DNA of 53,934 nucleotides from Deltaproteobacteria bacterium (lineage in GTDB: Bacteria; Desulfobacterota; Desulfomonilia; UBA1062). Shown here in pieces: positions 1-53,934 of the stretch. Below the pieces are notes generated by a model. The model was given only the letters and a program-made list of their open reading frames with translations. It was not told where the DNA came from and made no database searches. The stretch covers positions 1 through 53,934 of the forward strand of contig JAKPDW010000047.1 in the NCBI GenBank assembly GCA_029552245.1, given 5' to 3'. The position numbers and the translations under genes were made by a program. Numbering within the stretch: the stretch's first letter is position 1; the number at the start of each line of letters is the position of its first letter.

Positions 1-135
1 AAGTTTCGAGGCATGAGCAAGAGTACCTTCTATCTCCATCTGAAAGAGACCGAGTTCAGGTTCAACCACCGCAACGAAGATGTGTACAAACTGCTCCTCA
101 AAATGTTACGATCTAACCCCCTAAAGTTGTCATGA
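1..135 (+). CDS. IS1595-family transposase, C-terminal fragment (cut by window edge)
   Basis: An open frame runs from the first base of the window to a TGA and encodes 44 residues. It contains FYLHLKETEFRFNHR followed by a leucine-rich end (VYKLLLKMLR), the usual C-terminal signature of ISXO2-like (IS1595-family) DDE transposases. The bulk of the protein lies left of the window, so integrity cannot be judged. Its base composition is clearly more AT-rich than the flanking genes, which fits a mobile element. Family assignment is from recalled motif similarity only. Confidence 0.75.
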   Translation, partial: KFRGMSKSTFYLHLKETEFRFNHRNEDVYKLLLKMLRSNPLKLS

Positions 136-565
136 ACCAAATATTTTACGTTATCCAGCCCGGTGTGCCGCCGTTCGCGGCGGCACTACCCCAAAACACG
201 TAGGGCTTGCGTGGTGGTCTCAGGGGTGGGCCCTAACGCGCGGACGAGAGCGGCTGATCTGCTCAAGGCCGGCACGGCCGTGGGGTGACGCGGGGGATGC
301 GACCCGAAGCGCCGCCCATCCGAGCCCAGGCGGGGAACCATCATTCAGAAGGCCCTGCCAGGGTCGGGGGCGAGGGAGGCCCTTGGCCGTCTCGACCACG
401 GGCGCGTCGGCCCCGTCTCTCGAGACGGCTTGAACAGGCCACATGAGCGGGGCCGGCCGCGAAGACCCAGACGGGGACGGCCGTGGGCGCCGCCTGCGCC
501 CCTGCGGCGACACCCTGAGCCGTTGCCGTTCATGAGGGTTTCGGGGTGACGCACCGGCTGCGCGC
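136..565. other. Spacer after the transposase end, no supported gene
   Basis: I see no convincing gene here. Open frames exist but have the arginine/proline-rich composition expected of random GC-rich DNA. The stretch holds several perfect inverted repeats: one just after the transposase (listed separately), a 16-base palindrome at 413-428 (CCGTCTC, TC, GAGACGG), and GGGCGC/GCGCCC with a 5-base loop at 485-501. The latter two lie downstream of cobO on its strand and could terminate or stabilise its transcript, but neither has a T-run. Confidence 0.5.
165..186. repeat. 8-bp inverted repeat after the transposase gene
   Basis: GTGCCGCC and GGCGGCAC form a perfect 8-bp stem around a 6-base loop, 30 bases after the transposase stop. 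It could be a terminator-like hairpin or part of the insertion-sequence end. No T-run follows on either strand. Confidence 0.45.
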
Positions 566-1099
566 CTAGCTCTCGATGCCGGGCCTTGCGGGTACCCCCT
601 GGGCATAGTAGTGCTTGACCTCGAGCATCTCGGTGACGAGGTCTGCTGCGTCGATCATCCTGGGGGTCGCCCCCCTGCCCGTCAGCACGAGCTCCATGCC
701 CGTAGGCTTCCCCTCGATGACGGAGAGCACATCATCCTCGGTAACGAGCCTGAAGAGGGCCGCCGTTACCAGCTCGTCCGCGACCAGGACATCGCAGGAC
801 CTGTCCTGCATGATCTCGCGGACGCGCTCGAGGGCGGATGTGGCCCTCCTTACGTCCTCAGGGTCCGGCTCGTCGCCTATCGAGCAGAACCCAGGGTGCC
901 CGTACTGCTCGATGGTGACGAGACCGCCCGTCATCCTCTCGGCCTCGAGTTCTCCGTAGCGCTGTCCCTTCATGAACTGGACGATGCAGGTCTTCAGCCC
1001 GTTGCCCGCGGCCCTCAAGGCGAGGCCGAGCGCGGCCGTCGTCTTGCCCTTGCCGTTCCCCGTGTAGATGTGCACGTATCCCTTCCCTATCGAGCCCAT
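566..1099 (-). CDS. cobO: Cob(I)alamin adenosyltransferase (CobO/BtuR type)
   Basis: It transfers the adenosyl group of ATP to cob(I)alamin or corrinoid to make the adenosylcobalamin coenzyme. The 177-residue product opens with a glycine-rich P-loop (GNGKGKTTAALG, about residues 14-25) and continues with the IVQFMKGQ segment typical of the CobA/CobO family. Length fits the family. I chose the ATG at 1099 because GGAGGG sits four bases upstream; an in-frame start eight codons earlier lacks such a site. The next gene on the same strand, upstream, is a B12-dependent mutase that would use the coenzyme, though 520 bases separate them. I see no cobalamin riboswitch in the gap. Confidence 0.92.
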   Translation of the reverse strand: MGSIGKGYVHIYTGNGKGKTTAALGLALRAAGNGLKTCIVQFMKGQRYGELEAERMTGGLVTIEQYGHPGFCSIGDEPDPEDVRRATSALERVREIMQDRSCDVLVADELVTAALFRLVTEDDVLSVIEGKPTGMELVLTGRGATPRMIDAADLVTEMLEVKHYYAQGVPARPGIES

Positions 1100-1620
1100 G
1101 CAACCCTCCGCCGTACCCGCCACGCCCGTGAACCCGGGCCGACCTCACCGTATCGCTTGTTCGTTTCCCGCAAAGGAATGATCCCCAAAGGGGGTGCGAC
1201 TCGTCCCCGTTCAGCCGGATGCCGCGACGGCTTCCGGTAACGAGGCCCACCCCGAGCGTTTTTGCCCCTGCACCGGCGCACCCGTTCATTCCCTTGTCGC
1301 GGCCTAGCGGTGACCAGCCCCCTTAAGCGGGATCATCCGCCACTGCCCGGGGCGATCACCCCTCGCACATGCCGACCACTGCACGGTGTCCCCCATGCCC
1401 CCGGGGGCGGGGTCCTGCGGGGCGACCCCCCACCTTCCACAGCCTCCCGGGACACTCCCCCACCGCATCTCCCCGGCCCATTTCCAGCCGTTCATGCACG
1501 GCGATGACCCCGGCCCGAAACGGCCTGCAACACGGCGCCGGGCCTCGCCCGTCGACGCAGCGCCGCCCTGGGGGCTCGGGTGCCGAAGGGGCGAAGGCCG
1601 CTCTCTCGCTGCATCGTCCC
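1100..1620. other. GC-rich spacer between icmF and cobO
   Basis: No gene is supported. The stretch contains an imperfect hairpin at 1215-1237 (CCGGA-T-GCCG, loop CGA, CGGC-T-TCCGG) and several short GGCGACCC-like motifs. A 17-base segment at 1413-1429 recurs with one mismatch at 5293-5309, on the other side of icmF. I searched for B12-riboswitch landmarks on the cobO strand and did not find a convincing set. Confidence 0.5.
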
Positions 1621-4600
1621 CTACATGTTCCTTCGGTACCTGCCGCCCACCTCGTAGAGCGCCTGGGTGATCTGCCCGAGGCTTGCGACCCTCACCGTGT
1701 CCATGAGCTCGGCGAATATGTTGCCGCCCTCGAGCGCGGTCTTCTTGAGGCGCATGAGCGCGGCCGAGGCCTTGCGGGCATGGCGTTTCTGGAACTTCCT
1801 GCAGTTGTCGAGCTGGGCCCGCTTCTCCTCGAAAGACGCCCTGGTGAGGGGTATGCAGCAGCCGCCGACGGCGCCGCCTGCCTGCTCGTGCGCGTCCGGG
1901 TTCTCGAAGGTGTTCACCCCGATGATGGGGAGGGCCCCGGAGTGCTTGAGATGCTCGTAGTGCAGCGATTCGTCCTGGATCTTGCCCCGCTGATACTGCA
2001 TCTCCATGGCGCCAAGGACCCCTCCGCGCTCGCTCAGGCGGTCGAACTCGCGCAGGACCGCGTCTTCCACCGCGTCCGTGAGCCACTCCATGAAGAACGA
2101 CCCCTGCAGGGGGTTCTCGTTCATGCTCATCCCGAATTCCCTCAGGATGATCATCTGGATCGCCATCGCCCTGCGGACGGACTCCTCGGTCGGCGTGGTG
2201 ATGGCCTCGTCGTAGGCGTTCGTGTGGAGCGAGTTGCAGTTGTCGTTCAGGGCCGTGAGCGCCTGTAGGGTCGTGCGGATGTCGTTGAACTGGATCTCCA
2301 TGGAGTGCAACGAGCGGCCCGAGGTCTGGATGTGATACTTGAGGCGCTGGGACGACTCGTCCGCACCGTAGACGTCGCGCATGGCTATGGCCCAGATCCT
2401 GCGTGCAACCCTGCCGAGCACGCTGTATTCAGGGTCCATGCCGCTCGAGAAGAAGAACGAGAAGTTCTTCGCGAAATCGTCCACCTTCATGCCCCGCGAG
2501 AGGTAGTACTCGACGTAGGTGAAGGCGTTCGCGAGGGTGAAGGCGAGCTGCGTGATGGGGTTCGCCCCGGCCTCCGCTATGTGGTAGCCGCTGATGCTGA
2601 CGGAGTAGAAGTTCTCCACGGCGTGCTCGATGAAGTATTCCTGGATGTCGCCCATCATCTTGAGGGCGAACTCCGTGGAGAAGATGCACGTGTTCTGACC
2701 TTGATCCTCCTTCAGGATGTCAGCCTGCACGGTGCCCCTCACGGTCCTGAGCACCCTCGCGACGATCTCTTCCCGCTCTTCGGGACCGGGCTTCCTGCCG
2801 CGCTCTTTCTCGAAGCGCTCCACCTGCTGGTCGATGGCCGTGTTGAAGAACATGGCGGTCATGATGGGCGCGGGCCCGTTGATGGTCATGGACACGCTCG
2901 TGTCCGGGGAGCAGAGGTCGAACCCCGCGTAGAGCTTCTTCATGTCGTCCAAGGTGCACACGCTCACCCCGCTCTCGCCCACCTTGCCGAAGATGTCGGG
3001 GCGCTCCTGCGGGTCCTCGCCGTAGAGCGTCACGCTGTCGAAGGCCGTGCTGAGCCTCTTGGCGTCGTCGTTCCTGCACAGATAGTGGAAACGCCTGTTC
3101 GTTCTCTCGGGAGACCCTTCGCCCGCGAACTGCCTCTTCGGGTCCTCCCAGTTCCTCTTGAACGGGAAGACGCCCGCGGTGAACGGAAAGGCGCCGGGGA
3201 CGTTCTCCTTCCTGAGCCAGGTGTAGAGATCCCCCTTGTCCTTGAAGGAAGGCAGCGCCACCTTCGGGATCATGAGGCCCGCAAGGGACTCCCTGCTGAG
3301 CTGCACCTGGATCTTCTTGTCCCTCACGGCATACGAGAACGTCTTCGACCTGTACCTGGCGGCCTTCTCGGGCCACGTCTCGACGAGGGCGCGTTCTGAT
3401 GATGGGATCTGCCTCCTGAGCTCCGCCATGCCCTTCTTCAGCGACGAGAGGGTCTTCTCGTCCGGGTTTCGCTCCGCGATCTTCTCGTAGGCGGCAAGCG
3501 TGCGGATCTTCTCCGCCGTCTCCAGGGTGGTCTCGTGGTACGACCGGACGGCCCTGGCGACCTCCGCGAGGTACTGCCTCCTCGACGACGGCACGATGCC
3601 GCCCGGGGCCTCCTCGTGCTCGTCGACCGTCTCCTCCAGGCGCCCCCAGTCTGCAAGCCCCTTGTCCACCATCGTGTTCACGATGCGCGCAAAGGCCCTC
3701 TCCATGCCGGGATCGTCATACCTGCTCGCGACCGTGCCGAAGGCGGGCATGGCCTCGAGGGGCTCATGGAAGAGCCCACGGTTCCGCTGGATCTGCTTGC
3801 GCACGTGTCTCAACGCGTCCATGGACCTTTCCTGCTCGAACTTGTTGACGATCACCACGTCGGCGAGATCGAGCATGTCGATCTTCTCGAGCTGGGAGGG
3901 GGCGCCGAACTCGGCCGTCATGACGTAGACCGACACGTCGCTTATGCGCGCAACCGCCGTATCACCCTGGCCTATGCCGCTCGTCTCCACGATCACGAGG
4001 TTGAAGCCCGCCGCCCTGACGGACGCGATCGCGTCCTCGATCGCGTCCGAGAGTTCGTGCGACGACCTCCTGGTCGCCATGGATCTCATGAAGACCCTGT
4101 TATCCTCGATGGAGTTCATGCGGATCCTGTCACCGAGGAGCGCCCCCCCGCTTCTCGACCTGGTGGGGTCCACGGAGAGGACGGCGACGGTCCTTTCCGG
4201 GTGGTGTTTCAGGAACCTCCTTATGAGCTCGTCTATGAACGAGCTCTTGCCTGAACCGCCGGTCCCGGTCACGCCGAGGACCGGTGAACGTTTCTCCATC
4301 GAGGAGAGGAAGGCCCTCATGGGTTCGAACGACCCGTCCCCCCTCGCGCGGGACCTCTCCGCCATGCTGACGAGCCTGCCCAACACCACGGGGTCCCTGG
4401 ATTCGATGAGCCGGGCGTCCATGGGGACGTCGGGGATGATCACGCCGGATGCGATCCCCATCATGTGCCTGATCATCCCAGCGAGGCCCATGGCCTTGCC
4501 GTCCTCGGGGGAGTAGATCTTCGCAACCCCGTATTCCTCGAGCTCCCTGATCTCGTGGGGCACGATGACCCCGCCCCCGCCGCCGAAGACCTTGACGTAA

Positions 4601-4872
4601 CCGCACCCCTTGTCGGCGAGCAGGTCCACGAGGTACTTGAAGAACTCGAGGTGCCCGCCCTGGTAGGAGCTGACCGCCACCGCGTGGGCCCCTTCCTGGA
4701 TCGCCGCGTTCACGATCTCGAGCGCCGAACGGTTGTGACCCAGGTGTACGACCTCCGCGCCGGCGTCCTGGAGGATGCGGCGCATGATGTTGATGGATGC
4801 GTCGTGGCCGTCGAACAGCGCCGTGGCGGTCACGAAACGGAGAGGTTCCCTCGTCTTCGATCCCTTCTTCAT
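1621..4872 (-). CDS. icmF: Fused isobutyryl-CoA mutase-type acyl-CoA mutase (IcmF)
   Basis: This is an adenosylcobalamin-dependent acyl-CoA mutase that interconverts branched and linear acyl-CoAs (isobutyryl/n-butyryl-CoA in characterised IcmF). The 1083 residues have the IcmF order. A B12-binding domain comes first (about 10-145, with DGHDASIN at 21-28 supplying the cobalt-ligating His23). A MeaI/ArgK-like G-protein chaperone domain follows (P-loop TGTGGSGKSS ending about 211, VETSGIGQGD near 295-304, NKFE at 343-346). The substrate-binding TIM barrel fills the C-terminal half (TAGVFPFKR, AGEGSPERTNRRFHYL, HIQTSGRSL). The VFPFKR segment resembles IcmF rather than methylmalonyl-CoA mutase, but exact acyl specificity cannot be read by eye. 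The ATG follows a modest GGGTGGGG sequence. It stands alone on its strand with cobO downstream. Confidence 0.93.
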   Translation of the reverse strand: MKKGSKTREPLRFVTATALFDGHDASINIMRRILQDAGAEVVHLGHNRSALEIVNAAIQEGAHAVAVSSYQGGHLEFFKYLVDLLADKGCGYVKVFGGGGGVIVPHEIRELEEYGVAKIYSPEDGKAMGLAGMIRHMMGIASGVIIPDVPMDARLIESRDPVVLGRLVSMAERSRARGDGSFEPMRAFLSSMEKRSPVLGVTGTGGSGKSSFIDELIRRFLKHHPERTVAVLSVDPTRSRSGGALLGDRIRMNSIEDNRVFMRSMATRRSSHELSDAIEDAIASVRAAGFNLVIVETSGIGQGDTAVARISDVSVYVMTAEFGAPSQLEKIDMLDLADVVIVNKFEQERSMDALRHVRKQIQRNRGLFHEPLEAMPAFGTVASRYDDPGMERAFARIVNTMVDKGLADWGRLEETVDEHEEAPGGIVPSSRRQYLAEVARAVRSYHETTLETAEKIRTLAAYEKIAERNPDEKTLSSLKKGMAELRRQIPSSERALVETWPEKAARYRSKTFSYAVRDKKIQVQLSRESLAGLMIPKVALPSFKDKGDLYTWLRKENVPGAFPFTAGVFPFKRNWEDPKRQFAGEGSPERTNRRFHYLCRNDDAKRLSTAFDSVTLYGEDPQERPDIFGKVGESGVSVCTLDDMKKLYAGFDLCSPDTSVSMTINGPAPIMTAMFFNTAIDQQVERFEKERGRKPGPEEREEIVARVLRTVRGTVQADILKEDQGQNTCIFSTEFALKMMGDIQEYFIEHAVENFYSVSISGYHIAEAGANPITQLAFTLANAFTYVEYYLSRGMKVDDFAKNFSFFFSSGMDPEYSVLGRVARRIWAIAMRDVYGADESSQRLKYHIQTSGRSLHSMEIQFNDIRTTLQALTALNDNCNSLHTNAYDEAITTPTEESVRRAMAIQMIILREFGMSMNENPLQGSFFMEWLTDAVEDAVLREFDRLSERGGVLGAMEMQYQRGKIQDESLHYEHLKHSGALPIIGVNTFENPDAHEQAGGAVGGCCIPLTRASFEEKRAQLDNCRKFQKRHARKASAALMRLKKTALEGGNIFAELMDTVRVASLGQITQALYEVGGRYRRNM

Positions 4873-5529
4873 GGTTCAGACCCCACCCTTGTCATACATG
4901 CTTACTCAACTTCCATTACCATATCGATGCAACCATTTCTATTTCCTCATGCAGGCGCGACATCGCGAGTGCATCCCGAATCACTACGCAGTCGGGACAT
5001 GTCTTCCCCTTGAACGGCCGGAGGTGGTCTCCCCTGCTTTCACCAGTGCGGATCGCCCGCGACCTCGTGGGCCCACTCGAGGCATGCCCTGGAACGAAGC
5101 GGCACGACAAGGATCCTGTCGCTGAACGGCCGCACCCTCCACTTCCCCGTGCGTCAGCCCCGCCTCAGCGTGACCGCCGGCAGCCCTCGTGGATCACTCC
5201 CCACGAAGAGCCTGACGGATACATCGTCCCAAACACCATACCCCGGCGAGGCCCCCCGGCCGCCCGCGCGGGTCATTCCCCGCCCCCCGTGTTCCTGCGG
5301 TGCGACCCCTACTGGCCTGCCCCCGGTAGATGCGTGTTCAGGGCGACCCCTCTGCCCCGAGCACGGCCTTCGTGACCTTTCGTTTTCTCTTCCCCCATCC
5401 CCTTCTTGGCATTGTCACGGGCGACACGGCCCTTCACGGTCGCGGCGCACGCCTTGCGTCGCATGCCTTCCGTCGTTCTTTTCAAGAAGAAGGTCTTCAG
5501 GTGCGGGCGGGAACCTGCCCGCGCGCTCC
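4873..5529. other. Spacer between dnaB and icmF
   Basis: Apart from one doubtful small frame (listed separately) I see no gene. The part nearest icmF (about 4895-4960) is AT-richer and is the likely place for its promoter. The rest is GC-rich and contains repeated TGCGACCCC and GGGCGACCCC motifs (around 5301 and 5341). Confidence 0.45.
4916..5110 (-). CDS. Doubtful small ORF with a CPDC motif
   Basis: A 64-codon frame with a TTG start (AGGA three bases upstream) ends 43 bases before icmF on the same strand. Its second half, including KTCPDC and RLHEEIEMVA, looks more protein-like than the shadow frames around it, and its base composition differs from the first half. I do not recognise a family. 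It could be a leader peptide, a gene remnant or chance. Confidence 0.2.
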   Translation of the reverse strand: MSCRFVPGHASSGPTRSRAIRTGESRGDHLRPFKGKTCPDCVVIRDALAMSRLHEEIEMVASIW

Positions 5530-6906
5530 TCAACGCTTGCCTTGCGGCTCCTGGTGCTTGACGTCGAGGTCTCCGAACCTCGTGAACTCCGGCATCCACA
5601 CGAGTTCGACCGTGCCGGTGGGGCCGTTCCTGTGCTTGGCCACGATGACCTCGGCGATGCCGGTCGGCGGCATGCCCTTGTCCTTGGTGTAGAAATCTTC
5701 CCTGTAGATGAAGCAGATCACGTCCGCGTCCTGCTCTATCGCGCCGGACTCCCTCAGGTCGGACATCATGGGACGCTTGTCGTGCCTCTCTTCGACGCGC
5801 CTGTTCAGCTGGCTCACCGCTATGAGCGGGACGTTGAACTCCTTGGCTATGGCCTTGAGGGTGCGCGAGATCTCCGAGATCTCCTGCTCCCTCGAGTCCG
5901 TTCTCGCCTTGAGAGACATGAGCTGGAGGTAATCGACCACGATGAGTCGCAGGTCGACCTGGCTCATGAGCCTACGCACCTTGGACCTGATCTCCATGGG
6001 CGAGACCCCGGGCGTGTCGTCGATGTAGATGGGCGCCTCGTAGAGCTTTTCGGAAGCCTCGATGAGCTTGCTCCAGTCTTCCTTCCTGAGCCGCTGCACG
6101 CTCATGGACGACCTCACGAGCCCCTGGTCCACCCAGGCCTCCGCCGCGAGCATGCGCAGGGCGAGCTGGTCGATCCCCATCTCGAGGGAGAAGACGGCCA
6201 CCGGCAGCCTCTCCCTGACGGCCACGTTCTGGGCGATGTTCAAGGCGAGCGAGGTCTTCCCCATGGAAGGCCTGCCTGCGATGATGATGAGGTCGGACCT
6301 GTGCAACCCACCCAAGAGCTGGATGTCCAAGCGCTCGAAACCGGTCGACACGATGCCCGGGTCCACCTCGCCGCTGGCCATGCGCCTGAGCTTTTCGTAG
6401 AGGTTCTGGATGGGCTGCCCTATCTTGGTGAGGCCGCGGCCGGACTGCTCGATCTCCCTGTTGATGGCGTAGACGATCTGCTCGGCCGACTCGAGGATGT
6501 CCGCGACCTCGCCCGCCTGGGACCTCGCCTGCCGGATGATCTCCGAGGCGCCGTTGATCAGGGACCTGAGGATGGACTTGTCCCTGACGATCCGTGCGTA
6601 GTACTCGATGTTCGCGGTCGTGGGGACGATGTCCGCAAGCTGCGATATGTAGGCCGCGCCGCCCACCTTGTCGAGCTTCCCCGTCCTCTCGACCGACTCG
6701 GTAAGGGACACCAGATCGATGGGCAGCCCCTTGTCCATGAGGCGCACCATCTGCTCGAACAAGATCCTGTTGCGCTCGATGTAGAAATCCTCGGCGGACA
6801 CGATGGTGCACACCGAATCGAGGGCGGTGTTCTCCATGAGTATCCCGCCGAGGATGTACTCCTCCGCCTCCCTGCTGTACGGGAGGGAGAGAGACTTGTC
6901 GTCCAT
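5530..6906 (-). CDS. dnaB: Replicative DNA helicase DnaB
   Basis: This is the hexameric 5'-3' helicase that unwinds the chromosome at the replication fork and loads primase. The 458-residue product has the N-terminal all-helical DnaB domain (to about 110), a linker, and a RecA-like C-terminal domain with Walker A (GRPSMGKTS) and Walker B (LIVVDYLQLM). SQLNRRVEERHDKRPMMSDLRESGAIEQDAD is the usual C-terminal signature region; no intein interrupts it. It is the last gene of the ribosomal-protein operon, starting one base after the rplI stop, so translation is probably coupled. Confidence 0.97.
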   Translation of the reverse strand: MDDKSLSLPYSREAEEYILGGILMENTALDSVCTIVSAEDFYIERNRILFEQMVRLMDKGLPIDLVSLTESVERTGKLDKVGGAAYISQLADIVPTTANIEYYARIVRDKSILRSLINGASEIIRQARSQAGEVADILESAEQIVYAINREIEQSGRGLTKIGQPIQNLYEKLRRMASGEVDPGIVSTGFERLDIQLLGGLHRSDLIIIAGRPSMGKTSLALNIAQNVAVRERLPVAVFSLEMGIDQLALRMLAAEAWVDQGLVRSSMSVQRLRKEDWSKLIEASEKLYEAPIYIDDTPGVSPMEIRSKVRRLMSQVDLRLIVVDYLQLMSLKARTDSREQEISEISRTLKAIAKEFNVPLIAVSQLNRRVEERHDKRPMMSDLRESGAIEQDADVICFIYREDFYTKDKGMPPTGIAEVIVAKHRNGPTGTVELVWMPEFTRFGDLDVKHQEPQGKR

Positions 6907-6907
6907 C

Positions 6908-7363
6908 TCAATCGGCCGCGTCTTCAGGCACCACCTCGACCTTCACGCTCGCCACGACACCCGGGAAGAGCCGCACGTCGACCTCGTGGGTTCCCGTGTG
7001 CCTTATGGGCTCCGCGAGGTGGATCTTCTTCTTGTCCACCTCGAAACCCTTGGCTTCCAGCTGCTCGAAGATGTCCGAGGTGGTTATGGAGCCGAAGAGC
7101 TTGCCTTCCTGACCGGTCTTCGCCTTGAACCGGAGGGTGACGGATGCGAGCTGCTCGGACAGTTTCTGGGCGTGCTCGCGCGACTTGGCCTCGGACCTGA
7201 TGCGTGCCTCGATCTTGCTCTTGAAGGCCTTGATGTTCTTGTCGGTGGCGAGCAGCGCGAGACCCTTCGGGATGAGGTAGTTCCTCGCGTAGCCGTCCTT
7301 CACCTTCACTTCCTGGCCGACGCTCCCCAGGCCCTCGATGGTCTCAAGAAGCACAACGTTCAT
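6908..7363 (-). CDS. rplI: 50S ribosomal protein L9
   Basis: It encodes the 151-residue L9 of the large ribosomal subunit. The N-terminal rRNA-binding domain is clear (MNVVLLETIEGLGSVGQEV, GYARNYLIPKGLA), followed by the long helix and the C-terminal domain rich in Phe-Gly-Ser motifs (KLFGSITTSDI). The ATG has AAGGAG seven bases upstream and overlaps the stop of the preceding membrane-protein gene (ATGA), indicating coupled translation in the rpsF-rpsR-yybS-rplI-dnaB order. Confidence 0.97.
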   Translation of the reverse strand: MNVVLLETIEGLGSVGQEVKVKDGYARNYLIPKGLALLATDKNIKAFKSKIEARIRSEAKSREHAQKLSEQLASVTLRFKAKTGQEGKLFGSITTSDIFEQLEAKGFEVDKKKIHLAEPIRHTGTHEVDVRLFPGVVASVKVEVVPEDAAD

Positions 7364-8280
7364 GTATATTCTCCTTTTCGGGTTGTTATCCTCGCCCTGA
7401 AATCGAACCACGCGTCGAAGAGCCCGACCGCGGCGACGACGATCACCATATATATCTGGATGAAGATTAAGATGTAAATAGCCGAGCGGATGAACGCCGG
7501 CCAACCCCTCGAGTCCATGAACACCGACGCTATGGCGAGCCCCTGGAGAAAGTACACGAAGCCGACCACGAGAAGGAGGTTGAGGCCGACGGCCGAGAGT
7601 TTCTCCCACGGGAGGACGGACAGGGTCCCCGCTGCAATGAAGCAGGCTATGAGCGCATCGGGTACCCGATACGTCCTGAGACCCACGCGGTGGGTCTTGG
7701 CGTTCGCGATGACGAGGTTGACCCAGAAGACGAACGCACAACCCGTGAGGACGAGGCCCGGGAACAGGGTGACGATCCTCGACCGGGCGGTCTCGAGCAT
7801 GGCCTTGAACTCCTCGAGTTCCGCGCCGTAGAGCATCGCATCGGCAGCATCCCTGGAACCCTTCATCACCTCTTGGACCCACCTCGAGACGACATCCCCG
7901 AGGCTTGCCCCCTCTGCATGGGCGGAGACGAGCATCGCGGAGGCGATCACCGAGGCGGCGAGGACCGTCGGTGCGATCACCGCGAGTGCGGTCATTGACC
8001 TGTTCATGGAGGAATGCATGAGCATGGCCGCCACGTAGAAGAGCGCGTACACCGCGGCACCCTGGCCGGCCCACGGCAGCACCGCGAGTGCGAGCGGCGC
8101 TGCGCCCGCCAGGAAGGCTCTGCGGGTGGACGTCCCGCTTGCAAGGATGCACCAGAGGGACGGGCAGAAGAGCGCAAGCGGGATCGTCAAGGCGGGCAGG
8201 GCCACCACGAGACAACCGTAGAGCAGATAGAGCGCCGTTGCGGCGAACTCGGCGCCCCCGCCCCGGACTCTGCCGATCAT
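7360..8280 (-). CDS. DUF2232 (YybS-like) integral membrane protein
   Basis: The 306-residue product is strongly hydrophobic with roughly seven to eight membrane-spanning segments, ending in VGLFDAWFDFRARI, which fits the DUF2232/YybS family commonly found between rpsR and rplI. The function of the family is not established. It starts four bases after the rpsR stop and overlaps rplI by four bases. The assignment rests on size, topology and position, because sequence motifs in this family are weak. Confidence 0.75.
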   Translation of the reverse strand: MIGRVRGGGAEFAATALYLLYGCLVVALPALTIPLALFCPSLWCILASGTSTRRAFLAGAAPLALAVLPWAGQGAAVYALFYVAAMLMHSSMNRSMTALAVIAPTVLAASVIASAMLVSAHAEGASLGDVVSRWVQEVMKGSRDAADAMLYGAELEEFKAMLETARSRIVTLFPGLVLTGCAFVFWVNLVIANAKTHRVGLRTYRVPDALIACFIAAGTLSVLPWEKLSAVGLNLLLVVGFVYFLQGLAIASVFMDSRGWPAFIRSAIYILIFIQIYMVIVVAAVGLFDAWFDFRARITTRKGEYT

Positions 8281-8284
8281 GGCT

Positions 8285-8545
8285 TCAGTCGTGCACGGTG
8301 AACGGGAGGAGCGCCATGATCCGCGCGCGCTTGATCTGGGTGGACAGACTCTTCTGGTGCCTGGCGCAGGTACCGGTGATCCTGCGGGGAAGGATCTTCC
8401 CCCGCTCGGTTATGAAATCCTTGAGTACATGCGGGGCCTTGTAGTCGAGCGGGAGAGTCTTGTCCTCGCAAAACCTGCACGTCTTGCGGCGGTAGTACGG
8501 CTTCTGCCTCGGGTTCGATTGCGATCTCGGCGGCCTATCCTGCAT
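8285..8545 (-). CDS. rpsR: 30S ribosomal protein S18
   Basis: S18 binds S6 and the platform of the small subunit. The 86-residue product carries [32 protein letters not shown] and [20 protein letters not shown]. It keeps the zinc-type cysteines (CRFC plus CARH), so it is the zinc-binding form. I start it at the ATG at 8545, with AGGAG just upstream, rather than 14 codons earlier inside rpsF. It overlaps the end of rpsF by 11 bases. Confidence 0.97.
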
Positions 8546-8939
8546 TGTCTGCTCCTGTCTCTGCCTGTTCGGGAATCTCTTCCCCACCCGGTGTCTTCTC
8601 TTCGGCCTTTTCCTCCACGGACGCCGTCCGCTCGAGATCAGCCCTGGTCACGTGTTCCTCCTGGCGGACGACGACGAACCTCATGACGTTCTCGTCGATC
8701 CTGAGGAGACGCTCGATCTCGGCCACCATGGCGCCGGGGCCTTCGAGATAGGCGAGATGGTAGTGTCCTCTCGATTTCTTGTTGATCTTGTAGGCAAGCG
8801 ACTTCAGGCCCTGGTCATCGATGCGGATCAAGTCGCCCTTGTTCTTGGAGATCGCGGACTTAAAGCGCGCCAGGACCTTTTCCCTTTCCTCTTCGCCCAT
8901 GTCGGGGTCGAGGATGAACATGACCTCGTACAGGTTCAT
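8535..8939 (-). CDS. rpsF: 30S ribosomal protein S6
   Basis: The 134-residue product begins [14 protein letters not shown] and contains [14 protein letters not shown] and [14 protein letters not shown], all S6 hallmarks. After about residue 100 comes an acidic Glu-rich tail ([13 protein letters not shown]) common in S6 of this group. The ATG at 8939 has AAGGAGGG seven to eight bases upstream; the longer frame above it lacks family similarity. It is the first gene of the rpsF-rpsR-DUF2232-rplI-dnaB unit. Confidence 0.96.
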
Positions 8940-9528
8940 CGATCCCTCCTTCTGGTTTTCCAGCCCCGCGTGGCGGAGCAAGGAGTTGGAACTCCATATA
9001 CCAATCCGTGTGCAAGCGCAAGGAGGAAATGCCTCACGGCCCCATGCGCCCCGTGTCGGCGATTGTCCGCGTACGGCCAGGCTCGAGGCGCTCAGACGAA
9101 CCTTCTCGATACCCCCTGCCCCAGGTGTCCGCTAACGCATGAAAAAGACGCCCTGCCCACGCACGAAGCGAGCCCGCCTAGACCTGCCTCGCAGGTCCCC
9201 TGGGGGCATCATGCACGCGCCGGCCGAACTGAGGTGACAACGGGGCCGTCCACGCGCCGGGAAGAAAGCAGGCCGGTTGTCCACGAGGCCTTCCGGCGAG
9301 GCTTTCCCTTCGGGCCAGGCATTCTTCTGCTGCCGTCCACGGCTGGCGTGCCCCTCGGTGGGAACGCGCCTTTTCGCGGCACTCCCAGGTGACACGGCGC
9401 TCTCCTTCGGGCCCGAGTTGCCGCACGGCCTCGAGACATCGCCCCTCGGGGGGCAGGAAGGCACCTCGTCGTCTCCGTCCGGGCATGGGTGTCCACCAGG
9501 CGGGCGCATTCCTCGGGCATGGCCTGTC
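8940..9528. other. Upstream region of rpsF and spacer to acyP
   Basis: No gene is supported. Near rpsF there is a perfect inverted repeat GGAGTT-GG-AACTCC (about 8981-8995) between the candidate promoter and the start. It could belong to a ribosomal-protein leader, but I cannot match it to the known S6:S18 motif. The rest (about 9050-9528) is GC-rich, without recognisable RNA or protein features. Confidence 0.45.
8995..9021 (-). promoter_or_regulatory. Candidate sigma70 promoter for rpsF operon
   Basis: On the minus strand TTGCGC is followed after 15 bases by TATATG, about 55 bases before the rpsF start. The AT-richer composition of this patch supports a promoter, but spacing is short and the match moderate. 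Confidence 0.3.
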
Positions 9529-9804
9529 TCAGTAGTACCTGATGGAAAACGAGCGGTACTCGTCCACGGGCTCGGCCTCTTCCACGAGCACTTCCTCGAC
9601 CCTTGCGCCGGGCGGGCCGGTGCGGCACCAACGGATCATCCTCTCGAGACTCTCGTCGTCGCCCTGGATGTGCGCCTCCACCGACCCGTCCTCGGCGTTA
9701 CGCACCCAGCCCCTGATACCCAGGCCCTGGGCGGTCTCCCGGGCCGTGGCCCGGTACCACACCCCCTGCACCCTCCCCCTGATGGTGAGACGGAAGGCCT
9801 TCAT
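9529..9804 (-). CDS. acyP: Acylphosphatase
   Basis: A small cytosolic enzyme that hydrolyses carboxyl-phosphate bonds such as acetyl phosphate or 1,3-bisphosphoglycerate. The 91 residues contain the family signature GRVQGVWYRATARETAQGLG, with the catalytic Arg in WYR, and GWVRNAEDGSVE with the catalytic Asn. Length is exactly typical. It starts four bases after the ligA stop on the same strand, so it is the second gene of a ligA-acyP unit. Confidence 0.95.
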   Translation of the reverse strand: MKAFRLTIRGRVQGVWYRATARETAQGLGIRGWVRNAEDGSVEAHIQGDDESLERMIRWCRTGPPGARVEEVLVEEAEPVDEYRSFSIRYY

Positions 9805-9808
9805 GCTC

Positions 9809-12236
<2,428 letters not shown>

Positions 12237-12240
<4 letters not shown>

Positions 12241-13343
12241 CCCGCGCTTGTTCGCTTGCCTGTGCGGCGCTGATACTTGCAGCGTCGATCCTTGCGAACG
12301 GACCCCTGCTCGCTGAGACGACCGTCACCGTGACCGGCGTGGCGCCGGCTGCAGGCGGCGACACCTCTCCCGTCGAGAAGCGGGCCTTCGAGGACGCCCT
12401 TGCCAAGGCATACCTCCTGTCCGCCATCAGGCATGTACCGTCATCCTCGATCCCAGCCCTGTCGGCTGGTATCGGGGCGTTCGTCACCCAGCGTGCCGGG
12501 AAAGACGTGATCCGATACAAGGTCATATCAAAGTCACAGTCACAAGCCGCCATGATGGTCACCTATGATGTCACCATCGACGACGAGCCCCTCAAGGCGT
12601 GGCTCGCCGCCGAGAAACTCTCCACGCCGGTCTTCATGAGGCCCAAGGTGCTGCTCGCGATCACCACCAGGGGCCCGAGGCCGCAGGAACGACACGAGTG
12701 GTGGACCCAGCCCACCCCCGCCTCATACAGCCCCTTCGAGGAGGTCATGGCGAGGCGCCTGAGGTCCTCCGGGGAGAACGTGATCGGCCCGCCGGCCCAA
12801 AAGGCCTTGTCCGTCAAGACCGAGGACTGGGCGCTGGTCCTGGGGAGACAGGCAGGTGCGGACATCGTGGTCTACGGCCTCTTGACCCACACGCGCCCGG
12901 AAGGGACCACCGTCAACTCGCGCCTGGACCTCTTCGTGGCGGACGTCCGCTCGAACTCCCGCCTGGCATCCACGTCCCTCACCCTCAGGGGCTCGCTCGA
13001 CGTGGAGGTCATGAACGAGCTCGTGGTCAGCGCCGTATGGGAACAGGTGAGATCGGCCATCGTCGCGCGCACGGTATCTTTCTCCCCCGCCTCCCGCGAG
13101 AAGACCCTTTGCATCCAGGGCATGCGCGACAACGAGCAGTATCAGGAGATCCTGGGGGCCATACGGTCGCTCGGTATCGTCTCGAGCGTCACCGTCTCGG
13201 GGATCTCAGGCCGGAAGCTCTGCCACACCGTGCGGACCGCAGCCGACCTCCAAGAGGTCATGAGGGGCCTCTCCCAGAGGCTCGCGATCCAGGCTGACAT
13301 GGAAGTGGACGAGGACACGGCCCTGCTCAGGGTCCTCAACTGA
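12237..13343 (+). CDS. Exported protein, possibly FlgT-like; function unknown
   Basis: The 368-residue product has a clear signal peptide (about 1-26, ending LLAETT), so it is exported. The mature N-terminus reads VTVTGVAPAAGGDTSPVEKRAFEDALAKAYLLSA. That resembles the start of FlgT/LPP20-like periplasmic proteins (a short strand, a V-x-G motif, then a helix rich in A-x-x-D-A-L). A middle segment, GADIVVYGLL, recalls proteins that bind peptidoglycan or outer-membrane assemblies. It overlaps hfq by four bases. There is no flagellar gene nearby, so a motility role is only a guess. Confidence 0.6.
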
Positions 13344-13346
13344 AAA

Positions 13347-13373
13347 GGGGCGCCGCATCCCGCGCGGAGCCCC
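13347..13373. terminator. Intrinsic terminator between convergent operons
   Basis: GGGGC-G-CCGC, a short loop, GCGG-A-GCCCC form a strong hairpin. On the minus strand it is followed by TTTT, so it fits best as the end of the comEC-pilY1 operon, but it sits directly after the plus-strand stop and may work both ways. Confidence 0.6.
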
Positions 13374-13398
13374 TCTCGTGCCGGCACTCCCGGCCCTG

Positions 13399-13833
13399 TC
13401 ACCACGGCCTTGCAGGCTCGAGGTACCTCTTCCTCTGCACCTCGTCCCTGAGGTCTATGGGCCTTCCCAGGATGGTGACCTCGGTCGCGAGGTAGACGAG
13501 GGTTCTTGCCCTTTCGTCGAAGGCCGTCGAGCCTTTCGCAAGGACCCTCGTCCCCGCCCTCACGGCGCCCGGGGGCACCTCGCGGCCCTGCTCGTCGATC
13601 ACCCGGGTCTTGATGGACCTTCCCTGTGCCTGGGTGTCCAGGATCTCTATCCTCTTCTCGTTGACCACGACGGACGACCTCGTCCTCTCCATGACGACGC
13701 CCTCGATCGTGAACGGCTCCCACGATCTCAGCGCGTTCTCGACCACGCCCGCCCGGGCCGGGGCATGCAGGGAAAGCACGAGCGCCCACGCGATCGCGCA
13801 GGAAGCAGCGACAAGACCACAGTACGTCTTCAT
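13399..13833 (-). CDS. Small exported protein at end of pilus operon
   Basis: The 144-residue product has a signal peptide (cleavage probably near APARAG, residue 28) and a short soluble domain with alternating beta-strand pattern (FTIEGVVMERTRSSVVVNEKRIEIL). I do not recognise a family. It begins 13 bases after the pilY1 stop, preceded by AAAGGGG, so it is cotranscribed with the pilin genes. A periplasmic accessory role for the pilus is inferred from context only. Confidence 0.65.
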   Translation of the reverse strand: MKTYCGLVAASCAIAWALVLSLHAPARAGVVENALRSWEPFTIEGVVMERTRSSVVVNEKRIEILDTQAQGRSIKTRVIDEQGREVPPGAVRAGTRVLAKGSTAFDERARTLVYLATEVTILGRPIDLRDEVQRKRYLEPARPW

Positions 13834-13846
13834 AACCGCACCCCTT

Positions 13847-16800
13847 TCAGTCCACCCTCTTCAGCCAGTAGTACCTGTTGAGGCCCACGGGATCTCCGGT
13901 TTTTATGGGTTGGGTCCCCTCTTCCGTGGAGACCAACACGTACGTCCCCGCCTTCGTGACGATGACCACCGGCTCGGAAGGGATGCCCGAGCCGACATCC
14001 TTGTACCTGTCCTCCTTCGTGAGTTTCGCGGCGTTGCCGTCGAACGTGGCGAACACGGCCTCACCCGTCCTGTAGTCGACGGCGTAGATGCGGGCGATGC
14101 CCCCGCCGGTCGTTCCGCACGGGTCCTCCTCGGTGGAGGGACGGCCGGGCGTGTAGGTCGTGAAGTACACCACGCCCTTGTACACCACAGGAGAAGAGAC
14201 CGCCTTCTCGCCGGGGCGCTCGAGGTCGAAGAACCACCCGTTGCCCGTGTTGGCGAGTTGGTACCTCAATGTCATCTTCTGTTCCTCGGACAGGGTCGAG
14301 GGACTCGACACGGTACCCTGCAGCTCGTCGGCGCTCACGTCCGAGAGATCGCCGTCTGTGAAGGGAGAGTCGTTGTTCCAGGTGGAAGGGAAGGTATTTC
14401 TGATGGCATAGATCCTGTTGTACCCGCCGTAGCCGCTGCCGGTCGGATCCGAGGGGTGTTCCCTGTCGCCGCTGGCGATGTAGACCCAGTCGCCCCACGT
14501 CTCCTGGACGATCGCCGGGGCGTACATGAATTTCCTGAGCCTGGAAGTGCCGCCCATGGAGTTCGACCTGAAGAGCAGCCTGCGCGTCCATGTGCCGTCG
14601 TTGACGCTACCCAGGTTCTGGTGTGCGTCGTCGAAGAGGAACAGGTCGCCCCCCACCGACGGCGCGTATATGACGTCGGTACACCCGTCGTCGTCGTTGT
14701 CGTAGGCCATCAGGTCCACCATGGAGTAACGCATCTGCGGGAAATTCTTGTGGTTGAAGTTCAGGCTGCTCACGAGGGCGCCGCTGGCCGCACCCACCGC
14801 GAAGACCGCCCTCCCCTTCGAGTCCGAGCCGCCCGGGTCGTCCCCGTCCTGGTTCGTGTCGTAGCCCCCGGTAAGGAGCAGGACATCCTGCCTGTTGGAC
14901 TCGGCCGGCCCGGTTTTTATGGTCGCGAAGACGGGCGTGCACCACGACTGCCCGAGCTTCTCGTCGTCCGGGTTGCTTCCGAGTATGTCCTTCGCGATCC
15001 TCGCCACGAGCGTCGGGGTGACGTTGTCATCAGAAGCGTTCAACCTCAGGATGAAGTACTGGTTGTCGAGCTCGCCCCCGGTCTGGAGATCCTTGCCGCC
15101 CCTCCTCAGGCCGAAGGCCAGGTAGCGGGACCCTCCGCTCTTGTACAGGACCGGGGATCCATCCACGAAGTAATCGTGGTACGTGTCCCCGAGCGTACCG
15201 GCCGACGTCATGTTGTCAGAGGGCAGATACTTGAGGTTCTTCAGGAGATCGCCGGGGACATACGCCCATGCCTCCCTCACCTCGTCGTCCAGGAGCGACG
15301 GTGTTCCCCTGTCGCTGTCGATGAAGCAGTGGAGGAAGCCGTCGTTGGCACCCACGAAGATCACGTTCCTGTTCCTGTCCCTGTCGTAGAGTATGGTCGG
15401 CTGGGAGTGAATGATGTCCCCCAGGATCCAGTCCCTCTTCCACACGTCATCCCCGGTCTTCGGGTGGAACTTTCCCTGCCCCTTCACGAAGTCCAGAAGC
15501 TCGTCGCGCTCAGCATCGGTCGTGACCCCCAGGTGCGAGGGCAGGACGTTCGTGCTGTTGAGATCGACGAGCGCCAGGCTGCTCCCCAGGTTGGTCTTGA
15601 ACACGCGTGAAGACTGGTCGATGAGTTTTTGTCCCGCCCCGCCCGCCTCGACATCCATACCTTCCTTCTCTCCGGATCCCAGGTCGCACCAGGCCGAGTG
15701 CGCCGATTCGAGGACCGCGCCTGTGCTGCTGGCCGCAGCATTGCCGTACTTGTCCAGGATCTCACCGGTGTCGCTCAGGCCGAACTTCTTGAGGTTGCCC
15801 TTCCACAGGCCCGGGTGTTCGCTGTCGGGCGAGAAGAGCCCGAGATAGATGGCGTTGTCCGCGTACGTCCTGTTCATCCTGTTCACGGGCACCACGGGCG
15901 AGACGAACTGGGTGTTGCGCTCGAGGATGTTCGCTATGATCGACACGAAGATGTCCTCGAGGTTCAGGCTGCCCGTGGTGGTGAAGTACTTGCCGTTGCC
16001 GTGGGTCTTGTCCGCAGTCTCGCTCAAAAGCTTGTGGTCGATGGCAAAGCCGATCGTGTAGATCTCGATGTTCTGCTTCTCGAACCCCTGCTCGTTGAAG
16101 GACATGCCGGCCTGGTCCGGTATGTCCCCCAGGAGGTCCTCGTCGTGGAGGAACTTGGCCACGTCGTCGAGGTAGTCGCTCCCGTAGTCAGCGTAGGCGA
16201 TGAGGGCGCCGGTGGAGGACACCCAGTGATACTCGTCGTGGATCGCGGAGTCTTGGTCATAGTCACCTATGACCTTGCCGTTGAGGTACGTGGTCGCCCA
16301 GAGCTTGCTGTTGCGGTCCTGCGTGGACTCGCCGTCGGTCATGATGATGATGTAGTTCTTCTGGCAGCGGTACTGGATCGCCGGGTCATAGGCGGTCGCG
16401 TAGTCCACGCCCGAGTTGAACCACGACTGTTTCCGTGCATAGTAGAGGCCGGCCTCGGCGAGGGTCTCGGCCAGGGGCGTCCACGTCGTCGGGCTCAAGG
16501 CCCTGATCTGGGCGATCAGGGCCTCCTTGGCCGTCGAACTCTCTCTCGTTGCGATCGGCGCAAGGATGCGGCCGCCCTCGTTGTTGTTGAAGATCATGAC
16601 ACCGAAGCGGACGCCCTCGGTGGTATGGATGATGTTCGCAATGGTGTCCTTGGCGATGTCGATCTTCCTCCTGTACTCGACCGTGCCCGTCTGGAGGTAG
16701 TTCAGGTAATTCCCCGTCCTCAGGGTCCAGCTCGTCGTCACCGGAGTACACCGGTACGGGGCATTGTTGTTAATGTAGCCCGACCAGGTGCCCTTCGTGT

Positions 16801-17146
16801 TCAACGCCACGCGCGTGGCCTCGCAATTGATCTCGCTCTCGTCCACGTAGTAGTTGCTCCCGATGTTCACCAGGGAGACCCAGTCGCGGTAGGTCGTCCT
16901 GAACCGGTAGACCCTGTCCCTTCGATACGGACCGGAATACACGGTCGACGGGTCGTATGGCGTACTGTTGTGGATCACCTCCACCGTCTCGTCCATACTG
17001 CCGGAATTGTCGAAGATGATGAGCACGTTGGGCGGTATGTTGACGACCCCCCCGAAGAGTTCCGTGTCGTCGGCTCGAGCCTGCGTAGAGAGCAAAACGC
17101 TCGCTGCCGCGATGAAAAGGATGGCGAATGTCTTTGTGTTCCTCAT
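13847..17146 (-). CDS. pilY1: Type IV pilus tip/assembly protein PilY1
   Basis: PilY1 is a large exported protein that works with minor pilins to prime type IV pilus assembly and act as tip adhesin or mechanosensor. The 1099-residue product has a signal peptide (about 1-25), an N-terminal von Willebrand A-like region with the MIDAS motif DNSGSM at 46-51, and a C-terminal beta-propeller (GANDGFLHCFIDSDRG, TDVIYAPSVGGDLFLFDD). DNDDDGCTD and NQDGDDPGGSD look like calcium-binding loops. GAGGTGA precedes the ATG. It follows four minor-pilin-like genes, the classic arrangement, in which PilV/W/X form a complex with PilY1. Confidence 0.92.
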   Translation of the reverse strand: MRNTKTFAILFIAAASVLLSTQARADDTELFGGVVNIPPNVLIIFDNSGSMDETVEVIHNSTPYDPSTVYSGPYRRDRVYRFRTTYRDWVSLVNIGSNYYVDESEINCEATRVALNTKGTWSGYINNNAPYRCTPVTTSWTLRTGNYLNYLQTGTVEYRRKIDIAKDTIANIIHTTEGVRFGVMIFNNNEGGRILAPIATRESSTAKEALIAQIRALSPTTWTPLAETLAEAGLYYARKQSWFNSGVDYATAYDPAIQYRCQKNYIIIMTDGESTQDRNSKLWATTYLNGKVIGDYDQDSAIHDEYHWVSSTGALIAYADYGSDYLDDVAKFLHDEDLLGDIPDQAGMSFNEQGFEKQNIEIYTIGFAIDHKLLSETADKTHGNGKYFTTTGSLNLEDIFVSIIANILERNTQFVSPVVPVNRMNRTYADNAIYLGLFSPDSEHPGLWKGNLKKFGLSDTGEILDKYGNAAASSTGAVLESAHSAWCDLGSGEKEGMDVEAGGAGQKLIDQSSRVFKTNLGSSLALVDLNSTNVLPSHLGVTTDAERDELLDFVKGQGKFHPKTGDDVWKRDWILGDIIHSQPTILYDRDRNRNVIFVGANDGFLHCFIDSDRGTPSLLDDEVREAWAYVPGDLLKNLKYLPSDNMTSAGTLGDTYHDYFVDGSPVLYKSGGSRYLAFGLRRGGKDLQTGGELDNQYFILRLNASDDNVTPTLVARIAKDILGSNPDDEKLGQSWCTPVFATIKTGPAESNRQDVLLLTGGYDTNQDGDDPGGSDSKGRAVFAVGAASGALVSSLNFNHKNFPQMRYSMVDLMAYDNDDDGCTDVIYAPSVGGDLFLFDDAHQNLGSVNDGTWTRRLLFRSNSMGGTSRLRKFMYAPAIVQETWGDWVYIASGDREHPSDPTGSGYGGYNRIYAIRNTFPSTWNNDSPFTDGDLSDVSADELQGTVSSPSTLSEEQKMTLRYQLANTGNGWFFDLERPGEKAVSSPVVYKGVVYFTTYTPGRPSTEEDPCGTTGGGIARIYAVDYRTGEAVFATFDGNAAKLTKEDRYKDVGSGIPSEPVVIVTKAGTYVLVSTEEGTQPIKTGDPVGLNRYYWLKRVD

Positions 17147-17185
17147 GGTCTCACCTCTGAAGAACCGATATCGATCCGACAGTTC

Positions 17186-17650
17186 TCACTGGTCGGTGGT
17201 CTGCGGAAAGAGCTTGTACGCCCCCACCTCTATGGCCTGGTTGCCTTCCTCGTCCTCGGCGTCGACGATGTAATACCTGGCCCTGAGCGACGTGTCGCTC
17301 CCCGAGCCGACCGGCGGCTTCCCGATCCTCGCCAGGGTGACCCTCACGCGCGTCCCTTCCGGTATGGTCCCTGGGGGATAGTCGAAGGAGGCGCCGGTGC
17401 TGTCCGCAATCGACTCCAGCGCCGACGTACTCTGTACGAGCACGAGGTTGACGGCGCTCTCGAGGTTGGCGAAATCGAGTATGTACCGCCTCTCGTTGCC
17501 GGCCATCCTCGACTCGAGGGACGAGGTCCTCATCATCATGACGCCGATGACCATCGCCGCGACGAGCACGATGAGGACCAGCACGAGCACCGCCCCATCC
17601 TCGTTCCCGAGGATCCTCTCGATCGAAGGTGCCCTGTCTCTCGTCTCCAT
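17186..17650 (-). CDS. pilX: PilX-like minor pilin
   Basis: The 154-residue product has a short charged leader ending NEDG (residue 19), then a hydrophobic helix AVLVLVLIVLVAAMVIGVMMM and a conserved SLESRMAGNERR segment, as in PilX proteins. Like many PilX it lacks Glu at position 5 of the mature protein. I start at the ATG at 17650, with AGGGGCGG upstream; an earlier in-frame start would overlap pilV with no pilin-like sequence. It sits between pilV and pilY1 in the minor-pilin operon. Confidence 0.8.
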   Translation of the reverse strand: METRDRAPSIERILGNEDGAVLVLVLIVLVAAMVIGVMMMRTSSLESRMAGNERRYILDFANLESAVNLVLVQSTSALESIADSTGASFDYPPGTIPEGTRVRVTLARIGKPPVGSGSDTSLRARYYIVDAEDEEGNQAIEVGAYKLFPQTTDQ

Positions 17651-17661
17651 GTGCGCCGCCC

Positions 17662-18132
17662 CTAGTCCACCCTGTCGATGACGAACGGTAGTTCGAAGAG
17701 GTGGTTCGTCCCCTTCTCCCTCCACGTCACGGTGATCGTGACGGTCCTTGCCGCGTCACCGGACCCCGCAACGCTATCCACCCGGTAGGACACGTTGTAC
17801 GGTATGTTCCTCAGCACCGTCTGCGTGGTGTCGTGCGTTCCCACACTCATGGAATCGTGCGTGAACGGGAGCCCCCTGAGGTATTCCTTCACGTTGTCCG
17901 CGGCGTTGGCCGCCTCGGTGAGCTGCATGCTGAAGTTGTTCGCCTGGACGGCCGCCTGGTGCATCTTGAGGATCCCCATGATGCCGAGGGCGAACACGAG
18001 GATCGCCACCACGAGCTCGATGAGGGTGAAGCCCTTCTCGTCCTTGCACCTCACCACGCCCGTCTCTCCTTTGCCGCTTCCCGGTGAGGACGGGTCCTTC
18101 AGCATCGTGTGTGATCCTACCCTTCTTCTCAC
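17662..18132 (-). CDS. pilV: PilV-like minor pilin (type IV prepilin)
   Basis: A classical prepilin cleavage site, KG/FTLIELVVAILVFALG, follows a leader of about 34 residues (G34/F35, Glu at mature position 5). The rest contains the AANAADNVKEYLRGLP segment seen in PilV proteins. The start shown is a GTG with GGGGGAGA upstream; an ATG nine codons later is an alternative. It would be processed by prepilin peptidase and inserted in the inner membrane before pilus assembly. Confidence 0.85.
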   Translation of the reverse strand: MRRRVGSHTMLKDPSSPGSGKGETGVVRCKDEKGFTLIELVVAILVFALGIMGILKMHQAAVQANNFSMQLTEAANAADNVKEYLRGLPFTHDSMSVGTHDTTQTVLRNIPYNVSYRVDSVAGSGDAARTVTITVTWREKGTNHLFELPFVIDRVD

Positions 18133-18159
18133 GCCCGTGTCTCCCCCGTCGCCCCCTGG

Positions 18160-18801
18160 CTACAGCGCTTCGATGGCGCCGTTTCTCCTGGCTATCCACC
18201 GGGACAGGGTCCTCTGGATCGGGTTTCCGGTCTGGCTGTCGACCCTGTCCGCCTGTTTCGTGATGGTGACGTTCACGAGCCTGACCGCGCCCGCCTGAGC
18301 ATCGTCGAGCGTGCCAGCGCCCGGGTCGATGTCCTGGATCACCCCTGCCGACGTGACGCCGCGGTAACGGAACTCGAGGGCCGTCACGCCGTTCGCCACG
18401 ACATGCGTGACCCCTGCGTTCGGGTCGTTGCGGACGAGGTTGCCGTCGGCGTCCAGGGAGTAGACGATGATCTCGCCTGCGCTCGTGAGCGCTCCGTCTT
18501 GGTCCACGTCCATCTGGAGGGTCAGGGTGTGGGCCCCGCTCGTTCCGCCCGGTATCCCCGGGATCCTCCTGGACGGGTTCGTGCTGAGGCCGGCATGCAT
18601 GATGTCGAGGGCCACGATGTCGATGGCGACGCGGATGTCGTTCTGAACCGCCGAGACATCGGTCTGTGCCCGGGCGGAGCTGTGCTGGAGCTGGAAGGTC
18701 ATGTAGACGGCGCCCATGAGGAGCATGGAGAGAACGAGCACGACCATGAGCTCCACGAGCGTCACGCCGCTTTCGTTCGACAGGCAACGCATATCCCTCA
18801 T
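18160..18801 (-). CDS. pilW: PilW-like minor pilin (type IV prepilin)
   Basis: The 213-residue product has a short leader and the prepilin motif SG/VTLVELMVVLVLSMLLMG (G12/V13, Glu17), followed by MTFQLQHSSARAQTDVSAVQNDIRVAIDIVALDIMHAG, typical of PilW. The ATG overlaps the stop of the upstream fimT-like gene (ATGA). A DxDQDG stretch around the middle (MDVDQDGALTSAGE) looks like a calcium-type loop. Confidence 0.87.
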   Translation of the reverse strand: MRDMRCLSNESGVTLVELMVVLVLSMLLMGAVYMTFQLQHSSARAQTDVSAVQNDIRVAIDIVALDIMHAGLSTNPSRRIPGIPGGTSGAHTLTLQMDVDQDGALTSAGEIIVYSLDADGNLVRNDPNAGVTHVVANGVTALEFRYRGVTSAGVIQDIDPGAGTLDDAQAGAVRLVNVTITKQADRVDSQTGNPIQRTLSRWIARRNGAIEAL

Positions 18802-19286
18802 GGTTCTATCCTCACCGTACCGCCTCTGCCGACCACGATCATCTTCTGCCTGGCACCCGACGGTGCAGCGGCGCTCGTCAGGGTGACCGTCACCTCGTCT
18901 GTGGTGAGGAAACCCCTGAACGTGAAGCCCGTCGTGGTCACCTCGACGGCAAGATCCATCTCGTCGGGCATGCCCTTCTCCGGAACGATGACCTCGCCTG
19001 CGGAGTCCCTGACGAGGTACGAGTCCGCGCCGTCGTCGAACACGATCGAGACCGATCTCCCCCTCGTTATGGCCTCGCTCCTCGCCCTCTGGAAATCGGT
19101 GAACACCTCGCGCGCCGTCGAATCCAGCCGCCTCTTCGCCATCCACCCCGAGAAGTTGGGGATGGCGAGGCTCGCGAGGATGCCTATGATGGCGACCACC
19201 ACCATGACCTCCATGAGCGTCAGCCCCGACCGGCCGGCCAAGAAAGCCGGGATCGCGCCTCTATGCAGGGCTAGCCTCTGTTTCAT
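18798..19286 (-). CDS. FimT/GspH-like minor prepilin
   Basis: The 162-residue product carries the prepilin motif SG/LTLMEVMVVVAIIGILASLAIPNF (G21/L22, Glu26) and continues with ARSEAITRGRSVSIVF, the usual GspH/FimT segment. The leader is unusually long and hydrophobic (about 21 residues). It starts one base after the comEC stop. FimT homologues in some bacteria bind DNA for uptake, which makes the adjacency to comEC suggestive. Confidence 0.85.
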   Translation of the reverse strand: MKQRLALHRGAIPAFLAGRSGLTLMEVMVVVAIIGILASLAIPNFSGWMAKRRLDSTAREVFTDFQRARSEAITRGRSVSIVFDDGADSYLVRDSAGEVIVPEKGMPDEMDLAVEVTTTGFTFRGFLTTDEVTVTLTSAAAPSGARQKMIVVGRGGTVRIEP

Positions 19287-19287
19287 C

Positions 19288-21576
19288 CTATTGGGTATCG
19301 GCAGGATTCCTGGCCGACTTTATCGATAAACCACGAGGACAAGATCGTAACAGGACCTCGCCGTGGATGTCCGTGCGAAATACCCTTATGTTCCTCTTTT
19401 CCAATCTCTCGAGCGCCTGGGGTGAAGGATCTCCGTGTGGATTGCCCCTGCCGCAGGAGATCACCGCCACATCCGGCCTGACGGCCTCGAGAAAGGGGTC
19501 CAGGCAGGAGTGCTTCCCGCCGTGGTGAGCCACCTTGAGCACGTCAGCCTTGAGGTCTGTCTGAAGGTGCACCTGCACGAGCTCCCCGAACATGTCCGCA
19601 TCCCCCATGAAGAGACCCCTCGTTCTCCCGTCCGTGACCATGAGGACGATCGACTGCACGTTCTGGTCCACCTTTGTCGAGTGTCCCTCGAGACCGGGAA
19701 GGGGTGCAAGGACCCTCACGGAAGCGGAACCCAGGCGATATGTATCACCTCGCCGGGCCGAGTGCAACAACAGGTGTCTCTTCCGTGCAATCCCTTGTAT
19801 CTCCATAAACGAGGGGTTGCCGTCCTTCCATGAGTTCACCCACACTCTGCCGACCGGGAAACGGCTCAGGATGAACGGGACGCCGCCCGCATGGTCGGGG
19901 TGCAGGTGTGTCACCACGACGAGGTCGAGCCAGACGTACCCCCTCCTCGCCAGGTGCGGGCCCACCACGTACCTCCCCGCATCGAACCCCGGCCGGGAAG
20001 GTCCAGCGTCGATGAGCATGGCATGCCGTCCCTGCGTCACGAGGATGCTGTCGCCCTGCCCCACGCTGATGAAATCGAACTGCATGGGGCTTCTGGCCCT
20101 CGACATGCTCCCGGCCAGGGGTATGGCGGCAATCACCATGCACAGCAAGGAGAGCACGAGGGTCCTGAAAGACTTTGGCCTGCCCCAGAAGGCGATGATG
20201 AAACCGGCGAAACAGGCGCACACCCAAGGCACGCTCGGGACCGGCACCGCCTGGGCCCTTCCGAGGACCTGTCCGGCCGAGACGATGAGCCCGAGGGTAT
20301 CCATGGACAACCCCAGGAGGAACGACCCCAGGGGCTCGCAAACGAGGGAGGCCGCGAGCCCGGCTGCTGAACACGGCATGATGAAGAGACCGAACAGGGG
20401 CACGACGACCAGGTTCGCGGCGAAACCCACAAGGGACACGAACCCGAAAAGGCGTATGACGAGGGGCAGGGTGAAGACCCCGGGCGCGAGGCTCACGGCA
20501 AGCGACCTGAACCACAAGGGGCAGCCCTGGCTCGCACGCAATGCCGAGGCGATCCCGAAGACGGCGGAAAAGGAGAGGAGAAAGCTCGCCGACGAGAGCG
20601 AGCCCGGCCACACGACCAGGATGATCACGCCGGCCAACGCGAGCCCCTCGAGGACGTCCGTCTTCCTTTTGAGAAAGGTCGTCCCTGCCGCGACGCACAC
20701 GGCCATGATACACGCGCGCATGACCGTCACCCCTGCGCCTGCGAAGACCGTATACCAGACAGCCCATGCCGCTGCCGCCAGACGGGCGATCATGGGGGTG
20801 TCGAGCGCCGGGAAAAAGATCGCGGCCATCCTCAGCAGCAAGGACGCCGAGGCGTAACCGATCATGAGCGCTATGCCGATGTGCAGGCCGGATATGGCCA
20901 GGAGATGGGAGACGCCGAGACCCTCGAACGAGTCTCTGATCCCCGGTGTGATGCCTGAACGGTCCCCGAGGACCATCGCCTTGATCAACTCGGCTTCCGG
21001 GCGCGAGAAGCCTTCCAGCATACGTATCATCCGGTTCCTGAGCCCCTCTTTTCGGCCGGTCCCTATCACCCGGGCCGACCCTCCCGGGGCCAGGCGGGCA
21101 TCGAGCACCACGCCCGTCTCCAGGAGGTGCCTCCGGAGGTCGAACTCGCCCTCGTTGCCGAACCCCTTGGGCGGCATCGCGACGATGTCCGCAGTGATGA
21201 CGTCGCCTTCCAGGATCTCGGGGGCATCCCCGCTCAAGAGGACCCTGGCCGACCCCCTGACACGTGCGCCGTCCACCACGAGGCGCTCGATCGTCACCCT
21301 GGGGCTGCTGCCAGGGTAATCGAGAGACGAGACCCTGCCCAAGACCCGGTGCACACCCTCTCCCACATCCAGCCATCCGGGTGCGGCAAGACAGGCGGCG
21401 AGCCCAAGTGCGACCCCGACAGCGGCGTGCACCAGTCGCGAACGGCTCAGGACCAAGGCGAGGATCGAGACCGTGAACGCGAGGCAGCCCCACTGGTGTT
21501 CGTACGCGAGGACGGCCGCCGCACTCCCCGCAAAGACCGTCACGAGGGGGTAATCGGCGCCGACATGACGCAACAT
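19288..21576 (-). CDS. comEC: ComEC/Rec2 DNA-uptake channel
   Basis: ComEC forms the inner-membrane channel that imports single-stranded DNA in natural transformation. The 762-residue product has an N-terminal OB-like DUF4131 region, the competence membrane domain (HLLAISGLHIG and a dozen hydrophobic segments), and a C-terminal metallo-beta-lactamase domain (VTHLHPDHAGG, KVAHHGGKHS). All three parts are present and the length is complete. I start it at the ATG at 21576, behind GGAGGGAGGG. It heads the operon of fimT, pilW, pilV, pilX and pilY1. Confidence 0.93.
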   Translation of the reverse strand: MLRHVGADYPLVTVFAGSAAAVLAYEHQWGCLAFTVSILALVLSRSRLVHAAVGVALGLAACLAAPGWLDVGEGVHRVLGRVSSLDYPGSSPRVTIERLVVDGARVRGSARVLLSGDAPEILEGDVITADIVAMPPKGFGNEGEFDLRRHLLETGVVLDARLAPGGSARVIGTGRKEGLRNRMIRMLEGFSRPEAELIKAMVLGDRSGITPGIRDSFEGLGVSHLLAISGLHIGIALMIGYASASLLLRMAAIFFPALDTPMIARLAAAAWAVWYTVFAGAGVTVMRACIMAVCVAAGTTFLKRKTDVLEGLALAGVIILVVWPGSLSSASFLLSFSAVFGIASALRASQGCPLWFRSLAVSLAPGVFTLPLVIRLFGFVSLVGFAANLVVVPLFGLFIMPCSAAGLAASLVCEPLGSFLLGLSMDTLGLIVSAGQVLGRAQAVPVPSVPWVCACFAGFIIAFWGRPKSFRTLVLSLLCMVIAAIPLAGSMSRARSPMQFDFISVGQGDSILVTQGRHAMLIDAGPSRPGFDAGRYVVGPHLARRGYVWLDLVVVTHLHPDHAGGVPFILSRFPVGRVWVNSWKDGNPSFMEIQGIARKRHLLLHSARRGDTYRLGSASVRVLAPLPGLEGHSTKVDQNVQSIVLMVTDGRTRGLFMGDADMFGELVQVHLQTDLKADVLKVAHHGGKHSCLDPFLEAVRPDVAVISCGRGNPHGDPSPQALERLEKRNIRVFRTDIHGEVLLRSCPRGLSIKSARNPADTQ

Positions 21577-21705
21577 GGCATCTTCCCTCCCTCCAGGCCG
21601 GAATTCAAGTCCGCCCGGCCGCACAGGAGGGCTTTCTCACAAGCACTGAAAGAGAGGCGGGTTTTGACCTCCGGCCTCAAACGTTCATGACAATGGCAGA
21701 AACAC

Positions 21706-21740
21706 AAAAACGAGCCGGTGTTGACAGCCCGCGGGCCGTC
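21706..21740 (-). terminator. Possible terminator after pyrD
   Basis: Downstream of pyrD on its strand, GACGGCCC-GC-GGGCTGTC forms a strong near-perfect palindrome, and 12 bases later comes TTTTT. The gap between stem and T-run is long for an intrinsic terminator, so this is tentative. Confidence 0.35.
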
Positions 21741-21753
21741 CCCGGACGTTCGA

Positions 21754-22665
21754 TCAGCCTTCCCTGATGCTACCCACGAGGTCTTTGACCGCCGTGATGC
21801 CTTTCCTCTCCAGGTAGGCGCGGATCCCTTCTATGACCACGGGGAAACAGAAGGGGTCCCTGAGCGAGGCGCTGCCAACCTGGACGGCGCTCGCGCCCGC
21901 GAGCATGAACTGCACGGCATCGGATGCGCTCGCGATCCCTCCAGCCGCGATGACCGGTACCGAAACCCTGCGCGAGACCTCCCAGACGATCTTGAGCGCC
22001 ACGGGCTTGATGGCCGGTCCCGAGAGCCCCCCCGTCACGTTTCCCAGGACCGGTCTCATGGTCTCCTCGTCTATGGCCATGGCAGGGATCGTGTTGATGC
22101 AGGTCAGGGCGTCCGCGCCCGCCTCGACGGCCGCCTGTGCGTTTGCGCAGATGTCCGTCACCATGGGCGAGAGCTTCACGATGAGCGGCTTGGAGCAGGC
22201 CTGCCTGACCCTCGTCACCAGCAGGTTCAGGCCCTCCGGGTCTTTGCCGAACTCGATCCCCCCCCTTTTCACGTTGGGGCAGGACACGTTCATCTCGAGT
22301 GCGGCGACGCCCTCGATGTCGAGGGCCCTGGCAGCCTGCACGTATTCCTCTTCGTTGGAACCGAAGAAGTTGACGATCACGGGGACGCCGTATCCCCTGA
22401 GAAACGGCAGCTTTTCCCTGGTGAACGCGTGGATGCCGACGTTCTCGAGCCCTATGGAGTTGATCATGCCGCAGGGCGTCTCGACGATCCTGGGCAGGGG
22501 GTTGCCTCTCTTCGGCTGCATGGACAGGCCCTTGGTCACGACCGCTCCCAGGACGGACAGGTCGAAGAAGCCCGAGAACTCCTCACCGTAGGCGAAGGTT
22601 CCCGAGGCGTTCATGACAGGATTCGCGATGATGAGCCCGTCGGCCAGTCGGGTCGTCAGTTCCAA
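21754..22665 (-). CDS. pyrD: Dihydroorotate dehydrogenase, catalytic subunit (class 1B)
   Basis: It oxidises dihydroorotate to orotate in pyrimidine synthesis with FMN. The 303-residue product has NASGTFAYG, INSIGLEN, the catalytic cysteine in NVSCPNVK (Cys129), IVKLSPMVTD and the FMN-phosphate site AAGGIASASDA with GASAVQVGSA. Cysteine rather than serine as base marks class 1, and the neighbouring PyrK subunit marks class 1B, the NAD-linked heterotetramer. It starts three bases after the rimI-pyrK stop and closes the rapZ-PTS-pyrKD unit. Confidence 0.96.
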   Translation of the reverse strand: MELTTRLADGLIIANPVMNASGTFAYGEEFSGFFDLSVLGAVVTKGLSMQPKRGNPLPRIVETPCGMINSIGLENVGIHAFTREKLPFLRGYGVPVIVNFFGSNEEEYVQAARALDIEGVAALEMNVSCPNVKRGGIEFGKDPEGLNLLVTRVRQACSKPLIVKLSPMVTDICANAQAAVEAGADALTCINTIPAMAIDEETMRPVLGNVTGGLSGPAIKPVALKIVWEVSRRVSVPVIAAGGIASASDAVQFMLAGASAVQVGSASLRDPFCFPVVIEGIRAYLERKGITAVKDLVGSIREG

Positions 22666-22668
22666 CGC

Positions 22669-23898
22669 TCACCCCCACAAGAGGTCCTCGGCATCGAACA
22701 CCGGCCCCTCCCTGCACACCCTCACGAGACCGTGCCTGGTTTCCACCACGCACCCGGCGCACACGCCGAACCCGCAGCCCATCCGCTCCTCGAGGGAGAC
22801 CTCGATGCGGGCGCCCCTCTCCCTCGCAAGAGCCGCCGCCTCCTTGAGCATCCCCATGGGCCCGCACGCGTACACGGCGATCTCCTCGCCGTCAGGCGTC
22901 TCGTCCATGACCCTCCTCAGGCCGTCGGTGGCCAGGCCGATGTCCCCCGAGGAGCCGTCCTCGGTCATGACCACGAGGGCGACGCCGGGGATCGCCCCCA
23001 CCCTGTCCAACAGCGCGGTCTCGGAGATCGTCTTGGCCCCGACGATGAAGACGCCGGCTTCGAGTCTCTCGGCGAGGAACACGAGGGGGGGCAGCCCGGT
23101 CCCTCCGGCCACATAGATCGTCCGGTCGCTCGCCCTCTTGGTGAACCCCCGGCCGAGCGGCCCCAGGATCCTCAGGCCCTCGCCCTGGTTCTTCTTCGCG
23201 AGCAAAGCCGTGCCCCGGCCCCGAACCCGGTAGAGGAGCTCGACCCTGCCTTTTCTCTGCGAAAGCACCGCAAGGGGTCTCCTCAGGAAGGGATCGAGCC
23301 CTTCATCCACCTGGACCATCACGAACTGGCCCGGCTCCGCCTGAGGAATGGCGCAGTCGAGCTCGAGGCGCCATGTGCCGGGCGCGACCTCCCGGTTCTC
23401 GACGATGGCGGCCTCGGCATCCGCGATGGGTCTCACCCGCAAATCCTTGACCATGATCGACGCGTCCTCGTTCGTATCCGTGTAATATCCCCTCCACGTG
23501 CTCACGTGAACGAACCCAAGCGAGGAATAGAGGGATTTCGCCGGCACGTTCGACGTCCTCACCTCGAGCACGGCGCATACCTTCCCCTTCGACGCCGAGC
23601 GCCTGAGCACCTCCTCCACGAGTCTCCTTCCCAGGCCCCTTCCCCTCCATGCGGGATGGACCGCGAGGGTGAGGATGTGGACCATCGAGGTCAGGTCGAG
23701 GGCTATGCAGTAACCGGCCAGCTCCACCCCGCTCGTCACCTTCAAGGCGATACACCGGCTGTCCTCGAGGGTGGTCTCGAAGGTGCCCCTGTCCCAGGGG
23801 GAGGAGAAAGACGCACGCTCGACCTCGAGTACCGCATCGAGGTCGTTGTGCTCTATGTGCCTTATATCAAGCTCATATACGCGATCAGCACCATGCAT
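22669..23898 (-). CDS. pyrK: RimI-type acetyltransferase fused to PyrK electron-transfer subunit
   Basis: One uninterrupted frame of 409 codons encodes two proteins usually separate. Residues about 5-147 are a GNAT domain of RimI type (HILTLAVHPAWRGRGLGRRLVEEVL for acetyl-CoA binding, then SNVPAKSLYSSLGF and RGYYTDTNEDASIMV). Residues about 155-409 are PyrK: an FAD-binding barrel (GQFVMVQVDEGLDPFLRRPLAV), an NAD-binding fold (YVAGGTGLPPL) and a C-terminal [2Fe-2S] site (CGFGVCAGC...C). PyrK would pass electrons from dihydroorotate via PyrD to NAD+; RimI acetylates the S18 N-terminus. I see no stop or frameshift at the junction. The ATG chosen overlaps the IIC gene by 37 bases, and its ribosome site is weak. 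Confidence 0.88.
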   Translation of the reverse strand: MHGADRVYELDIRHIEHNDLDAVLEVERASFSSPWDRGTFETTLEDSRCIALKVTSGVELAGYCIALDLTSMVHILTLAVHPAWRGRGLGRRLVEEVLRRSASKGKVCAVLEVRTSNVPAKSLYSSLGFVHVSTWRGYYTDTNEDASIMVKDLRVRPIADAEAAIVENREVAPGTWRLELDCAIPQAEPGQFVMVQVDEGLDPFLRRPLAVLSQRKGRVELLYRVRGRGTALLAKKNQGEGLRILGPLGRGFTKRASDRTIYVAGGTGLPPLVFLAERLEAGVFIVGAKTISETALLDRVGAIPGVALVVMTEDGSSGDIGLATDGLRRVMDETPDGEEIAVYACGPMGMLKEAAALARERGARIEVSLEERMGCGFGVCAGCVVETRHGLVRVCREGPVFDAEDLLWG

Positions 23899-24548
23899 GC
23901 GAACCCCAGACCGAACAGCCCGACAGCGCCAGCGACGGGTTTCTCCTGGTTCACGAGCCCCGTTATGCCTGCAACGACGCACACGAAAGGTACGATGGTG
24001 AGCGCACTCGAGATAGGCCTGGGCAGCACGAGCGACGCGGCGTAGGCCGCTGAGCCGCACACCGCCACGCACAGGGCCACAGAAGCCGCAGCCATGCTGT
24101 ATGCTCTCACAAGGGCCGTTCCCACCATGCGTGACACGGCCACCGTCCCAGAGGGCCCCGCCATCCGTACGAGACCTTCGTTTCGCCTCCTGAGCCACGT
24201 GTCGAGCACCCTGCCGAAGACTGCGCAGGGAAGGCAACACACGATGGACAGACCCGCAGCCTCGTGCATGGGCATCCATTGGGACGCGGCTGCTGCGACA
24301 CACGCGGCAACCGCCGTGCAGAAGCTCTCGTCCTCGGGGAGGTACGCGCCCACGGGGGGGGAGTTCAGCCACAACAGCTCGAGACTTGCCCCCACGAGAA
24401 GCCCCGTTTCGAGGTTCCCCGAGGCCAGCGAGACGACGGGGCCCATGACCACGGGCCTCGACACCATCACCTGTGCGACGAAGACCCTGTCCATCCAGAG
24501 CAGTGCGCCCACCATGACCGACACGAAGAGCTGCAGGATCATGTCCAT
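23862..24548 (-). CDS. PTS mannose/sorbose-family IIC component
   Basis: An inner-membrane protein of 228 residues with about six hydrophobic segments and the family motif ASGNLETGLLVGASLELLWLN...VGAYLPED. IIC normally forms the sugar channel with IID. No IID gene lies in this operon: the next gene is rimI-pyrK. So it may not transport sugar here, or IID is elsewhere. It overlaps IIB by 10 bases and rimI-pyrK by 37. Confidence 0.85.
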   Translation of the reverse strand: MDMILQLFVSVMVGALLWMDRVFVAQVMVSRPVVMGPVVSLASGNLETGLLVGASLELLWLNSPPVGAYLPEDESFCTAVAACVAAAASQWMPMHEAAGLSIVCCLPCAVFGRVLDTWLRRRNEGLVRMAGPSGTVAVSRMVGTALVRAYSMAAASVALCVAVCGSAAYAASLVLPRPISSALTIVPFVCVVAGITGLVNQEKPVAGAVGLFGLGFACMVLIAYMSLI

Positions 24549-25027
24549 ACCGCGCCGATCAACGACTTGAGATCTATGGAACGCTCACGGGGAACCGACT
24601 GCACGGTGATCTCCACCCCCTGTTCCATGATCTCGTTGACGAGACGCCTGTCCTCTTCGTCCATCCAGACGGAGTACGATATCTGGCATGCGTTCGAGGA
24701 CGCCTTGTTGTTCCCGATGTTGAGCCGCTTGTAGCCGACACCCGCCGTGAGCAGGCGGTGGGCGTCCTTGATGCTGGAGACGATGACGAGGGTGCGCTTG
24801 CCGTCGAGTTCGCAGTCTTCGTCCATCCTCGCCGCTCCGTCGAACCCCACGATGCGCAGGAGGATCCTCTCGGGTATGGCCATCGACATGATGGTCTTCT
24901 GGATCTGGTCGCATGCCAGCTCGTCGTTCACGATGACCACCCCCTGGACGTTCAGGTGGGGTATCCACGACTCGAGAATCTGCCCGTGGATGAACCTGTC
25001 GTCGACCCTCACAAGCACTATGTTCAT
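24539..25027 (-). CDS. PTS mannose/sorbose-family IIB component
   Basis: A 162-residue cytosolic phosphocarrier. VDDRFIHGQILESW near the start holds the phosphorylated His14 and is the classic IIB-Man signature; IVNDELACDQ and RLNIGNN are further family segments. It would take phosphate from IIA. Start and stop overlap IIA (four bases) and IIC (ten bases), so the three are made together. Confidence 0.92.
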   Translation of the reverse strand: MNIVLVRVDDRFIHGQILESWIPHLNVQGVVIVNDELACDQIQKTIMSMAIPERILLRIVGFDGAARMDEDCELDGKRTLVIVSSIKDAHRLLTAGVGYKRLNIGNNKASSNACQISYSVWMDEEDRRLVNEIMEQGVEITVQSVPRERSIDLKSLIGAVWT

Positions 25028-25443
25028 GATCCTTGTTCGGTCACGTTCGAGGAGAGGATCTCGGAGGCGATGTGTATGTTCCTCGCCCCGGATTCCTTCA
25101 GCATCACGGCGAGCTCCCCGATCGTCTTCCCGTCCCTCTTCGTGAGCGCTGTTATGACCATGGGGAGGTTGACCCCGGTGACGACCTCGATGCGTCCGGT
25201 CTCGAGGAAGGAGAGGCTGAGGTTCGACGGCGTGCCGCCGAACATGTCCGTGAGGATGACAACCCCGTCGCCATGGTTCGCCTCCTTGATCGTCGACTTC
25301 AGCCTCTTGCGCAGATCGTCGACGTCCGTGCCCTGAACGAAGGAGCAGGATCTGAAAGCCTCCGCGGGACCGACGATCATCCTTGCAGCTTCCTCGAAAG
25401 CCCGTGCGAGCTCCCCGTGCGCGACTATCACCACACCAACCAT
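25024..25443 (-). CDS. PTS mannose-family IIA component
   Basis: A 139-residue cytosolic phosphocarrier with the active-site His9 in VVIVAHGELA and the LTDMFGGTPSN loop characteristic of IIA-Man. GAGGAGG lies eight bases upstream of the ATG. It begins 13 bases after rapZ, an arrangement common in deltaproteobacteria, where such proteins are thought to be regulatory. No HPr or enzyme I gene is in the window. Confidence 0.92.
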   Translation of the reverse strand: MVGVVIVAHGELARAFEEAARMIVGPAEAFRSCSFVQGTDVDDLRKRLKSTIKEANHGDGVVILTDMFGGTPSNLSLSFLETGRIEVVTGVNLPMVITALTKRDGKTIGELAVMLKESGARNIHIASEILSSNVTEQGS

Positions 25444-25456
25444 GCGGTCGACCTCC

Positions 25457-26326
25457 TCATGCTACATCACGATGTTTGATCCTGCTCGAGAACCCGGCGG
25501 CCTCTATGGCCTGCCTCACCTCCTCGGCCACCGCCACCGACCGGTGTCTGCCGCCCGTGCACCCGATGGCTATGTGGAGGTACGATCTCCCCTCCCTCTT
25601 GCACAGGGGCAGGATGAAGCCGATGAAGTCCTTGAGCTTCCCCACGAAGTTCACGTACGTGTCGAAGGACGAGAGGTACTCCTTCACCTCGGGATCCATG
25701 CCGGTCTTTTCCTTGAGCCCCGGGACGAAATACGGGTTCGGAAGGAACCTCACGTCGATGACGATGTCGGACTCCAGCGGCAGCCCCCTCTTGAAGGCGA
25801 AAGAGCTCACCTCGATGTGCATGTCCCTGGCCTTGTCCTCCATCGAGATGATCTCCTTGATCCTGGCCGAGAGCTCGTGCACGTTGAGCTGAGAGGTGTT
25901 CACGATGAAGTCCGCAAGACCCCTGAGCGGTGCCATGAGTTCCATCTCCGCCTCGATGGCGTCGATGAGACTGGGGTACCTGTCGCTCAACGGGTGGCGG
26001 CGCCTGGTCTCCTTGTATCTGTTCAGGAGGTTCTCCTTGCTGGATTCGAGGAAGATGACCCTCACGTTCTGCATGCACGACCTCAGCCTCCTGATCACCC
26101 CGGGGGCCTTGTCGGCGAAGGACGGGTCGCCAGACCGCATGTCCGTGCAGATACAGAGCTTGTGCATGTTGGGAGAGGCGGACTCGAAGAGTTCCAGGAA
26201 CTTGTCCACGAGTTCCACCGGCACGTTGTCCATGCAGAAGAACCCCTCGTCTTCGATCACCTTGAGGGCCGTCGTCTTGCCGGAGCCGGACAGCCCGGTT
26301 ATCATGAGTACCAGAACGTTTTCCAT
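25457..26326 (-). CDS. rapZ: RNase adapter protein RapZ (P-loop NTPase)
   Basis: RapZ (YvcJ/YhbJ family) binds nucleotides and, in enterobacteria, small RNAs controlling amino-sugar synthesis. The 289-residue product has Walker A at 11-19 (GLSGSGKTT), GFFCMDNVP, the RRRHPLS segment and the C-terminal signature IGCTGGRHRSVAVAE. Length matches the family. It is the first gene of a six-gene minus-strand unit and has a good promoter about 110 bases upstream. The presence of hfq in the window is compatible with, but does not prove, an RNA-linked role. Confidence 0.95.
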   Translation of the reverse strand: MENVLVLMITGLSGSGKTTALKVIEDEGFFCMDNVPVELVDKFLELFESASPNMHKLCICTDMRSGDPSFADKAPGVIRRLRSCMQNVRVIFLESSKENLLNRYKETRRRHPLSDRYPSLIDAIEAEMELMAPLRGLADFIVNTSQLNVHELSARIKEIISMEDKARDMHIEVSSFAFKRGLPLESDIVIDVRFLPNPYFVPGLKEKTGMDPEVKEYLSSFDTYVNFVGKLKDFIGFILPLCKREGRSYLHIAIGCTGGRHRSVAVAEEVRQAIEAAGFSSRIKHRDVA

Positions 26327-26435
26327 GAGACCCGCCCATCGTGACGTCTGAGATCAGGCGGCTGAGCACGGCCTCCCAGAATACAGCGTCTCCACGCGCG
26401 CCGATCCATCCGCTTCCCCCGCCTTGTCGGTTCTA

Positions 26436-26462
26436 GATATATCTCATTCGGAGACCTGTCAA
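26436..26462 (-). promoter_or_regulatory. Sigma70-type promoter for rapZ operon
   Basis: On the minus strand a perfect -35 TTGACA is followed after 15 bases by TATATC, in an AT-rich island (AGATATATCT palindrome) within GC-rich DNA. It lies about 110 bases before rapZ. The spacer is two bases short of ideal. Confidence 0.55.
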
Positions 26463-26760
26463 CGTGATGTTCCCGGAGAAGTCCAGAGGCGTTCACGACG
26501 GACGGGCACACGATCGCGGCCCATCGCCTCTCCTCTCTCCCGTCCTCGCCGTCACCGGCGAGGACGCATGGAGCCCGTCCTTTGCGAGCCCCTCCCACCT
26601 TCGACCCCGCCTTCGCCCGAGTCCGCGGGGAACACCGCCGACCTCGCCCTTTCGAAGGTCTCCCGAGGTGCGGCGTCCCGGCCGTATCCGCAAGGGCGGG
26701 ACTGCAAGCCGACCGCATTGCATCCTCCCACGGACCTCACATCGCGATCCTCTCGATGGA

Positions 26761-26790
26761 TATAAAGATCGAGGGAAGACTTTCCGATGT
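26761..26790 (+). promoter_or_regulatory. Candidate promoter of the chemotaxis operon
   Basis: TATAAA at 26761-26766 is a good -10 but lacks a clear -35. Overlapping it, TAAAG followed 12-16 bases later by TCCGATGT resembles a flagellar sigma28 promoter, with spacing one base long. It lies about 55-80 bases before the first gene. Either reading is possible. Confidence 0.3.
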
Positions 26791-26842
26791 GAGCGTTAGC
26801 GAGCGTGATCAAGGACTGGAAACCAATCGCGTGGAGGAGTTC

Positions 26843-27151
26843 ATGGAAGTCACGACGAGGATTGCCGACGACGTCACCTACGTAAAGGTCACCGGCGCGG
26901 TGGACACCCCCGCCGCGGAAGTCCTCCGGATGGAACTCAACAAGGTGGCGGCGCAGAAGCCGAAGAGGGTGATCATGGATCTCTCCATGGTCCCGACCAT
27001 GGGATCGTCGGGAATCGGCAAGATTCTCATGTTCTACAAGAACCTCGACGCCGCCAGATCGAAGTTCGAGATCAAGGGCATACACGACAACCTCATCAGC
27101 ATCTTCAAGGCCGTCAAGCTCGACAAGCTCTTCCCCATCTCGCAGAAATGA
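26843..27151 (+). CDS. STAS-domain anti-sigma-factor antagonist-like protein
   Basis: A 102-residue single STAS domain: VTYVKVTGAVDTPAAEVLRMEL, then VIMDLSMVPTMGSSGIGKILMFYK, where the Ser of GSSGIG is at the position phosphorylated in SpoIIAA/RsbV. I start at the ATG at 26843, which has GGAGGAG just upstream, rather than an in-frame ATG 29 codons earlier with no ribosome site. It is the first gene of the chemotaxis operon. The operon's last gene contains both an RsbW-like kinase and a PP2C phosphatase domain, the enzymes expected to act on it. Confidence 0.85.
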   Translation: MEVTTRIADDVTYVKVTGAVDTPAAEVLRMELNKVAAQKPKRVIMDLSMVPTMGSSGIGKILMFYKNLDAARSKFEIKGIHDNLISIFKAVKLDKLFPISQK

Positions 27152-27170
27152 AGAGGATGCCAAGATCGAG

Positions 27171-27461
27171 GTGAGACTGGACGAGAACGGGTTCATCTCT
27201 TTCAAAGGGTGCCTCGTCGCCTCCTGCATAGAACAGGCGCACTCGGCGCTCGAGAGCATCCTCGACGAGTCGCCGCAGACGATTGTCCTCGATCTTGCGG
27301 ACGTCGAGGAGATAGACATCTCGGGGCTGCAACTGCTCGTATCCATCAGGAAGACCTTCTCCGGGGAAGGCTCCGTGCGCCTGAGCGCCGTGAGCCCGGC
27401 GGTCAAGGAGGCCTTGGAGATCTCCGGTTTCGAGCCGGCGTTGAAGGAAACGGCGCCATGA
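27171..27461 (+). CDS. Second STAS-domain protein (chemotaxis-associated)
   Basis: A 96-residue STAS domain with IVLDLADVEEIDISGLQLLVSIRKTF: DISGLQLL is the conserved phospho-acceptor loop. It resembles the small STAS proteins placed ahead of cheA in several delta- and gammaproteobacterial chemotaxis operons. The start is a GTG 19 bases after the previous stop, without a strong ribosome site. It ends in an ATGA overlap with cheY. Confidence 0.82.
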   Translation: MRLDENGFISFKGCLVASCIEQAHSALESILDESPQTIVLDLADVEEIDISGLQLLVSIRKTFSGEGSVRLSAVSPAVKEALEISGFEPALKETAP

Positions 27462-27838
27462 CCAAGAAGAAGATCCTCGTCGTGGACGACTCGGCGACCC
27501 TCAGGGCCTCGGTGGCCTATACCCTCAAGGCGGCGGGGTTCGAGACCATACAGGCTGTCAACGGGGCGGACGGGCTCGAGAAGCTCCAGCATGCCCATGC
27601 AAGCGGCGAGGCGATCGGCATGATCATAAGCGACATCAACATGCCGATCATGGACGGGATCACCTTCATACGCGAGGTAAAGAAGACGCCCTTCAAGTTC
27701 CTGCCGATACTCGTGCTCACCACCGAGTCGCAGGAAGACATGAAACTCAAGGGGAAACAGGCGGGTGCTTCGGGCTGGCTCGTCAAGCCCTTCAAGCCGG
27801 ACCAGCTCGTATACGTGACCAAGAAATTCATGAGGTAG
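27458..27838 (+). CDS. cheY: CheY-type chemotaxis response regulator
   Basis: A 126-residue stand-alone receiver: KKILVVDDSATLRASV supplies the acidic pair, MIISDINMPIMDG the phosphorylated Asp, VLTTES the Thr switch and WLVKPFKPDQL the invariant Lys. It starts inside the stop of the STAS gene and lies nine bases before cheA, so it is very likely the output regulator of this CheA. Confidence 0.93.
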   Translation: MTKKKILVVDDSATLRASVAYTLKAAGFETIQAVNGADGLEKLQHAHASGEAIGMIISDINMPIMDGITFIREVKKTPFKFLPILVLTTESQEDMKLKGKQAGASGWLVKPFKPDQLVYVTKKFMR

Positions 27839-27847
27839 GTCAAGACC

Positions 27848-29944
27848 ATGGATGAACTCGTGAAGATATTCCTCGAAGAGAGCGAGGACGAGATCAGGGA
27901 GCTCGAGACCGGGCTCATGAGGCTGGAGGAGGATAGCGGCGACGAGGACACCATAAACCGGGTCTTCCGCGCGGCCCACACGATCAAGGGCTCTGCCGGT
28001 CTTGTCGGTTTCGAGGAAGTGAGCAACTACACCCATACCATCGAGAGCATCCTCGACAGGATACGGAAGAAGGAACTGACGGTCACCAAGGCCCTCGTCT
28101 CCTCGCTCCTCGGCGGGGTGGACTTCTTGAAGAGGATGATCTCGGCCGAGGTCGAGGGCTCGCCCGTCGACTCGAACGAGGTGGAAGAGGCCCTCAAGCA
28201 CATCAAGCGCTTCCTCGGCATGAAGGGTGTTTCCAGGGATGCGCAAGGCAAGGCGGTCGAGGCGACCGGGAAGACGCCTGAAAAGGTATACCTGATCACC
28301 ATGAAGTTCAGGCCTGACATCCTGTCCACCGGGCAAGACCCCCTCATGCTCATCAGGGAACTCATGGACATGGGCGAGATCATCGAGTCCCGGGCCTTCA
28401 CCGAGGACATCCCCGGTTTCTACGAGCTCCAGCCGACCACGTGCTACACGTCCTGGGAGATCGTGCTGAAGACATCCAGGCCGATCTCCGAGATCAACAA
28501 CGTCTTCATCTTCGTCATGGACGAAAACGAGATATCGATCCACGACATCTCCTCCCAGTACAAGAACGGGGTGGACCTCTCCCTGGCCGAGAAACCCATC
28601 GGCGAGATCCTGGTCGAGAAAGGGATCGTGAGGGAGACGGACGTGATCGAGGCACTGAGGGAACACAAGACCACGGGCCAGGCACTTGTCGAGAAGGGCA
28701 AGGTTTCGAGGGAAACAGTGGAGAAGATGGCCCTCGCCCAGTCGGAAAGCCGGAAAGTGGCGAAGGCGACGACCATCAGGGTGGACACGGACAAGCTCGA
28801 CAGGCTCATGAACCTGGTCGGCGAGATGGTGATCTCCGTGGCCCGCGTCTCCCAGTGCGCCAACGAGATAACCGACGCCTCGGTGTCGAAATCCCTCACC
28901 GCCGCGACCGCATCGCTGGAGCGCATCTCCAGGGATCTCCAGGAACAGGTCATGAGGGTTCGCATGGTGCCGGTCGAGGGGACGTTCAACAGGTTCAAGA
29001 GGGTGGTCAGGGACATGTCCTTCGAGCTCGGCAAGAAGATCGAGATCAAGATGTCGGGCACGGAGACCGAGCTCGACAAGAACGTGATCGAGCAGATCAG
29101 CGACCCCCTCAAGCACATGATCCGCAACTCGATCGACCACGGCATCGAGTCTCCCGAGGGAAGGAGAAGGAAGGGCAAGCCCGAGACGGGCACCATCTGG
29201 CTCAAGGCCTACCAGCGCGAGGGGAACATCTACATAGAGATATCCGACGACGGCAGGGGCATCGACAAGGCGAAGGTGCTCGCAAAGGCCGTAGAGAAGG
29301 GCATCGCGGAGCCGGGCAGGTCGTATACCGACAAGGAGATCTACGAGATGCTCTTCGCTCCGGGGCTCTCCACCGCAGACAGGGTGAGCGAGCTTTCCGG
29401 CAGGGGGGTCGGGATGGACGTGGTGAAGAGGAACATCGAGGAGCTGAGGGGAACCGTCGAGATCTCTTCCGAGGAGAACAAGGGCTCCACCTTCAAGGTC
29501 AAGCTGCCTCTCACGCTCGCCATCATCGACGGCATGATGATCAGGGTCGGCAGCGAGATCCTCACCATTCCCCTGGCCATGATAGACAAGTCGGTCAGGC
29601 CGTCAAGGACGGAGATAAAGACCGTCGAGGGCAAGGGCGAGCTCGTGGACATCAGGGGTGACTACCTGCCGCTGGTGCGCCTCTACGATCTCTTCAGGAT
29701 CCCGTCCGAGAAGACGGATCCCACAGAGGCGCTCGTCGTGGTGCTTCACGGCGCAGAGAACCGCTTCGGCATCCTCGTGGACGACGTGCTCGGCCAGACA
29801 CAGGCGGTGATCAAGAGCATCGACAAGAACTTCAAGAAGATCGAGGGCACTTCCGGGGCCACCATCCTCGGGAACGGGAGGGTGTCCCTGATCCTGGACG
29901 TCCACGGCATCGAGAAGATGGCCTTCGTGGGGTCGGCCATGTGA
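27848..29944 (+). CDS. cheA: Chemotaxis histidine kinase CheA
   Basis: CheA autophosphorylates under receptor control and passes phosphate to CheY and CheB. The 698 residues run: an Hpt domain (AAHTIKGSAGLVGF, His44); a P2-like region (about 140-235); an unusual stretch about 245-300 with a repeated GEILVEKG/GQALVEKG pattern resembling the N-domain of MshE-type ATPases; the dimerisation helix (LDRLMNLVGEMVI); the ATPase domain (HMIRNSIDHGIE, DDGRGID, GRGVGMDVV); and a C-terminal CheW-like domain. All catalytic boxes are intact. Confidence 0.95.
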   Translation: MDELVKIFLEESEDEIRELETGLMRLEEDSGDEDTINRVFRAAHTIKGSAGLVGFEEVSNYTHTIESILDRIRKKELTVTKALVSSLLGGVDFLKRMISAEVEGSPVDSNEVEEALKHIKRFLGMKGVSRDAQGKAVEATGKTPEKVYLITMKFRPDILSTGQDPLMLIRELMDMGEIIESRAFTEDIPGFYELQPTTCYTSWEIVLKTSRPISEINNVFIFVMDENEISIHDISSQYKNGVDLSLAEKPIGEILVEKGIVRETDVIEALREHKTTGQALVEKGKVSRETVEKMALAQSESRKVAKATTIRVDTDKLDRLMNLVGEMVISVARVSQCANEITDASVSKSLTAATASLERISRDLQEQVMRVRMVPVEGTFNRFKRVVRDMSFELGKKIEIKMSGTETELDKNVIEQISDPLKHMIRNSIDHGIESPEGRRRKGKPETGTIWLKAYQREGNIYIEISDDGRGIDKAKVLAKAVEKGIAEPGRSYTDKEIYEMLFAPGLSTADRVSELSGRGVGMDVVKRNIEELRGTVEISSEENKGSTFKVKLPLTLAIIDGMMIRVGSEILTIPLAMIDKSVRPSRTEIKTVEGKGELVDIRGDYLPLVRLYDLFRIPSEKTDPTEALVVVLHGAENRFGILVDDVLGQTQAVIKSIDKNFKKIEGTSGATILGNGRVSLILDVHGIEKMAFVGSAM

Positions 29945-30008
29945 GAGGGTTCGAGGCGGCATACAAACACCCTGGCATATACCACAATTCGTAAAAGGAG
30001 ATAACGTC

Positions 30009-31673
30009 ATGGCGATGAGGTGGAAACTCAGAGAAAGGCTCACGGCGCTCGTACTCTGTACGGGGCTCATACCGCTCATCGTGGTCATCGTCTACACCGG
30101 CATCAGGATCAGCGGTCACCTCAAGCATCAGGCCTCTGACTACCTGAAGGTCAAGGTGGATGCGTTCGCGAGGATGGCCGAGGTCAGGAGCGCCTCGATC
30201 GAGGGCAACCTCGACATCATCAAGGAACAGCTCATGAAATCCCTCAAGAATGAGCTCATAAACGAGGCGTCGAAGGAAAGGTACTTCGAGACGGGCTACC
30301 TCACCATCTTCACCTCGGACGGCACGTGCGTCTACCACCCGAAGGCCGAGTTCCGCAACAACAAGACCCTGTACAACGAGAACGACTTCGTGAAGAAGGC
30401 CTTGAGCAAGAAACAGGGTTCTTTCCTCTACACCTTCGGCGGACAGGACAAGATCAGCTACCTGGCATACATCAAGCCCCTCGACTGGGTGATCTGGGCA
30501 GCGGTGCCTGCGAGCGAGGCCCTGAGCGAGGTGAGGATGCTCCAGGTCGAGCTCTTCGCCTTCCTCATTGTGACAGCGATCGTGGTGGCGGTCCTGGGAA
30601 TCCTCTTCTCGAGCAGGATAGCCTCGAGGGCACGCCAGATCTCAAACTCGATGATGGACATAGCCCAGGGCGAGGCGGACCTCTCCAAACGGCTCCCGGT
30701 CCTGTCCACCGACGAGATCGGGGAGATCGCCTCCTGGTTCAACACGTTCGTCGAGAACCTCGAGGAGGTGATCGGCAAGGTGAAGCAGGCGGCCATGCAC
30801 GTGGACACCGCGACCAGGGAGGTGGCATCCGGCGCGCAAGGGCTCTCCCAGGCGACCCAGGAGCAGGCCTCGGCCATCGAGGAGGTGGCGGCCACCATCG
30901 AGCAGATGACTTCCTCGATTAAGCACAACGCCGAGAACGCGAGCGACGGCAGGACGAAGGCCACGGAGATGGTACGCATGGCGAACGCGAGCGGTGAGGC
31001 GGCGCAGGAGCTCGTGAGGGGCATGAGCGAGATCTCGGAGGCATCGAAGAAGATCGGCGACATCATCGTCACGGTCAACGAGGTCGCGTTCCAGACGAAC
31101 CTCCTCGCCCTCAACGCCGCTGTGGAGGCGGCCAGAGCCGGGGAACACGGCAAGGGGTTCGCCGTGGTCGCCGAGGAGGTGCGGGCGCTCGCACAGAGGT
31201 CGGCCGAGGCCGCGCGCGAGATCAAGGCCCTCATCGAGGACACGGTGAACAAGATCGCGGCCGGCGACACCATGGTCAAGAAGTCCGGCGAGTCCCTGGA
31301 GCAGATCATCAGGCACATCCAGGACCTCTCCCAGGTCATGGAGGAGATCGCGGCCGCATCCAGCGAACAGGCCAGCGGCGTCGACGAGCTCAACAGGGCG
31401 ATCTCCCAGATCGACACGACGACACAGCAGAACGCCTCCACGGTGGAGGAACTGGCGAGCACCTCGGACAACCTCAGCATGGAGGCCAAGGAACTCGCCG
31501 AGGTCGTGGCCAGGTTCAGGGTGTCGCGGGAGATCGAGTCCTCCTCGGCCAAGAAGGGGCCGTACCGCGCCAAGGCACCCCGAGCCCTCACGCAGAAACC
31601 GGTCAAGAAGGCGGCGACCAGGGAGCCCGAGCCTCCAGAGGCCGACTTCGAGGACGACTTCGAGGAATTCTGA
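30009..31673 (+). CDS. Methyl-accepting chemotaxis protein with periplasmic Cache-like sensor
   Basis: A 554-residue receptor: TM1 about 12-32, a periplasmic single-Cache-like domain to about 177 (YLTIFTSDGTCVYHP, FGGQDKISYLAYIKPLDWVIWAAVP), TM2 about 178-200, a HAMP domain (ASRARQISNSMMDIAQGEADLSKRLP), then the signalling helix bundle with the hairpin tip EVAFQTNLLALNAAVEAARAGEHGKGFAVVAEEVRALAQRS. The tail ends in a very acidic segment with terminal EEF, possibly a docking site for CheR/CheB/CheD. AAAAGGAG precedes the ATG. The ligand is unknown. Confidence 0.94.
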   Translation: MAMRWKLRERLTALVLCTGLIPLIVVIVYTGIRISGHLKHQASDYLKVKVDAFARMAEVRSASIEGNLDIIKEQLMKSLKNELINEASKERYFETGYLTIFTSDGTCVYHPKAEFRNNKTLYNENDFVKKALSKKQGSFLYTFGGQDKISYLAYIKPLDWVIWAAVPASEALSEVRMLQVELFAFLIVTAIVVAVLGILFSSRIASRARQISNSMMDIAQGEADLSKRLPVLSTDEIGEIASWFNTFVENLEEVIGKVKQAAMHVDTATREVASGAQGLSQATQEQASAIEEVAATIEQMTSSIKHNAENASDGRTKATEMVRMANASGEAAQELVRGMSEISEASKKIGDIIVTVNEVAFQTNLLALNAAVEAARAGEHGKGFAVVAEEVRALAQRSAEAAREIKALIEDTVNKIAAGDTMVKKSGESLEQIIRHIQDLSQVMEEIAAASSEQASGVDELNRAISQIDTTTQQNASTVEELASTSDNLSMEAKELAEVVARFRVSREIESSSAKKGPYRAKAPRALTQKPVKKAATREPEPPEADFEDDFEEF

Positions 31674-31688
31674 TACGGAGGCCTGCTG

Positions 31689-32171
31689 ATGGCGAGAGCG
31701 GTCAACACAGAGACGGCCAAGAACCTGTCCAACCAGTTCGTGACCTTCCAGCTTGGATCGGAGACCTACGGGATCCCCATCCTCAAGCTCAACGAGATCA
31801 TCGCCTACCAGAACTGCACCCAGATCCCCAACGTGCCGAAGTTCATCAAGGGGGTGCTCAACCTGAGAGGGGTGGTGGTCCCTGTCTTCGACCTCAGGGA
31901 ACGGTTCGGCATGGAGACCAAGGAGTACGACCAGTTCACGGTCATCATGGTGCTCGACGTATCGGGCAGGACCATGGGGCTCGTGGTGGACGCGGTGAGT
32001 GACGTCGTCACCCTGCACGACGACGACATCAAGCCGCGCCCGCACTTCTCGACGGGGATCAGCACCGAGTTCATCAAGGGCATGGGGATCAAGGACGGAT
32101 CATTCATCATCATACTGGACACCGACAGGTTGCTCTCCGACGAGGAGTTGAACATGGTCGACGGGGTATGA
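31689..32171 (+). CDS. cheW: CheW coupling protein
   Basis: A 160-residue adaptor linking CheA to receptors. FVTFQLGSETYGIPILKLNEII, IKGVLNLRGVVVPVFDLRERFG and GLVVDAVSDVVTL are the standard CheW segments. It follows the receptor gene by 15 bases and overlaps cheR by four. Confidence 0.95.
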   Translation: MARAVNTETAKNLSNQFVTFQLGSETYGIPILKLNEIIAYQNCTQIPNVPKFIKGVLNLRGVVVPVFDLRERFGMETKEYDQFTVIMVLDVSGRTMGLVVDAVSDVVTLHDDDIKPRPHFSTGISTEFIKGMGIKDGSFIIILDTDRLLSDEELNMVDGV

Positions 32172-33013
32172 CGCCTGACCTGTGCACACGGACATACACC
32201 ATCACGGACAGGGAATTCGAGCTCTTCCGGGACCTCATCTTCCGGCAGACCGGGATCCATCTCTCGGACCGCAAGAAGAACCTGGTCGTGGCCCGTCTCT
32301 CGAAGCGCCTCAGGGCGCTCGACCTGGAGAACTTCACCGAGTACTACCGGTTTCTCACAGAACGGCCGGACGCATCGAGCGAACTGGTCAACCTGGTCAA
32401 CAGGGTGACCACGAACAAGACTGACTTCTTCAGGGAGAACCACCATTTCGACTTCCTGAGGGGCGATGTCCTTCCCGAGATCCTCGAGAACGCCAGCAGG
32501 GGGGGACCGAAAAAACTGAGGATCTGGTCCGCCGGGTGCTCGACAGGCGAGGAACCCTACAGCATCGCCATGACGGTGCACGATTTCTTCTCGAACGAGC
32601 GGGGTTGGGACATCAAGATCCTCGCCACCGACCTGGACACCGAGGTGCTCGGTTTCGCCTACCGCGGCGTGTACCCGAGCCAGAGGGTTGCGCCCGTGCC
32701 CGGGCCTTTCTTGACCAAATACTTCGAGAGGACCGCCGAGGGGTACTCGGTCAAGAGGCAGATCAGGGACATGGTGATCTTCAGGAGGCTGGACCTGATG
32801 GACGCGATGTTCCCCCTCAAGAGCCAGGTGGACGTCATATTCTGCAGGAACGTCATGATCTACTTCAACGACGAGACGAAGGCCTCTCTCGTGGGGAAGT
32901 TCCACAGGCACCTGAGGAACGACGGGTATCTCTTCATCGGCCACTCCGAGTCGCTCATGCATATGAAGGACCTGTTCACGTTCGTCAGGCACACGGTGTA
33001 CAGGAAGGTGTAG
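32168..33013 (+). CDS. cheR: Chemoreceptor methyltransferase CheR
   Basis: An S-adenosylmethionine-dependent enzyme that methylates glutamates of chemoreceptors. The 281-residue product has the N-terminal helical domain (FRQTGIHLSDRKKNLVVARLSKRLRAL), VTTNKTDFFRE, the SAM motif IWSAGCSTGEEPYSIAM, ILATDLDTEVL and DVIFCRNVMIYF. Complete length. It overlaps cheW (ATGA) and lies two bases before cheD. Confidence 0.96.
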   Translation: MTPDLCTRTYTITDREFELFRDLIFRQTGIHLSDRKKNLVVARLSKRLRALDLENFTEYYRFLTERPDASSELVNLVNRVTTNKTDFFRENHHFDFLRGDVLPEILENASRGGPKKLRIWSAGCSTGEEPYSIAMTVHDFFSNERGWDIKILATDLDTEVLGFAYRGVYPSQRVAPVPGPFLTKYFERTAEGYSVKRQIRDMVIFRRLDLMDAMFPLKSQVDVIFCRNVMIYFNDETKASLVGKFHRHLRNDGYLFIGHSESLMHMKDLFTFVRHTVYRKV

Positions 33014-33015
33014 AC

Positions 33016-33612
33016 ATGTACAGGCGATACAGCGACAAGTTCAAGCGCCCCATGGTGATCATCTACCCCGGCGAGTTCCACGTGAGCTCCAAGGAGATCG
33101 TCGCCACGGTGCTCGGTTCCTGTATTTCTGTGTGCATCAGGGACCCCGAGGCGGGCATTGGCGGCATGAACCACTTCATGCTGCCCGGAGATGTCCGGTC
33201 CGAGGAGATGTTCCTATCCGAATCCACCAAGTATGGGATGTTCGCCATGGAGCAGCTCATCAAGGCGATCACGGACAAGGGCGGGAAGCAGAGGAACTTC
33301 CAGGCGAAGGTCTTCGGCGGGGGGCACGTGCTGAACTTCAGGAAGTCGGACGGGAACGTGCCCGAGTCGAACATCGAGTTCGTGAGGGCCTTCTTGAAGA
33401 TGGAGGGCATACCCATCGTGAGCGAGGACGTGGGCGGCTATGCAGGCAGGAAGATCCTCTACTTCCCGGATACGGGAAGGGTCCTGCTCAAGAGACTGAA
33501 GTCGACCATCGACTCCAGGCTGATCGAGGCCGAGGAGGCATACAAGATCAGGCTCTTCGCGCAGAAAGACCACCTGGGGACCGAGGGCGAGAAAGAGCCG
33601 GGGAAAGAATGA
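33016..33612 (+). CDS. cheD: Chemoreceptor glutamine deamidase CheD
   Basis: CheD deamidates specific receptor glutamines and binds CheC-type phosphatases in some species. The 198-residue product carries VLGSCISVCIRDP with the catalytic Cys, GGMNHFMLP with the His, and KVFGGGHVL. AGGAAGG lies seven bases before the ATG. No cheC or cheX gene is in this operon. Confidence 0.95.
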   Translation: MYRRYSDKFKRPMVIIYPGEFHVSSKEIVATVLGSCISVCIRDPEAGIGGMNHFMLPGDVRSEEMFLSESTKYGMFAMEQLIKAITDKGGKQRNFQAKVFGGGHVLNFRKSDGNVPESNIEFVRAFLKMEGIPIVSEDVGGYAGRKILYFPDTGRVLLKRLKSTIDSRLIEAEEAYKIRLFAQKDHLGTEGEKEPGKE

Positions 33613-33619
33613 GGCTGCC

Positions 33620-34708
33620 ATGGAACGTGTAAGAGTTCTCATCGTGGACGATTCGGCCCTCGTAAGGAAGGTCCTCAAGGAGATCCTCGAGTCGGACCCC
33701 GGCATAGAGGTGGCGGGGACCGCCCCGGACCCCCTCATCGCGGTGCGCAAGATCAAGGAACTCAAGCCCGACGTGCTCACCCTCGACATCGAGATGCCCA
33801 AGATGGACGGGCTCACGTTCCTCTCCCGCCTCATGCGATCGACGCCTATGCCGGTGGTCATGTTCTCTTCCCTGACCGAGGCAGGGGCCAACGCCACCAT
33901 GAAGGCGCTGTCCCTGGGCGCCATCGACTTCCTGGCCAAGCCCAAGGTAAAGCTCAGCGAAGGCATCGAGGACCTGAGGTACGAGTTGTGCACCAAGGTC
34001 CGTACCGCGGCCCACGCGAAGATCAAGAAGGCGATCTCTCCGCCCAACCTCTCCGTCCCTCCCAAGCTGAGCGTGGATGCGGTGATCAAGCCCGAACGGT
34101 CGCCGAGGATCAAGGAAGGCGCCAAGGTCTTGGTGATAGGGGCATCCACGGGTGGGACCGTCGCGCTGGAGCAGATCCTCAGCAAGATGCCGGCGGACGG
34201 CCCGGCCACCCTCATCGTGCAGCACATGCCACCCGTGTTCACCTCTTCCTTCGCCAAGCGGGTGGACTCCCTCTCGGCGATGAAGGTCATCGAGGCCCGC
34301 GACAACGACGAGCTCAGGCAGGGCCAGGCGCTGATAGCGCCGGGCGGCAAACACATGATCGTGCACAAGGGGCAGAGGGGATACTTCGTGAGGGTGATGG
34401 ACGGCCCGCCGGTCAACAGGCACATCCCGTCGGTGGACGTTCTCTTCAGGTCCGCCGCGAACGTGCTCGGGCCCAATGCGGTCGGGGTCATCCTCACCGG
34501 CATGGGTGACGACGGCGCCAGGGGGCTCAAGGAAATGAGGGACGCGGGCGCCTTCACCATCGCGCAGGACGAGGAGAGCTGCGTGGTGTTCGGCATGCCC
34601 AAGGTTGCCATCGAGATGGGTGGTGCGTGCAGGGTCCTGCCCCTCTCCGGCATCGCGAGCTTCGTCATGGACATGCTATCGCCTGAAGGAACGAACGACA
34701 GGACGTAA
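33620..34708 (+). CDS. cheB: Chemoreceptor methylesterase CheB
   Basis: CheB removes receptor methyl groups when phosphorylated by CheA. The 362-residue product has an N-terminal receiver (Asp56 in LTLDIEMPKMDG; Lys in FLAKPK) and a C-terminal esterase domain with the catalytic triad positions in IGASTGG (Ser176), IVQHMP and GMGDDGARGL. Both halves look intact. It follows cheD by seven bases. Confidence 0.96.
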   Translation: MERVRVLIVDDSALVRKVLKEILESDPGIEVAGTAPDPLIAVRKIKELKPDVLTLDIEMPKMDGLTFLSRLMRSTPMPVVMFSSLTEAGANATMKALSLGAIDFLAKPKVKLSEGIEDLRYELCTKVRTAAHAKIKKAISPPNLSVPPKLSVDAVIKPERSPRIKEGAKVLVIGASTGGTVALEQILSKMPADGPATLIVQHMPPVFTSSFAKRVDSLSAMKVIEARDNDELRQGQALIAPGGKHMIVHKGQRGYFVRVMDGPPVNRHIPSVDVLFRSAANVLGPNAVGVILTGMGDDGARGLKEMRDAGAFTIAQDEESCVVFGMPKVAIEMGGACRVLPLSGIASFVMDMLSPEGTNDRT

Positions 34709-34728
34709 CGCCGCACCGGGACACGCAC

Positions 34729-36990
34729 ATGGGGGAGATCAGGAACATTCTCATCATCGACCCTGACAAGAGATCGGGTGATCTCTCCAGAAAACTCAGG
34801 CGCAAGGGTTTCCAGGCCGCGTGGGCCAAGAACGTCGAAGATGCGCTCTCCCTCGTCATGGATGGCAAGCCCGACCTCGTGCTGTTCGGTTTGGACGGCA
34901 TACCCGAGCGCTCCCTTGCCGCCATAGGCGAGATCGGCGAGCTCTCGCCCGGCACCGTGGTGGTGGCGGCGGCAGCCTCAGCAGCCGAGGCCGGCACCGC
35001 CGTCGAGTGCATGCGGAGAGGGACGATGGACCTCCTCTTCAAGCCCGTGACCCCGGGCGCGCTCCTCGAATGCATACGGCGCATAGAGAGACGACTGAAC
35101 AACCTGTGCATCGGGATGACGCCGAACACCGGGTGCGTCGCCAGGGAACACAAGACCCTCGTCTTCCCCAACGAGATCGAGAACCTCCCCTACCTGATCA
35201 ACCAGGCGGTGCTCAACGCCCCTGTCGTGTGCCGGGACGTCGAGACGCTGAAGATGGCGCTCTCCGAGATCCTCATCAACGCCATAGAGCACGGCAACCT
35301 CGAGATCACCATGGAGGAGAAGGCCTCTGCGGTCAAGAAGGGGGCGTTCGAGAAGCTCGTGCACAGGAGGCTTGCCGACCCGAGGCTTTCCTCGAGGAGG
35401 GTCACCCTCGAGGTCTTCATGGACGAGGACAGGCTGGAATACGTCGTGACGGACGAGGGGAGAGGGTTCGACTACCGAAAGGAGGTCGACCCCGACCCCA
35501 ACGCCCACATAGGGAGCGGGCTCGGGATCCAGATAGCGAGAGCCTTCTTCCACGAGGTCAGGTACGAGGGTGAAGGCAACAGGGTCCATCTCGTCTACTA
35601 CCGGGACCCCCGCCTGCATCGAGGCGGCCGGGAAACGGGCCCGGCGTCCTTGACGATGAATGCGCATCGACCTGTGGGCGGAAAGAGCGGGGCGGCCGGG
35701 GCGGGTGACCTCGGCGACGGGGTGTTCCTTACGGGCACCATGAACATAGACGTGATCGTCCAGCTTGCCGAGTCCTTCCCCATGGGGCTGCTCCTCGTCA
35801 CCGACAGCGAGCGCATAGCCATGTGGAACCAGAAGGCCGAGCAGATCACCTCCATCACGTCCTCAAGCCTCGTAGGCGCGCATGTGTCCGAGGCCCCCGC
35901 CTTTGTCCGACACCTCCTCGATCAATCGAGCTCCCACGCCGACCTCGTCCTCGACGAGTTCGACACCCGCATCTACGAGAAGACCATGCATACCGTCGAA
36001 CCGAGGGAGGGCAGGAGATTCTCGGTCGTGATCTTCTCCGACGTGACCTCGTCCCTACGGCAGAGGGAGGAGCTCGAGAGGCTCCTCATCGAGAGCGCGG
36101 AGACCCGGGACCTCATGGAGGAACAGGCGGCGAGGCTCGCGATCACGCTGGCGGAGATGGACGAGAAGAACGAGATCATTCGCCAGCAGAACCAGCGGAT
36201 GATCGAGGAGCTCGAGATGGCCGCGAGGCTCCAGAAGAGCCTGCTCCCCGACACCTTCGAGAACCTCAACGGCGTGAGCTTCTCCTGCAAGTACATCCCG
36301 TCCATCCACATAGGTGGAGACCTCTACGACGTGGTTGACCTGGGCGGCGGACAGTCTGGTTTCATCATCGCCGACGTGTCCGGGCACGGGGTGGCGGCGG
36401 CCCTCGTCTCGGCCATGTTCAAGATGAGCTTCCACGCACTCGCATCCACCGTGGCGAGCCCCACGATCCTCATGCACATGCTCAACAAGGAGCTCAGGCC
36501 GGTCCTCGAGGAGGACTACATCACCGCCTTCTTCGTGATAACCGACCGCTACAACAAGGGCATCACGTACACGAACGCGGGGCACCCCACCCCTCTCCTC
36601 TTCAGGCGCGCGACGGGAATGATCGAGGAACTCGACACGGACGGCTTCTTCCTCGGGTCTTTCGACGACGGCGGGTACGAGGAGAAGACGGTGAGCGACA
36701 TCGAGAAGGGCGATGCGCTGCTCATGTATACCGACTGCATCCTCGAGGCGGAGAACCCCGAGGGAGAGCAGTACGGCAAGGAGAGGCTCAAGGCGTGCTT
36801 CGCGCGCTGCATGGAGTCCCTGCGGGGAAACGAGGTCATCGAGGCCATCGAGGCCGATGTGCGCGCCTTCGCCGCCAAAGACAACCTCGACGACGACCTC
36901 ACCGTGTTGCTCCTCGAGTTCTGGGAAGAGGTAGGCCCGGGCGAGGAGATGCCCGCGGACGGGGATACCGGCGGGTTCGTGGAGTTCTGA
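34729..36990 (+). CDS. Multidomain protein: pseudo-receiver, RsbW-like kinase, PAS and PP2C phosphatase
   Basis: The 753 residues contain four modules. Residues 1-125 form a receiver fold whose phospho-acceptor position reads LVLFGLDG, apparently Gly instead of Asp, and whose acidic pair is altered (IIDPDK). Residues about 140-300 are a GHKL ATPase of RsbW/SpoIIAB type (ALSEILINAIEHGN, VVTDEGRGFDYR, GSGLGIQIA). A PAS-like domain (about 345-445) and a coiled coil follow. The end (about 520-745) is a PP2C/SpoIIE phosphatase (IHIGGDLYDVV, IADVSGHGVAAALVS, NAGHPTPLLF, DDLTVLLL). One polypeptide thus holds both an antagonist kinase and phosphatase, with STAS partners at the start of the operon. 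Confidence 0.9.
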   Translation: MGEIRNILIIDPDKRSGDLSRKLRRKGFQAAWAKNVEDALSLVMDGKPDLVLFGLDGIPERSLAAIGEIGELSPGTVVVAAAASAAEAGTAVECMRRGTMDLLFKPVTPGALLECIRRIERRLNNLCIGMTPNTGCVAREHKTLVFPNEIENLPYLINQAVLNAPVVCRDVETLKMALSEILINAIEHGNLEITMEEKASAVKKGAFEKLVHRRLADPRLSSRRVTLEVFMDEDRLEYVVTDEGRGFDYRKEVDPDPNAHIGSGLGIQIARAFFHEVRYEGEGNRVHLVYYRDPRLHRGGRETGPASLTMNAHRPVGGKSGAAGAGDLGDGVFLTGTMNIDVIVQLAESFPMGLLLVTDSERIAMWNQKAEQITSITSSSLVGAHVSEAPAFVRHLLDQSSSHADLVLDEFDTRIYEKTMHTVEPREGRRFSVVIFSDVTSSLRQREELERLLIESAETRDLMEEQAARLAITLAEMDEKNEIIRQQNQRMIEELEMAARLQKSLLPDTFENLNGVSFSCKYIPSIHIGGDLYDVVDLGGGQSGFIIADVSGHGVAAALVSAMFKMSFHALASTVASPTILMHMLNKELRPVLEEDYITAFFVITDRYNKGITYTNAGHPTPLLFRRATGMIEELDTDGFFLGSFDDGGYEEKTVSDIEKGDALLMYTDCILEAENPEGEQYGKERLKACFARCMESLRGNEVIEAIEADVRAFAAKDNLDDDLTVLLLEFWEEVGPGEEMPADGDTGGFVEF

Positions 36991-37216
36991 CAGGATGCGG
37001 CCGACATGGAGGAGGCCCGGCAAGGCTGTTCACCTGTCGAGGCCCGACCGTTGCATGTTGGGACAGGCGTGGCGACCGCGCACCGAGGCCCTGAAACCCT
37101 GCCGGTAATGCGCCGCCGTCTCATGGCGCTGAGGCCGGGCTCGGGCGCCTGTTTCTCCCACGCGGCGGTCTCACTCGAGACACTGCCCAAGTCCTCCACG
37201 TCGAGGGCGGCCCCTC
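36991..37216. other. Spacer between chemotaxis operon and radical SAM gene
   Basis: These 226 GC-rich bases lie between two convergent genes. I see no gene and no T-run terminator; only loose GCCGCC/GGCGGT complementarity is present. Confidence 0.4.
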
Positions 37217-38488
37217 CTACCCCAGGTAGGGGTTGAAGTAACCGCGCCTGCAGGGGATCTCGTCCATGAGGCGCCGTATCCCTACCCCTGCAGGCAGGTT
37301 CTGGCCCAGCATCTCCAGGTATACGTCCGGGTCGAGGTTGAGGTTCCGCCACTGGATCATGTCCACCTCGTTGTCCTCGACGAAACGCCTGAGGGCCTGG
37401 GCCTCCTTGGGTGCGTCGGTGAGCCCCGGGAACACGAAGAGGTTGATGGAGACGAACCGCCCCCTCTTCTTCATCTCCCTCGCGCTCTCCGAGAGCGCAT
37501 CGAAGGGGTAGGAAGGCCTGAAGTACTTCTCGTAGGTTTCCCTGCGCGCCGAGTTCATGCTGATGCGGATGCTGTCCAGCCCTGCGTCGGCAAGCCTCGC
37601 CACCATGCCGGGCATGCTCGCGTTCGTGTTGAGGTTGATGGTGCCTGCCGTGGTCTTCGACCTGACGAGCCCTATGGCCCTGCAGATGGTCTCGGCCTGG
37701 ATCAGCGGCTCTCCCTCGCAGCCCTGGCCGAAGCTCACCACCGGAGAGTCGGCCGTTGCTATGTGCCTGAGCGCCACCTCGGCGATCTCCTCCGGGGTCG
37801 GCACGAACGTTATCCGCTTCTGGGGGGAGGGCGGCCTGCCCTTGACCTGGAGCGATATGCAGCCTACACAGGCGGCGTTGCAGGACGGGGACGTGGGCAG
37901 GGGGGCCTCCTCCCTCCCCTGGAAGAGATTCAAGGCCGCCGGGCACCCGTAACAGGTCGCGCACGACACGAGGTGTTCCACGAGACGGTTACCGGGCAGG
38001 TCCTGGAGCCACTGGAGGATACCCTTCTCTATCTTCTCCCTGTCGAAGGTGTTCGGGTCCTGCCTGGTGGACGGGTCCGTCCTCACCGCGGTCGTCACGA
38101 ACCCGTCCTGCCAGCCCAGGGCCGTGTAGGCGAGCAGGGGCAGCTCGCACGCCCTGTGCGAACGTTCCCAGGCCGCGAGGTAGGTCTGCGTGTACGCCGC
38201 GGGGAGAAAGACGGCCACAGCCGATACGGGCGAGGACGCCTCGTACGGGTTCGACTCGAGCACGACCACCTCCCCTGTCTTGCGGTCGAGGCCCACCGGC
38301 ATCCTTTCGGGGAGCACGTAGAGCTGGGAGCCCTCGGGCAGAGGGATGACCTCTTCCTTAGCCGCGGGAAGGAGGTAGTCCCCGCTCCTTGCAACCATGG
38401 CGAGATCGGGGAAATCCATGACCCTGCCCTCTGCATCCGCAAAGACGAGGCTGGGGAGATGCTCGAACATGGCGAGGATGTAGTCCAT
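37217..38488 (-). CDS. Radical SAM protein of unknown substrate
   Basis: The 423-residue product has a radical SAM core with the cluster motif CNAACVGC in the second half (CxxxCxxC), followed by SFGQGCEGEPL, a typical SAM-binding GxGxxGEP-like loop, and SISMNSARRETYEKYFRP. An N-terminal extension of about 190 residues contains ATCYGCPAAL just before the core. I do not recognise the subfamily. I start at the ATG at 38488 behind AAGGGAAAG; a longer frame would cross the regulatory region of the divergent fdh operon. Its adjacency to the formate dehydrogenase operon may be functional, but that is speculation. Confidence 0.85.
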   Translation of the reverse strand: MDYILAMFEHLPSLVFADAEGRVMDFPDLAMVARSGDYLLPAAKEEVIPLPEGSQLYVLPERMPVGLDRKTGEVVVLESNPYEASSPVSAVAVFLPAAYTQTYLAAWERSHRACELPLLAYTALGWQDGFVTTAVRTDPSTRQDPNTFDREKIEKGILQWLQDLPGNRLVEHLVSCATCYGCPAALNLFQGREEAPLPTSPSCNAACVGCISLQVKGRPPSPQKRITFVPTPEEIAEVALRHIATADSPVVSFGQGCEGEPLIQAETICRAIGLVRSKTTAGTINLNTNASMPGMVARLADAGLDSIRISMNSARRETYEKYFRPSYPFDALSESAREMKKRGRFVSINLFVFPGLTDAPKEAQALRRFVEDNEVDMIQWRNLNLDPDVYLEMLGQNLPAGVGIRRLMDEIPCRRGYFNPYLG

Positions 38489-38519
38489 CTTTCCCTTGGA
38501 CGCAAGACCTCTCACGTGC

Positions 38520-38555
38520 GGGGTAAACCTCCCCCGCGTTGGGGAAAGTTGCCCC
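38520..38555. promoter_or_regulatory. Tandem GGGG-N7-CCCC activator-type sites upstream of fdh operon
   Basis: Two inverted repeats, GGGG-TAAACCT-CCCC (38520-38534) and T-GGGG-AAAGTTG-CCCC-A (38540-38556), have centres 21 bp apart, two helical turns. The nearer is centred 73 bp upstream of the -24 GG. This is the usual arrangement and distance of enhancer sites for NtrC-type activators, and the same repeat recurs at a second sigma54 promoter in the window. The regulator encoded at 45500 is the obvious candidate; this is inference. Confidence 0.65.
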
Positions 38556-38579
38556 ATGCACCGGTTCCTGCAGCATACC

Positions 38580-38595
38580 GGCTGTCGATACAGCC
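38580..38595. repeat. Perfect palindrome in fdh promoter region
   Basis: GGCTGT-CGAT-ACAGCC is a perfect 16-base inverted repeat between the tandem GGGG/CCCC sites and the sigma54 promoter. It may bind a second regulator or, on the minus strand, act on the radical SAM gene. No counterpart was seen at the other sigma54 promoter. Confidence 0.5.
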
Positions 38596-38619
38596 AGTGT
38601 TTTACGGTGACTACGATCA

Positions 38620-38634
38620 TGGCACCGATCTTGC
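38620..38634 (+). promoter_or_regulatory. Sigma54 (-24/-12) promoter of the formate dehydrogenase operon
   Basis: TGGCACC-GATC-TTGC matches the consensus, with the required GG-N10-GC spacing. Transcription would start near 38646, about 32 bases before the first gene. It implies RpoN and an enhancer-binding activator. Confidence 0.8.
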
Positions 38635-38677
38635 GAAGATTTTCCCGTGAGATGAGTATATCCGCGAGGAGGTTCGC

Positions 38678-39520
38678 ATGTGTGAGCACAACGGGAACAT
38701 CTACACTCCCCGGCCGGTTACCATCGCCAGGACGCTCCCACAGATAGAACACCACCGCCTGTTCCAGCTCAGCCTGGAGGACGGGTCTTCATGGGAAGAA
38801 TTCGGTCACCAGCCCGGACAGTTCATCGAGGTCTCCGTCTTCGGCAAGGGCGAGGCGCCCATCAGCATATCATCGCCGCCTACCAGGTGCGACCACCTCG
38901 AGATCTGTGTGAGGCGTGCAGGCAAGGTGACAGGGGCGATGTTCGAGATGGGCAAGGGGTCGAGGCTCTCCATCAGGGGACCGTACGGCAGAGGTTTTCC
39001 TGTCGAGACGTTCAAGGGCCACAAGCTCCTCTTCGTGGCCGGAGGTCTCGGGCTTGCGCCCCTGAGGTCGCTGCTCCTCTACGTGCTGGACAAGAGAAAG
39101 GACTTCGACGACCTCATCCTCATGTACGGCACCAACAGGCCGGACAACGTCCTCTTCAAGTACGAGCTCCTGAGCTTCTTCGACCGGGACGACATCAAGT
39201 ACCTCTACAGCGTCGACCGGGACGACGAGGGCATCTGGAAACAGTACGTGGGTGTCGTGACGGGTCTCTTCGACCGCACATCCCTCTCGCCGGGCGACAC
39301 CTACGCGGTCTTGTGCGGCCCGCCCGTCATGTACCGGTACGTCATCGACCGGCTCCTGAAGCTCGGGTTCGCCAAGGAACACATCTACATGTCGCTCGAG
39401 AGAATGATGAAGTGCGGCGTGGGCAAATGCGGACACTGCGCCATAGGAGACAAGTACTGCTGCACGGACGGGCCGGTCTTCAACCTCACCGAGGTGGAAC
39501 ATATCAAGGAGGCCATATAG
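38678..39520 (+). CDS. FAD/NAD(P)-binding sulfhydrogenase gamma-like subunit of formate dehydrogenase
   Basis: A 280-residue flavoprotein of the ferredoxin-NADP reductase superfamily. It has an FAD-binding barrel (GQFIEVSVFGKGEAPISISS), a nucleotide-binding fold (LLFVAGGLGLAPLRSLLLYV, YAVLCGPPVMYR) and a C-terminal [2Fe-2S]-type cysteine cluster (MKCGVGKCGHCAIGDKYCC). This is the architecture of the gamma subunit of sulfhydrogenases and of AsrB-like reductases. It should exchange electrons between NAD(P)H and the iron-sulfur chain. AGGAGG is close to the ATG. It lies two bases upstream of fdhA, so it is probably the diaphorase of an NAD(P)-linked formate dehydrogenase. Confidence 0.9.
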   Translation: MCEHNGNIYTPRPVTIARTLPQIEHHRLFQLSLEDGSSWEEFGHQPGQFIEVSVFGKGEAPISISSPPTRCDHLEICVRRAGKVTGAMFEMGKGSRLSIRGPYGRGFPVETFKGHKLLFVAGGLGLAPLRSLLLYVLDKRKDFDDLILMYGTNRPDNVLFKYELLSFFDRDDIKYLYSVDRDDEGIWKQYVGVVTGLFDRTSLSPGDTYAVLCGPPVMYRYVIDRLLKLGFAKEHIYMSLERMMKCGVGKCGHCAIGDKYCCTDGPVFNLTEVEHIKEAI

Positions 39521-39522
39521 CC

Positions 39523-41559
39523 ATGGCACGGATACCCACCATATGTCCTTTCTGCGGTTGCGGCTGCTCCATGTATCTCGTGGTCGACGGCGGCAGGGTC
39601 ACGGGCGTGGAGCCGAGCCCCGCGAACCCCATCAACAAGGGTATGCTCTGCGCCAAGGGGTGGAACGCCTTCGAGTTCGTCCACTCTCCCGATCGACTGA
39701 CGAAACCTCTCGTAAGGAAGAACGGCGTCCTGACGGAGAGCACCTGGGACGAGGCGCTCGACCTCGTCTGCTCGAGGCTTACGGGGATACGGGACACCCA
39801 CGGGCCTGACGCCCTCGGGTTCTTGTGCTCCGCCAAGTGCACGAACGAGGAGAACTATCTCCTCATGAAGCTCGCACGGTCGGCCTTCCGTACCAACAAC
39901 GTGGACCACTGCGCTCGGCTCTGACACAGCGCCACGGTGGCCGGTCTGGCCGCCGCGTTCGGCTCCGGCGCGATGACCAACTCCATAGGCGAGTTCGAGG
40001 ATGCCGACCTCTTCTTCGTCATCGGGTCCAACACCACGGCACAGCACCCGCTCATAGGCACCCGTATCATCAACGCGGTGGAACGGGGCGCAAAGCTCCT
40101 CCTCTTCGATCCCCGCGAGATACAGCTGGCGCCCTTCGCATCGCTCCACCTCAGGCAGAACTTCGGCACCGACGTCGCGCTCGTAAACGGCATGATGAAC
40201 ATCATCATCCAGGAAGACCTCTACGACCGGCCATACGTGGAGTCCCGCACCGAGGGGTTCGACGAGCTGAAGGCGCTCGTCTCGCGGTATACGCCCAAGG
40301 TCGTGGAACAGATAACGGGGGTGAGGTCCGCGGACCTCTACCGTGCCGCGGTCATGTACGCGCAAGCAGACAAGGCCATGATCGTCTACGCCATGGGCAT
40401 CACGCAACACGTCACCGGCACCGACAACGTCAAGACCCTCGCCAACCTCGCGATGCTCACCGGCCACGTCGGGAGGCATTCGACCGGTGTGAACCCGCTC
40501 AGGGGGCAGAACAACGTCCAGGGGGCGTGCGACATGGGGGGGCTGCCAGGGGTGTTCACGGGCTACCAGCGGGTGAACGACCCGGCATCGGTCCAGAAGT
40601 TCGAGAAGGCATGGGAGACCACCGGGCTGAACACCAAGCCCGGGCTCACCATCACCGGCATGGTCGAGGCGGCACACTCCGGGTCCCTCAAGGCCCTCTA
40701 CGTCATGGGCGAAAACCCCCTCTTGAGCGACCCCGACCTCACCCACGCGGAACACGCCCTCGGCAACCTCGACTTCCTCGTGGTGCAGGACATCTTCCTC
40801 ACCGAGACGGCGGCCCTGGCGGACGTCATCCTGCCGGCGGCCTGCTTCGCAGAGAAAGACGGAACGTACACGAACACCGAGCGCCGCGTCCAGCTTTCCA
40901 GGAAGGCGGTGGAGCCGCCCGGCCAGGCGAGGGCCGACTGGGAGATCGTGTCCGAGCTCCTCTCGAGGCTCGGCTGCTGTGGGACCTACCCGGACACCGA
41001 GTCGATCATGCGCGAGATCAACGCCCTGACCCCCTCGTACGCGGGCATCACGTACCGGAGGCTTGCCTCGGGGTACGGGCTCCAGTGGCCCTGCCCCAAC
41101 GAGGAACACCCGGGCACCGTATTCCTGCACCGCGACCAGTTCACGAAGGGCAAGGGGACGTTCCTGCCGTGCGAATTCCGGCCCCCCGCGGAAGCGCCGG
41201 ACGAGGAGTTCGATCTCACCCTGACCACGGGGCGCATCTACTACCAGTTCCACACGGGGACCATGTCCCGGCGCATAGAGATACTCGAGCGCGAGGCCCC
41301 GCAGCCGGTGCTCGAGATCAACCCGGAAGACGCGAAGAGATACGGCATCCGCACCAACGACCTCGTGGAGGTCGAGTCCAGGAGAGGGAGCATCCGGCTG
41401 AAGGCCGAGGTGACCACGAGGGTGCCCAGAAAGGTCCTCTTCACGACGTTCCACTTCGCGGAATCGCCGGTGAACAGGCTCACCACGTCCGCCTTCGATC
41501 CCGTAAGCGAGATTCCTGAGCTCAAGGGTTGCGCGGTGAAAATCAGGAGGTGCTCATGA
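39523..41559 (+). CDS. fdhA: Selenocysteine-containing formate dehydrogenase, catalytic subunit
   Basis: A molybdenum/tungsten bis-MGD enzyme that interconverts formate and CO2. Reading through an in-frame TGA at codon 134 gives 678 residues, matching FdhH-type enzymes. The TGA sits in DHCARL-U-HSATVAGL, exactly where FdhH has its metal-ligating selenocysteine. The N-terminus has the [4Fe-4S] pattern C8-x2-C11-x3-C15...C43; later segments NPLRGQNNVQGACDMG and the C-terminal cofactor domain (LTTGRIYYQFHTGTM, LVEVESRRGSI) are intact. A SECIS-like hairpin follows the TGA. A tool ignoring recoding would split this gene in two. It overlaps the next gene by four bases. Confidence 0.95.
39922..39954 (+). 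promoter_or_regulatory. UGA selenocysteine codon and bacterial SECIS hairpin
   Basis: The TGA at 39922-39924 is followed by GGTGGCC, loop GGTCT, GGCCGCC: a 7-bp stem with one G-U pair. The GGUCU apical loop is the SelB-binding motif of the E. coli fdhF SECIS element. The distance from UGA to loop (18 bases) is comparable. The host must therefore carry selA, selB, selC and selD, none of which is in the window. Confidence 0.85.
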
Positions 41560-42578
41560 AGCTCATCGAGAAGACGAAGATCAAGGGCGTCCTCGCGGAG
41601 TGGTCCAAGGACTTCAACGTGTTGTGCCCCAGCCTGACGCCGAACGGCGACTGCCTGTTCGACGATTTCGACCCGCAGACCTTCACCCTGGAGTACAGGA
41701 AACCGTCGATGCCCCAGAAGCGCTCGTGCTTCCCCCAGGCGGAAAAGATCTTCGACGTCAGGGAAGGCTCGTTCGTCCCTGCATACAACCACAAGAAGAC
41801 GGTCCTCTTCGGGATCAGGGCGTGCGACCACATGGGGCTCAGGCAGTCGAAGAGCTTCTTCACCAGGGACATAGTAGACCCCTTCTTCGGGTGTCGGTCG
41901 GAAGACACGGTGATCGTCGTGCACGCCTGCAGCTGGCCGCAGAACGAGACGTGCTTCTGCACGACCGTGCACAGCGGTCCATACGCAACGGCCGACTTCG
42001 ACATCCAGCTCTTCGACATGGGCACCGACTTCCTGGTCGAGGCGGGATCGGACAAGGGCAGGCGGATGATCTCCTCGAGCCCGTTCAGGGATTTCGACGT
42101 GGACGACGCCCAGGAACGCCTCGAGCGCGTCAAGCACATGGCGTTCAACTCCATACCGATCGTGGAGGAGGTCGCCGAGGCGATGGATATCCTCAAGGCC
42201 GGCGGCGCGAACGAAACCGTCTGGGAACATCTCGGCAGGAAGTGCATAGCCTGCGGCGGGTGTGTCTACGTGTGCCCGACCTGCACCTGCTTCACCATCC
42301 ATGACCGCGTCACCTCCAAGGACTCGGGTGAGCGCGTACGGACATGGGACACCTGCCTGTTCGAGGGCTTCACCAAGGAGGCCTCAGGTCACAACCCGAG
42401 GCCGACCCAGGCCCTGCGCCTCAAGAGGAGGCACGAGCACAAGCTCCTCCACTACAACCCCGTGGACATCCAGACGGCGCTGAGCGGTTGCGTCGGCTGC
42501 GGGAGGTGTTCAGACTCCTGCCCCGTCCACATAGGGACCCTCGAGGTGGTCAAGGCCATCACCGACCATATCTACTGA
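41556..42578 (+). CDS. 4Fe-4S electron-transfer subunit, sulfhydrogenase beta-like
   Basis: The 340-residue product has an N-terminal domain with FGIRACDHMGL...FF, the hallmark of sulfhydrogenase beta/AsrA-like proteins, and two C-terminal ferredoxin motifs, CIACGGCVYVCPTC and CVGCGRCSDSCPVHI. It should carry electrons between the formate dehydrogenase catalytic subunit and the flavin gamma subunit. CAGGAGG precedes the ATG, which overlaps the fdhA stop. Gene order gamma-fdhA-beta suggests a soluble three-subunit complex. Confidence 0.9.
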   Translation: MKLIEKTKIKGVLAEWSKDFNVLCPSLTPNGDCLFDDFDPQTFTLEYRKPSMPQKRSCFPQAEKIFDVREGSFVPAYNHKKTVLFGIRACDHMGLRQSKSFFTRDIVDPFFGCRSEDTVIVVHACSWPQNETCFCTTVHSGPYATADFDIQLFDMGTDFLVEAGSDKGRRMISSSPFRDFDVDDAQERLERVKHMAFNSIPIVEEVAEAMDILKAGGANETVWEHLGRKCIACGGCVYVCPTCTCFTIHDRVTSKDSGERVRTWDTCLFEGFTKEASGHNPRPTQALRLKRRHEHKLLHYNPVDIQTALSGCVGCGRCSDSCPVHIGTLEVVKAITDHIY

Positions 42579-42592
42579 CAGCGGGGGGTATC

Positions 42593-42991
42593 ATGGCAGA
42601 GAAGAAAAGGATCCTCATCATAGACGACGACAGGGACTACGCCGACGCGCTGAAGATAGTGCTCGAGAACAACGGTTTCGACGTGGTCCACGCGCCGAAC
42701 GCGGCCGAGGGAAAGTCCGCAATCGCTTCCAGCAAGCCGGATCTCATCATACTCGACGTGATGATGGAGAAGCACACCGACGGCTTCGACCTGTGTCAGG
42801 ACCTCAAGAACGAGGAGTCATGCAGGATGATCCCCATCATCATGGTCACCGCGGTGACGGAGAAGACGGGGTTCAAGTTCTCGCCGCAGACCGACGGCGA
42901 GTACCTGCCGGCGGATGACTACGTGTCCAAGCCGGTCGCCGTCACGGAACTCCTGGCGCGGGTGAACAGGCTGCTTGCATCGAGGGGCTGA
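42593..42991 (+). CDS. Stand-alone receiver-domain protein of the fdh operon
   Basis: A 132-residue receiver with acidic pair in ILIIDDDRDYADA, phospho-acceptor Asp55 in LIILDVMMEKHTDGFDL, Thr in MVTAVTEKTG and Lys in DYVSKPV. An insertion (FKFSPQTDGEYLPADD) precedes the Lys. There is no output domain. It is closely similar in layout to the receiver at 47289 (same Asp55, same MME segment, insertion at the same place). Being cotranscribed with fdh, it may be a phosphate sink or protein-binding regulator of the enzyme. Confidence 0.9.
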   Translation: MAEKKRILIIDDDRDYADALKIVLENNGFDVVHAPNAAEGKSAIASSKPDLIILDVMMEKHTDGFDLCQDLKNEESCRMIPIIMVTAVTEKTGFKFSPQTDGEYLPADDYVSKPVAVTELLARVNRLLASRG

Positions 42992-43001
42992 GGTTTCTCT
43001 C

Positions 43002-43040
43002 GGGCACGTGACGAGAAGGCCCCCATATCGTCACGTGCCC
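43002..43040. terminator. 13-bp perfect inverted repeat after fdh operon
   Basis: GGGCACGTGACGA and TCGTCACGTGCCC form a perfect 13-bp stem with a 13-base loop, starting 11 bases after the receiver stop. No T-run follows, so it is either a stem-only terminator, an mRNA-protecting hairpin, or a protein-binding site (the arms contain the palindrome CACGTG). Confidence 0.6.
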
Positions 43041-43530
43041 TATGGCCGGCCGCAGGGCTTCTCCTTCGGGGGCATCCTCTTCTCCCCCTGGGATACCCCG
43101 AGGGCCACGCTCACGGGCGACCCGGTCACCCGGCGTGCCGGCATCGCTCGAGGCGACCCGGGCAGGGGCCATCCCCGAGGCATCCCGAAAACGGCCGCAT
43201 GTGTTGTTCCTGTGTCGGCCGGCCGAATGCCGGCAAGGATCCATACACCACCCACCTCGGTGATCGATGCGGCCATCGTCGTGATCGGGCGCGCGGCAGC
43301 AGTCGGGATGCGCTCCAGGAGCCGTGAGCCTTTGATCCCCGCCCCATACCTTCTCGTGCCCGGACCGCCCGGATGGTCCGAACACATGCGTGCGGCACAA
43401 AGACAAGCATCGGGTGTTTCGGGGCCTTCGGACGACGTATCCGCAGGGATTCATTGATCGAGTCCCGTCGAGATGGTATAGATGGTGAAATGAAGGCCTA
43501 CTCTTCGCAGGTCATGGATGCGCATCCCCT
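43041..43530. other. Long spacer upstream of the sensor kinase gene
   Basis: No gene is supported. The stretch has GGCGACCC motifs at about 43116 and 43152 and a GGCCGGCCGAATGCCGG segment. Only the last 80 bases, which hold the kinase promoter, are AT-richer. Confidence 0.45.
43454..43482 (+). promoter_or_regulatory. Sigma70-type promoter of the kinase-activator operon
   Basis: TTGATC, 17 bases, TATAGA: good hexamers at ideal spacing, about 48 bases before the kinase ATG. It suggests that the two-component system is made from a housekeeping promoter, independent of the sigma54 promoters it may control. Confidence 0.55.
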
Positions 43531-45507
43531 ATGAGATTGCAGATTCGGCTGGTCATAAGCTTTCTGGTCGCGACAGGCATAACAGCCGCCGTCGCTTCAA
43601 GCGTCGGGTTCATGATGATCGGCAAGACGACCCTCGACGAGGTCCAGCGCAAGGTCCAGCAGGACATAAACACCGCGAAGCTCGTGTTCCGCCACAGTCT
43701 CGAGAGGCTCGAGAACCAGCTGCAGTTCTACGCGGTGCGCTCCCCCATCCACGAGGCGATCACCAAGGGCAACCTCGAGCCCCTGGAAGACCTGCGCCTC
43801 CTGATACGCAGCGACACCTTCACGTCACCCGGCCACCTGGCGCTCGACATGCTCACCCTCGTGGACACGAGCGGCAGGGTGATCTTCAGGGCCGCGAACC
43901 CGGAGGCGAAGGGTGACGTGATCCTGTGGGACTCGGTCGTGAAGAGGTGCCTCGAGGAGAAGAGACCGGTCTCCTCGCCCATCCTGATGCCCCTGGACGT
44001 GATCGTGGCGCAGAACCCCAGGCTCGCCTCGCGGGTGGAGATCCCCATCGTCAAGACCGAGAAATCGGTAGAGATCAGGGAGAAGGTGCTGAGACAAGGC
44101 ATGGTGCTCAGATCCGCGTACCCCATCCTGGACAGGGACGGGAGGCTCCTGGGCGCGCTGGTGGCAGGCATCCTCCTGAACAAGGACTACTCGATCGTGG
44201 ACACCATCAAGGAGACCGTGTACCAGGCCGAACGTTACCGGGGCAAGGACATGGGCTTCTCCACCCTCTTCCTCGGGGGTGTGAGGATCGCGACGAACGT
44301 CATGACGAGGGACAACCGTCGGGCCGTGGGAACGATCGTCTCCAAGGAGGTCTACGACCGGGTGATACTTCAAGGCAGGGACTGGTACGGCAGGGCCTTC
44401 GTGGTGAACGACTGGTACATCAGCGCCTACACCCCCATCTACGACATCGACAACAAGATCATCGGCATGCTCTACACGGGGATACTCGAGGCGAAGTACC
44501 GCGACATGATGATGAGGACCGTGTTCATCTTCCTGGCGGTCACAGCGCTCGGCATGGTGATCGCCTTCATCATCTCGTTCAGGCTCGGCCAGAGCATCGT
44601 GAACAGGATCAAGATCCTCAAGCGCGCCACCGAGGCCATAGCCGCGGGCGACCTCGACTACCAGCTCCCTTCCGGTGCATCCTCGGGCTTCGACATGCTC
44701 GACGAGGCGTTCAACACCATGGCCAGATCGCTCAAGGACAGGGACGAGAGGCTCCAGAAGGCCTTCCAGCGGATCACCCAGACGGAGCGCCTCGCATCCC
44801 TGGGACAGATGGCCGCGGGCGTGGCGCACGAGATCAACAACCCCCTGGGCGGCATCCTCCTCTACAGCAATCTCGTGCTCGAGGAGATGGGGCCGGACGA
44901 CCCGTCCCGGGACAACATGCAGAAGATCATCTACCAGACCGAACGGTGCAAGAAGATCGTCCAGAACCTGCTCGACTTCGCGAGAACACCCTCGGGCGAC
45001 ATGACCCCGCTGTCCATCAACGAGGTGATCATGACGTCGCTCAACCTCGTCAAGGATCAATCCATCTTCCACGGCATAGAGATCGTGACGGAGCTTTCGG
45101 AAGGGCTCCCCACGATCATGGGTGACCCGTCGCGGCTGGAAGAGGTCTTTCTCAACCTCTTCATCAACGCCTCGGACGCCATGTGCGGCAAGGGCAGGCT
45201 GAGGATCGCCTCGCGAGTCTCGTCGACGGGCATGGTGGTGATCACCATCAGCGACACCGGGAAGGGCATCGACAGGGCCTATCTCCCGCACATCTTCGAA
45301 CCCTTCTTCACGACGAAGGAGCCGGGCCAGGGTACGGGCCTCGGCCTCTCCATAACGTATGGTATCATCCAGAAACACAACGGGATCATAGACGTGGAAA
45401 GCGAGCCCGGCAGGGGGACGACCTTCACCATCACCCTGCCCCCCACCGAGGGCGCCAGGGATGACAGGGGAGAACCCCACACCGCCGAGGAGATGAAGAT
45501 TGGCTAA
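43531..45507 (+). CDS. Membrane sensor histidine kinase with periplasmic Cache-type domain
   Basis: The 658-residue product has TM1 (about 8-30), a large periplasmic domain to about 325 with Cache-like segments (YPILDRDGRLLGALVAGILL, WYISAYTPIYDIDNKIIGMLYTGIL), TM2 (about 330-352), HAMP, a HisKA domain with His433 in GVAHEINNPLGG, and a GHKL ATPase domain (NLFINASDAM, SDTGKGID, GTGLGLSI). It overlaps the downstream sigma54 activator gene by eight bases, so the two form a pair. The ligand is unknown; formate or another small acid would fit the setting. Confidence 0.92.
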   Translation: MRLQIRLVISFLVATGITAAVASSVGFMMIGKTTLDEVQRKVQQDINTAKLVFRHSLERLENQLQFYAVRSPIHEAITKGNLEPLEDLRLLIRSDTFTSPGHLALDMLTLVDTSGRVIFRAANPEAKGDVILWDSVVKRCLEEKRPVSSPILMPLDVIVAQNPRLASRVEIPIVKTEKSVEIREKVLRQGMVLRSAYPILDRDGRLLGALVAGILLNKDYSIVDTIKETVYQAERYRGKDMGFSTLFLGGVRIATNVMTRDNRRAVGTIVSKEVYDRVILQGRDWYGRAFVVNDWYISAYTPIYDIDNKIIGMLYTGILEAKYRDMMMRTVFIFLAVTALGMVIAFIISFRLGQSIVNRIKILKRATEAIAAGDLDYQLPSGASSGFDMLDEAFNTMARSLKDRDERLQKAFQRITQTERLASLGQMAAGVAHEINNPLGGILLYSNLVLEEMGPDDPSRDNMQKIIYQTERCKKIVQNLLDFARTPSGDMTPLSINEVIMTSLNLVKDQSIFHGIEIVTELSEGLPTIMGDPSRLEEVFLNLFINASDAMCGKGRLRIASRVSSTGMVVITISDTGKGIDRAYLPHIFEPFFTTKEPGQGTGLGLSITYGIIQKHNGIIDVESEPGRGTTFTITLPPTEGARDDRGEPHTAEEMKIG

Positions 45508-46861
45508 GAAATCGCGCCGCATACTCATCATCGACGACGAGGCGTCCATCCGGGACGGGTGCAGCCAGATCCTCGAACGCGCAGGCCACGAGGTGGAGAG
45601 CACCGGTGACGCGGAGTACGGGCTGAAGTTGGCTATGAGCGACCGTTTCGACGTCATCCTCCTCGACATCAGGCTTCCCAAGATCGAGGGCATAGAGATC
45701 CTGAGGATCCTCAAGAAGGAGCAGATGGTCCAGGCACGCATCATCGTCATAACGGGTTACGGCAGTATCCCGCTTGCAGTCGAGGCGATGAGGCTCGGCG
45801 CCGTCAACTTTCTCACCAAGCCCTTCGGGGCCGCGGAGCTGAGAGGCGCCCTGAACGAGTGCTTCGCAGAGGCCGCCGACGAGTCGTCGGAAGACTCGCT
45901 CGGGATGCTCATCGGCTCGAGCGACTACATGAGGGAACTCAAAGAGACGATCAGGCGTGTCTCGAAGACCGACTCCTCGGTGCTCATCACGGGCGAGAGC
46001 GGGACCGGCAAGGAACTTGTCGCCAGGACCATACACAACCTCAGCAGGCGCTCGGGGATGCCGTTCGTGGCAGTCGACTGTTCCTCCCTCGTGCCGAACC
46101 TCATGGAGAGCGAGCTCTTCGGCCACGTCAAGGGCGCGTTCAGCGGCGCGTACGAAAGCCGCCAGGGGCGTTTCCAGGTGGCGCACAGAGGGACCCTCTT
46201 CCTCGACGAGATCTCGAACATAAGCCTCGACATCCAGGCGAAGCTCCTGCGTGTCGTCCAGGAGCAGGAGGTGCCCAGGGTGGGCAGCTCGAAACCCGAG
46301 AAGGTGGACGTGCGCCTGATCACGGCCACGAACCGGGACCTCAGGGCCGAGGTCGAGTCAGGGAGGTTCCGCGAAGACCTCTTCTACCGGATCTCTGTCG
46401 TGCCCATGCACATAAGGCCTCTCAGGGAGCACCGCACCGACATCATGGACATCGCCCGCCACTACCTCGAGATCTACCGGGAGAGACACGGTGCAAAGGT
46501 CAGGAGGTTCTCGATCGAGGCCATCCAGTCGCTCAACAGCTACTCCTGGCCGGGTAACGTGAGGGAGCTGAAGAACACCGTGGAACGCCTCTGCGTCCTG
46601 TGCGACCACGAGGAGGTGACGCTGTCCGACATCATGTACTACGGCCAGGACCCGAGGGGCAAGGCGCCCGTGGTGGACCCGTTCTCGGGGAGGATGAGGC
46701 TCGTCGACGTGGAACGGGACCACATCGAGAAGGCCCTCAGACACTTCAACTTCCACATGAACAAGACGGCGCAGTTCCTGGGCATAGACCGCAAGACACT
46801 GCGCTTAAAGATCCGGACCTACGGCATCAAGACCCCGGGCAACAACGAAAAGGAGGAATGA
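45500..46861 (+). CDS. NtrC-family sigma54-dependent response regulator
   Basis: The 453-residue product has a receiver (Asp56 in ILLDIRLPK, Lys in LTKPFG), an AAA+ domain with Walker A GESGTGKE (165-172) and Walker B GTLFLDEI, and a Fis-type helix-turn-helix (MNKTAQFLGIDRKTLRLKIRTYGI). The sigma54-contact loop reads GAFSGA (212-217) instead of GAFTGA. Translation starts at TTG, the only start fitting the overlap with the kinase gene. Two sigma54 promoters with matching upstream repeats lie within 9 kb on either side and are its likely targets. Confidence 0.93.
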   Translation: MAKKSRRILIIDDEASIRDGCSQILERAGHEVESTGDAEYGLKLAMSDRFDVILLDIRLPKIEGIEILRILKKEQMVQARIIVITGYGSIPLAVEAMRLGAVNFLTKPFGAAELRGALNECFAEAADESSEDSLGMLIGSSDYMRELKETIRRVSKTDSSVLITGESGTGKELVARTIHNLSRRSGMPFVAVDCSSLVPNLMESELFGHVKGAFSGAYESRQGRFQVAHRGTLFLDEISNISLDIQAKLLRVVQEQEVPRVGSSKPEKVDVRLITATNRDLRAEVESGRFREDLFYRISVVPMHIRPLREHRTDIMDIARHYLEIYRERHGAKVRRFSIEAIQSLNSYSWPGNVRELKNTVERLCVLCDHEEVTLSDIMYYGQDPRGKAPVVDPFSGRMRLVDVERDHIEKALRHFNFHMNKTAQFLGIDRKTLRLKIRTYGIKTPGNNEKEE

Positions 46862-47134
46862 CGTTCGCGCCGTGAGCCCTTCAACAGGTGCGTCCGTCGC
46901 CCGGGTGCCGCAGCCTCGAGGGTCAGCTCGTACGAGACGCGACGCTCGGGATGTCGCCCTCGAGGTGAAGCCACGGGTGCGACGAATGCCGTGCTTCAAG
47001 GTTGACGGACAACCAGATGTGAACCTTGGGCGGCGGCCTCGGGCATCACCCGCCTCGGTGACAACACGAAGAGCCGCTCGCCAGGGTCCCTGTCGCCGTG
47101 CCTCATACCACCCACGGGGACAACCCATCGCCCA

Positions 47135-47171
47135 GGGGTCAACTTGCTCCGACATGGGGAGTTTCACCCCA
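47135..47171. promoter_or_regulatory. GGGG-N7-CCCC activator-type sites upstream of the second receiver operon
   Basis: T-GGGG-AGTTTCA-CCCC-A (47155-47171) is the same inverted repeat as at the fdh promoter. A half-conserved copy, GGGG-TCAACTT-GCTC, is centred exactly 21 bp upstream. The full site is centred 74 bp before the -24 GG, against 73 bp at fdh. The shared sequence, phasing and distance argue for one activator at both promoters. Confidence 0.65.
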
Positions 47172-47217
47172 TTCCCCCGGGTTCTCGGGATCCCGCTTTC
47201 GCCCTATGAGCAATATA

Positions 47218-47230
47218 TTTCAACCAGTTA
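47218..47230 (+). promoter_or_regulatory. IHF-like site
   Basis: TTTCAA-CCAG-TTA differs in one position from the IHF consensus WATCAANNNNTTR. It lies between the activator-type sites and the sigma54 promoter, where IHF bends DNA in many such promoters. Confidence 0.4.
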
Positions 47231-47235
47231 CACAT

Positions 47236-47250
47236 TGGCACCCTCTTTGC
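47236..47250 (+). promoter_or_regulatory. Sigma54 (-24/-12) promoter of the second receiver operon
   Basis: TGGCACC-CTCT-TTGC followed by T is a full match to the sigma54 consensus with GG-N10-GC spacing. Transcription would begin near 47262, about 27 bases before the receiver ATG. Confidence 0.82.
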
Positions 47251-47288
47251 TGTGTCATCAGTACGATATCCAGTTTCGAGGAGGCTTT

Positions 47289-47681
47289 ATGGAATCCAAA
47301 AAGAAGATTCTCTTGATCGACGACGACAAGGACTTCCTCATGGCCACCAAGCTCATTCTCGAGAAGGGGGGATACGAGGTGTTCCTCGCCGAGGACGGCA
47401 AGAGCGGGCTGGAGATGGCCCGCAAGGTATCGCCCGACCTCGCGATCATCGACATGATGATGGAGACCTGGAGCGAGGGGTTCAACGTCGTCTCCCGTCT
47501 CAGGACATCCGAGACCGGCAAGCAGATCCCCCTCATCATGCTCAGCGCCGTGGATCTCCAGGGGCCGTACCAGTCCTTCGAGCCTCCCGAGAATCTCCCC
47601 ACCGTGGACCTCGTCCTGCACAAGCCCATCAAGGCGGACGAGCTGCTCGGGCACATCTCCACCCTCCTGAAGAAGCAGTGA
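47289..47681 (+). CDS. Stand-alone receiver-domain protein
   Basis: A 130-residue receiver: ILLIDDDKDFLMA, Asp55 in LAIIDMMMETWSEGF, Ser in MLSAVD and Lys in LVLHKPIKADEL, with an insertion (SFEPPENLPTVD) before the Lys. It parallels the receiver at the end of the fdh operon. AGGAGG lies four bases before the ATG. It is the first gene after a sigma54 promoter and is followed after two bases by a receiver-kinase gene. Confidence 0.9.
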   Translation: MESKKKILLIDDDKDFLMATKLILEKGGYEVFLAEDGKSGLEMARKVSPDLAIIDMMMETWSEGFNVVSRLRTSETGKQIPLIMLSAVDLQGPYQSFEPPENLPTVDLVLHKPIKADELLGHISTLLKKQ

Positions 47682-47683
47682 CC

Positions 47684-48796
47684 ATGGGGGACTCATCGGG
47701 GGGGCCTGCCAGCATCCTTATCATCGACGACGAGGAGACCATCCTGGACGGGTGCAGGCAGGCGCTCGAGAAATCAGGGTACACGGTGATCACGTCCTCC
47801 GACGGTCACGAGGGTGTGGGTCTGGCCCGCGTGCTCAAGCCGGACCTCGCCTTCATTGACCTGAAGATGCCGGGCAGCTCAGGCATGGACATCATAGACA
47901 TGCTCTCGAGGGAGATGCCCGACATGGTGCTCATCGTGATCACCGGGTACGCCTCCATCGTCTCGGCGGTGGAGGCCATGAAGAAAGGTGCATACGATTA
48001 CCTTCCGAAGCCCTTCACGCCCGACCAGATCAGGGCGGTGACCAAGCGGGGCCTCGAACACCGTTCCCTCAAGAAGGAAGCCGAGCGGTTGAGGGAGGAA
48101 AAAGAACGGATGGAGCGCAGCTTCATCACCTTCGTGAGCCACGAGATGCGCTCCCCCCTCGTGACCGTCATGCAGTACTTCGAGACGCTCAAGGCCATAG
48201 CGGGCTCAGAGCTCAGCGATGCCTCCAGGGATATCATCGAACGGTGCGAGAAGCGCCTTCAGGCGTTGCACGACCTCATCGAACACTGGCTCGACCTCTC
48301 TCGGATCCAGGACGGGTCCTTCTCCAAGGCCCAGGCGCCGCTTGTGGTCACGGACGTGGTGGAAAAGAGCATCGAGGAGCTGTCCCCCCTGTGCCAGCGC
48401 CGCGAGATCTCTCTCGAGTACACGCCGAGGCAGGATGCGCCCAGGATCCTGGGTGACGCGGAAAGCCTCACCAGGGTGTTCTCGAACATCATAGGGAACT
48501 CGACGAAGCATACCCCCCAGGGCGGGAAGATCTCCGTCGGCATTGATTTCGACGAGTTCTACGTGTACGTGAGGATCTCGGACACGGGCGAGGGTATCCC
48601 GGAAGACAAGCTCCCCTTCATCTTCGAGCCGTTCTTCAGGGTCAAGGGCAAGGAGGAACGTCAACGCGGCTCGGGCTTGGGGCTCACCTTCGTGAAGAAG
48701 ATCATGGACGCTCACATGGGCAAGATCGAGGTGACGTCGAAACTGGGAGAAGGCACGACGTTCGTGCTCACGTTCCCGAGGCTCTACGAGCTCTAG
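47684..48796 (+). CDS. Receiver-histidine kinase hybrid (cytosolic)
   Basis: The 370-residue product begins with a receiver (ILIIDDEETILDG, Asp in LAFIDLKMPG, Lys in YLPKPFTP) and continues into a coiled coil and a kinase core with His153 in FVSHEMRSPL and ATPase boxes (NIIGNSTKHT, SDTGEGIPED, GSGLGLTFV). There is no membrane segment. The receiver-first order suggests that its kinase activity is set by another kinase. The overlap of roles with the preceding receiver suggests a local phosphorelay. Confidence 0.92.
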   Translation: MGDSSGGPASILIIDDEETILDGCRQALEKSGYTVITSSDGHEGVGLARVLKPDLAFIDLKMPGSSGMDIIDMLSREMPDMVLIVITGYASIVSAVEAMKKGAYDYLPKPFTPDQIRAVTKRGLEHRSLKKEAERLREEKERMERSFITFVSHEMRSPLVTVMQYFETLKAIAGSELSDASRDIIERCEKRLQALHDLIEHWLDLSRIQDGSFSKAQAPLVVTDVVEKSIEELSPLCQRREISLEYTPRQDAPRILGDAESLTRVFSNIIGNSTKHTPQGGKISVGIDFDEFYVYVRISDTGEGIPEDKLPFIFEPFFRVKGKEERQRGSGLGLTFVKKIMDAHMGKIEVTSKLGEGTTFVLTFPRLYEL

Positions 48797-48799
48797 GCC

Positions 48800-49024
48800 T
48801 CACTCGCTCTTTCCCTTCAGCCCCTCCCACGGCCTCGTGTTGTCAAGGAGAAAGGCGTCGCTGTTGCTCACCATGCATTCCCCGCACAGGTGAACCATCT
48901 TCATGCTTTCCACCTGGCGGACGACGAAGAGCCTCTGCGAGTTCTGCCTGCACAGAAAACACCGCTCGCCCGAGTCGTCCTCATGGAACTCGTAACACTG
49001 CTCGTCCATGTACACGCACTTCAT
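48800..49024 (-). CDS. Small zinc-ribbon-like protein
   Basis: A 74-residue product with CFLC and CGEC about 27 residues apart, a likely four-cysteine zinc site, and an acidic N-terminal part (DEQCYEFHEDDSGE). AGGAAGGGG precedes the ATG. It converges tightly with the receiver-kinase gene, with three bases between the stops. I do not recognise a named family. Confidence 0.65.
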   Translation of the reverse strand: MKCVYMDEQCYEFHEDDSGERCFLCRQNSQRLFVVRQVESMKMVHLCGECMVSNSDAFLLDNTRPWEGLKGKSE

Positions 49025-49345
49025 GACGCCCCTTCCTGACCAGACGACGTAATCCTTTCCTGTAACACAAGTCGACGGCCCGCACAAGGCCGCAACACCC
49101 TGCCAGGTAGTCGTCGAAGGACGGGAGGTGAATCGCAGGTCACGGACAAAGGACGGCATTTCGCGGCCTCTGCACTCGAAGGCCCATTTGAGGCCTGTCC
49201 CTGCCCACCCCTTCGGCTCGGCGGGGGCGCTTGCGCCGGCACGATCGTTGGCGGTTCGCGGTGCAAGGAGCCCCTCTTTCGTGGTATAGCTCCATGGGCG
49301 GAGGATTGCCCGAGAAAACGACACGCGAGAAAGGATGCTGTCACG
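49025..49345. other. Divergent spacer between zinc-ribbon and Nudix genes
   Basis: No gene is supported. It must hold two promoters, but none is clear. TGGGCGG-AGGA-TTGC at 49295-49309 has GG-N10-GC spacing but a poor -24 box. TGTAACACAAG near 49058 is AT-rich, upstream of the zinc-ribbon gene. Confidence 0.4.
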
Positions 49346-49936
49346 ATGGAACACGAGTGGAACCGTATCGGCTCGAGGATCGCCTTTCGCAACAAGCTCG
49401 TCAACGTTCGCCTGGACACCTATCACTTCCTGCCCAACGACATCGTGAAAGACTTCACGGTCTTCGAGCTGGGGGACTGGGTGAACGTCATCCCCATGAC
49501 GAGCCAGGGGCTCGTGGTCACCATCCGCCAGTATCGACACGGCGTCATGCGCGAGACCGTGGAGATCCCGGGCGGTCTGATCTCCAAGGAGGACGCCGGA
49601 CCCATGGAGGCGGCGCTCAGGGAAATGACCGAGGAGACGGGCTACACGAGCCGGGAGGTGATCCACATAGGCACGGTGGAACCGAACCCGGCGATACAGA
49701 CCAACCGGTGTTACACCTTCCTCGCCCTGGACTGCCTGCCCGATGCGACCCAGAACCTCGACCCCACGGAATCCGTCCGCCTGGAACTCGTGCACCCCGA
49801 CGAGGTGTTCCGTATGATCAAGGACGGAACGATCACCCATGCGCTCGTGGTGGCCGCGTTCTGCCACCTGCTCATTCACGAGGCCGCGAGCCGGGGGGTC
49901 CCCTCCCCTCTCAATGCTTATACATGCCCTCGATGA
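49346..49936 (+). CDS. Nudix hydrolase, probably ADP-ribose pyrophosphatase
   Basis: The 196-residue product carries the Nudix box GGLISKEDAGPMEAALREMTEETGY (GX5EX7REXXEEXG pattern) preceded by VVTIRQYRHGVMRETVEIPGG, the arrangement of ADP-ribose and related nucleotide-sugar hydrolases. AAAGGA lies upstream of the ATG. Its end overlaps the end of the convergent acyl-CoA ligase gene by 26 bases. Substrate cannot be fixed by eye. Confidence 0.88.
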   Translation: MEHEWNRIGSRIAFRNKLVNVRLDTYHFLPNDIVKDFTVFELGDWVNVIPMTSQGLVVTIRQYRHGVMRETVEIPGGLISKEDAGPMEAALREMTEETGYTSREVIHIGTVEPNPAIQTNRCYTFLALDCLPDATQNLDPTESVRLELVHPDEVFRMIKDGTITHALVVAAFCHLLIHEAASRGVPSPLNAYTCPR

Positions 49937-51929
49937 GGTCCTTGTATTTCTCCGCCACCACCTTGCGCTTCACCTTGAGCGTAGGCGTGAGCTCGCCGGT
50001 CTCCTCGCTGAACGGGGCGCTCAGGAGCTCGAAGTACTTGACCTGCTCGTACCTGGACAGCCTCTCGTTCACGGCGTCCACCTCGGCCTTCACCAGGGAG
50101 CGGATCTCCGGCTTGGACACGAGATCGGCGTCGTCCGTGTAGGCGACCCCCCGTTCCTTGGCGTATCTTCGAATCTCCTCGAAATCAGGCACGATGAGCG
50201 CGCAGATGTACTTCCTCCCGTCTTCCACGAGGCAGGCCTGCTCGATGAAGCGCCTCGACTGGAGCTCGAGCTCGATGGGATGCGGGGCCACGTTCTTGCC
50301 TCCGGATGTCACGAAGAGGTCCTTCTTCCTGTCCGTGATGATGAGGAATCCCTCTTCGTCGAACCTCCCTATGTCCCCGGTCTTGAAGAAGCCGTCCTCC
50401 GTAAAGGCTTGGCGCGTCTCTTCCTCCATCTTCCAGTACCCCTTGAAGACCTGGGGCCCCTTCACCAGGATCTCGCCGTCGTCGGCGATCCTCTCCTCGG
50501 TCCACTTGGCCGGCCTTCCCACGGTACCCGGCTTGACGCGGAGGTTGTAGAGCACGCTCGAGTAACACAAGCCGAGCTTGAGGGCGTTTATGGGGTTTCT
50601 GTACGGCGAGACGCCTTTCGCGGGGAGTTCCACCATGAGGTCCACCGTGGTCTCGAGGACCTTGTCGCGCAACCGCCTGTACAGGGGCCCTCCCTTGGGC
50701 CCGTCGAGGATCTCCACGTCGTTGAAGTTTATGACCGGGCTCGTCTCCGTGAGGCCGTATCCCTCGTTGAGCTGTATGTTTAGGGAACGGAAGAAGGTGC
50801 ACACCTCCTTGGACAGCTTGCCTCCCCCCGAAAGGGCGAGCACGAGCCTGTCCATGCCCATGAGCCGCTTGAGCGGGTCGAACACGAGCATGTTCGCCAG
50901 TCCGAACGCCGCGAGGTCCGCCTGGGAGATCCTCCTGCCGGTCGCCATGCCCTCGACGTAGACCTCCCCCTTCCTGAGCGCCCACTCGAAGACCTTTTTC
51001 CTCGCAGGCTTCATCCTCCTCGCGGACGACATGACCATGTCGTAGGTCTTCTCGAAGAAGCGGGGGATCGACACGATGACGTTCGGCCTCACCTTGAGGA
51101 GATCTTCGGCAAGGGTATCGAAGCCCCTCGCGAATACCAGGCAGCCGCCGAGATAGAGCCCGGCCACATGGTAGTCCGCGGTGCGCGAGTACACGTGACA
51201 CAACGGCAGGTGCACGAGGGCCTTCAGGTGGAGATCCCTCGCCCTCTGGCGCTGCATGAGCTCCGACTGGGTGCACTGGTGGACGTTGGCCATGAAGTTG
51301 CCGTGGGTCAGCATCACCCCCTTCGACCTGCCGGTCGTTCCCGAGGTGTAGATGATAGCGGCGAGATCTTCCGGCGTGACCGCTCGAATCCGCTCCTCGA
51401 TGTCAGCCAGGGGGACCTTGTCCCTGCCCATGAGCATGACCTCCAGGAAGCCGAAGACGCGGCCGGGTTTCTCTTGTTCCCAGGACTCCATGGTGACCAC
51501 CGGGAGACCGGCGAGCGCCTCGTGGGTGTCTCTCAAGGCCACGAGCTCGAGCGCCTTGTCCCTCGTCGAGGAGATCATGACGGACGGCTCACTGTCCAGG
51601 ACCATCTGGCCCAGTTCGACGGGATTGAGCGTCGGGTACAGCGGCACCCCGACGGCACCGCACGCCTGCACGGCCTGGTCCGCGATGACCCACTCCGGCC
51701 TGCTCTCCGAGAATATGACGCACCGGTCACCGGGCTTCACCCCGAGGGCGGCCAGTCCCCTGGCCAGGTCGAGCGCCAGCCTCCTCGCCTGGGCCCACGT
51801 TATGTTCCGGAACGTGTCCATGGGATGCCCATGCTCGTCGAACGCGCCCGAGAGAAAGACATGATCCTCGCCGTATCGTTGTGCCTGGTTGTGAAACAGT
51901 CCGCAGAGGGTATCGAACCTGTACGACAT
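49911..51929 (-). CDS. Long-chain acyl-CoA synthetase (AMP-forming)
   Basis: It activates fatty acids with ATP and CoA. The 672-residue product has the AMP-binding motif IIYTSGTTGRSKGVMLTHGN, LNEGYGLTETSP, and GEILVKGPQVFKGYW...DGFFKTGDIGRFDEEGFLIITDRKKDL with the C-terminal GGKNVAP lysine loop. Size and the internal segment MVMSSARRMKPARKKVFEWAL fit the FAA1-like long-chain group. I start at the ATG at 51929; an 88-codon upstream extension has no similarity and covers the divergent promoter. Confidence 0.92.
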   Translation of the reverse strand: MSYRFDTLCGLFHNQAQRYGEDHVFLSGAFDEHGHPMDTFRNITWAQARRLALDLARGLAALGVKPGDRCVIFSESRPEWVIADQAVQACGAVGVPLYPTLNPVELGQMVLDSEPSVMISSTRDKALELVALRDTHEALAGLPVVTMESWEQEKPGRVFGFLEVMLMGRDKVPLADIEERIRAVTPEDLAAIIYTSGTTGRSKGVMLTHGNFMANVHQCTQSELMQRQRARDLHLKALVHLPLCHVYSRTADYHVAGLYLGGCLVFARGFDTLAEDLLKVRPNVIVSIPRFFEKTYDMVMSSARRMKPARKKVFEWALRKGEVYVEGMATGRRISQADLAAFGLANMLVFDPLKRLMGMDRLVLALSGGGKLSKEVCTFFRSLNIQLNEGYGLTETSPVINFNDVEILDGPKGGPLYRRLRDKVLETTVDLMVELPAKGVSPYRNPINALKLGLCYSSVLYNLRVKPGTVGRPAKWTEERIADDGEILVKGPQVFKGYWKMEEETRQAFTEDGFFKTGDIGRFDEEGFLIITDRKKDLFVTSGGKNVAPHPIELELQSRRFIEQACLVEDGRKYICALIVPDFEEIRRYAKERGVAYTDDADLVSKPEIRSLVKAEVDAVNERLSRYEQVKYFELLSAPFSEETGELTPTLKVKRKVVAEKYKDLIEGMYKH

Positions 51930-52070
51930 CACATTCCCCCAGAGAAAGATGATCGAAGCCGCCGGCTGCTCTCTTCCATGATTGTACCTGATCTCAAGGG
52001 GTTTGAGAAGCCCGAGGCCGGGTCCAAGCCTCTCTCCCTCTCCCTGTGGGCCGCACCCGCGCCGATTCCC

Positions 52071-52099
52071 TTGAGATTTCCCTGCAGAGGGGTTATAAA
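52071..52099 (+). promoter_or_regulatory. Strong sigma70 promoter upstream of EF-Tu-domain-like gene
   Basis: TTGAGA, 17 bases, TATAAA: each hexamer has five of six consensus bases at ideal spacing. Expected start near 52106, 20 bases before the ATG and just ahead of GAGGAGG. Confidence 0.75.
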
Positions 52100-52125
52100 G
52101 ACATACATTCGAGGAGGTATTCACA

Positions 52126-52386
52126 ATGGCTGGCGAAAAGAAACTCATCGGCAAGGTCACCCACTTCTTCGGAAAGATAAGCGTCGCGGGCATTCAGCTG
52201 ACCGACACCCTCAAGGTCGGCGACAGGATCTCCATCGAGGGGGCGACCACCTCGTTCGAGGAGACCATCGACTCCATGCAGATCGACAACAAGCCGGTAG
52301 ACGTTGCCGGGCCGGGAGACCTCATCGGCATCAAGGTCAAGGAGAAGACACGCGTCGGTGACAGTGTTTACCTGATCACCGACTGA
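52126..52386 (+). CDS. EF-Tu domain 2-like small beta-barrel protein
   Basis: An 86-residue protein that is a single translation-factor domain 2 barrel: IGKVTHFFGKISVAGIQLTDTLKVGDRISIEG and VDVAGPGDLIGIKVKEKTRVGDSVYLI are the usual strands. Such stand-alone proteins occur in archaea and deltaproteobacteria with no known function. It has a strong promoter and a strong ribosome site, so it is probably abundant. Confidence 0.8.
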   Translation: MAGEKKLIGKVTHFFGKISVAGIQLTDTLKVGDRISIEGATTSFEETIDSMQIDNKPVDVAGPGDLIGIKVKEKTRVGDSVYLITD

Positions 52387-52396
52387 TCCCGGCTCA

Positions 52397-52412
52397 CCCG
52401 GGGCACCCCGGG
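52397..52412. terminator. GC-only hairpin between convergent genes
   Basis: CCCGGGG-CA-CCCCGGG lies ten bases after the EF-Tu-domain-like stop and before the stop of the convergent gene. Very stable but without a T-run on either strand, so terminator function is uncertain. Confidence 0.45.
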
Positions 52413-52443
52413 CCGGCATCACGGAGGGCGGCCCGATGTGCCG

Positions 52444-53922
52444 TCACGTGCCCTTCTTCGGTGCGTCTCTCCGGGATGTGCGTTCCACCTCCACCGTCAC
52501 GCGGACGGTCGGTTGCTGTTGGGCCTTGAATCTCACCCGGGACGTGGACGGTATCACCTTCACGGTGTAGGTGTGGCTGGAGGTGATGCCCGAGACATCG
52601 ATCGGCTCGGTGATCACCGAGATCCTGCTCGCGGTTATGGCGAACGGCGCAAGCACCGAGACGAACTCCGGCTCCACGGTGACCTGCCTGATCTCGTATC
52701 CCTCTTCGGGCCTGCCGACCATGTCCGGCGTCACCTTCACATCGCGTGGGAAGAGCCTGTGCGCGGTGATGATGATCCTGTCCGGCCTGACCTTGAGGAG
52801 CGTCAGGTTCGACGGCACGTTGACCATGTCCGAGGTGATGACCACCACCTGCCTGCCCTCTTCGAGCGAAGAGAGGTCGATCGATATCTTGAGGCTCGAC
52901 GGGTCGAACAGCCTGAAGGCCTGCGTCGACCCCATGAGCGTGACCGTGGCGTCCGTGACCCGGGACTCCTCTATCTCCCACTCCGGCGAGATCTTGCGGT
53001 ACTCGATGGGGACGATGTAGTCCCGCTGGATGGATTCACGCTGGTAGCCGAACACGAACCAGAGCCCCACAGCCAGTACGAGGGCGAGCCCCTTCTCGAG
53101 GGCGTTTTTCCCGAGTCCGCCCTTGGCGTGTTTCCCGCCGTCGGTAAAGGTCTTCTCGAAGAACTGCTCGAGGACCGAGTTGAGCTCTATGGCGTTCTTG
53201 AGGGTCACGATCTCGGCGTTGCGCACGACCGAGATGGTGCCCTTTTCCTCCGATATGACGATCGCGAGGGCGTCGCACCGCTCTGACAACCCCAGTGCCG
53301 CCGTGTGGCGGAGGCCGAAGTTGGCGAGCTTCTCCGTGTTGGTCGACAGCGGGAGGTGGCAGCCGAACTTGAAGGCACGCCCGTTGCGGACCACGAGTGC
53401 ACCGTCGTGCCCCTGGGAATGCGGATCGAATATGCTCATGACCAAGGGCGAGGTGAGCACGCCGTTCAGGGTGTATCCGCCGGTGATCTGCCTGTCTATG
53501 GGGTCCTCCCCCTCGATCACGATCAACGCCCCTATGCGCCTCGAGGCGAGCTCCGCCGAGCTCTCGACGATGGCGCTCACCGCCCCGTCCACGCCTTCGG
53601 CGGACTTTCTCCTGTGCCTGGCGAGGTTCCTGAGGGTGGCCAGGCGCTCGAAGAACCTCCTGATGTCTTCCTGGAAGATCACGACCAGAGCGATGATGAT
53701 CACCGTGAAGAAGCTCTGGAGCACGATCGTGGTGAGGTAGAGGTGGAAGAGCCGTGCGCCGATGTAGACCACGCCGAGCAGTATCATCCCCACGAGCACG
53801 AGCTTGGACGTGGCGTGCTTGAACCAGACGATGGCGAGGTACAGGAGGAAGGAGATGATCGCGATGTCGAAAAAGTCCTGGATCCTGAAGCCGGCGAGAA
53901 ACGTGAAGAACGTATCGCTCAT
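52444..53922 (-). CDS. Diadenylate cyclase (CdaA-type) fused to YbbR/CdaR-like domain
   Basis: It should make cyclic di-AMP at the membrane. The 492 residues start with three membrane helices (about 15-85), then a DAC domain with SIFDPHSQGHDGALVV (DGA at 173-175), HLPLSTN and GLRHTAALGLSERCDALAIVISEE. The family's RHR motif reads RHT at 205-207. After a fourth membrane helix (about 276-292) comes a YbbR-like part (298-480) with beta-repeat segments such as VPIEYRKISPEWEIEE and PRDVKVTPDMVGRPEEGYEI. In Firmicutes CdaA and its regulator CdaR/YbbR are separate neighbours; here they are one polypeptide. GAAGG precedes the ATG. Confidence 0.9.
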   Translation of the reverse strand: MSDTFFTFLAGFRIQDFFDIAIISFLLYLAIVWFKHATSKLVLVGMILLGVVYIGARLFHLYLTTIVLQSFFTVIIIALVVIFQEDIRRFFERLATLRNLARHRRKSAEGVDGAVSAIVESSAELASRRIGALIVIEGEDPIDRQITGGYTLNGVLTSPLVMSIFDPHSQGHDGALVVRNGRAFKFGCHLPLSTNTEKLANFGLRHTAALGLSERCDALAIVISEEKGTISVVRNAEIVTLKNAIELNSVLEQFFEKTFTDGGKHAKGGLGKNALEKGLALVLAVGLWFVFGYQRESIQRDYIVPIEYRKISPEWEIEESRVTDATVTLMGSTQAFRLFDPSSLKISIDLSSLEEGRQVVVITSDMVNVPSNLTLLKVRPDRIIITAHRLFPRDVKVTPDMVGRPEEGYEIRQVTVEPEFVSVLAPFAITASRISVITEPIDVSGITSSHTYTVKVIPSTSRVRFKAQQQPTVRVTVEVERTSRRDAPKKGT

Positions 53923-53934
53923 CTGACCTTCAAC

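Follow-up and report, generated by a model that had tools for sequence, protein, structure and literature searches.

The operon at positions 26843-36990 of the window (the whole stretch of DNA that was analysed, 53,934 nucleotides) is a known kind of module in a new combination, namely a dead receiver together with a receptor-type tail on a partner-switch enzyme. The best explanation overall, which we consider slightly favoured, is an F7-type operon with a partner switch on STAS1, a pentapeptide-docked kinase-phosphatase, and STAS2 on the CheA-CheY side. The evolutionary claim within it, that a receptor-type pentapeptide moved onto the partner-switch kinase/phosphatase as the receiver died, so that the array would control the serine switch by docking (e.g., of CheB~P) and not by Asp phosphotransfer, falls somewhat short of an even chance.

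Organization of the Operon

An open reading frame check delineates a single co-directional operon whose 10 genes all run along the + strand, spaced -4 to 64 bp apart; it is flanked by a divergent rapZ gene and a convergent radical SAM gene in an assembly of 3.27 Mb. The order is STAS1-STAS2-CheY-CheA-MCP-CheW-CheR-CheD-CheB, followed by a 753-aa pseudo-receiver/RsbW-type ATPase/PAS/PP2C protein. An earlier note on this DNA had placed two STAS proteins first and the 753-residue protein last in a che operon, and had assigned an RsbW-like kinase, a PP2C phosphatase, a PAS domain and a pseudo-receiver to this one protein; the reading frames and Pfam agree with the former, and Pfam, the structure model and the motifs with the latter. 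The features, all on the + strand, are:

26843..27151, +, STAS1, predicted phosphorylatable antagonist, 102 aa (Pfam STAS 6e-16)
27005-27007, +, Ser55 of STAS1, phospho-Ser candidate aligning with SpoIIAA Ser58
27171..27461, +, STAS2, predicted non-phosphorylatable, CheS-like (Pfam STAS 5e-13)
27318-27320, +, Ile50 of STAS2, at the Ser58 position of the alignment
27458..27838, +, CheY, active site intact (Response_reg 5.5e-24)
27848..29944, +, CheA with Hpt, dimerisation, HATPase and CheW domains and an MshEN-like segment at residues ~247-301
30009..31673, +, MCP chemoreceptor with Cache-type sensor, HAMP and Tsr-length signalling domain (36H-like)
31656..31670, +, C-terminal pentapeptide DFEEF of the receptor (FEEF tail in relatives' operon MCPs)
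31689..32171, +, CheW (CheW 1e-42)
32168..33013, +, CheR, whose beta-subdomain loop lacks 4 residues relative to Salmonella CheR
33016..33612, +, CheD (homology and conserved position)
33620..34708, +, CheB (REC and methylesterase)
34729..36990, +, fused kinase-phosphatase, 753 aa (Response_reg 3.5e-7, HATPase_c_2 3.9e-12, SpoIIE 1.6e-41)
34729..35088, +, pseudo-receiver, residues 1-120, receiver fold lacking acid pair and phospho-Asp
35146..35604, +, RsbW/SpoIIAB-type Bergerat ATPase, predicted Ser kinase, residues 140-292 (HATPase_c_2 3.9e-12; LvrC and RsbW matches)
35623..35742, +, disordered linker at the fusion joint, residues 299-338 (pLDDT < 50)
35740..36048, +, PAS, residues 338-440 (modelled fold; PAS matches in relatives)
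36106..36243, +, helical linker, residues 460-505 (modelled at low to moderate confidence)
36253..36921, +, PP2C/SpoIIE phosphatase, residues 509-731 (SpoIIE 1.6e-41; RssB, Rv1364c, SiaA and SpoIIE structures)
36973..36987, +, C-terminal pentapeptide GFVEF (xZxxZ motif) in the disordered tail, residues 732-753 (pLDDT < 50 for 743-753)

The gene order is conserved throughout the window's family (24 species examined, 21 with a match), hence the operon is not a chance arrangement, and the family's MCP, CheA, CheW, CheR, CheD, CheB and CheY are ~50-87% identical. The relatives named by the alignment query are Deltaproteobacteria/Syntrophaceae MAGs, and a search of plasmid records for the 753-aa protein returned partial PP2C matches only.

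The signalling part of the receptor aligns to Tsr over 225 residues without gaps, and with its -DFEEF end it has the two features of an F7 receptor, a 36H signalling domain and a C-terminal pentapeptide. Among NCBIfam models the receptor comes closest to Vibrio Aer2, with the alignment running to the last residue and the score far below the whole-protein cut-off. In the gammaproteobacterial layout of F7 stage 1, an antagonist is followed by cheY, cheA, two cheW, aer2, cheR, cheD and cheB, after which come another receptor, another antagonist and a serine phosphatase (PMC7184735); the operon in the window follows this order, but has both antagonists 5' and one cheW. Gene order and receptor mark the chemosensory operon as probably F7-type (Aer2-like), and its predicted output is a partner switch. 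The F7-type Che1 locus of Shewanella carries CrsR and CrsA (PMC9855816); with the F7 stage-1 clusters, this makes partner switches in operons of this kind already known.

A Predicted Kinase and a Predicted Phosphatase on One Chain

The ATPase domain has the full set of RsbW/SpoIIAB-type kinase motifs, namely the N-box Glu and Asn (E180/N184), the G1 D-x-G-x-G (D242-E-G-x-G) and the G2 box (G-x-G-L-G), and the catalytic E, N and D are conserved in 19/19 family and 5/5 other-family homologues. Likewise, the SpoIIE domain contains the metal-binding Asp motifs of the SpoIIE/RsbU-type PP2C phosphatases (GGDLYD, ADVSGHG, YTD and DDD), and both sets of motifs match those of solved relatives. The N-terminal half is closest to Leptospira LvrC in both structure and sequence, and the C-terminal half matches the structures of RssB, Rv1364c, SpoIIE and SiaA. 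Judged by these motifs, the 753-aa protein could in principle phosphorylate a small switch protein and also dephosphorylate it. Pfam gives the PAS domain a weak score in the 753-aa protein (E 0.025) and a better one in relatives, down to E 5e-4, and the fold is modelled at high confidence. The model of the whole protein has a mean pLDDT of 78.8, and its placement of the domains is not informative because the pTM is 0.39. Coiled-coil linkers comparable to the helical linker occur in RsbU and RsbP, and control of PP2C dimers by PAS and helix has been proposed for RsbP (PMC12143880).

A homologue search for the same domain order in a che operon, as proposed in the earlier note, found the fused state in 6 of the 24 family species, namely all five of the window's genus and G011. 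Kinase and phosphatase are two adjacent genes in ten family species, and in G008, G009 and G013 a stand-alone ATPase lies beside a pseudo-REC-PAS-PP2C protein, which is also present in G015, so that one family displays both the split and the fused state. The fusion joint is a disordered linker, at which one gene ends and the next starts in the split relatives. The tree is compatible with one or two fusion events, and the one-chain state is best read as a local, recent fusion. G003 has a second che locus (L063), which encodes a REC-PP2C-HATPase protein. The one-chain arrangement was rejected as a novelty in view of CrsR, HsbR, SypE, Rv1364c and L063, and the statement that antagonist kinase and phosphatase are normally separate is corrected to the extent that their union on one chain is in itself nothing unusual.

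Probable Loss of the Receiver Input

In the receiver of the window, the phospho-Asp is replaced by Gly and the acid pair reads DP. None of the 16 kinase-linked family receivers keeps the full active site (acid pair, Asp, Thr/Ser and Lys); 14 of them have G, Y, S, F or N at the phospho-Asp position, and G011 and G012 keep the Asp but lack the acid pair. The four REC-PP2C receivers that belong to the deeper branch have Glu at the Asp position. Five loci of other families in the same phylum have a syntenic operon with kinase and phosphatase as two genes, which encode separate REC-PP2C and REC-ATPase proteins, and their aligned receivers keep the active site except for one acid-pair change and one unaligned Lys, so these relatives are response regulators open in principle to direct phosphorylation by CheA. 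Direct input from CheA to the enzyme has thus probably been lost in the window's family, as far as sequence tells, and the dead receiver, in contrast to the intact receivers of the other families, looks new.

A Receptor-Type Pentapeptide on the Enzyme

The 753-aa protein terminates in -DTGGFVEF and thereby bears, at its very C-terminus and behind a flexible linker, the motif x-Z-x-x-Z (Z being aromatic or His), by which the literature defines the pentapeptide of receptors that binds CheR/CheB. Such a tether is expected on an MCPsignal-bearing protein, whereas here it lies on a kinase/phosphatase that has no MCPsignal domain. The motif ends 18 of the 21 family phosphatases; the tail is missing from G008, G009 and G015 and is hence not indispensable. 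Right-alignment of the phosphatase tails gives 94, 100, 78, 94 and 100% conservation over the final five positions, as against mostly 22-56% in the preceding linker. The operon MCP C-termini that were read in relatives (17/17) end in FEEF, and the phosphatase of G013 ends in -EFEEF, as in the receptors.

The x-Z-x-x-Z motif is loose, with a chance of ~1% per protein, and from composition ~0.6 F-x-E-F ends are expected per assumed 3000 genes. In the whole genome, F-x-E-F before a stop is confined to the operon MCP and the 753-aa protein (a third pattern match reads TGG). That chance alone put two such ends into the same operon of ten genes, with the receptor bearing one of the pair, is unlikely, by an estimate and not a formal test. 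A receptor-type pentapeptide on a partner-switch enzyme looks new, and among the papers searched none was found that joins pentapeptide, CheR, CheB and PP2C, which is weak evidence of absence.

Binding of the receptor pentapeptide by CheR and CheB and its selection by activated CheB have been published (PMC7390727, PMC7698151, PMC8609364). In Salmonella the pentapeptide binds to the beta-subdomain of CheR, and in E. coli activated CheB selects pentapeptides (PMC8609364), with no known sequence signature for pentapeptide binding by CheB (PMC7698151). The beta-subdomain loop of the family CheR is 4 residues shorter than that of Salmonella CheR, and is also shorter than that of the CheR proteins of sister operons, which likewise have FEEF-ended receptors. 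As these 4 residues are lacking at the Salmonella pentapeptide site, docking to CheR is uncertain, and CheR was dropped as a sure partner of the tail. The cheB gene lies directly upstream of the kinase-phosphatase gene, and reading of the tail by CheB~P would restore the CheA input without a receiver.

Two Different STAS Proteins

STAS1 is an antagonist of the SpoIIAA/RsbV type by its STAS domain and by Ser55, the equivalent of SpoIIAA Ser58, which lies in an invariant GS[SA]G site and is itself invariant in 8/8 family and 5/5 other-family homologues; it scores 54.4 bits against TIGR00377 (cut-off 53.45). STAS2 has Ile50 in place of this Ser, and the position varies among its homologues (I/T/M/A/L/S). 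The phosphorylatable Ser on which the earlier note had staked both proteins is therefore present in STAS1 (13/13) and not in STAS2, and the candidacy of both as switch substrates was rejected for STAS2, where no such Ser is conserved. Of the two, STAS1 is the sole plausible substrate.

STAS1 occurs where the HATPase/PP2C pair occurs, whereas STAS2 is encoded beside CheY-CheA even where an operon lacks STAS1 and PP2C; in such operons, as far as they were read further, a REC-GGDEF protein fills the slot after cheB. By this phylogenetic profile of few loci, STAS1 thus appears to group with the kinase/phosphatase and STAS2 with CheA-CheY. STAS2 is better read as a putative CheS-like accessory of CheA, CheS of S. 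meliloti and A. fabrum being a single-domain STAS protein encoded beside cheY-cheA (PMC12654446). CheS is defined by its binding to CheA and its effect on CheY dephosphorylation; the likeness is in the gene position alone, and CheS belongs to a different chemosensory system.

Proposed Mechanism and Alternatives

Our inference is that docking of the pentapeptide, to CheB~P or CheR, connects the switch, and not Asp phosphorylation; as the pentapeptide is carried in place of a receiver input, the enzyme is probably brought to, or sensed at, the array. In the mechanism proposed here, in which enzyme activities, STAS1 as substrate, tail partner and target are all putative, the state of the array would set the occupancy of CheB~P (or CheR), and the tail, probably docking via whichever protein binds the receptor pentapeptide (activated CheB or CheR), would bring the kinase/phosphatase to the array or shift its kinase/phosphatase balance. 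The ATPase domain would phosphorylate STAS1 on Ser55 and the PP2C domain would take the phosphate off, and unphosphorylated STAS1 would, by binding, free or activate a target, so that phosphorylation decides whether STAS1 releases or captures it. The simplest candidate for this target is a sigma factor that the ATPase domain holds; a different effector that binds STAS may take its place. PAS and helix may provide a second input to the phosphatase, perhaps by regulating PP2C dimers, and STAS2 would act in a CheS-like manner on the CheA-CheY side. The earlier proposal that receptor signalling is coupled to a STAS switch alongside CheA-CheY is thus retained as to a switch in a che operon, on the grounds of motifs, synteny and precedents, but a simple "alongside" is at odds with the dead receiver and with a tail that suggests docking.

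The tail might instead be unrelated to the array and serve stability, turnover or self-binding, with the pseudo-receiver as an interaction domain for CheA or CheY and the whole as an ordinary CrsR/CrsA-like switch within an F7 operon. CrsR/CrsA and the F7 stage-1 clusters are precedents for this (PMC9855816, PMC7184735), PAS and helical linker alone can regulate PP2C (PMC12143880), and three relatives do without the tail; however, the tail exceeds its linker in conservation by far and is of the class borne by the operon receptors, and receptor and enzyme have the genome's only two ends of this type, which makes this account rather unlikely. A reversed action of the tail, by which the enzyme would compete with the receptor for CheR/CheB and tune receptor methylation, the STAS switch being secondary, would suit the shared motif class and the position of cheR and cheB a few genes away. 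A decoy would need neither kinase motifs nor the STAS1 Ser, yet both are conserved throughout, and we regard this reading as improbable. Equally little probability is given to both STAS proteins being CheS-like accessories of CheA and the kinase/phosphatase acting on CheA, CheW or another protein: the STAS-cheY-cheA order resembles that around cheS in S. meliloti and A. fabrum (PMC12654446) and STAS2 has no conserved phosphoacceptor, but GS[SA]G is invariant in STAS1, which co-occurs with the kinase/phosphatase pair, and STAS2 is also found without that pair.

A sigma factor is a possible target, because RpoD and a FliA-like factor (by inspection), RpoH-like factors, an ECF-type factor and FlgM are present in the genome, which also carries flagellin. 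RpoS was not found there, the two group-3-like factors tested being below the RpoS cut-off, so the target of CrsR is not simply transferable, and RpoS was rejected as target by analogy. To our knowledge, docking of this enzyme would, if true, be the first non-receptor use of the pentapeptide tether. It would extend the role of the pentapeptide from adaptation to output and indicate how an array can drive a partner switch, and it bears on what non-motility F7 arrays control and how their output is reached.

Comparison With Known Systems

The F7 stage-1 clusters of V. cholerae and M. alcaliphilum (PMC7184735) share with the window operon an antagonist, cheY, cheA, cheW, an Aer2-like 36H pentapeptide receptor, cheR, cheD, cheB, a second antagonist and a serine phosphatase. 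The window operon differs in having one cheW, no McpA-like receptor, a Cache-type sensor and both antagonists in front, and, going by the published description, in the fusion of kinase to phosphatase, the pentapeptide on the phosphatase and the phylum. Shewanella CrsR/CrsA shares the STAS antagonist and the one-chain kinase/PP2C inside an F7 che locus (PMC9855816, PMC6482189), but the order in CrsR is REC-PP2C-kinase, as opposed to pseudo-REC-kinase-PAS-PP2C in the window, and the 753-aa protein lacks both this order and the active receiver of the CrsR/HsbR family.

A one-chain kinase and phosphatase also controls a STAS protein in HsbR/HsbA of P. aeruginosa and SypE/SypA of V. fischeri (PMC6482189, PMC3610818). 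HsbR has the order REC-PP2C-kinase, and SypE the order kinase-REC-PP2C, with an N-terminal kinase and a C-terminal PP2C as in the window protein; unlike the latter, both have a receiver, which is central in SypE, and no reported PAS. We know of no description of either pair within a che operon. The Rec-anti-sigma protein LvrC of Leptospira (PDB 9qih, PMC13269768) has a canonical receiver, phosphorylated by LvrB, and no phosphatase on its chain. Across the phylum, the comparison of live receivers without a tail in relatives with dead receivers plus a tail in the window's family suggests a rewiring of the switch.

Alternative outputs after cheB

In related operons from other families (L221, L224 and L226), the slot after cheB holds a gene for a REC-GGDEF protein in place of the kinase/phosphatase:

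L221, 4530-5447: REC-GGDEF diguanylate cyclase (predicted)
L224, 16597-17514: REC-GGDEF diguanylate cyclase (predicted)
L226, 17103-18008: REC-GGDEF diguanylate cyclase (predicted)

This is one operon type with two alternative predicted outputs, namely the kinase/phosphatase or a REC-GGDEF diguanylate cyclase. The window's CheA contains an MshEN-like segment, of the c-di-GMP-binding type (residues ~247-301; window 28586-28750), which reads 'PIGEILVEKG...TGQALVEKGK', scores 31 bits, below the NCBIfam cut-off of 38, and is kept in most CheAs of the group. Given this segment and the REC-GGDEF gene 3' of cheB in the sister operons, c-di-GMP feedback is conceivable. In the family member G008, the PAS-PP2C gene is split over two ORFs (L053, G008:C49, 2572-3944), possibly by a frameshift or an assembly error.

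Other genes and second che loci

Outside the che operon, the window also encodes:

1621-4872, minus strand: IcmF-like protein (1083 aa), a single chain that joins a B12-binding domain and a MeaB GTPase to methylmalonyl-CoA mutase
13847-17146, minus strand: PilY1-like protein (1099 aa) that matches von Willebrand A weakly
52444-53922, minus strand: CdaA-like diadenylate cyclase (DAC) and YbbR domain, fused on a single chain

In the second che operon of the window's genome (L232, G000:C58), the receptor (2103-4145) ends in -DFERY, a pentapeptide different from that of the window operon, and CheR has a beta-loop of full length, which may keep the two pathways insulated from each other. The second che locus of the same-genus species G003 (L063, G003:C109, 7902-10663) encodes two neighbouring proteins whose receivers are both intact: a REC-HATPase and a REC-PP2C-HATPase, of which the latter resembles CrsR, the one-chain REC-PP2C-kinase of Shewanella Che1.
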